Source: Chitinophagaceae bacterium (GTDB lineage: Bacteria; Bacteroidota; Bacteroidia; Chitinophagales; Chitinophagaceae). Taken from it: a DNA stretch of 33,093 bases. How positions within the stretch are numbered: the first letter of the stretch is position 1; the number at the start of each line of letters is the position of its first letter. The stretch is from positions 1-33,093 of the forward strand of contig CANEWJ010000013.1 of assembly GCA_947442625.1 (NCBI GenBank). The letters are read 5' to 3'. Positions 1 to 33,093 of this stretch are shown piece after piece. Both the position numbers and the translations under genes were made by a program. Under the pieces are notes generated by a model, which saw only the letters and a program-made list of their open reading frames with translations, had not been told where the DNA came from and did not search any database.

Positions 1-601
1 ACCCACCTGGATAAGGCAGTTTCTTGTTGGCAAGCCTGGTAACCTCCAGTTTTCCGTAAGAATATTGAGACATGGCCATGTCCAGTACCAGGTGGCCTTC
101 TTTTCTGGGAATGGCCATGATGAAAGGATTGTTGCCAATACCAGAGGAAGTGGCACCCCAGGCGGGCATACAGGATTCTGTATTGGTCCAACAAATGCCG
201 ATAAACCCTTTTTCTGCAGCCTGCCATCCGTAAGCGCCGCCACGCATCCAATGGGTGGTATTGTTCAAGCTGACCAGCCCTAGTCCATTTTTTGATGCAA
301 GCTCAACAGCCCTGTCCATCGCAACAATGGCATTGGTGATGCCTGGGCCAAGATTGCCGTTGTATACTTCCATCGCACCAAGGCTGAGGTCAAGGCTTGG
401 CGCAGCATGTACATCTATCCAGCCTTTGCCGATATACTCAACAAAACGTTCAACACGGTTCAGGCCATGAGAATAAATGCCATCCATACTGGATTCGGCA
501 TGCGTTCTTGCACAAATTTCTGCCTTGTCTTCTGGCATCCCCGCCAGGGTAAAAGCCATCTTGATGGTGGCCTTCATTTCATCAAAAGGTATCCTTGTCA
601 T
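1..601 (-). CDS. dlgD: 2,3-diketo-L-gulonate reductase-type malate/L-lactate dehydrogenase (3' end outside window)
   Basis: The first 200 codons of a gene that runs off the left edge. Family members are NAD(P)H-dependent 2-oxoacid reductases of the Ldh_2 superfamily; the closest match I recall is YiaK/DlgD, which reduces 2,3-diketo-L-gulonate to 3-keto-L-gulonate in ascorbate/L-lyxose breakdown. The translation begins MTRIPFDEMKATIKMAF and carries the family's YSHGLNR block with the presumed catalytic His45 (His44 in YiaK). It also has NTTHWMRGGAYGWQAAEKG around residues 104-122 and the GICWTN and MSQYSYGKLEV blocks. The ATG at 599-601 is preceded in frame by a TAG five codons upstream, which fixes the start. 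It is divergent from kaiC across a 161-bp gap. The family is clear; the exact substrate is inferred from similarity, and other Ldh_2 reductases remain possible. Confidence 0.88.
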   Translation of the reverse strand, partial: MTRIPFDEMKATIKMAFTLAGMPEDKAEICARTHAESSMDGIYSHGLNRVERFVEYIGKGWIDVHAAPSLDLSLGAMEVYNGNLGPGITNAIVAMDRAVELASKNGLGLVSLNNTTHWMRGGAYGWQAAEKGFIGICWTNTESCMPAWGATSSGIGNNPFIMAIPRKEGHLVLDMAMSQYSYGKLEVTRLANKKLPYPGG

Positions 602-762
602 GGTTTCACAATACTACGTAAAAAATCATGGATCCAATGTTGGCAATGGAACATGACCATTGTTATCACATTGCTGATGATGCGTCATCTTTTTTCCATG
701 GACGAACCACTACTATTGTAGCGTAATAAGACTGCATTTTTTACAAAAATATACCCGATACA

Positions 763-2355
763 ATGGAAAGTAAAACACAAAATAAAGCAGTTGATCAAAA
801 GCGGTCTGCTGGAGACTATAAATTGCTGAAATCTCCTACAGGAATAAAGGGGTTTGATGATATTACTTTTGGCGGGCTTCCCCTCAATCGGCCAACCTTA
901 TTGGTTGGATCCATCGGGAGTGGTAAAACCTTCTTGGCAATGGAATATATCATCAATGGAATAGAAATGTTCAATGAGCCAGGCGTTTTCATGACTTTCG
1001 AAGAAAAAACGGATGAATTGCTGGAGAATGTTTCTTCGCTTGGGTACGATATCAATCGGTTTATAGAAAACAAGACCATATACCTCGAACATTTGGAAAT
1101 TGGTTCTAATATCAGCAAAGAAGTGGGCACTTATAAAATTGATGGATTATTTATAAGGCTTGAGCAAGCCATTGATAAGGTGAATGCCAAAAGGGTAGTA
1201 CTTGATTCTCTTGATACCCTTTTTGCAAGTTTAGACAGGCATATTTTGCGTTCTGAGTTCAAAAGACTTTTTTCATGGCTAAAAGATAAAAAGGTTACAG
1301 CCATCGTGACGGCAGAATTGGGGGACGTTTTCTTGACACGCATGGGTTTGGAAGAACTGATTGCAGATTGCGTCATCGAGTTAAGCAACAGGATAACCAA
1401 CCAGGTCAGCACAAGAAGATTGAGGGTTTTGAAATTCAGGGGCTCACCCCATGCATTAAATGAATATCCATTTATCATTGACGAAAACAGGTTGACTGTA
1501 TTCCCTCTGATCAGCCAGGGGCTTCAACAAAAATCAAGCAATGAACGCATCTCCTCAGGCATCAAGAAGCTGGATGAAATGCTTGACAACAAAGGGTTTT
1601 ATTTAGGTAGCAGTATTCTTATTTCAGGCACAGCAGGCACTGGAAAATCAAGCCTGCTCGCATCGTTTGCCAATGATGTTTGCAGTAACAACCAAACATG
1701 TCTTTTTTGTGCATTTGAAGAAGCTCCCAATCAGATCATCAGAAATATGTCATCGATAGGCCTTAACCTTCATCCACATGTTGCATCCAACAAATTGCAA
1801 TTTTATTTTGCTAGACCTTCTCTACAAAATCTTGAATTGCATTTTATGGCCATCAAAGAAACCATAAAGAGTGTAAAGCCTCAAGTTGTTGTACTTGATC
1901 CGATCACCAACCTGATGACTGAGGGTCCGAACAGTGATGTAAGGAGCATGCTGACCAGGTTCATTGATTATTTGAAGACAAAGCAAGTCACTGTCATGTT
2001 TTCAGCAGCCATCACCATCGGTTCAATCTCCCGAAACCCAAGTGACGAGGGCATTTCATCCATGGTAGATACCTGGATCATGTTGGAAGACCTGGAGTTG
2101 GAAGGAGAACGCAACAGGAGCATGTATGTCATGAAATCAAGGGGAATGGACCATTCAAAAGAAGTCAGGGAGTTTATCATTTCTTCGAGCGGGATAAACC
2201 TCATCCCGATAGCAAGAAACAAGCAAGGCATTTTAATTGGATCTAAAAGGGTGGCAGCAGAAAAAGAAAGCAAGAAAGCAGAAAAAGAAAGCAAAGAAAT
2301 TGTGGGTAAGAAAAACTTTCAACATCAGTTTTCAGAAGATGGTGATGTTCAATGA
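763..2355 (+). CDS. kaiC: KaiC-like double-domain RecA-family ATPase
   Basis: A 530-residue protein with two RecA/KaiC domains in tandem, as in cyanobacterial KaiC (about 519 residues). Domain 1 has Walker A GSIGSGKT (residues 49-56) and the glutamate pair E80/E81. Domain 2 has GTAGTGKS (289-296) and E319/E320. LKFRGSPHALNEYPF closely resembles the end of the KaiC CI domain. Positions matching the CII autophosphorylation sites T426, S431 and T432 are S427, S432 and S433 in SDEGISS, so all are hydroxyl residues. The C-terminus does not resemble the KaiA-binding A-loop and tail; it is a Lys/Glu-rich segment with a short repeat. In cyanobacteria KaiC is a hexameric autokinase/ATPase and the core of the circadian oscillator; outside them KaiC homologues are linked to stress or signalling. 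A kaiB gene follows 57 nt downstream. Kinase activity is inferred. Confidence 0.93.
   Translation: MESKTQNKAVDQKRSAGDYKLLKSPTGIKGFDDITFGGLPLNRPTLLVGSIGSGKTFLAMEYIINGIEMFNEPGVFMTFEEKTDELLENVSSLGYDINRFIENKTIYLEHLEIGSNISKEVGTYKIDGLFIRLEQAIDKVNAKRVVLDSLDTLFASLDRHILRSEFKRLFSWLKDKKVTAIVTAELGDVFLTRMGLEELIADCVIELSNRITNQVSTRRLRVLKFRGSPHALNEYPFIIDENRLTVFPLISQGLQQKSSNERISSGIKKLDEMLDNKGFYLGSSILISGTAGTGKSSLLASFANDVCSNNQTCLFCAFEEAPNQIIRNMSSIGLNLHPHVASNKLQFYFARPSLQNLELHFMAIKETIKSVKPQVVVLDPITNLMTEGPNSDVRSMLTRFIDYLKTKQVTVMFSAAITIGSISRNPSDEGISSMVDTWIMLEDLELEGERNRSMYVMKSRGMDHSKEVREFIISSSGINLIPIARNKQGILIGSKRVAAEKESKKAEKESKEIVGKKNFQHQFSEDGDVQ
2257..2294 (+). repeat. In-frame tandem repeat in the kaiC tail
   Basis: A 17-nt sequence, GCAGAAAAAGAAAGCAA, occurs at 2257-2273 and again at 2278-2294. 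The 21-nt period adds a seven-residue unit (AEKESKK, AEKESKE). It lies in the charged C-terminal tail, where cyanobacterial KaiC has its KaiA-binding segment. The unit number may vary between strains through slippage. Confidence 0.8.
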
Positions 2356-2412
2356 GATGTTTCAATTTCATCTTCTGGTCATCATTTAACGTACAACCAA
2401 GAAAAAAAGCAG

Positions 2413-2730
2413 ATGATTAACCTTCGAAAAATTCTCGATATCAATAACCGGAAAGGAGAAAAAAATGAATTCACATTTGAATTATTTTTTGCTGGCGATA
2501 CACCCATTTCTTTAAAGGCAGCAAGCAATGCAAAAGCAATTTTTGACAAGTATTGTAAAAACAATTATACTATGCATTTATTTGATATTAATAAAAATAC
2601 AGCATTGGTAGAGAGGGAAAATATCATTGCTGTCCCTCTATTGGTAAGAAAAAGTCCATTGCCAGAAATCAGGATGATCGGTGACTTTTCTGATATGCAA
2701 AAAGTAAAGAATGAATTCTTGATTCGTTAA
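2413..2730 (+). CDS. kaiB: KaiB-like protein
   Basis: A 105-residue protein with the KaiB thioredoxin-like domain after about 17 extra N-terminal residues. Family blocks are FELFFAGDTPISLKA (KaiB: KLYVAGNTPNSVRA), a central HLFDINKNTALVERENIIAVPLL, and PLPEIRMIGDFSD (KaiB: PPPVRRIIGDLSN). The prolines tied to KaiB fold switching (AVP, PLP) are present. In cyanobacteria KaiB binds the KaiC CI ring and sequesters KaiA; with no kaiA here, it more plausibly modulates the neighbouring KaiC or links it to another partner. The A/G-rich AAGAAAAAAAGCAG before the ATG may help ribosome binding. It starts 57 nt after kaiC and ends 13 nt before the next gene, so co-transcription is likely. Confidence 0.9.
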   Translation: MINLRKILDINNRKGEKNEFTFELFFAGDTPISLKAASNAKAIFDKYCKNNYTMHLFDINKNTALVERENIIAVPLLVRKSPLPEIRMIGDFSDMQKVKNEFLIR

Positions 2731-2743
2731 AATACCTTGTTTC

Positions 2744-3184
2744 ATGACAAAAAATTATATCAAAGAGTTGGATTTTATTCTTTTTTCATTGATCAATGAA
2801 TATGAAAATATCAATGACGGAGTTAATTTCTATCAGGAGGAAGCCCCAAAATCAACAAAGGAAATGGTGACTGAAATGGTCATTGCGAAATATAGTTTAA
2901 AGGAATGGGAAATCAATGTGCTCTTTCATCATTTGTTGATTGACAAATATATCATCAGCATTGAACCCCTCACCATCTCATTGGAGGGTATTGTGTTTGA
3001 AGGAAATGGCGGTTATGCCGAAAAAAGTGTACAAGAAAAATTGGAAAATGCCCGCATCAAAAAAATTGAAAATGATCTGAATAAATATTCATTCGGTCTT
3101 ATGGTATTTACAGGTGTTGTTGCTATTGGTACCCTTATCTCAGCAATTTATTTTATGCTTGAAATTTGGAAGCATTTTACCTGA
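2744..3184 (+). CDS. Small protein with one C-terminal membrane segment, third gene of the kaiCB unit
   Basis: I do not recognise a named family. The 146-residue product has a soluble N-terminal part (about 1-100) that looks mostly helical; the segment around residues 38-75 could be a winged-helix-like fold, but this is a guess. A charged helix, KSVQEKLENARIKKIENDL, follows (about 93-111). A hydrophobic stretch, FGLMVFTGVVAIGTLISAIY (about 117-136), should be a transmembrane helix close to the C-terminus. No signal peptide is visible, so a tail-anchored topology with a cytoplasmic N-terminus is likely. It begins only 13 nt after kaiB on the same strand and ends the unit, which suggests a role with KaiC/KaiB, perhaps as membrane anchor or output partner. 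That role is inferred from position only. Confidence 0.72.
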   Translation: MTKNYIKELDFILFSLINEYENINDGVNFYQEEAPKSTKEMVTEMVIAKYSLKEWEINVLFHHLLIDKYIISIEPLTISLEGIVFEGNGGYAEKSVQEKLENARIKKIENDLNKYSFGLMVFTGVVAIGTLISAIYFMLEIWKHFT

Positions 3185-3185
3185 G

Positions 3186-3207
3186 ATGCTTAAGCATTTT
3201 TTCTTTT
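3186..3207 (+). terminator. Weak terminator-like palindrome after the kaiCB unit
   Basis: The palindrome ATGCTTAAGCAT (3186-3197) starts two bases after the stop codon of the third gene and runs into TTTTTTCTTTT. The stem is only four base pairs with a TTAA loop, so it would be a weak intrinsic terminator. It also contains the stop codon of the possible minus-strand ORF. Confidence 0.35.
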
Positions 3208-3360
3208 GTCTGAACATAGCACAATGTTTTCGAATCGTGCTTGCAAAGCCCTTCTCAAATGGTTGACAAGCTCTTCATCAGGTTTCCAGGAAAACTGTTG
3301 GGCGCCTGCTGCGATGACCGCTTCTGCTTTCACATCAATCTCAACAGCTGAACTTTTCAT
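3190..3360 (-). CDS. Possible 56-residue hypothetical protein
   Basis: A short ORF opening with ATG at 3358-3360, 22 nt after the stop of the cytochrome c peroxidase gene on the same strand. It encodes MKSSAVEIDVKAEAVIAAGA and then a segment with KPDEELVNHLRRALQARF, which reads as an amphipathic helix. No family is recognised, and no signal peptide or membrane segment is visible. The reading is mildly supported because the composition looks protein-like and the ORF fills the gap between two convergent genes. Its last codons overlap the T-rich terminator-like sequence of the kaiCB unit, and no ribosome binding site is evident. It could be spurious. Confidence 0.4.
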   Translation of the reverse strand: MKSSAVEIDVKAEAVIAAGAQQFSWKPDEELVNHLRRALQARFENIVLCSDKRKNA

Positions 3361-3382
3361 GCAATCGCATTTTAATCATACA

Positions 3383-4369
3383 TCAGTGTGTCATCGTCCC
3401 TTTTGCAAAAAGGGGGTTGCTAACGAAAACCTTATCGTCAAGGGTCAAGAGGAAGGCCTTCAGCTTGCTGCGCTCATCTGCACTGATGCTGAAGAGATTG
3501 GCATTGTAATGGTCCAAAACCTTGTCAATGGTGCTGAGCCTTCCGTCATGCATATAGGGCTTGGTATAGCCAAGGTTTCTCAGGCTGGGCACCTTGAACC
3601 GGTATAGATCGCTGATATTTCTGGTAACAACATACCGGCCTGAATCCATCAGTTCGTTGGGCGGAAGTTTTGTGTTCCTGAAACTGTTGTCAGTAAACAG
3701 GGGCTCACTGTGGCATCCATTGCATTTTTCTACAAATACCTCATAGCCAGCCTGTTCATTGGTTGAGTAACTGGCCTGTTTCCTTCTTACACTGTCATAT
3801 TTTGATTCATTGCTTACGGCCATCACCATGAATTGGGAAAGGGCCTTCAACAACTGATCTTCAGTTGCTACAGCAGTGCCAAAAGCATCTTTGAACATGC
3901 TTCTGTACATGCCTGAGCTGTTGACTTTTTTGACAATATTGGACATGGTTTCCCCCATTTCAAGACTATTCGTAAAAGGTTTTACTGGTTGTTGGTCCAG
4001 CTTGTTAACGCTTCCGTCCCACATGAAAGAATTGCTCCAGGCCAGGTTCATGATGGGTGGTGCGTTTCTCCTGGTCAGGCTTCCATGCAGTCCATGGCTC
4101 AGGCTGTGATCGGGATGGGTAAAGGCGGAAGACTGCGTGTGGCAGGATGCGCAGCTGGTTGAATTGTCGATGGATAAGGTTGAATCATAGAAAATCATTT
4201 TGCCCAATTCAAACCCTGGTTTGCTGACATGGTTGTTGCTGAAATCATAGGTAGCGGCCGGAAAATAATAGGGGGTCTTGAAGCCAACGAAAAAGTCGAT
4301 GGTTTCCTTGGTGCAGGCAACCGCCAGCATCAATAAAAATACAATAGTATATGGTTTGTGTTTTCGCAA
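3383..4369 (-). CDS. Di-heme cytochrome c peroxidase family lipoprotein
   Basis: A 328-residue member of the CcpA/MauG family, with two c-type heme sites: CASCH at residues 73-77 and CNGCH at 216-220. FELGKMIFYDSTLS, RNAPPIMNLAWSNSFMWDGS and YTKPYMHDGRL are typical family blocks. The N-terminus MRKHKPYTIVFLLMLAVAC is a lipoprotein signal with Cys19 as the likely lipidated residue, so the protein should sit on the periplasmic membrane face. Family members reduce hydrogen peroxide with electrons from small donors or oxidise other substrates. The start is a TTG at 4367-4369. The nearest upstream ATG is 8 nt away and out of frame, and the next internal ATG would cut the signal to about six residues, so TTG is preferred. 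It is divergent from the amidohydrolase gene. Confidence 0.88.
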   Translation of the reverse strand: MRKHKPYTIVFLLMLAVACTKETIDFFVGFKTPYYFPAATYDFSNNHVSKPGFELGKMIFYDSTLSIDNSTSCASCHTQSSAFTHPDHSLSHGLHGSLTRRNAPPIMNLAWSNSFMWDGSVNKLDQQPVKPFTNSLEMGETMSNIVKKVNSSGMYRSMFKDAFGTAVATEDQLLKALSQFMVMAVSNESKYDSVRRKQASYSTNEQAGYEVFVEKCNGCHSEPLFTDNSFRNTKLPPNELMDSGRYVVTRNISDLYRFKVPSLRNLGYTKPYMHDGRLSTIDKVLDHYNANLFSISADERSKLKAFLLTLDDKVFVSNPLFAKGTMTH

Positions 4370-4433
4370 TCAGCATTAAAATTAATCAATAGATGCTAAA
4401 CCGATATCTTAATTTTACTCCAAATCACTTGTC

Positions 4434-6080
4434 ATGAAACTGATCACTTCTTTGTTGCTGGTGTCTTTTTTTGGTTTTTCCTGTTCCGGGAACAAGGTTG
4501 ATAAAATCTATATCAATGCCAAAATATGGACTGGTGACAGCAGCAATCCCTCCGCCTCAGTCATGGCCATCAAGGGAGACAAAATCGTTTATGTTGGTAA
4601 TGATGCTTCCTCTTATGCAGCAGCTGAAGTGATTGATCTTCAGGGAAAGCGCTTGCTTCCCGGATTCACCGACAACCATACCCATTTTCTTTCTGCCGGA
4701 TACGGACTTGCCAGTGTACAGCTGAAGGATGCCATGACACGCCAGGAATTCATCAACAGGATCAAGGCCTTTTGCACTGCCCATCCAGACACAACATGGG
4801 TAATGGAAGGCAACTGGGACCATGAAAACTGGGGAGGTGAATTGCCCAGCAAAGAATGGATTGATTCCATTACCGGAAACCATCCCCTGTTCATCTCCAG
4901 GTATGATAGCCACATGGCATTTGCCAATTCAAAAGCCATGGAGTTGGCTGGTATCAATGCATCAACCGTTTCTCCCGATGGAGGGGTAATGGTCAGGAAT
5001 GCAAAAGGTGAGCCTACTGGCATTTTTAAGGATGCTGCCATGGGGCTGATCAGCAGGGCTATCCCTGAACCTACAACAGTACAACTGAACCAATATTTTG
5101 ATGCAGCCGCCCAGCATGCTGTAGAAAAGGGTGTAACCCATGTGAATGACATGAGTTCTTATGGTGGATGGAATGATTTGGAAACCTACCGAAGGGCTGC
5201 TGGTACAGACCGCATGATCCTTCGCATGTATTCTTTTGTTCCTTTGGCTACCTGGGAAAGGCTGGACAGTTTTGTCCAGAAAAACGGAAGGGGTGATGAC
5301 ATGTTGAAATGGGGCGGCTTGAAGGGTTATGTTGATGGCTCCCTTGGATCTACCACTGCATGGTTTCATCAGCCCTATCTGGATGATCCCCATTCGCATG
5401 GACTGAACATAACCGATACCAACCTCTTGAGGAAATGGGCCATATCGGCAGACAAGGCCGGAATGCATGTAGCCGTGCATGCTATTGGCGACAGGGCCAA
5501 TGATTTTATCCTTTCCGTTTATGGGGAGGCAGCAAAGCTGAATGGCCCAAGGGACAGGCGTTTCAGGGTAGAGCATGCACAACATGTCAGCCAGGACGCC
5601 ATTGGGAATTTTGCAAAGCAAGGGGTTGTTGCCTCCATGCATCCCTATCATTTGTATGATGATGGTATTTGGGCTTCTAAAAGGCTTGATACCAGCAGGC
5701 TCAAAGGAACCTATGCCTTCAGGAGCATGCTTGACAAGGGTGTCAATGTCAGTTTTGGATCTGACTGGCCTGTTGCTCCTGTAGATCCTATGTATGGCAT
5801 ATTCAGTGCTGTTACCAGGATTACAGGGGATGGTAAAAATCCCGGAGGTTGGTATCCCGCAGAAAAAATATCTGTTGAAGATGCCATCAGCGCATACACC
5901 GCCGGCAATGCCTATGGTTCTTTTCTTGATGGGAAAGTTGGTATCCTGAAGGAAGGGGCTTACGCAGATTTTACCGTATTGGAAGAGGATATCTTGACCA
6001 TTGCTCCCGAAAAAATCAAGGGGGTCAGGGTGCTCAGGACAATTGTTGGTGGAAGACAGGTATTCCTGAGAATGGAATAG
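4434..6080 (+). CDS. YtcJ-type amidohydrolase lipoprotein
   Basis: A 548-residue metal-dependent hydrolase of the Amidohydro_3 (YtcJ) family. The N-terminus MKLITSLLLVSFFGFSC is a lipoprotein signal with Cys17 at the lipobox. The beta-sandwich strands flanking the TIM barrel are followed by the HxH metal site, H82/H84 in DNHTHF. Later metal-site blocks are VHAIGDRAND and VEHAQHV, and the terminal Asp is in GSDWPVAPVDP. The YtcJ signature VDGSLGSTTAWF is present. Family members hydrolyse amide or related bonds in varied small molecules; the substrate cannot be read here. It is probably attached to the outer or inner membrane. It stands alone, with the next gene 149 nt downstream. Confidence 0.88.
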   Translation: MKLITSLLLVSFFGFSCSGNKVDKIYINAKIWTGDSSNPSASVMAIKGDKIVYVGNDASSYAAAEVIDLQGKRLLPGFTDNHTHFLSAGYGLASVQLKDAMTRQEFINRIKAFCTAHPDTTWVMEGNWDHENWGGELPSKEWIDSITGNHPLFISRYDSHMAFANSKAMELAGINASTVSPDGGVMVRNAKGEPTGIFKDAAMGLISRAIPEPTTVQLNQYFDAAAQHAVEKGVTHVNDMSSYGGWNDLETYRRAAGTDRMILRMYSFVPLATWERLDSFVQKNGRGDDMLKWGGLKGYVDGSLGSTTAWFHQPYLDDPHSHGLNITDTNLLRKWAISADKAGMHVAVHAIGDRANDFILSVYGEAAKLNGPRDRRFRVEHAQHVSQDAIGNFAKQGVVASMHPYHLYDDGIWASKRLDTSRLKGTYAFRSMLDKGVNVSFGSDWPVAPVDPMYGIFSAVTRITGDGKNPGGWYPAEKISVEDAISAYTAGNAYGSFLDGKVGILKEGAYADFTVLEEDILTIAPEKIKGVRVLRTIVGGRQVFLRME

Positions 6081-6229
6081 CCTTTTTACGTAGTGATACG
6101 TTCAAATCCTGGTTAAAAACATTCATTTCAGGCAATTTTAACCTTTCCTGCCTCAGGATTGTACTATTGCGGTCTATGGATTCGTTAAATGATTTGTAAG
6201 CCCTATTTGGTTTGCACAATCCGAATCCA

Positions 6230-8074
6230 ATGAAACCTATCCTACCTAAGGATGCCAAACCCCGTTTTTGGGGAATGCTCCTGATCATGAACCTGATGGT
6301 GCTCTTTTCCCAAGGGCAGGCGGTATTCAATGCCAATTTTGGAAACCTACATTTTCTCGCAGCAAACAAGATACATAAAGTGGGGTCCAACGGATCAGCT
6401 GCAGGCAATGTTACTCTTTATACAAATGTCATCACAACAGGAGGTCAGGCGATTGATTGTATCGTCAGAACAGTAGCCCTAACCAATGGAAGTTTTCAAT
6501 TACCGGGAAGTGCTGCGGTAGGAACGATACCTTTTGACTACTCTTCTGCAACAGGTAGCGGTATGTCTGCAAACCAGGACCGGTTTTTTGCTCCAACGTT
6601 TACCTTCAATAGTGGTGGCGGAAGTTGTGATTTTGAATTTGAGTTTATCCTTGGCGGAAGTTATCACAACAGCACAAATAGTGGCACCCCAGTTATTCTG
6701 CAGAACGTACGGCTCAATTCATATGATATTGATGGCAACGGAGGTGCCAACTCTAACCAATTCAATGAGTTTGGTGGATTCTCCAGTTTTACAGTAAGCA
6801 ACAGTACAAACATCGATAATTTTTATAACGCTACATCAGGGCTTACCAATTTTATTTCCAATACAACGAACAACAATGCGACTGTAACAGATTCTATTCA
6901 CAGGGTCCAGGTAGAATATGGCCAGATCAGTAAATTTAATATCAAGGTTGGATCCCAAGGGTCAGGGCAAGCGTATTTTTTCCTTGATTTTGGGAATGGG
7001 GCGTCTTGGACAGGGGTCACTACCAGTACCCCAGTTCTTGACCTCAATACCACAACAGCAGGCGTAGACAACCAGGTTACCATATGTGGCGATGCAAAGC
7101 GCTTGACCAATGGTGCAGGTGATGGTAATATCAACCTGACAAACTCTTCAGGCAATGTTGACGAACTGATCATCAGCTTCAACACTGCATCCATTTTCAA
7201 TGGAAATTTTGAGGCCTTCTATCCAAAAGGGTCCAATTCCCTGGTCAACGACAGCATCAAGCTTGGCTTTAGTAGCAGCAGCAGCCAAAGTTTTACACTC
7301 AGTGGTGTATCTTTTGTGGTTCAAAAATCTGTTTCCGGTGGTACAAGCACACTGCGTTTTTCCAAATCTTCCGGAACACTTACTACTGCACAAACTGAGA
7401 TGTTGCTTGATTCTTTGCATTATGTCAATACTGCTCAACATCCAGACCTTGCAAATAGAACTTTTAATGTGACTGTTCGAGAGGGCTCCTTTACAACACC
7501 CAATGCCAGGTTCATTCTTTCTGAAGGCTGTGTGTTGACGGTATTACCCGTCCGCTGGATTGGTGTTCAGGTGAGGGCCAACAACAAGAACCAGGTTTTT
7601 GTCAATTGGCAGGTGGCTGATGAAGTCAACAACATAGGGTATCATGTGGAAATGAGCCATGATGGACAAGCCTGGATGGATATCGGGTATGTTTCCGCCA
7701 AGCCCAGCACCAGCAATCAAGTCGCATATGATTTGACCTTCATAAAAAAGTTGACAGGATTGACCTTTTTCAGGATCAAACAAATGGATATTGATGGAAA
7801 GTTCAGTTATTCCTGGGTAAAGAAGCTTGATATGGCGGCACAGGACGATCCCTTTATCTGGCCAAATCCTGTCTCTAATGGATTGAATATTTCAGCGAAG
7901 GAAAATAATTGTAAAATTCAAGTGGTGAACATGGCTGGTCATATTGTCAAAACCATCTTGTTAAAACCTGGAGTCAATCAGGTTGATATCAGCAATCTTA
8001 CAAAAGGTATGTATACAGTTAGGTATACAATCGAAAATGGCGATCCTAAAATGTTTAGGATGATCAAGCAATAG
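6230..8074 (+). CDS. Secreted protein with type IX secretion C-terminal sorting domain
   Basis: About 614 residues. I start it at ATG 6230 rather than an in-frame TTG at 6212, because ATG gives a normal signal peptide (basic start, then a hydrophobic run to about residue 30). The body is rich in Asn, Ser, Thr and Gly, as in beta-strand surface proteins; no catalytic domain is recognised. Around residue 440 it has LPVRWIGVQVRANNKNQVFV, a fibronectin-like domain that commonly precedes sorting domains in this phylum. The tail has WPNPVSNGLNIS, the central VVNMAGHIVKT, DISNLTKGMYTVRY and final MIKQ, a type-A T9SS sorting signal. The protein should cross the outer membrane through T9SS and be released or attached at the surface. 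Its function is otherwise unknown. Confidence 0.85.
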   Translation: MKPILPKDAKPRFWGMLLIMNLMVLFSQGQAVFNANFGNLHFLAANKIHKVGSNGSAAGNVTLYTNVITTGGQAIDCIVRTVALTNGSFQLPGSAAVGTIPFDYSSATGSGMSANQDRFFAPTFTFNSGGGSCDFEFEFILGGSYHNSTNSGTPVILQNVRLNSYDIDGNGGANSNQFNEFGGFSSFTVSNSTNIDNFYNATSGLTNFISNTTNNNATVTDSIHRVQVEYGQISKFNIKVGSQGSGQAYFFLDFGNGASWTGVTTSTPVLDLNTTTAGVDNQVTICGDAKRLTNGAGDGNINLTNSSGNVDELIISFNTASIFNGNFEAFYPKGSNSLVNDSIKLGFSSSSSQSFTLSGVSFVVQKSVSGGTSTLRFSKSSGTLTTAQTEMLLDSLHYVNTAQHPDLANRTFNVTVREGSFTTPNARFILSEGCVLTVLPVRWIGVQVRANNKNQVFVNWQVADEVNNIGYHVEMSHDGQAWMDIGYVSAKPSTSNQVAYDLTFIKKLTGLTFFRIKQMDIDGKFSYSWVKKLDMAAQDDPFIWPNPVSNGLNISAKENNCKIQVVNMAGHIVKTILLKPGVNQVDISNLTKGMYTVRYTIENGDPKMFRMIKQ

Positions 8075-8167
8075 GGATGATGCTGGTGTCATGCATCGAC
8101 TGCATTAGATGCTTAGTCAAGAGGGGGATAACCTGAAAGAAAATCCTTAATTTGGCACCTAACCCTT

Positions 8168-10582
8168 ATGTTCAATAAGATGAGATTATTCCTGCCATTG
8201 CCTTTTCTATTGATAACCTTTTTCTCTTTTTCACAGAACACTACAGGAACCATCAGTGGAACCATTGTTGATTCTCTTTCCGGCGCACCACTTGCAGCGG
8301 CTACAGTTCAATATTTCAGGGAAGGAAAGGGCACAAGCATCAATGGTATAGTAGCCGATGAAAAAGGAAGATTTTCTTTCATCGTGCCCAAGGGAAATTA
8401 TCAACTTCGCATTGCATATGCAGGCTACAAAGAGTACCAGTCGAAATGGATACCCATTGGCAATCAATCATCTGCCACTCTTGGCCTGATCAAACTATCG
8501 CTGGGTAAAAATACCCTTGAGGAGATTGTTGTGCAGGCAGAAAAGAGCTCGATGCAGTTGTCGCTCGATAAAAAAATATTCAATGTAGGGAAAGACCTTG
8601 CCAATGCAGGCGGATCAGCGATGAACATCCTCATGAACATTCCATCTGTTTCTGTGGATCCCGAAGGAAATGTCAAGCTCAGGGGCAGCGACAATGTAAG
8701 AATCCTGATTGATGGCAAGCCCTCTGGTTTGGTCAGCATCAAAGGAGGGAGTGGGCTGCAGAACCTTCAGGCCAGCATGGTCGACAAGGTAGAGCTCATC
8801 ACCAATCCATCTGCCCGCTATGAAGCCGAAGGCATGTCTGGCATCATCAACATTGTGCTTAAAAAAGACCGCAGGCAGGGTTTCAATGGTTCGTTTGAAG
8901 TCATCACGGGCAATCCTTCCAATTTCGGCCTGGCCACCAACCTCAACTATAGAAAAAAGAACATCAACTTCTTTGTCAACTATGGTATTGCCTACAGGAT
9001 GCAACCCAGCAAAGGGTCCTTGTTTCAAGAAACCTACGCCAAGGATACAACCTTTATTTTCAAACAGAACGACAGGGTAAAGTTCAGGGGGCTCAACAAC
9101 AACATCAGGGCTGGGTTGGATTATTTTTTCAACGAGAAGTCTGTGCTTACTGCCGCTTATCTTTACAGGAAAAGCCAGGGCAATCGCTTGCGCGATATTC
9201 GATATGACGATTACATCAACAACGAAAACAACCTGGTTGGATTTGTGAAAAGAACACAAGACGAGGACGAGGTTGAGCCCAACTCAGAGGTGACCGTTAC
9301 CTATAAAAAAACATTTCAACAGAAAGGCCATGAACTGACCACTGAGGTGAAGTACCTTGATTATTGGGAGAACTCCGATCAGGTATTTACAGAACGCCAT
9401 TTTAAGCCAAACGCAACAGAAATCATTTCAAGAAATCTCTTACAAACATCGGTCAACGACGAGTTTGAAAAGCAATGGCTTTTTCAATTGGATTACGTTA
9501 AGCCTATCGGCAAGGAGGGAAAGTTTGAAACGGGCATTAGGAGCAGTTTCAGGAACATGGTCAATGATTTTATTGTTTCACAGCAAAATCCGACTGGCGT
9601 ATTTGTGGCCCTTCCCGGTTTGGATAATGTTTTTGTTTATGATGAAAACATACATGGTGCCTATGGCATCCTTGGCAACAAGACGAACAGGGTATCTTAT
9701 CAAGCAGGGTTAAGGGCTGAGTGGACAGACGTTACCACCACGTTGGAAAAAACAAAGGAAAAAAATCCCCGTGACTATGTCAACCTGTTTCCCAGTGCGC
9801 ACCTTACGTTTGATCTTGAAAAGGAAAACGGGATTCAACTGAGCTATAGCAGAAGGGTGAGAAGGCCATTCTACAACGACCTCAGTCCTTATTCCACTTT
9901 CTCTGACAGCAGAAATTTTTCTGGCGGCAATCCAGACCTCGATCCCGAGTTCAGCAATGCATATGAGATTGGTCATATCAAGACTTTTGATAAAGGCGCT
10001 TTTACATCATCAGTGTACTACAGAAGCACCAAAGGAAGGATTGAACGAATCAGAACGGTAGATGGTATGGGGAATGCCATTACCAAGCCAGAAAACTTAT
10101 TGTCAGAAACGGCATTTGGCCTGGAGTTTACCAGTGGGTATACTCCTTATAAGTGGTGGAAGCTTGATTTTAATTTTAATTTCTTTCATGCCAATATCGA
10201 TGGCAGCAACATCTTACCCGATTATAAAACCAATACCTACAGCTGGTTTGCCAGGCAAACATCAAGGTTTAGCCTAAAGAAAGGCCTTGACCTGCAATTG
10301 AGAATGAATTATGAGGCACCACAAAAAACAGTGCAGGGCAGACGAAAGTCTATGTACTATGCAGACTTTTCATTGAGCAAAGATGTATTCAAAGAAAGGG
10401 GCACTTTGAATTTCAATGTGCTTGATGTGTTTAATTCAAGAAAGGTGAGAACTGTATTTCAAGGAGAGAATTTTTACTTTGATGGGTATGGCCGATTTAA
10501 CCCAAGGCAGATTAACCTGACGTTTACCTACAGAATCAAGCAATCAAAAGGAACGAAAACGGTTAAGATTATTCAAGAATAA
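8168..10582 (+). CDS. TonB-dependent receptor with outer-membrane beta-barrel
   Basis: An 804-residue outer-membrane transporter. A signal peptide (1 to about 23, ending FSFSQ) is followed by a carboxypeptidase-regulatory-like domain (about 27-112, TGTISGTIVDSLSGAPLAAA). A plug domain follows (about 118-240) with NILMNIPSVSVDPEGNVKLRG and ILIDGKPSG. The rest is a long alternating barrel ending with FTYRIKQSKGTKTVKIIQE. NPSARYEAEGMSGIINIVLKK is characteristic of the Bacteroidota family with an outer-membrane beta-barrel C-terminal domain. Such receptors import siderophores, glycans or peptides with TonB-ExbBD energy. No SusD-type lipoprotein is adjacent, so a glycan-uptake pair is not indicated and the ligand is unknown. 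The ATG at 8168 was chosen; an in-frame ATG four codons later is also possible. Confidence 0.92.
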   Translation: MFNKMRLFLPLPFLLITFFSFSQNTTGTISGTIVDSLSGAPLAAATVQYFREGKGTSINGIVADEKGRFSFIVPKGNYQLRIAYAGYKEYQSKWIPIGNQSSATLGLIKLSLGKNTLEEIVVQAEKSSMQLSLDKKIFNVGKDLANAGGSAMNILMNIPSVSVDPEGNVKLRGSDNVRILIDGKPSGLVSIKGGSGLQNLQASMVDKVELITNPSARYEAEGMSGIINIVLKKDRRQGFNGSFEVITGNPSNFGLATNLNYRKKNINFFVNYGIAYRMQPSKGSLFQETYAKDTTFIFKQNDRVKFRGLNNNIRAGLDYFFNEKSVLTAAYLYRKSQGNRLRDIRYDDYINNENNLVGFVKRTQDEDEVEPNSEVTVTYKKTFQQKGHELTTEVKYLDYWENSDQVFTERHFKPNATEIISRNLLQTSVNDEFEKQWLFQLDYVKPIGKEGKFETGIRSSFRNMVNDFIVSQQNPTGVFVALPGLDNVFVYDENIHGAYGILGNKTNRVSYQAGLRAEWTDVTTTLEKTKEKNPRDYVNLFPSAHLTFDLEKENGIQLSYSRRVRRPFYNDLSPYSTFSDSRNFSGGNPDLDPEFSNAYEIGHIKTFDKGAFTSSVYYRSTKGRIERIRTVDGMGNAITKPENLLSETAFGLEFTSGYTPYKWWKLDFNFNFFHANIDGSNILPDYKTNTYSWFARQTSRFSLKKGLDLQLRMNYEAPQKTVQGRRKSMYYADFSLSKDVFKERGTLNFNVLDVFNSRKVRTVFQGENFYFDGYGRFNPRQINLTFTYRIKQSKGTKTVKIIQE

Positions 10583-10599
10583 CAATCAACAGGATTGTT
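10581..10599 (+). terminator. Possible weak terminator hairpin after the TonB receptor gene
   Basis: Inverted repeat AACAATC / GATTGTT (7 bp, 5-nt loop) overlaps the stop codon of the receptor gene. No T-run follows directly, so Rho-independent termination is doubtful. Confidence 0.3.
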
Positions 10600-10686
10600 G
10601 CGATGGCAGTATTGAATCTTTTGGTGAATTGTATTCCTTTTTTCTTTCCTCCCCTTAAAATACTTTCCCGTAAATAATAAGCGCCT

Positions 10687-10724
10687 TGTTCATGCATTTA
10701 GGTATTTTTTACTGTTCATGCATT
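10687..10724. repeat. 12-bp direct repeat upstream of the exopolysaccharide cluster
   Basis: TGTTCATGCATT occurs at 10687-10698 and again at 10713-10724, a start-to-start distance of 26 bp (about 2.5 helical turns). Each copy holds the palindrome ATGCAT. It lies 109-146 bp upstream of the predicted -7 box in a 279-bp gap that otherwise holds no gene, so it could be an activator or repressor site. No matching regulator gene is identified. Confidence 0.5.
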
Positions 10725-10811
10725 GAATCATTAATCGCTGGAAATCCTTTATTGACAAGGGGGTTTGTAAAATACTGATTTTCATCATTCTAGATGAATA
10801 CAGAGGTCATG

Positions 10812-10840
10812 TTGATTGCCTATCAGTACCTATATTTTTG
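10812..10840 (+). promoter_or_regulatory. Predicted Bacteroidota-type promoter of the exopolysaccharide cluster
   Basis: TATTTTTG at 10833-10840 is a perfect TAnnTTTG -7 element. TTG at 10812-10814, 18 bp upstream, can serve as the -33 element. Transcription would begin near 10845, leaving a leader of about 17 nt before the ATG at 10862. The same TTG of the -7 box could be misread as a start codon for the first gene. Confidence 0.55.
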
Positions 10841-10861
10841 AGCCAAGACAAAACAACAGCC

Positions 10862-11629
10862 ATGGCCAAAACAATTTATATCGGAATACTTATGGTTATG
10901 ATAGGATCTTGCATCAGCACAAAAAATATAGGATATTTCAACAATGCCAGTGAAACGGAATACGCCAGTACTTCGGGAGCGGAAACTGCTATCCAGGCCA
11001 ATGATATCCTGAGTATCTCAATCAGCAGTTTGAATCCGGAAGCATCTGCGATTTTCAATACAACCAATGGCCAATCAAATAACATCAATACATCAAATGG
11101 CAATGTAACTCAGCCAAGCGGATATCTTGTGAATGCTGAAGGATTCATTCAGTTGCCCATCCTCGGCAATATCCAGTCCGCAGGATTAACAAAGAAACAG
11201 CTGAAAGAAAAGATTGCCAATACAATTGTTGAAAAGAAACTCCTTGTGGATCCTATTGTAAGTATTCGGCATTTGAATTTTGAGGTTACTGTGATTGGCG
11301 AAGTGGGACGCCCCATGGTTATTCCCGTTCCCAATGAAAAAATATCATTGCTGACGGCACTCGGTCAGGCAGGGGATATCACGGTGTATGGTAAAAAAGA
11401 CAATGTATTGGTCATCAGGGAAAGCAATGGCAAGAAGGTGGTCAAACGGATAAACCTCAATACGGCTGATTTTTTGAATTCCGCCTATTACTACCTAAAG
11501 CCCAATGATATCGTATATGTTGAGCCCAATAAGAACAAGCTTGCCAGTGTCAGTAGGGGAAGACAATTGTTGCCTGCTTTGCTTTCGGGTTTGTCTGTAG
11601 TAGTTATTGTACTTGATAGAATATTTTAA
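10862..11629 (+). CDS. Polysaccharide export lipoprotein (Wza-like, SLBB domain)
   Basis: A 255-residue outer-membrane polysaccharide export protein. MAKTIYIGILMVMIGSC is a lipoprotein signal with Cys17. A Poly_export (PES) domain follows with QANDILSISISSLNPEA and GYLVNAEGFIQLPILGNI. A SLBB-type segment follows with FEVTVIGEVGRPMVIPVPNEKISLLTALGQAGDI. The hydrophobic C-terminus (LLPALLSGLSVVVIVLDRIF) could span or insert in the membrane. In Wza-type systems the protein multimerises as the outer-membrane exit channel and docks onto the Wzc-type co-polymerase encoded next. I start it at ATG 10862 rather than at an in-frame TTG eight codons upstream, which lies in the predicted promoter and would spoil the signal peptide. 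First gene of the cluster. Confidence 0.92.
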   Translation: MAKTIYIGILMVMIGSCISTKNIGYFNNASETEYASTSGAETAIQANDILSISISSLNPEASAIFNTTNGQSNNINTSNGNVTQPSGYLVNAEGFIQLPILGNIQSAGLTKKQLKEKIANTIVEKKLLVDPIVSIRHLNFEVTVIGEVGRPMVIPVPNEKISLLTALGQAGDITVYGKKDNVLVIRESNGKKVVKRINLNTADFLNSAYYYLKPNDIVYVEPNKNKLASVSRGRQLLPALLSGLSVVVIVLDRIF

Positions 11630-11633
11630 TCAA

Positions 11634-13955
11634 ATGAATACCCCTCTAGATACCATGCAACCAAACAATGAAACCTTGTTCAGTAAATTGTTGGCGAAAT
11701 ATATTCCATATTGGCCCATGTTTCTGCTATTGGCCATATTGTCGTTTGGCGCTGTATTTGCCTATCTCAAGATCACACCCAAAAAATACCAGTCTACTGC
11801 ATCATTGATCATCAAGGATGAAAAAAAAGGCAATGATGATTCGAGGATAATGGAGTCCCTGAACCTCATGGGTTCAAAAAAAATCATAGAAAACGAAATA
11901 GAGGTGTTGAAATCCAGGCCGGTTATAGAAACGGTGGTAAAAAACTTTCGATTGTATGCTCCTGTTTACCTGGAAGATGGCTTTCTTGACCAATATTTGT
12001 ATGAGAATGCCCCTTTGACCATAGAATCCCTGGAGCCTCAACAATTGAAAAGCAGCGAAGGGAAATTATACCTGCAGCTGGATGTCCAGGATAAGAAAAC
12101 GATCATCATCAATGGTAAAAAAGCAGGGTTTTATGGTTCTTGGTTGACTACTGAATATGGGATTTTGCGCTTCAATATAACGGAACCTTCGAAGCTGATG
12201 GACCCCAGTAAGAAATATTTTTTTCAGGTTATCGGCATTCCTTTTAAAACAAAAAATATTCTGGATAACCTTAAAGTTTCCTCAGCGAACAAGCTTTCCA
12301 GTGTTATAGAATTAAAGTACAATGATTTTACGCCACAGCTTGCCCAGGATATACTTGATCAGGTCATTTTATCTTACAATATGGCTGCTATCAATGAGAA
12401 AAATATCCTGGCAAAAAGCACCCTCGCTTTTATTGAAGAACGCCTGAAAGTAGTAGGTGCCCAGCTCAATGCTATCGAACAACAAATCCAGCAATACAAA
12501 GCCCAGTCAGGAGCCTTTGACATCAGCACGCAGGGCCAAATATTTCTGCAAAATGTCAGCGCTAATGATCAAAAGCTTAGTGAAATCAATGTACAACTTT
12601 CTGTGATGAATGATCTTCAAGGCAAGTTAGAAACCAATACCAATCTATCTGAAAATCATACTGTTTTGCTCGGGAATGTAGACCCCATTTTAACACAGAT
12701 GATTGGTAGTTTGAATGCCGCTGAATTGGAAAGGGAAAAGCTTAAAAAAACAGTGGCAGAAAACAACCCCATGCTGGTTTCAATTTCTGATCAGATATCA
12801 AAAATAAAAGAAAACATCAATAGCAATATCAAGGATCAGCGCAGGAATCTGGAGGCTACAAAAAACAATCTCTTTGCCACAAATACAAACTATAATAATT
12901 TATTGCATGATATTCCTATCAAGGAAAGGGCCCTGCTTGAAATCAGCAGGGAGCAGAACATCAAGAGTGGTATTTATTCCTTTTTGTTACAAAAACGTGA
13001 AGAGAGCGAACTTTCTTTCGTTTCAAATATCGCTGAGAGCCGCATCATCAACCATGCCCAGGCCTTGAATAACCCTGTTAGTCCTAATATAATGATTGTG
13101 TTTGGAATGGCACTCTGTGCAGTTTTTGGCATACCGGTTACTCTAATTGGGGTCAAGGAAACGCTTTCGTCAACCATTTTGTACAGGGCAGAAATTGAAT
13201 CCATGGTCAATATCCCAATCATTGGTGAAATTGAGTACCACAAGAAATCAAAACCATTGGCCATTGAAACAGGCAAGCGAAGTTTGGCTGCAGAGGAGTT
13301 CAGGAGATTGCGTTATGCCTTGCAGGACATGTTGAAAAATGCAGGGAATAAAAACTTGCTCATTACTTCCAGCATCAGTGGTGAAGGCAAGAGCTATATT
13401 GCTACGAATCTTGCCATTAGTTTTTCGCTCACCGGTAAAAAGGTTTTACTGGTAGATTTTGACCTGCACAATTCCTCACTCGGAAAGATTTTTGACAGCT
13501 ACGAGCAAAAGGGAGTGACTGATATTTTATTGGGAGACGCGTCGATTGAACAGCTTGTAAAGCATGTTCCTGGGTATGATAATCTTTATTTTTTGCCTTC
13601 CGGATCCATACACGATGAGCCATCTGGAATTCTCGAAAATCAGCGCACCTCGGAAATGTTCAGATTTTTAGAAAGCAAATATGATCTTGTCGTCATAGAT
13701 TCTCCACCTGTTGCATTTGTTACTGATGCACATTACCTTACCAATTTTTGTGCTGCTACCATCTATGCAGTGAGGCATGGTTTTACGCCAAAATCACTCT
13801 TGAATCGATTTGAAACAAACAATGCCATACATCCATTGGTCAACCCTGTTATTGTATTCAATGGTGTTAAAGCCAGGGGATTTGCAGGTACGGATAATGG
13901 CTACGGCTATGGATACAAATACGGCTACGGAAGGGATAAGTCAAAAAACAGATAA
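11634..13955 (+). CDS. Wzc-like polysaccharide co-polymerase and bacterial tyrosine kinase
   Basis: A 773-residue inner-membrane protein that controls chain length and links polymerisation to export. Transmembrane helices are at about 27-45 and 486-505. The periplasmic region between them is long and helical, ending with the usual GNVR-like part. The cytoplasmic BY-kinase domain has Walker A GEGKS (583-587), Walker A' VDFD with D608 and D610, and Walker B DLVVIDSPP (684-692). The C-terminus carries a tyrosine cluster, GYGYGYKYGYG, with five tyrosines, the typical autophosphorylation site. Kinase and activator parts are fused in one chain, as in proteobacterial Wzc. It begins 4 nt after the export gene, so the two are translated together. 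ATG 11634 is preferred over an in-frame TTG at 11607 inside the previous gene. Confidence 0.94.
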   Translation: MNTPLDTMQPNNETLFSKLLAKYIPYWPMFLLLAILSFGAVFAYLKITPKKYQSTASLIIKDEKKGNDDSRIMESLNLMGSKKIIENEIEVLKSRPVIETVVKNFRLYAPVYLEDGFLDQYLYENAPLTIESLEPQQLKSSEGKLYLQLDVQDKKTIIINGKKAGFYGSWLTTEYGILRFNITEPSKLMDPSKKYFFQVIGIPFKTKNILDNLKVSSANKLSSVIELKYNDFTPQLAQDILDQVILSYNMAAINEKNILAKSTLAFIEERLKVVGAQLNAIEQQIQQYKAQSGAFDISTQGQIFLQNVSANDQKLSEINVQLSVMNDLQGKLETNTNLSENHTVLLGNVDPILTQMIGSLNAAELEREKLKKTVAENNPMLVSISDQISKIKENINSNIKDQRRNLEATKNNLFATNTNYNNLLHDIPIKERALLEISREQNIKSGIYSFLLQKREESELSFVSNIAESRIINHAQALNNPVSPNIMIVFGMALCAVFGIPVTLIGVKETLSSTILYRAEIESMVNIPIIGEIEYHKKSKPLAIETGKRSLAAEEFRRLRYALQDMLKNAGNKNLLITSSISGEGKSYIATNLAISFSLTGKKVLLVDFDLHNSSLGKIFDSYEQKGVTDILLGDASIEQLVKHVPGYDNLYFLPSGSIHDEPSGILENQRTSEMFRFLESKYDLVVIDSPPVAFVTDAHYLTNFCAATIYAVRHGFTPKSLLNRFETNNAIHPLVNPVIVFNGVKARGFAGTDNGYGYGYKYGYGRDKSKNR

Positions 13956-14013
13956 ATAAGGGTAAAGCCAAGCGTAAAGTCAAATGTCAACTGGTTAAGC
14001 TGAATGTTCAATG

Positions 14014-14047
14014 TGGGTGAACACGGCGAAGCCGTATAATCAACCCA
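14014..14047 (+). promoter_or_regulatory. Nested hairpin in the leader of the NusG-like gene
   Basis: An outer stem TGGGT (14014-14018) / ACCCA (14043-14047) encloses an inner stem ACGGC (14023-14027) / GCCGT (14031-14035) with a GAA loop. It is the only well-formed hairpin in the 140-nt gap between the Wzc-like gene and the antiterminator gene. No T-run follows, so it resembles an RNA structure more than an intrinsic terminator. A pause or antitermination site is a possibility. Confidence 0.4.
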
Positions 14048-14095
14048 GGCTTAAATGCATCAACAATATTTTATGAAATTTTTAATCTCATTGGT

Positions 14096-14653
14096 ATGAA
14101 AAACAACTGGTACGTAATTTACACCAAGTCACGATGTGAAAAGAAAGTTGCCGATTTTCTCTCAAAAAGAAATGTTGAGAATTATTGTCCACTCAACAGG
14201 GTATATAGGCAGTGGTCTGACAGAAAAAAAATGATTACAGCACCGCTGTTCAACTCTTATGTCTTCATTCATGCCTGTGAAGAGGAATTGAATTCTATTA
14301 AACAGCTCACCAATAATATTGTAAATGTTGTTTATTGGTTGGGTAAGCCTGCGATCATCAGAAATGAGGAAATCGAACAAATCAGGTATTTTCTCAATGA
14401 GTACTCAAATATTACAATTGAGAAGCAGCCGGTTCGCATGAATGAGATGGTCAGGATCATTAAAGGACCATTCAGCAACCTTGAGGGAACAGTAGCTGCA
14501 GTCAAGAACAATATGCTTGTTTTGTCCCTGCCAACGTTGGGATACAAGATGATGGCGGAAGTCAGTGTTTCCAATATCGAAGTATTACACCATGGGTTTA
14601 GTCAAGAAATAGACTATGCATCCAGAAGCAAAAGCATACCAGTTCTCAACTGA
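14096..14653 (+). CDS. NusG-like transcription antiterminator (UpxY-type)
   Basis: A 185-residue paralogue of NusG. The N-terminal NGN domain starts WYVIYTKSRCEKKVADFL and continues with YCPLNRVYRQWSDRKK and PLFNSYVFI. A KOW motif follows at about residues 118-145 (VRIIKGPFSNLEGTVAAVKNN). Such proteins (UpxY in Bacteroides, RfaH-like) bind RNA polymerase and allow it to read long polysaccharide operons past early termination sites. The position is unusual: Bacteroides UpxY genes come first in their loci, whereas this gene is third, after the export and kinase genes. It could thus gate only the downstream biosynthetic genes. It is preceded by a 140-nt gap holding a small hairpin. Confidence 0.9.
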   Translation: MKNNWYVIYTKSRCEKKVADFLSKRNVENYCPLNRVYRQWSDRKKMITAPLFNSYVFIHACEEELNSIKQLTNNIVNVVYWLGKPAIIRNEEIEQIRYFLNEYSNITIEKQPVRMNEMVRIIKGPFSNLEGTVAAVKNNMLVLSLPTLGYKMMAEVSVSNIEVLHHGFSQEIDYASRSKSIPVLN

Positions 14654-14681
14654 TTTTAATTTACCATTCGATTGTTAGATC

Positions 14682-15578
14682 ATGAAGATGACAGCCCGAA
14701 ATATATTGACCTATCTCTATGCTAACTATTTATTGATGCGTGGCGATGTACAAAAAGCCATTGCCCGTGTGAAAAACGGGCAATATATCCTTTCCATCTA
14801 TTTTCATGATCCATCTAAACCGTTGTTCGGCAAATGCATGAAATGGCTCAATCAGCAAGGAATATTTTTTATTGACTTGAATACATTGCATGAAATTGCG
14901 CTGGGGAACATCCCTTTTCCTAAAGGTGCAGTATTGTTAACCGTTGATGATGGCTGGAAGACAAACAAAACAAACATTGTAGAGCTGGCACATCAACAAA
15001 ATATTCCTGTGGCAATTTTTGTAACCACTGAACCTGTTTTGGCTGGAAACGGATATTGGTGGTCTTATGTCAAGCTTGCAAATAAGGCAGGATACATGAG
15101 CATGAATCCCGAACAGGTAAAATTAATGGAAAACAAGTCAAGGGTGGAAATGCTTGCGAAATTAAAAGAAAGGTTCTGTGTAGGGCGAGAAGCGATGACA
15201 ATCGATGAACTACAGGAGATAGAAAAGACCGGAAGGGTTATGATTGGAAGCCATACTATAACTCATCCAATTTTACCGAGGTGCACAGATGAAGAGGTTT
15301 ATATAGAGATAAGCCATTCCAAAAAACAATTAGAGGATATACTCCAGCATAAGATCAATGGTTTTGCCTATCCCAATGGTGATTTTAGCGAAAGGGAAGT
15401 TGACATGGTTGAACGCGCAGGATACCGTTTGGCGTTTACAACCAAGCCTTCTTATTTGACAGCAGAAAATATCAAGGAAAAATATACGCTGCCCAGATTT
15501 GAAGTGTTGAAGGATGTTTCTTTTGCCGAAAATATTTGCAGAATGAGTGGAGTCTGGTTCAAGAAAAATAACGCATAG
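14682..15578 (+). CDS. Polysaccharide deacetylase (NodB/CE4 family)
   Basis: A 298-residue CE4 carbohydrate esterase. Motif 1 is TVDDGW (87-92), with the catalytic base and metal Asp pair D89/D90. Motif 2 is SHTITHP (190-196), with the two metal-binding histidines H191 and H195. Motif 3 is FAYPNGDF, around residue 228. No signal peptide or clear membrane segment is seen, so it may be cytoplasmic, or reach the envelope by a route I cannot see. The family removes N-acetyl groups from GlcNAc-type sugars. In this cluster it would de-acetylate an intermediate or the polymer, consistent with the hexosamine chemistry implied by the downstream 2-epimerase. The gap to the previous gene is 28 nt and to the next only 3 nt. 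Confidence 0.87.
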   Translation: MKMTARNILTYLYANYLLMRGDVQKAIARVKNGQYILSIYFHDPSKPLFGKCMKWLNQQGIFFIDLNTLHEIALGNIPFPKGAVLLTVDDGWKTNKTNIVELAHQQNIPVAIFVTTEPVLAGNGYWWSYVKLANKAGYMSMNPEQVKLMENKSRVEMLAKLKERFCVGREAMTIDELQEIEKTGRVMIGSHTITHPILPRCTDEEVYIEISHSKKQLEDILQHKINGFAYPNGDFSEREVDMVERAGYRLAFTTKPSYLTAENIKEKYTLPRFEVLKDVSFAENICRMSGVWFKKNNA

Positions 15579-15581
15579 CTT

Positions 15582-16892
15582 ATGACTTCTACAATCATCA
15601 TGTTTTTAGCCGTGGCAGTTCTCATGCTTTTTTTTTATGCCATGTTGTTTATAAAGGAGGATAACAATAAGTCGTATATTAAATTTGTTTTTATTGCTTA
15701 TCCCTTTTTGGGTATAGATCTTTTGCCAAGCGTCATTTCTACAACGCTATTTGTATTTATTACGTATGCATTTTTTTTATTTTTCTATAAACGTTCCCCA
15801 ATAAAACATGCTGGTTCTCCTTCATATTTATTGTTGTTCCTCTTTTTATTATCATCAATAGGCATTGGTCTTTTTTTGTCACCTGATTTATCCAAAGACA
15901 CCATGACTGATTTCGTTCAGCTTTTGGCTGTTTTCTTTTTCGCCAAGGTTTTGATTGATGAAGTTCAACATGATGTTAGTTTTCGAACATCTATTTTCAA
16001 TTGCATGAAAATCACTTTGATATTTTCATTTCTCTTTTTGGCACTGCAATTTATTATCGGTCCTTCCTTTTCATTTGCTAAAACCCAGAATATTAATGTA
16101 GCCGGCGGGATGTCAATCCGGTATCCAAGTTTTTTCCAGGACCCACAAAAATATGCCCAATATCTTTCTGCATCTAGTTTCCTGATGTTGTTGCTACCAG
16201 GCAAAATGAATGGAAAGACTTCTCAGCTTGGCTTACTGCTTTGTGCTCTTTCAATGATTGCCCTTCTTTTTACAGGTGGGAGGGCAGGTTTGGGCGGTTG
16301 GTTAATTGGGTTATTGATTGTCATTGTGCTGGGAAATGCACAGTACAGGATGGCAATCATTTCTGTAGCAATTCTCGTGTCGATTTTTATTTATAATTTT
16401 TCTGATACCATTCCGATATTCAATAGAGCAGATCTGGCTGATTCTTATGAATTTCGATATGCCATTTGGCAGGATGCCTTTGCCATATTTTTAGACCACC
16501 CATTTTTTGGCATCGGTATGGGAAACTATGCCAATTACGTTTCGATGCATAATCCAGATCAGTATTGGATCAGCGACAATGATGTTACATTTTTTGATCA
16601 CCCAGAGAGTGGCTACCTTAAACTCCTTACTGAGTTTGGACTGATTGGATTTCTCGCTGTGATGTTTTTTATCATAAAGCCAATCTATGCTGGGGTCGTA
16701 TTGTATTTTAAAACAAAAGACTTAAGCCTGCTCATCTTGGTTTCTGCCCTTTTTACCTGGCTGATTGGTTTTTATACTGTTTATTCATTCGGAGATATCA
16801 GAATCAAGATTTTAATTATTTCAATTGTTTGTATGCTTATTGCATCCTCGAAGAATAGTCTTCAAACAGATAAAACAACAGACATTGTTTAA
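15582..16892 (+). CDS. O-antigen ligase/polymerase-like membrane protein (Wzy-like)
   Basis: A 436-residue protein made mostly of transmembrane helices, about ten to twelve. The family's Wzy_C region is marked by FTGGRAGLGGWLIGLLIVIV (about 226-245) and, after a large periplasmic loop, FGIGMGNYANYVSMHNP (about 306-322) followed by HPESGYLKLLTEFGLIGF. The YP...YAQYLSAS segment before the loop is also typical. Wzy polymerises undecaprenyl-linked repeat units at the periplasmic face. Ligases share the same fold, but the neighbouring flippase and Wzc-like gene favour a polymerase. The gene is visibly AT-rich, as is common for Wzy. It begins 3 nt after the deacetylase and overlaps the flippase start. 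Confidence 0.85.
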   Translation: MTSTIIMFLAVAVLMLFFYAMLFIKEDNNKSYIKFVFIAYPFLGIDLLPSVISTTLFVFITYAFFLFFYKRSPIKHAGSPSYLLLFLFLLSSIGIGLFLSPDLSKDTMTDFVQLLAVFFFAKVLIDEVQHDVSFRTSIFNCMKITLIFSFLFLALQFIIGPSFSFAKTQNINVAGGMSIRYPSFFQDPQKYAQYLSASSFLMLLLPGKMNGKTSQLGLLLCALSMIALLFTGGRAGLGGWLIGLLIVIVLGNAQYRMAIISVAILVSIFIYNFSDTIPIFNRADLADSYEFRYAIWQDAFAIFLDHPFFGIGMGNYANYVSMHNPDQYWISDNDVTFFDHPESGYLKLLTEFGLIGFLAVMFFIIKPIYAGVVLYFKTKDLSLLILVSALFTWLIGFYTVYSFGDIRIKILIISIVCMLIASSKNSLQTDKTTDIV

Positions 16893-18318
16893 ATTCTTTA
16901 AATTGTTCTCGGGCAGACTTGTAGGAAATTCATTTTGGGCTATTTTGTCCAGTGTTTTTCAGAGCATCATTTTTAGTTTATTTTTTATTGTGATAGCCCG
17001 AAGATATAGTTCCTCTGATTTTTCCAGCTATATTATTGCCAATACACTGTACGGAATGATCCTGTCATTCTCATCCCTTGGCCTCTCTCAATGGTTTATA
17101 AGAGAAATCCAGCATCATAATTTTGAAGGAGAAATCATTTCAAGGTTTTTTAAAATTCAGTTGCTGGCAGGTACTATATTCTACCTTATAAATGTTTTGC
17201 TTTCATTTACATTGTACAGTTCAGACCTGATCAGGAATATTTCACTTTTGTTGGGCATCAATATCATCTTTGATAATATCATTTATGTTTTTAAAACAAT
17301 CAACATATCAAGGTATGAACAAAAAAGATCATTCGTGCTTACTTCACTGGAGGCGCTTATAAAACTTGTGTTGGCTGCTTTTGTAGTTTATGTTGACATC
17401 AACATATTTTCTGTAATTGTTATGCTTGTCGTGTTTCGCGGGTTTACACTTTACTTGTTTTTTAGATTTGGCTTGTCTGGCAACATGGATATAGCCTATT
17501 ATTGGAAAGGATCCCTAGATCTAAGAGAGATTGGCCTTGTCCTGAAAAAAAATATTTATTTTATCGTTATTGGCAGTGTTTCCGTTGTTTATTGGTCAAC
17601 TGGTAGTTTGCTTGTTTCAAAACTACTTCAATTGGACATGGTTGCAGATTATGAAATCTCCTTTAAATTATTTTCGATGGCAGAGATCATACCTGTTATG
17701 GTCTCTGCATCGGTCTTCCCTATTTTGGTTGAAAAGGGAAAAGCAGATATAGAGGAGAGAAACCATTTTTTCAGAAAAGTTTTTCTCGCTTATGCAATGT
17801 ATGGCCTGCTTGCTTTCACTTTCGTTTATTCATATGCACCATTGCTTATTCCATTTCTGTTTGGTGCTAAATATATCCATACAGTCCCCAATTGTATACA
17901 AATGTTTTGGACAATCATTGTTTTTCCCACTGCTTTGCTCCAGGCAAATCTCTTGGTTGCCATACACATGGAAAAAACAGATATGTGGTTGAACCTTTTA
18001 AGCCTTGCATTGAATTTTATCATCGCTTTTTTTGGGCTAACCATTTTTCAAGATATCGCTGTGGTAAATTATGCCATTTTCATTTCATTTTTGTTTTTTC
18101 ACATTTCACAGGATATTATATTAATCCAATACGGAATTCACAAACAGTCAGATGCCTTTTGGTTTTATACATCATCTGCGCTTTTGCTTCTGGGGTATCA
18201 TTTTTTATCTCTGTTTTTTTCTTCTATTTATTTCTTTTTCCTCTTCTGGATGATTTTTGCCCTTATCTCATTTGTATATACAAAATCATTTCTTAGAGAA
18301 AAGGCGACTGCTGCATAA
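16885..18318 (+). CDS. Polysaccharide flippase (Wzx-like, MOP superfamily)
   Basis: A protein of about 477 residues with roughly twelve to fourteen transmembrane helices. It begins with a short cytoplasmic piece and RLVGNSFWAILSSVFQSIIF, typical of Wzx/MATE-like exporters. FIVIARRYSSSDFSSYIIAN and LLVSKLLQLDMVADYEISFK resemble Wzx family blocks. It should flip undecaprenyl-pyrophosphate-linked repeat units to the periplasm. No ATG lies near the expected N-terminus. Candidate starts are TTG at 16825, 16885 and 16903; I chose 16885 because it leaves a short basic lead before helix 1 and an 8-nt overlap with the polymerase. The start is uncertain. The gene is AT-rich, like its upstream neighbour. 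Confidence 0.85.
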   Translation: MFKFFKLFSGRLVGNSFWAILSSVFQSIIFSLFFIVIARRYSSSDFSSYIIANTLYGMILSFSSLGLSQWFIREIQHHNFEGEIISRFFKIQLLAGTIFYLINVLLSFTLYSSDLIRNISLLLGINIIFDNIIYVFKTINISRYEQKRSFVLTSLEALIKLVLAAFVVYVDINIFSVIVMLVVFRGFTLYLFFRFGLSGNMDIAYYWKGSLDLREIGLVLKKNIYFIVIGSVSVVYWSTGSLLVSKLLQLDMVADYEISFKLFSMAEIIPVMVSASVFPILVEKGKADIEERNHFFRKVFLAYAMYGLLAFTFVYSYAPLLIPFLFGAKYIHTVPNCIQMFWTIIVFPTALLQANLLVAIHMEKTDMWLNLLSLALNFIIAFFGLTIFQDIAVVNYAIFISFLFFHISQDIILIQYGIHKQSDAFWFYTSSALLLLGYHFLSLFFSSIYFFFLFWMIFALISFVYTKSFLREKATAA

Positions 18319-18361
18319 TGCTGTTCTTTCCTCATTTATCATTTGCACAATTTTAATCATT

Positions 18362-19537
18362 ATGGCAAGACCTCGTGTACTGTATTACGTTCATACCTAT
18401 TTCCTTGATAGCTGTCTTGAAACACTGCAGTCCATCAAGCATCATGTTGATATCGACTTGCTGATAGAAGTTTCCCCTGATTCAAGAAAAAGTACTGTCT
18501 TTGAATTGCCAGAAACAAAGCAATTCAATCGGCTGGAAAATTTGAAACAAATCTTATCTCCTGATTTATGGCACCTCTTTCAACCCTATTTTGACAATTT
18601 ATCTTCTGTTGAAGTTTTATTTTTTAAGGGTAAAAGTATGATAGGGCTAGACAGCATTAAGGGAGGATTCTTCTTGGGTCGACTCATCCAATCACGAAAC
18701 TATGATGTTGTTCATTTTGATACTGCCTCAGGACGGGCAATTTCTTGTTTGCTTTTTCTAAAAAAGAATCAACTGGCTTTAACGATCCATGACCCTATAC
18801 CGCATGTGGGAGAAGAATCACTCCTCTTAGACTTGGTTCGATATTTTTACAAACGGCAGGCCAGGTCAATATCATTTTACTCTTCATATTCCTCAGGATT
18901 GTTTAAGAAATACAATAGACGCCTTAATGGAAGGCTTACACAATTGCGTTTACAGCCCTATTCATTCATCGCTCAATTCAAGCAAACGCCAATTCCTCAT
19001 CGACGTTTCATCCTTTTTTTTGGACAGCTTTCATACTACAAAGGCATAGACTTACTTCTTGAGGCTATTCCTAAGGTTTTACACGTCTACCCAAATGAGC
19101 ATTTTGTCATTGCAGGCAAATCAAATGGTTTTGTTATAGACAAAAAATTGCTTGATGAATATCCACATCATATCACATTTATTGATGATTACCTTTCAGT
19201 CGAACAACTTTCACAGTTGATTCATGCTTCGAAATTTGTTGTTTGTCCTTACCGCGAAGCCACCCAAAGTGGTGTGCTGATGACAGCTTTTGCCATGGGA
19301 AAAACGGTAATGGCAACCAACATTGGGGCTTTCCGTGAATATATATCAGACGGAATCAATGGCATGCTCACCCATCCTGAGCCCCTGTCCATTGCCAATG
19401 GAATTATGACGATGGTTGCATCAGATCGTTACCTGGATATGGAAAAAAATATTGCATCTGGTTACTCAAAATCAGATTCAAACCATAACAGAAATACATT
19501 GATGGGAGTTTATCATGCAATGGAAACAGTGAATTGA
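18362..19537 (+). CDS. Family 4 glycosyltransferase
   Basis: A 391-residue GT-B glycosyltransferase. ATG 18362 gives MARPRVLYYVHTYFLDSCLE, a normal start; upstream in-frame codons would overlap the flippase gene and encode an unlikely hydrophobic lead. The C-terminal nucleotide-sugar domain has FFGQLSYYKGIDLLLEAI, VCPYREATQSGVLMTAFAMG and ATNIGAFREYISDGINGML. In the usual Ex7E position the second Glu is Thr (EATQSGVLMT), a variant I recall from other GT4 enzymes. The N-terminal domain has HDPIPHVGEE. It should transfer a sugar onto the lipid-linked repeat unit at the cytoplasmic membrane face; donor and linkage are not predictable. Upstream gap 43 nt. Confidence 0.85.
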   Translation: MARPRVLYYVHTYFLDSCLETLQSIKHHVDIDLLIEVSPDSRKSTVFELPETKQFNRLENLKQILSPDLWHLFQPYFDNLSSVEVLFFKGKSMIGLDSIKGGFFLGRLIQSRNYDVVHFDTASGRAISCLLFLKKNQLALTIHDPIPHVGEESLLLDLVRYFYKRQARSISFYSSYSSGLFKKYNRRLNGRLTQLRLQPYSFIAQFKQTPIPHRRFILFFGQLSYYKGIDLLLEAIPKVLHVYPNEHFVIAGKSNGFVIDKKLLDEYPHHITFIDDYLSVEQLSQLIHASKFVVCPYREATQSGVLMTAFAMGKTVMATNIGAFREYISDGINGMLTHPEPLSIANGIMTMVASDRYLDMEKNIASGYSKSDSNHNRNTLMGVYHAMETVN

Positions 19538-19542
19538 CCATT

Positions 19543-20106
19543 ATGTTGAATTATACCATCAGGGCTGATTTGTTGCGCTATACTGGTGAAACTGCTTCTG
19601 GCAAGTTTCTGCCCTCTTTACTTATCCCTGGATTCCGGTATACATTTTTTCTCAGAAAATCGCATCACTACAAAAAGCATTCTTTCTTGGGTTTGTTCTA
19701 CAGAATCTTTCTCCATATTGATGCTCATTTTTATGGATTTCAAATACCTCCCTCTACCCAAATCGGTAAAGGACTTTACATTGGCCATTGGGGTACAATT
19801 GTTGTCAATGGAAAAACAATTATAGGAGATTTCTGCAACTTGTCTCCCGGTGTAACAATCGGGCAAACAAACCGCGGAAAAAGTAAAGGTGTTCCCACAA
19901 TAGGCAACAAAGTATGGATTGGAACGAATGCAGTAATAGTGGGCAATATCATCATTGGAGACAATGTAATGATCGCACCCAATGCCTTTGTTAATATTTC
20001 TGTCCCTTCCAATAGTTTGGTTGTTGGAAATCCAGCGTCCATTCTGCCAAGAGAAGATGCTACCGAAGGTTACATCAATTATACAATAGCTGATACATCA
20101 TTATAA
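19543..20106 (+). CDS. Hexapeptide-repeat acyltransferase (serine acetyltransferase-like)
   Basis: A 187-residue left-handed beta-helix acyltransferase. The first 75 residues are helical and typical of the serine O-acetyltransferase-like group. The helix follows: STQIGKGLYIGHWGTIVVNG, TIIGDFCNLSPGVTIGQ, then VPTIGNKVWIGTNAVIVGN and IIIGDNVMIAPNAFVNISVP. The loop QTNRGKSKGVP resembles the substrate loop of CysE-type enzymes. In polysaccharide clusters such proteins O- or N-acetylate a sugar of the repeat unit with acetyl-CoA, which fits better than cysteine synthesis here. A downstream ATG (19543) is preferred over the in-frame TTG at 19534, which overlaps the previous gene. The cluster also holds a deacetylase, so acetylation may be tuned in both directions. 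Confidence 0.85.
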   Translation: MLNYTIRADLLRYTGETASGKFLPSLLIPGFRYTFFLRKSHHYKKHSFLGLFYRIFLHIDAHFYGFQIPPSTQIGKGLYIGHWGTIVVNGKTIIGDFCNLSPGVTIGQTNRGKSKGVPTIGNKVWIGTNAVIVGNIIIGDNVMIAPNAFVNISVPSNSLVVGNPASILPREDATEGYINYTIADTSL

Positions 20107-20117
20107 CATACATCACC

Positions 20118-21251
20118 ATGATCAATCCCAAATCAATCGTCTTTGTCATTCATGGGTTACCCATGGGTGGAGCAGAGAAATTCTTGATCAGCATTGTTAA
20201 CCATTTGTTTGACATAAAGTATAATCCAGTGGTCATTCTACTTAGTAATGATGACACATTGGCCCACGAAATCACACCAGGTATACCCATTGTCAAGGTA
20301 TTAAAAAAATCTAGGTATGATCTTTCTATATCGAGCCGGATTAAGCAACAAATTATAATTCATGGTGCTCAAAAAATATTCTGTGTAAATCCCTACTCCT
20401 ATTTTCTGACCAAATTATCTTTTCTCTTTGAACAGGAGTATAAAATATTTCTATCTCCACATACTACAAAACCTTTCTCAGCATACAATTGGTTTCAAAC
20501 ATTTGTTTATTACAGGTTAATTGGAAAAAATGATACATTGGTCTATCTCTGTAATAGGCAACAAGATTATTTAACAAAAAAGTATTTTCTTCCTGCATGT
20601 GAACAAACGGTCATTTATAATGGTATCAATACCGAAGTATTCAGTCCTTCACATTTTATAGGTCAGGACCGTGATAGCATCAGGGAATCTTTCTCTATTG
20701 ATAAAAAAGACAAGTTGATTCTCTTGGTTGCACGCATCAATCCTGAAAAGCGCCATACTGACGCTTTGAATGCATTGTCAATCATACATAAAATGAGGGG
20801 TGAAATTAAGCCCAACCTCATGATAGTTGGGTCTGGCAATAAACGATTGTCAGACAGACTCACAGAACTTGTTTCTATTTTACAATTGGATGGTTATGTT
20901 CATTTTGTTGGCAATCATTCTGATGTAAGATTATTTTATTATATCGCTGATATATTTACACTTACATCAGAAAGTGAAACATTTTCAATTGCTGCCCTGG
21001 AAGCAATGGCATTTGGGCTGCCCTGTGCGCTAACTGATGTTGGTGGCGCCAGGGAAATGATTGTTGAAGATTGGAACGGCACACTTGCCGATCCATTGCA
21101 TCCTGATTCAATCGCGACATCATGGTTGAATGCATTGAAGAATAATCAAAATGGTCAATCAATCAGGGAGCATGTAGAGCAACGTTTCTCTCTCAACACC
21201 ATGTTGAAGCAATATGTTCATTTATTGTCTCAACCCATCATGATTCATTGA
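20118..21251 (+). CDS. Family 4 glycosyltransferase
   Basis: A 377-residue GT-B enzyme. The N-terminal domain opens with VFVIHGLPMGGAEKFLISIV, the usual GG acceptor loop. The C-terminal domain has LVARINPEKRHTDALNAL and VHFVGNHSDVRLFYYIADIF. The Ex7E motif is intact (ETFSIAALE), followed by AMAFGLPCALTDVGGAREMI. This is a retaining transferase by family rule. Specificity is unknown; it would add one residue of the repeat unit. It starts 11 nt after the acyltransferase. Confidence 0.88.
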   Translation: MINPKSIVFVIHGLPMGGAEKFLISIVNHLFDIKYNPVVILLSNDDTLAHEITPGIPIVKVLKKSRYDLSISSRIKQQIIIHGAQKIFCVNPYSYFLTKLSFLFEQEYKIFLSPHTTKPFSAYNWFQTFVYYRLIGKNDTLVYLCNRQQDYLTKKYFLPACEQTVIYNGINTEVFSPSHFIGQDRDSIRESFSIDKKDKLILLVARINPEKRHTDALNALSIIHKMRGEIKPNLMIVGSGNKRLSDRLTELVSILQLDGYVHFVGNHSDVRLFYYIADIFTLTSESETFSIAALEAMAFGLPCALTDVGGAREMIVEDWNGTLADPLHPDSIATSWLNALKNNQNGQSIREHVEQRFSLNTMLKQYVHLLSQPIMIH

Positions 21252-21305
21252 TCGCTGCAAAGGCAACATTTACTAAACCATCGCCCTTTACAAAACACAT
21301 TTATA

Positions 21306-22361
21306 TTGAATTTCAAGCATGTATTATTTATAGGCCCCCAAAATGAGAAGGGAGGTATTGGAGCAGTGCTGGAAACCTACAGGAATGAAATGAAAGGCTT
21401 TCAGATGATTTCAACCTATTCATCTAACCCTAATGTTAACAATCAACTGTATTTCTTCAAGCAATATTTTAACATATTCAAATTGTTGATAACAGATGAT
21501 AGCATTAAAATTCTTCATATTCATTGTGCATCAAGGGGAAGTTTCATGCGTAAAGCTTTAGTTGTTTTTCTTGCAAAAGCATTAGGAAATAAAACCATCA
21601 TGCATATTCATGGCGGTTTGTTTCACCGGTTTTACCAATCGTCTTATTTGATGACTTTTTTGGTTCAACATGTTCTTCGCTCTTGTGATCGTGTAATTTG
21701 TTTGACTAATGACTGGAGCCATACCTTTAGTGAAGAGTTAGAATTAAGCAACCTTTCTGTAGTGCTCAATCCTGTCAAAACTTTTCCACTCAGACCATAT
21801 CGTAATTCGTTCAGTTCTATTTCAATGTTGTTTCTTGGTACGATTACCGACAACAAAGGCATTTTTGAATTGGTTGAATATCTTCAACAAAACCCATTTT
21901 ACCTGCACAATAAAATTAAGCTAACCATTTGTGGAGAAGGAGAATCAGACAGACTCATTTCACTGATCAGTAAGAAAAATAACGGGCGCAATATTTTTTT
22001 TGCTGGGTGGGTCAATGGTTCTCAAAAAGATGATATGATCGCTGAAGCTGATATTTTCATCTTGCCCTCTCATTATGAAGGTCTTCCCATGGCCATCCTT
22101 GAAGCCATGTCTGCTGGAAAGCCAATTATTTCAACTTCAGTAGGTGGAATTCCTTCCGTTGTTACACCGCAACACAACGGTTGGCTGATTGAACCTGGTA
22201 AACTCAATCAACTTGACGCTGTTCTCGATGAGATTTTCAATGACCCAAGTCTCATTTCCCGTTATGGTATGAATGCCTTCGTTGATGCAAAGCAATTTCA
22301 TGTACAATCCATTGTTTCGAAGTTAAATACCATATACAACGATTTGCTCACAAACGAATGA
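21306..22361 (+). CDS. Family 4 glycosyltransferase
   Basis: A 351-residue GT-B enzyme starting with FKHVLFIGPQNEKGGIGAVL, the N-terminal nucleotide-fold and acceptor loop. The C-terminal domain has SMLFLGTITDNKGIFELVEY, LTICGEGESDRLI and SHYEGLPMAILEAMSAGKP, with the intact Ex7E motif (EGLPMAILE), then ISTSVGGIPSVV. The start appears to be TTG at 21306, since no in-frame ATG lies nearby and the TTG gives the expected N-terminus. It lies 54 nt after the previous glycosyltransferase. Third GT4 enzyme of the cluster; sugar specificity cannot be read. Confidence 0.87.
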   Translation: MNFKHVLFIGPQNEKGGIGAVLETYRNEMKGFQMISTYSSNPNVNNQLYFFKQYFNIFKLLITDDSIKILHIHCASRGSFMRKALVVFLAKALGNKTIMHIHGGLFHRFYQSSYLMTFLVQHVLRSCDRVICLTNDWSHTFSEELELSNLSVVLNPVKTFPLRPYRNSFSSISMLFLGTITDNKGIFELVEYLQQNPFYLHNKIKLTICGEGESDRLISLISKKNNGRNIFFAGWVNGSQKDDMIAEADIFILPSHYEGLPMAILEAMSAGKPIISTSVGGIPSVVTPQHNGWLIEPGKLNQLDAVLDEIFNDPSLISRYGMNAFVDAKQFHVQSIVSKLNTIYNDLLTNE

Positions 22362-22391
22362 TTTTATTTTTCACCAATCAAACCAATTGAT

Positions 22392-23669
22392 ATGAATTTT
22401 CTTGGACATGCCCGGTTTTGGGTTATTGACGCTTTAAGGGGAACCAACATTGTGGAAACACTCAAAAAATTGAGAGCAGAACAATATCTCGACAACAAGA
22501 CCCTTGCCAATTTGTCTCACTCAAATTATAAGGTTTTCATTGAAACAGTCTTACCCGCTACCCGATATTATTCCAATCTGGGACCCAGTGTTGTATCATC
22601 TATTTTGACAAAAGATATCATCAGAAAGAATACAGCATCTTTATTTTCTAATAATTTCTCAAAGAACAAATTTGCAAAAGGTACCGGCGGCTCAACTGGC
22701 GCCCCACTTTTGTACTATACAACCAACGAGGCACAGTCTTTCATGTGGGCAGGAATATTGTTGTCTTGGGAAACCCTTGGCTATCAATTGGGTGATAAAG
22801 TTGCATTTGTTGCCGGGACTTCATTGGGTAAAAATGATCTCAAGCATACAGTATTTCATCAATTGCTGAATGTTACTACATATTCAGCTTACCATTTGAA
22901 CGATAGTGATATTGAAACGTATATCAGCCATATCATTAAAGCCAAAACAAAGATCATATATGGGTATGCAACAGCAATCAATCGGCTTGCAGAATATATT
23001 TTAAAAAGCAAACAATCCTATGCTTTTCCTCAATTGAAAGGAGTTGTATCAACCGCTGAACTACTAAGTGATAAACACAGGGATAATATTGGCCAGGCTT
23101 TTAACGTAAAGGTTCACAACCAGTATGGATGCAATGAGGCTGGTATCTCGGCTTTTGAGTGCGATTTTGGCAACCTTCACTACATCAATACGGCTACCAA
23201 ACTTGAATTTGATAAGGAGGGTAATGTATTGGCCACGAATCTTGTTAACAAGGCCTTTCCCATGCTACGATACTTTACTGGTGATGCCTTTGAGGTTGTA
23301 GAAAATGTTTCCTGCCCGTGCAAAAGGGGTTATCCCATCATTGAGAATTTTAAGGGGAGGACCTGTGATTTGGTTATTGACAAAAGACATAAAGTCATGC
23401 ATTCAGCTTTTTTTAATGTTCTTTTCCGCAACAACAAACATATTGAACAGTTTCAGGTGCAGTTCAATGCACAGAAAATTACCATTTATCTACAAATGGA
23501 TAACAATACGCTGCCCAAAGAGATTTCTACCCAGTATTTGGATGTGATCAAAAGCAATTTGGAATTTGATGACTATTCAATAGAGATCAATGCGCCATTC
23601 CTGGAAGCTGAAAATGCCAAGCACCGCTATGTCATCAATACTTCCCTTGGCATCTCAACACCTGCTTAA
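22392..23669 (+). CDS. CapK-like adenylate-forming enzyme (PaaK-related)
   Basis: A 425-residue member of the AMP-binding superfamily related to phenylacetate-CoA ligase and to CapK of capsule loci. The phosphate-binding loop is GTGGSTGAP (residues 97-105). Further blocks are GVVSTAELLSDKHRDNIGQA and VHNQYGCNEAG, with the YGxxE motif of adenylate formers. A Cys-containing CPCKRGYPIIENFKGRTCD follows, matching the PaaK-type GR(x)xD region. CapK-like enzymes are frequent in exopolysaccharide loci but their reaction is poorly known. They may activate an acid for attachment to the polysaccharide. Activation of an amino acid or acyl group is an inference. It starts 30 nt after the previous gene. 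Confidence 0.83.
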   Translation: MNFLGHARFWVIDALRGTNIVETLKKLRAEQYLDNKTLANLSHSNYKVFIETVLPATRYYSNLGPSVVSSILTKDIIRKNTASLFSNNFSKNKFAKGTGGSTGAPLLYYTTNEAQSFMWAGILLSWETLGYQLGDKVAFVAGTSLGKNDLKHTVFHQLLNVTTYSAYHLNDSDIETYISHIIKAKTKIIYGYATAINRLAEYILKSKQSYAFPQLKGVVSTAELLSDKHRDNIGQAFNVKVHNQYGCNEAGISAFECDFGNLHYINTATKLEFDKEGNVLATNLVNKAFPMLRYFTGDAFEVVENVSCPCKRGYPIIENFKGRTCDLVIDKRHKVMHSAFFNVLFRNNKHIEQFQVQFNAQKITIYLQMDNNTLPKEISTQYLDVIKSNLEFDDYSIEINAPFLEAENAKHRYVINTSLGISTPA

Positions 23670-23699
23670 TATTTATTTCTCACCATTCAATTTTTGTTC

Positions 23700-24737
23700 A
23701 TGAACATATGGTTTGATATTTCAAATTCACCCCATATCAACATGTTTTACGCGTTGATAGCTCAACTGGAGCATGAAGGACATACAATCTTTATCACTTC
23801 TAGACCCTTGGCCAATACAATTGCCTTATTGGACCAGAAAGGCATGCCCCATCATGTAGTTGGAAAACATTATGGTAAGCGTTTATTTGGTAAGGTTTTA
23901 GGGTATCCCATCAGGGTCATTCAACTCTGGCATTATTTAAAGGATAAAAAGATTGATGTAGCTGTGTCACAGAGTTCTTTTCATTCACCCTTGGCGGCAC
24001 AACTGCTGGGTATACCTTCTATATATACAAATGATAATGAACATGCATTGGGCAATCTCCCCAGTTTTATTTCTGCTACAAAAATCCTATTGCCAGAACG
24101 TTTCAACTTAACGGGTATATCCAAGTTTTCGATTATTCGTAGAAAAATCAGCTATTACCCTGGTGTCAAGGAGGGTATTTATCTATGGCGAATGTCCAAG
24201 TCAAACAAACTGAGGGACATTTCAGTCAACCCATCTTCCCTTAAGCTTTATATCCGCCCCGAGCCGTCAACAGCCCAATACTACAATGGAAAGCAAAATT
24301 TCTTGGATGAGCTCATCAATGAGTTGTCATCAGCTTTTAACATCTTCATTTTACCCCGATCCCAAGAACAAGCCCATCACTATTTAAGCAATGCATTCAA
24401 GAACATATCCGTTGCGGAAAAACCAATATCATTTGAAGAAATTGCCAATGACTGTGATTTATTCATAGGTGCTGGTGGGTCTATGACAAGAGAGTTGGCC
24501 ATGATTGGCATACCTACCATTTCTGTTTACCAGGGTGAATTGCTTGAAGTTGACAAAGTACTGATCGAAAACAATCTCATGCTCCATACCAATGCAATTT
24601 CATCCAAAGACGTGATTTCCCTTTCGCAGCAATTGCCCTTGGCAAACCATGAAAATACACTTATGGCCAAAGGAAAATTGGCTTATGATCTATTGTACAA
24701 TACAATAATTAACACCAACAAAAGAGTAACCGCATGA
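23700..24737 (+). CDS. DUF354 family protein (GT-B-like)
   Basis: A 345-residue protein that I assign to DUF354. The N-terminus NIWFDISNSPHINMFYALIA and the segment HEGHTIFITSR resemble the Rossmann half of GT-B glycosyltransferases and of UDP-GlcNAc 2-epimerase. The C-terminal half has FIGAGGSMTRELAMIGIPTI followed by SVYQGELLEVDKV, matching the donor-site half. The reaction is not established. ATG 23700 is preferred to the in-frame TTG two codons upstream. The stop overlaps the next gene's start by 4 nt (ATGA), showing tight translational coupling with the oxidoreductase. A role with the nearby WecB epimerase is likely, perhaps as transferase for the sugar made from the epimerised precursor. 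Confidence 0.78.
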   Translation: MNIWFDISNSPHINMFYALIAQLEHEGHTIFITSRPLANTIALLDQKGMPHHVVGKHYGKRLFGKVLGYPIRVIQLWHYLKDKKIDVAVSQSSFHSPLAAQLLGIPSIYTNDNEHALGNLPSFISATKILLPERFNLTGISKFSIIRRKISYYPGVKEGIYLWRMSKSNKLRDISVNPSSLKLYIRPEPSTAQYYNGKQNFLDELINELSSAFNIFILPRSQEQAHHYLSNAFKNISVAEKPISFEEIANDCDLFIGAGGSMTRELAMIGIPTISVYQGELLEVDKVLIENNLMLHTNAISSKDVISLSQQLPLANHENTLMAKGKLAYDLLYNTIINTNKRVTA

Positions 24738-25753
24738 AAAAAATCGGATTAATTGGCGCAGGAAAAATGGGTATTTCTCATCTTGCTATCTTGGGAGCAC
24801 ACCCAGATGTAGAGGTAATTGGTGTTGCCGACACCTCAACAATTGTAACAGATGTTTTAAAGCGACACACGCCATTTGATGTCTATTCCGATTACTTGGA
24901 GATGGTCAATGAAAAAAAACCTGATGCAGTGTTTGTTTCTGTTCCTACCAAGTACCACGAACCCATCGTTCAAAAACTCTTGGATCGGAACATCAATGTT
25001 TTTGTTGAAAAACCATTTAGCCTGAATGCCGCTAATGGACAAAAGTTGATGGAGTCTTCCAGGCAAAAAAATCTTTACAACCAAGTTGGGTACCATAATA
25101 AATTTATAGGAACCTTCATGGAAGCCAAAAGAATCATTGATTCAGGCAGCCTGGGGAAATTGCAATTGTTTTCTGGCAACATGAATGGCCCAGTTGTTAC
25201 CAAAACAAAAGAGCATACCTGGCGATCAAAACCAGAAGAAGGGGGCGGTTGTTTGATGGACTATGCAGCCCATCTCATTGATCTGATTAATGATCTCATT
25301 GCCCCAATTACATCAGTTCATGGGGCTGATTTGATGTCTTTTTATTCAGCCTCCGTTGAGGATGCAGTTTCCTGTTTGTTGGAAACAAAAAACGGCATAC
25401 ATGGCACAATCAATGTTAATTGGAGTGATGAGACATTCCGAAAGATGACAACTTCCATTACTATTTTAGGATCAAAAGGCAAATTGACTGTCGATGCTAC
25501 TGAGCTTAAAGTGTATTTCAAGGAACCACAACCCATAGGCGGTTATGCAAAGGGTTGGAATGTAAGGCATATCAATGCTTTATCACCTCACGTTAATTTT
25601 TATCTAAGGGGAGAAGAATATTCCTTGCAAATAGATCACTTTATCAATGTGCTGGAGGGCAAGTTGCCCAATAATATCAACACATTCGAATCAGCCCTCC
25701 AAACAGACAAAGTCATTCAACAAATTAAGAACCATAAAATCAATCAATTATGA
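24734..25753 (+). CDS. Gfo/Idh/MocA family oxidoreductase
   Basis: A 339-residue NAD(P)-dependent sugar oxidoreductase. The N-terminal Rossmann fold starts IGLIGAGKMGISHLAILGAH. VPTKYHEPIVQKLL and the EKPFSL motif (about residues 93-98) follow. The C-terminal substrate domain has EEGGGCLMDYAAHLIDLIND, the family's GG-D-H-D catalytic block. In polysaccharide loci such enzymes oxidise sugar nucleotides (for example at C3) or act on related precursors. It overlaps the previous and next genes by 4 nt each, forming a three-gene module with DUF354 and the aldo/keto-reductase-like protein. The exact substrate is unknown. Confidence 0.88.
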   Translation: MKKIGLIGAGKMGISHLAILGAHPDVEVIGVADTSTIVTDVLKRHTPFDVYSDYLEMVNEKKPDAVFVSVPTKYHEPIVQKLLDRNINVFVEKPFSLNAANGQKLMESSRQKNLYNQVGYHNKFIGTFMEAKRIIDSGSLGKLQLFSGNMNGPVVTKTKEHTWRSKPEEGGGCLMDYAAHLIDLINDLIAPITSVHGADLMSFYSASVEDAVSCLLETKNGIHGTINVNWSDETFRKMTTSITILGSKGKLTVDATELKVYFKEPQPIGGYAKGWNVRHINALSPHVNFYLRGEEYSLQIDHFINVLEGKLPNNINTFESALQTDKVIQQIKNHKINQL

Positions 25754-26628
25754 ATAGGATCTTGTTCGGTGATAACCAATTTTTTGGGGTCAACCATGTT
25801 TCTGATGAAAAGGCCAGGCAACAGTCAATGCGCTTCAAGGAGGATAAATCCATTTTGCAAACCTTAGACATTGCCATCGAAGAAGGCTGCAACACTTTTA
25901 TGTGCACTACACATGACAGGATGTTGAACATTGCCAATATGATCAGAAATGATGCTGAAAAGTATGATAACTTTCAGATTTATCCATGTCTTCCTTATGC
26001 CCATAAATATGCCAACGCCGTCACTGAGTTGGGAATATTGGGTACCATCAAACAATATGTTCCTGGTAATTTCATTGGATCGCTTTTCAAGGGGGGATAC
26101 GCAATGGTTTCAAAAGACCATGTTAAAATGATGGAGTTGATGATTGATGCTGAATTGAAAATGTTCAAGGGTATTTCGACACCAGTCATCTTTTTGCAGA
26201 ATGTAATCACAGATTTATTGCTGGGATTGGGCATGAAAGATTTGCTCAAAGCATTTGATCAGTATATCCGAAGAAAGTACAATGCAGAACCTGGATATAT
26301 TACCATGAATATGCCCAAGCTTGTTGAAATGCTTGCCAGCCAGGGGATATACCATCCCATTGTTAGTTCTTCAATCAATTACGAAGGTTTTAGGATGTCT
26401 GGGGGTATAGGCTTGTATGAGCAGGCCTTAAAATCAGGAAGGGTTAGGGCCATTGCCATGCAGGTTTTTTCTGGTGGTGCCACCTCGGCTGAAAAAGCCT
26501 TGGAGTATGTTTGTTCCCTTCCAAATGTTGAGTCAATTCTCTTTGGAGCCTCTTCAAAAGAGAATATTCAGCAGACTGTTTCTTTGATTAACCATTACGA
26601 TAAGAAATATCATTACAAAACAGCCTAG
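25750..26628 (+). CDS. Aldo/keto-reductase-like TIM-barrel protein of unknown function
   Basis: A 292-residue protein whose C-terminal part resembles aldo/keto reductases: MQVFSGGATSAEKALEYVCS followed by LPNVESILFGASSKENIQQT corresponds to the cofactor-binding end of that barrel. The N-terminal ILFGDNQFFGVNHVSDEKA resembles the family start. The strand that normally carries the catalytic Asp and Tyr (FDTA...Y) reads CNTFMCTTHDRML, so both residues seem missing. A non-redox role, or unusual chemistry, is therefore possible. The assignment by fold is moderately secure; function is unknown. It starts in a 4-nt overlap with the oxidoreductase and lies 24 nt before the wecB-like gene. It should act on the same sugar pathway. 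Confidence 0.68.
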   Translation: MNRILFGDNQFFGVNHVSDEKARQQSMRFKEDKSILQTLDIAIEEGCNTFMCTTHDRMLNIANMIRNDAEKYDNFQIYPCLPYAHKYANAVTELGILGTIKQYVPGNFIGSLFKGGYAMVSKDHVKMMELMIDAELKMFKGISTPVIFLQNVITDLLLGLGMKDLLKAFDQYIRRKYNAEPGYITMNMPKLVEMLASQGIYHPIVSSSINYEGFRMSGGIGLYEQALKSGRVRAIAMQVFSGGATSAEKALEYVCSLPNVESILFGASSKENIQQTVSLINHYDKKYHYKTA

Positions 26629-26652
26629 ACGTTCATCTTTTAATTCCATTTT

Positions 26653-27771
26653 ATGTTGATAACTATAGTAGCAGGAGCAAGGCCTAATTTCATGAAAATT
26701 GCTCCCATTATCAAGGCCATCAATAAAAGCCAGGCACAGGGTAAAAACATTCATTTTCGCATTGTTCACACCGGGCAGCATTTTGATGCCAGGATGAGCA
26801 GCGAAATATTTACACAACTTGAAATCCCTGAACCCGACAACAATCTTGGCGCCGGTGGAGGGTCACAGGCCCAGCAAACGGCTGCCATCATGGTTGGATT
26901 TGAAGCTGAACTACTGGCACATAAGCCTGATCTTGTATTGGTTGTTGGAGATGTCACTTCATCAATGGCATGTACGATTGTAGCAAAGAAGATGCAAATA
27001 GATGTAGTACATGTTGAAGCAGGCATCAGGTCTGGTGACATGCACATGCCCGAAGAAATCAACAGAATATTGACCGATTCCGTATGTGACCATTTTTTTA
27101 CCACTTCCCAGCACGCCTCGGATAATTTAAAAACCATTGGAATTCCTTCATTTAAAATTCATTTTGTTGGGAATACCATGATTGATACACTGCTTCAGAA
27201 CATTGATAAGATCAAGTCTCCTTTAGATGTCGGTATTTCATCTTTGAAAAAAGGTGCCTATCTTTTGTTAACCCTTCACCGGCCATCCAATGTTGATGAC
27301 CCAGTAAAACTGCAAAGAATACTTGCGGCAATTGTCTCGAGCAGATCAAGTCTTCCAATTGTTTTTCCTGTTCATCCGCGTACAAGAAAAGTACTGGACA
27401 GCATGCAATTCAATCCCAAAGAATTGATTTTGCTCGAACCCCAGCCTTATCTTGAGTTCATCTACCTGATAAAAAATGCCAGGGGTATCATAACCGATTC
27501 GGGTGGAATTACTGAAGAAGCAACAGTATTGAATATTCCTTGCATTACCATGCGCAATTCAACGGAGAGGCCTGAAACTGTTTTGGATGGCACCAATGAG
27601 TTGGTGGGAGATGATCTTTTCCTTCTCTCCAAGCTCATCCATAAAATTGTGATCGGAAATTGGAAGACAGGGGTCATACCAGATTTATGGGATGGCAAAA
27701 CTTCAGAGCGTATCGTAGATGTTTTGATTCAGCATTACTCAAGTCCAACTTTTGCTGCTCTTGTGCATTGA
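26653..27771 (+). CDS. wecB: UDP-N-acetylglucosamine 2-epimerase (non-hydrolysing)
   Basis: A 372-residue WecB-type enzyme that interconverts UDP-GlcNAc and UDP-ManNAc in the cytoplasm. Blocks seen: GARPNFMKIAPI (N-terminus), HTGQHFD, VVGDVTSSMACTIVAKK with the catalytic Asp, HVEAGIRSGDMHMPEEINRI with two catalytic glutamates, LTLHRPSNVDDP with the catalytic His, and DSGGITEEATVLNIPCITMR. HRPSN departs from the usual HRxEN. No UDP-ManNAc dehydrogenase (wecC) is adjacent in the window, so UDP-ManNAc may be used directly or passed to the neighbouring oxidoreductase. It starts 24 nt after the aldo/keto-reductase-like gene and lies 22 nt before the WcaJ-like gene. Confidence 0.93.
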   Translation: MLITIVAGARPNFMKIAPIIKAINKSQAQGKNIHFRIVHTGQHFDARMSSEIFTQLEIPEPDNNLGAGGGSQAQQTAAIMVGFEAELLAHKPDLVLVVGDVTSSMACTIVAKKMQIDVVHVEAGIRSGDMHMPEEINRILTDSVCDHFFTTSQHASDNLKTIGIPSFKIHFVGNTMIDTLLQNIDKIKSPLDVGISSLKKGAYLLLTLHRPSNVDDPVKLQRILAAIVSSRSSLPIVFPVHPRTRKVLDSMQFNPKELILLEPQPYLEFIYLIKNARGIITDSGGITEEATVLNIPCITMRNSTERPETVLDGTNELVGDDLFLLSKLIHKIVIGNWKTGVIPDLWDGKTSERIVDVLIQHYSSPTFAALVH

Positions 27772-27793
27772 ACATTGATGAAAAAAATATCCC

Positions 27794-29185
27794 ATGAACA
27801 CCGAATTCAGAAAATCACTTAGTGTAATTTTAGTCTTGATGGATCTTGCGGCCATCAATTTTGCTTGGCTGATCACTTATTTTTATTTTTTGACGAATGA
27901 AATCATCCAGACAAATAATCTTTTCTATTCTTTTGCTTTTTTTGTCAATTTTATTTGGATAACACTCAGTCTGGCAGTTTCTCTCTACGATGAAAAAGTG
28001 GTCAATGCATTTGAGTCTTTTTCTCAAAAAACAGCCCAGGTCTATTTTTTAGGTTTGACAATCATCATCCTTATTCTGCTATATGCTGCTGAGTTGAACA
28101 ATATCTTGGTGCAGTTGATCTATTTTTCTTTCTTTGCCCTTTTGGGAATTTCTGCCAATCGATTATTTTATTTGGGGATCAAAAAATACCTCACCCAACA
28201 ACATGATATGGTCAACAGGGTGCTGATCCTTGGCTTTAATGATACGGCTAAAAAATTGGCGAAATACCTTGAAGAGGATGGATTGAACACGCAGCTCATG
28301 GGGTTTGTAGAAAACGAGGAAAACATGAATGAGTTGACTACTTATCCAGTGTACGCCAATATCGAAAATGCAGTAAATGTTGCAAAACAGTTGAATGTAC
28401 ATGAAATATTTTCAACCATCACGCCAGAGCAAAACGATATCATTTATCGCTTGATCAGGGATTCTGAAGAGCAATGTATGCGATTTAAAGTGGTGCCAAG
28501 CCTTTCCAGTCATGTAAACAGGGACGTTGTGATTGACTTCATCAAGGATCTGCCTGTATTATCCATGAGGGCTGACCCACTTGAAGATGTGGGCAACAGG
28601 ATGAAGAAAAGAATGTTTGATGTTTTCATCAGTGGCTTGGTCATTATATTCATCTTAACATGGTTAATTCCTCTGGTTGCACTGTTTATTTTTCTTGATT
28701 CAAGAGGCCCCGTTTTTTTTACCCAATTGAGAACCGGGCTAACGGATAATCCATTCTTTTGTTATAAGTTCAGAACAATGAGGGTCAACAATGAGTCTGA
28801 TTCAAAGCAAGCCACCAAACATGACAGCAGGGTTACCAGATTAGGGGCTTTTTTGCGTAAAACAAGCATAGATGAATTTCCTCAGTTTTTCAATGTTTTC
28901 CGCGGGGAAATGAGTTTGGTAGGTCCAAGGCCACACATGCTTAAGCATACGTCTGAGTATTCCAAATTTGTTGATCATTATATGATCAGGCAAATGTTGA
29001 AACCAGGGATTACGGGTTGGGCACAGGTCAATGGACTGAGGGGCGAAATATCAAATCCAATTCAAATTCAACAAAGAGTGGCCAGTGATTTATGGTATCT
29101 GGAACATTGGAGCATTTGGCTGGATATTAAAATCATGTTTCTCACTTTCTACAAGGTATTTGCGGGAGACAAGCATGCATATTAG
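27794..29185 (+). CDS. Polyprenyl glycosylphosphotransferase (WcaJ-like), initiating enzyme
   Basis: A 463-residue inner-membrane enzyme that transfers a sugar-1-phosphate from a nucleotide sugar to undecaprenyl phosphate, the first step of repeat-unit assembly. Four hydrophobic segments lie in the first 125 residues, followed by a soluble Rossmann-like domain (about 140-245). A further membrane helix follows (VFISGLVIIFILTWLIPLVA). The catalytic transferase domain has GPVFFTQLRTGLTDNPFFCY, KFRTMRVN, KTSIDEFPQFFNVFRGEM, SLVGPRPHM and KPGITGWAQVNGLRGE. It is the last gene of the cluster, though such genes often come early. The sugar is unknown; Glc-1-P or a HexNAc-1-P are both possible. A strong hairpin follows its stop codon. 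Confidence 0.93.
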   Translation: MNTEFRKSLSVILVLMDLAAINFAWLITYFYFLTNEIIQTNNLFYSFAFFVNFIWITLSLAVSLYDEKVVNAFESFSQKTAQVYFLGLTIIILILLYAAELNNILVQLIYFSFFALLGISANRLFYLGIKKYLTQQHDMVNRVLILGFNDTAKKLAKYLEEDGLNTQLMGFVENEENMNELTTYPVYANIENAVNVAKQLNVHEIFSTITPEQNDIIYRLIRDSEEQCMRFKVVPSLSSHVNRDVVIDFIKDLPVLSMRADPLEDVGNRMKKRMFDVFISGLVIIFILTWLIPLVALFIFLDSRGPVFFTQLRTGLTDNPFFCYKFRTMRVNNESDSKQATKHDSRVTRLGAFLRKTSIDEFPQFFNVFRGEMSLVGPRPHMLKHTSEYSKFVDHYMIRQMLKPGITGWAQVNGLRGEISNPIQIQQRVASDLWYLEHWSIWLDIKIMFLTFYKVFAGDKHAY

Positions 29186-29186
29186 C

Positions 29187-29214
29187 AAAAAAAGGCCGGT
29201 TTGATAACCGGCCT
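29187..29214 (-). terminator. Strong intrinsic terminator, convergent genes
   Basis: A perfect 9-bp stem, AGGCCGGTT (29193-29201) and AACCGGCCT (29206-29214), with a TGAT loop. Seven A residues precede it on the plus strand (29187-29193), giving a T-run after the hairpin on the minus strand. It is therefore a textbook Rho-independent terminator for the minus-strand beta-helix gene. It may also slow transcription leaving the exopolysaccharide cluster from the other side. Confidence 0.88.
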
Positions 29215-29241
29215 CGTGTAAGTGCTACTAGCATTGGATGA

Positions 29242-31290
29242 TCAGAGCTTCAAGACTTTGTATGTTTTAGTGGTGCCTCCAATGGTCACCTTCGCATAAT
29301 AGTAACCAGAAGGGAAACTATTTCCAAAAGAATAGGTAGTATAGGCATCACCTTTCACACTGTAGACAAGGTTCCCGTTTGTATTGAAAACATTGATGTA
29401 AACGGGGTAGTTGCTATGGTAGCGGTAGATGCTTACTTTGAAAAAATTAGTCGTTGGGTTGGGGTATACACTTGCGCTGAATTTTACACTGGTGGTTACC
29501 ACAGGTGCTACATAAGCTGCAATGGTAATTGATTGACCAACAATGCAACCTTTGTTGTCTTTTGCATTAACAGCATATGTTCCCGCCAATACATTTGAAA
29601 ACACATTTGAAGTTTGATATGCTCCATTATTGATATTAAAGGTGTAGGGTGATATGCCACCAGATGCACTGACAGTGATGCTGGTGCTTCCACCTTCGCT
29701 GGTGATTGCGCCTGATGTGAGTGAGGCTGCGATCGCTGTTGGCTGCACTACAGCAATAGTTACGGAATCTTTCAATCCTTTGGAGTCGGTCACGAAGTAT
29801 TTGTAGTTCCCTGCACCTACGGTAAAACTACCGATTCCTGTGTAAGGGGAGGTTCCACCAGTGGCAGAAACCACAACAGTTGTTATTCCACCGTTACAAT
29901 TGATTGATCCGGCTGATGCCAATGCATCCAATGGTATGGCTGGTGGAGTTACAACTGCAGTACTTGCATACTCCAGTATTCCTGCGTCTGGATTTCCACT
30001 GATTGCATTTCCAGCAAAATCCTTACTCAATCCTACGTTTGTTCCAAAGTTTATTGCAGCAGATGTGCTCGGTAGTGCATAGTTCCAATCAGCCGGTGCC
30101 CCAGCAACACTTGTGAACAGGCTTGCATTGGTGCTCAACAATTCGCTGCTGTTCAGCGTAATGCCCAATGAGCCGGATGCCATGCGGAATATGTTGTTTG
30201 AATGCACCATTTGGCCACTGTTGAACTTGCTGCTGGCGAAATTATTCCCCGACGACAACCAAAAAATATTGTTCTTTACCACGACCATTCCGGCAGATCC
30301 TGTTCCGGCCATCCAGAACATCACACCAGGTTGGGAATATTGCTTGACGGTTTCTACAACCGTGTTGTTATAATACTGCAGGTTGTTGACTGTCACGGAA
30401 AAAGTAGCTCCATTCTGGTATACGCCAATGATTCCGCAGTTGATGATCTTGTTGTAGGCCACAATATTGTTTTGTGCTGTTCCGCCAGTGCTACTTCCAA
30501 TTTCCATAAAGCCATTACAATTGACAGCAGTATTGTTCATGATTTTGTTGTTGTTCATGGTTGCACCAAACAATTCGACAGCACCTCCATCATATCCATA
30601 GTCATAGCTCAACGCCCAACATTCCTCAAAACGATTGTTGGATATATTGTTATTTGAACTGCCGATTACCATAGGGTTTGCGCCATAGTCGTCATCTGGA
30701 TTAACTGATACAGGGGTATTCCTAACCATGCGCATGTTGTGCATGTAGTTTCCAGTGATGGTTGTGTTATCAGACCCAGCCAGCACTGAAATGCCAACAC
30801 CAACCAATGAAATGTCACAGTTACTAACCGTACAGTTGGGTGAGTTTTCGATGTTGATGGCATAACTGATTTTTGCCTGTACCGTGTGGTCTGTAGTGCT
30901 GATGGAATTGTCTATGATTTTGATACCATTGATCACAATGTACTGCTTGTTGTAGATGTAGATGATGTCTGTAATGGCATTGTTGAACTCTGGCAGATTT
31001 CCTGTACCATAGTTGGAGTAAACAATTGGGGCTGAAGCCGAACCCGACCTTGAAATCGTCAAGCGTCCGGAGAAAGATTGCCCGCGTTTGAACAAAACAC
31101 TATCGCCCGGATTCAACAATGTCGTTCCACTGTTGACCTGTGCCATTGTTTTCCATGGGAAAGCCAATGAACCATTGGCCGTGGTTGCAGTAGATGAAGG
31201 GTCTACGTAATAATTGGTAGCAAATAAAGGAGTGTTTGAAAGCCCGATCAGGGCCACAACCATCAGTACAAATGTTGAAAGTGTTTTCAT
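29242..31290 (-). CDS. T9SS-secreted parallel beta-helix protein
   Basis: A 682-residue secreted protein. The signal peptide is about residues 1-24 (MKTLSTFVLMVVALIGLSNT). NYYVDPSSTATTANGSLAFPWKTMAQVNSG and GDSVLFKRGQSFSGRLTI are the start of a right-handed parallel beta-helix of the pectate-lyase/polysaccharide-degrading type. Helix turns with Asn-rich NNNKIMNNTAVNC continue to about residue 440. Then follow two SprB-like repeats (about 460-603), with VVVSATGGTSPYTGIGSF and ITVSASGGISPYTFNINNGA. The T9SS type-A sorting domain (about 605-682) has SVYPNPTTNFFKVSI, VFNTNGNLVY and SGYYYAKVTI. The fold is common in polysaccharide lyases and epimerases; catalytic residues were not identified. It faces the exopolysaccharide cluster and could bind or cleave its product. 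Confidence 0.85.
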   Translation of the reverse strand: MKTLSTFVLMVVALIGLSNTPLFATNYYVDPSSTATTANGSLAFPWKTMAQVNSGTTLLNPGDSVLFKRGQSFSGRLTISRSGSASAPIVYSNYGTGNLPEFNNAITDIIYIYNKQYIVINGIKIIDNSISTTDHTVQAKISYAINIENSPNCTVSNCDISLVGVGISVLAGSDNTTITGNYMHNMRMVRNTPVSVNPDDDYGANPMVIGSSNNNISNNRFEECWALSYDYGYDGGAVELFGATMNNNKIMNNTAVNCNGFMEIGSSTGGTAQNNIVAYNKIINCGIIGVYQNGATFSVTVNNLQYYNNTVVETVKQYSQPGVMFWMAGTGSAGMVVVKNNIFWLSSGNNFASSKFNSGQMVHSNNIFRMASGSLGITLNSSELLSTNASLFTSVAGAPADWNYALPSTSAAINFGTNVGLSKDFAGNAISGNPDAGILEYASTAVVTPPAIPLDALASAGSINCNGGITTVVVSATGGTSPYTGIGSFTVGAGNYKYFVTDSKGLKDSVTIAVVQPTAIAASLTSGAITSEGGSTSITVSASGGISPYTFNINNGAYQTSNVFSNVLAGTYAVNAKDNKGCIVGQSITIAAYVAPVVTTSVKFSASVYPNPTTNFFKVSIYRYHSNYPVYINVFNTNGNLVYSVKGDAYTTYSFGNSFPSGYYYAKVTIGGTTKTYKVLKL

Positions 31291-31429
31291 GTTTGTTTTT
31301 TTTAGGGGGTGGATTGGATGTTAAAACCAATGGCTAAATAATCGTTTAATTCTGTCTTAGTGAAAAATGAATTTTTAAAAAATGATGGATATTGTTTTTG
31401 CCCATGATCTTTATACATCAGTGAACATG

Positions 31430-31437
31430 CAAAGGTA
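31430..31437 (-). promoter_or_regulatory. Predicted -7 promoter element for the beta-helix gene
   Basis: CAAAGGTA on the plus strand reads TACCTTTG on the minus strand, a perfect TAnnTTTG -7 element followed by CA as in many Bacteroidota promoters. It lies about 140 nt upstream of the ATG at 31290, implying a leader of about 135 nt. No clear TTG -33 element is present at the expected distance. Confidence 0.45.
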
Positions 31438-31541
31438 ACGTCACATTACACTAAAATGTTATGTGATAAATGCTAAAAAGAACAGCGGGATGCATTATTT
31501 AATTTGTCGTCAATACAATGTGCTAAAACCTGAATAATGTT

Positions 31542-31559
31542 TATACCTGAAGGGGTATA
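31542..31559. promoter_or_regulatory. Operator 1 of the HipB-like regulator
   Basis: TATACC-N6-GGTATA palindrome. Its core ATACC-N6-GGTAT is repeated exactly in operator 2, with centres 39 bp apart. The architecture resembles the HipB operator (TATCC-N8-GGATA) but with a shorter spacer and a different half-site. Confidence 0.6.
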
Positions 31560-31581
31560 CATCACCAAGAAACCAAAAATC

Positions 31582-31597
31582 ATACCCGAAAAGGTAT
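31582..31597. promoter_or_regulatory. Operator 2 of the HipB-like regulator
   Basis: ATACC-N6-GGTAT palindrome ending three bases before the ATG of the small regulator at 31601. Placed there, a bound protein would cover the start region and block transcription. Repeats operator 1. Confidence 0.6.
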
Positions 31598-31600
31598 ACC

Positions 31601-31807
31601 ATGAACACAAGTAAGTTTGTAAAAGGAAAACGGAAACAACTCAAGCTTTCTCAAGCTGAATTGGCGATGCGCGTTCATGTTGGGCTGCGCTTTATCAGGG
31701 AGTTAGAACAGGGTAAAAAGACCCTGAGGATGGACAAGGTCAACCAGGTACTGAATTTTCTTGGCTATGAACTAGGGCCTGTTGAAACGGATAAAGTGGA
31801 AGCATAA
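31601..31807 (+). CDS. HipB-like XRE-family transcriptional regulator
   Basis: A 68-residue helix-turn-helix protein. The body has KRKQLKLSQAELAMRVHVGL, then RFIRELEQGKKTLRMDKVNQ and VLNFLGYELG, which matches the HipB/y4mF-type family. In that family the protein is the antitoxin and autorepressor of a hipBA unit. Here no hipA-like kinase follows: the next gene, 44 nt later, encodes an M16 protease. Two copies of one palindrome sit directly upstream, which supports autoregulation. It may be the remnant of a toxin-antitoxin unit or a stand-alone regulator. No partner gene is visible in the window. Confidence 0.82.
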   Translation: MNTSKFVKGKRKQLKLSQAELAMRVHVGLRFIRELEQGKKTLRMDKVNQVLNFLGYELGPVETDKVEA

Positions 31808-31825
31808 GATGCAGATTTTGATCCT

Positions 31826-31833
31826 TATATTTG
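31826..31833 (+). promoter_or_regulatory. Predicted -7 element upstream of the M16 protease gene
   Basis: TATATTTG is a perfect TAnnTTTG element 18 nt before the ATG at 31852. No TTG -33 element is found at the usual spacing, so support is partial. It would give the protease its own promoter, separate from the HipB-like gene. Confidence 0.4.
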
Positions 31834-31851
31834 CATCATCAAATTTACTCC

Positions 31852-33093
31852 ATGAGAAAGCATTCCACTTCGATCAGCCTTGTCATTGCTTTTTTTCTTT
31901 CCGTTTCAATTTTTGCCCAGGTTGATCCTTCATCAAAGCTTCCTTTTGATGCTAAAGTAATCACTGGCAAACTGGACAACGGTCTTACCTATTATATAAG
32001 GGAAAATAAAAAGCCAGAGAAAAAAGTGGAATTGCGCCTGGTCATCAAGGTTGGATCCATCATGGAGGATGATGATCAACAGGGTTTGGCGCACATGGCG
32101 GAACACATGGCTTTCAATGGCACAAAAAATTTCAAAAAGAATGATATTGTTTCTTACTTGCAAAGCATAGGCGTAGAATTTGGTAACGACCTGAATGCCT
32201 ATACCAGCTTTGATGAAACCGTCTATATTTTGCCCATTCCAACAGACCAATCCTCTAATCTTGAAAAAGGGTTTCAGATCCTGGAAGATTGGGCACATCA
32301 GGTGACATACCTCGATGAAGACATCAATAGCGAGCGGGCCATTATTCTTGAAGAGAGCCGCATGGGCAAAAGTGGTGAAGAGCGGATGTTCAAGAAAATC
32401 TATCCTGAGCTTTTCAAGGGCTCCAAATACGCACAGCGCCTTCCTATCGGGGTAGACAGCATCATCAAAACATTTAATCCCGATGCCATCAGGCGTTTTT
32501 ACAAGGAGTGGTACAGGCCTGATCTGATGGCGGTCATCGTGGTTGGTGATATTTCAAAAGCCGATGCCATGAAATACATCAGCAAACATTTTTCATCCAT
32601 CCGCGCTGCTTCAAACAGAAAACGTGATTTTGCCAACGTCCCTGCTTACGCAGAGAACAAGGCCATGGTGGTTACCGACAAGGAAGCCACGGGGTATGAA
32701 TTTTCCATCAACTATCCTGCAACACCTTCTCAAAATCCTCAGACGATTGGTGAGTACAGGAAAGAGTTGTTGAACAATTTGTATACCTCACTATTGGGCA
32801 ACCGCCTCCGCGAATTAACGCAAAAAGAAAATCCTCCCTTTGTGTATGCTGGCGCCAATTTCGGGGGCTATGCCAAAAATTATCAATCTTTCAGCATCCA
32901 GGGCAGTACCGGAACCAACGATGTGCAAAAAGGAATTGAAGCCACCCTCGTTGAACTGGAGCGGGCAAAGCGATTTGGCTTTACTGAGCCTGAACTCGAA
33001 AGAGCCAGAAAGAATATCTTGACTGCGTATGAAAGGAGTTGGAACAACCGTGATAAAACGGAGTCAAGTCAATTTGCGGATGAATACATCAGG
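31852..33093 (+). CDS. M16 family zinc metalloprotease (3' end outside window)
   Basis: The first 414 codons of a secreted insulinase/pitrilysin-family protease. MRKHSTSISLVIAFFLSVSI and the following FAQ form the signal peptide (about 1-23). The inverted zinc motif HxxEH is HMAEH (H81, E84, H85). The third ligand is probably E161 in SERAIILEE, 76 residues after H85. IGVEFGNDLNAYTSFDETVY and YRPDLMAVIVVGDIS are typical family blocks. The family usually reads HFLEH at the zinc site, so Met-Ala is a minor variant. Full-length members in Bacteroidota have about 900 or more residues with two M16 halves; only the first half is seen. It degrades peptides in the envelope; substrate unknown. Confidence 0.93.
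   Translation, partial: MRKHSTSISLVIAFFLSVSIFAQVDPSSKLPFDAKVITGKLDNGLTYYIRENKKPEKKVELRLVIKVGSIMEDDDQQGLAHMAEHMAFNGTKNFKKNDIVSYLQSIGVEFGNDLNAYTSFDETVYILPIPTDQSSNLEKGFQILEDWAHQVTYLDEDINSERAIILEESRMGKSGEERMFKKIYPELFKGSKYAQRLPIGVDSIIKTFNPDAIRRFYKEWYRPDLMAVIVVGDISKADAMKYISKHFSSIRAASNRKRDFANVPAYAENKAMVVTDKEATGYEFSINYPATPSQNPQTIGEYRKELLNNLYTSLLGNRLRELTQKENPPFVYAGANFGGYAKNYQSFSIQGSTGTNDVQKGIEATLVELERAKRFGFTEPELERARKNILTAYERSWNNRDKTESSQFADEYIR

Follow-up and report, generated by a model that had tools for sequence, protein, structure and literature searches.

A kaiC operon of the Chitinophagaceae in which the gene for a small, putatively membrane-anchored protein sits at the operon place of the histidine kinase

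In one clade of kaiC operons in the bacterial family Chitinophagaceae, the gene for a small protein with a hydrophobic segment near its C-terminus sits at the operon place that is otherwise held by a histidine kinase. We read this arrangement as a reduced KaiBC system, that is, a timer or switch of the KaiC2 type in which a membrane-anchored adaptor, probably bearing a winged helix, may have taken over from the kinase output; the probability that we would give this reading is about 0.5. The DNA from which the analysis started, here called the window, is a stretch of 33,093 nucleotides corresponding to contig C13 of a 2.6 Mb draft genome in 211 contigs (G000). It carries the following genes:

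763..2355, + strand: kaiC, 530 aa, KaiC2-type, with two RecA-like domains and a short C-terminal tail
2413..2730, + strand: kaiB, 105 aa, single copy (PF07689, 1.1e-14)
2744..3184, + strand: the third gene, 146 aa, with a likely winged helix at about residues 3–91, a linker and a C-terminal membrane helix at 117–135

The three genes share one strand, and the gap between kaiB and the third gene is 13 nt (2731–2743). The kai locus is flanked by two genes on the opposite strand, an Ldh_2 gene upstream and a di-haem peroxidase-like gene downstream, and a cluster of exopolysaccharide genes begins at about 10.8 kb in the window. Twenty-six window ORFs were given to Pfam (smaller and overlapping ORFs were left out), of which 23 matched a family above its cut-off, and KaiA, a component of the KaiABC oscillator, was not found among the 26. 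The preliminary description of this DNA had named a two-domain KaiC homologue, a KaiB homologue and, 13 nt behind the latter, a gene for a small membrane-anchored protein, with no kaiA in the window; the profile matches and the hydrophobic segment bear it out on each of these points.

The window KaiC has two PF06745 stretches (3.9e-101) and matches NF006799 at 1e-189. Its best relative among solved structures is Rhodobacter KaiC (8dba, 2.1e-146), with the KaiC of Synechococcus elongatus well behind (1tf7, 8.9e-91). The motifs TFEEK and AFEEA (the catalytic Glu pairs) and GISSMVD (the Ser-Ser pair) are present, and all ten KaiCs of the clade described below retain the two P-loops, the Glu pairs of both domains and Ser-Ser at 431/432 in S. 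elongatus numbering. The window thus shows the features of a KaiBC (KaiC2/KaiB2) system: two RecA-like domains, two P-loops, Glu pairs, Ser-Ser and an adjoining kaiB. Two other traits are absent, namely the C-terminal extension of KaiC2 (a coiled coil of about 50 aa, typical and not universal, so that membership is not barred) and a PAS histidine kinase partner at the locus, which is common in KaiBC systems and does not define them. There is one KaiC in the genome; the second place that matches PF06745, a 467-aa frame on contig C143, is taken to be RadA.

To see what is unusual here, one needs the usual kaiC operon of the family. A search of 294 family genomes gave 40 kaiC matches in 37 of them, and 39 of these matches were examined, all except G069:C27: four loci with the third gene (third-type loci) and 35 others. 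Among the others, 32 have the order kaiC-kaiB-kaiB, in two a lone kaiB precedes kaiC, and G218 has no kaiB. In 34 of the 35, a relative of the L057 kinase starts on the same strand within about 0.7 kb behind kaiC, its ORF being broken or partial in three (G129, G285 and the second locus of G077); the exception is again G218, where a CheB methylesterase gene lies next to kaiC. PAS, HisKA and HATPase domains were found in all four kinases given to Pfam. No third-type locus, out of ten from all searches, has a kinase beside kaiC in the stretch examined, and none has two kaiBs: seven have one and three have none. Genome-wide searches for the kinase and for KaiB covered the third-type genomes except G588, whose kaiB was found separately. 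No match in these nine genomes covered residues 1–63 of the usual kinase, a region that is covered by matches in G289, G260 and G223. In this clade, the third gene sits at the operon place of the histidine kinase.

A scan of genome contigs gave three close relatives of the third gene, 93–94% identical (L005–L007). Searches of 294 genomes of the family, 41 of the genus, 396 of the order and 395 of the phylum (the samples overlap) brought the number of genomes with a full close relative, at 48% identity or more, to ten, the window's included. Seven belong to the genus (G000, G324 with L005, G318 with L006, G314 with L007, G139, G320 and G328) and three to other genera of the family (G010, G281 and G588); the order and phylum samples contained no close relative from beyond the family. 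In all ten, the third gene lies directly behind kaiC or kaiC-kaiB on the same strand. The next gene downstream is of seven different kinds: a di-haem peroxidase in the window group of four (Pfam, window), a GFO/IDH/MocA gene in G139, a Mur ligase in G320 and a sigma-70 factor in G281 (Pfam), and a different gene in each of G328, G010 and G588 (by eye). The pairing of kaiC with the third gene is therefore not merely a matter of inherited surroundings. Three of the loci lie on short contigs: in G328, about 0.9 kb follow the third gene before the contig stops, and in G318 and G314, kaiC stands at the contig start.

Presence and absence also go together in the 41 genomes of the genus: seven have both a clade-type kaiC and a full third gene, 33 have neither a kaiC nor a full third gene, and G286 lacks the third gene and has kaiCs that are not of the clade type. 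Among the 33 is G319 (79% complete), without a kaiC match, where 28 residues of the third protein's membrane helix survive; this remnant is left out of the count of ten. An in-frame TAA stop interrupts the third gene of G010 at codon 54, although the kaiC and kaiB frames of this genome are open; the interrupted copy was excluded from alignments for this reason. Rhodopsin genes occur in nine of the ten third-type genomes versus two of 33 with other kaiC operons (Fisher p 9e-7). Within the genus, the figures are seven of seven third-type versus 26 of 33 kaiC-less genomes (p 0.32), and a link to light was set aside, as lineage may explain it.

The ten third-type KaiCs form one clade with support 100/100 and a stem of 1.22 changes per column in a tree of 43 rows, from which KaiCs shorter than 450 aa (G069, G285 and the second of G077) were excluded. 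Long branches, G328 among them, and the odd composition of G588 call for some caution with this tree. Since all ten pairings of kaiC with the third gene trace to a single KaiC clade, they should not be counted as independent. With S. elongatus KaiC and G286b taken as the far side, the clade nests among the kinase-type loci and, because of this position, it is most likely that the kinase and one kaiB were lost in it. A kinase operon is found in G193, which shares its genus with G281 and G588, and these two do not group together; the third-type operon may thus have moved between lineages.

The C-terminal tail of KaiC deserves separate attention. Past S. elongatus position 494, the window KaiC continues for 35 residues and the ten clade KaiCs for 5–35, versus 82–96 in 23 of the 35 other kaiC loci; the remaining 12 have 0–51 residues, some of them being fragments. 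In Rhodobacter, this tail is reported to be a coiled coil that couples two hexamers, with the truncated protein remaining hexameric and able to phosphorylate (PMC10076222), which is why the window KaiC should be a hexamer. The same report ties the tail to dephosphorylation (PMC10076222). One could imagine from this that the third protein serves as an input or a regulator, replacing the coiled-coil tail or acting like KaiA, and that it holds KaiC at the membrane and sets its phosphorylation. There is a precedent of a kind in Synechocystis, where a little-known gene beside kaiB3, noticed by co-occurrence, was according to one account named KaiA3 (Sll0485) for its KaiA-like part (PMC11372060). 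The likeness to the third gene is one of context, a little-known gene adjoining a kai gene; unlike the third protein, KaiA3 joins a NarL-type receiver to the KaiA-like part (PMC11372060). Against such a role, kinase-type operons that lack the third gene can have a short-tailed KaiC as well (in G045, G264, G242, G230, G271 and G027, the last four of which branch outside the clade), and the A-loop segment adjoining the tail looks degenerate by eye in three of the ten clade KaiCs (G328, G281 and G588). We consider an input role unlikely. The idea that tail loss was coupled to the gain of the third gene was dropped, as the outer kinase-type loci are short-tailed too.

The third protein itself has no Pfam or NCBIfam family above the cut-off. 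Its one strongly hydrophobic segment, residues 117–135, ends 11 residues from the C-terminus. The stretch preceding it is weakly positive (+1 to +4), which fits a domain placed in the cytoplasm, where KaiC is. Distant relatives exist: ten matches at 26–34% identity in nine of the 294 family genomes, and one outside the family (G925, 2.1e-8, phylum search); a scan of viral contigs with two distant members gave no further relatives. Eight of the ten were aligned, leaving out L018, a near copy of L017, and L020, whose match (E 0.009) lies inside a 238-aa ORF resembling another protein. The profile of the third protein aligned to that of the distant family with an hhalign probability of 99.1% (E 5.8e-19, 132 columns, with a shallow query profile of Neff 1.5), so that, as judged by profile comparison, the third protein belongs to a wider Bacteroidota family of small proteins. 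In the family consensus, one helix contains LDxxL and another ends in DKY or DGY; they are accompanied by a pair of strands around ISFEGxxFxxxGGY, a linker and one or two membrane helices. Two distant members adjoin IS1595-type transposase genes, and a third does likewise by eye. Six proteins were also submitted to PADLOC in view of anti-phage defence, without P0003 being matched; one distant member had a weak LmuC match (0.0065), and this candidate was rejected.

Against solved structures, a profile of 14 members gave nine matches, the best being RPC6 (E 0.0018 for the whole sequence); it also matched SarZ, the predicted transcriptional regulator 1xma, SloR and Lmo0740, and reverse gyrases together with a reverse transcriptase made up the remainder. 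A profile of the eight distant members gave ten matches, including three PadR regulators and RPC6, and also Lmo0740, a proteasome subunit, eS19, PscE and a reverse transcriptase, whereas a profile of the six close third proteins alone matched no solved structure. RPC6, PadR, SarZ and SloR are winged-helix proteins. The N-terminal domain is likely to be a winged helix, and is rated no higher than that because the matches are weak and no single stretch is significant alone. An AlphaFold model from four sequences (pLDDT 42.6) was useless and was discarded as evidence.

Given the matches to regulators such as PadR and SarZ, the third protein might be a membrane-bound transcription factor whose winged helix binds DNA under the control of KaiC. 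The charge calculated for the domain speaks for contact with protein rather than DNA, as it is acidic (net -5 to -8) in all six KaiC-linked proteins examined, and we regard this role as improbable.

KaiB lies between kaiC and the third gene in seven of the ten genomes, as would suit a third protein that acts with KaiB in a kaiCB-membrane unit. In G318, G314 and G281, however, a profile search of the genomes found no PF07689 match above the family cut-off; the stated completeness is 100% for G314, 100% for G281 and 79% for G318. The sub-threshold matches in these genomes (E 0.002–0.009) occur also in genomes with a true KaiB, and for this reason are presumably to another protein. In all three, the third gene is directly behind kaiC, with a stop-start overlap in two. 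On the tree, it outlasts KaiB in two lines, that is, G318 with G314, which have a common junction, and G281. By eye, the KaiB-binding loop of KaiC shows no change peculiar to the KaiB-less genomes, that of G318 and G314 being the loop of G000 letter for letter, and the entire clade is unlike the other loci in this loop. As to the origin of the single KaiB, a tree with long branches and little resolution places the window's copy on the second-KaiB side, by reference to the usual operon, and a topology constrained to join it to the first KaiB survives the AU test (p 0.205).

Selection separates the genes too. Among the four closest genomes (six pairs each), dN/dS is 0.037–0.083 for the third gene and 0.058–0.087 for kaiC. 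In the one pair in which both genomes carry kaiB, its value is 0.206, versus 0.083 and 0.087 for the third gene and kaiC of the same pair; against G139, the kaiB values are 0.33 and 0.41, with synonymous sites near saturation. The third ORF is thus a real gene under purifying selection, constrained as tightly as kaiC, and kaiB is less so. A third protein that works with KaiB is, with a looser KaiB and three genomes doing without it, quite improbable. The preliminary description had proposed a KaiC-based switch or timer with membrane output, and a KaiC switch with a membrane-anchored partner is still the best reading; it had also treated kaiC, kaiB and the third gene as one unit, which does not hold as a constant; because KaiB is missing in three of ten genomes, the constant unit is KaiC with the membrane protein.

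The wider family has to be considered in this connection, since it is found away from kaiC and its type of protein can evidently do without KaiC. kaiC is absent from all nine genomes with a distant match (kaiC search of the same 294 genomes). Among 147 family genomes, 12 had a match to the 14-member profile; three of these are third-type, and of the other nine, G027 alone has a kaiC, of the kinase type and about 126 kb from its weak match. Whether third-gene homologues recur at kaiC or occur mostly without kaiCB, a question raised at the outset, has a different answer by rank: the close relatives, or orthologues, are at kaiC in ten of ten genomes, and the wider family is away from it in nine of nine. 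The single KaiC clade, the relatives away from kaiC and the stop codon in G010 would agree with an unrelated neighbour carried along in the operon, which is very improbable given adjacency in ten of ten genomes amid varying neighbours, shared presence or absence across the genus, and strong purifying selection.

What these observations favour most economically is that the third protein is the new partner of KaiC at the membrane, because it takes the place of the kinase, is tied to the kinase-less clade, stays with KaiC and outlasts KaiB. In such a system, KaiC hexamers would bind and hydrolyse ATP and autophosphorylate on two adjacent serines, to judge from the residues kept, and their state might follow the cellular ratio of ATP to ADP, as reported for Rhodobacter. 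The acidic domain of the third protein would read this state, presumably by direct binding and in the direction of output, and the protein would bring KaiC to the inner membrane or relay its state to a putative membrane target. KaiB, where still present, would modulate the cycle and be dispensable.

Comparison with known systems places the locus as a variant. In Rhodopseudomonas palustris and Rhodobacter sphaeroides, one report describes an operon of kaiC, kaiB and a PAS/histidine kinase gene, without KaiA and with the third gene as presumed partner (PMC4794148); the Rhodobacter KaiC is assigned to the KaiC2 subgroup, with two serines (PMC10076222). As far as these accounts go, the likeness lies in KaiC and KaiB without KaiA and in a third gene as presumed partner. 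Here, the partner is a small membrane-anchored protein and not a kinase, KaiC has no long tail and KaiB is sometimes missing. With the kinase operons of its own family, the locus shares the KaiC subfamily and the operon place of the partner gene; it differs in having none or one KaiB and a membrane protein in place of two KaiBs and a PAS kinase. Members of the wider Bacteroidota family have a likely winged helix and C-terminal membrane helices as the third protein does, and none was found beside kaiC. One survey has Bacteroidetes standing out as encoding only KaiB2/KaiC2-like proteins and reports central output factors to be missing outside cyanobacteria (PMC5520375). We did not meet this arrangement of kaiC and a membrane protein in the open-licence literature, as searched by titles and the starts of abstracts.

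The comparative pattern is clean and suggests a KaiC operon with a swapped partner gene, a variant of the KaiBC systems in which an old timer or switch would be wired to a new partner. It is conceivable, at somewhat less than even odds, that this is a new class of Kai system, in which KaiC works with a dedicated membrane-anchored winged-helix partner that replaces the two-component kinase, with no phosphorelay and with KaiB being lost, in bacteria with small genomes that mostly bear rhodopsin. The third protein is one named candidate partner through which KaiC may signal outside cyanobacteria. The clade may be regarded as evolution's own experiment, with the kinase and one KaiB out, a small membrane protein in, and KaiB lost again in parts of it, and its natural KaiB-less KaiCs would let one ask what KaiC does alone.

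A rhodopsin gene was found in 35 of the 47 genomes searched, namely the window's own genome and 34 others. Nine of the 10 genomes in which the third gene directly follows kaiC or kaiC-kaiB carry one, as against two of the 33 with other kaiC operons, a distribution across operon types that may merely reflect lineage.

G000:C15:14457-15119, rhodopsin gene in the window's own genome
Window 10838-29185, exopolysaccharide cluster
Window 14096-14653, NusG-like antiterminator, within the exopolysaccharide cluster
L083:6342-8464, divergent kaiC locus of genome G218

The exopolysaccharide cluster also encodes glycosyltransferases, an initiating sugar transferase, a Wzy-like protein, a UDP-GlcNAc 2-epimerase, and export and Wzz-like proteins. 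The divergent kaiC is accompanied by neither kaiB nor a kinase gene, and a CheB methylesterase gene lies directly behind it.

Distant relatives of the third gene adjoin IS1595-type transposase genes at loci L013 and L021 and, at L016, an ORF judged by eye to resemble such a transposase.

Among the third-type genomes, G010 has a third gene (L052:6173-6613) with one in-frame TAA, at codon 54, which is either a sequence error or a recent loss; its kaiC and kaiB are both open. At about 2353-2436 of L108 (G319:C116), 28 residues of the third gene's membrane helix are left over, and no kaiC match was found in this genome (G319). The remnant probably represents an operon of the third-gene type that has since been lost.
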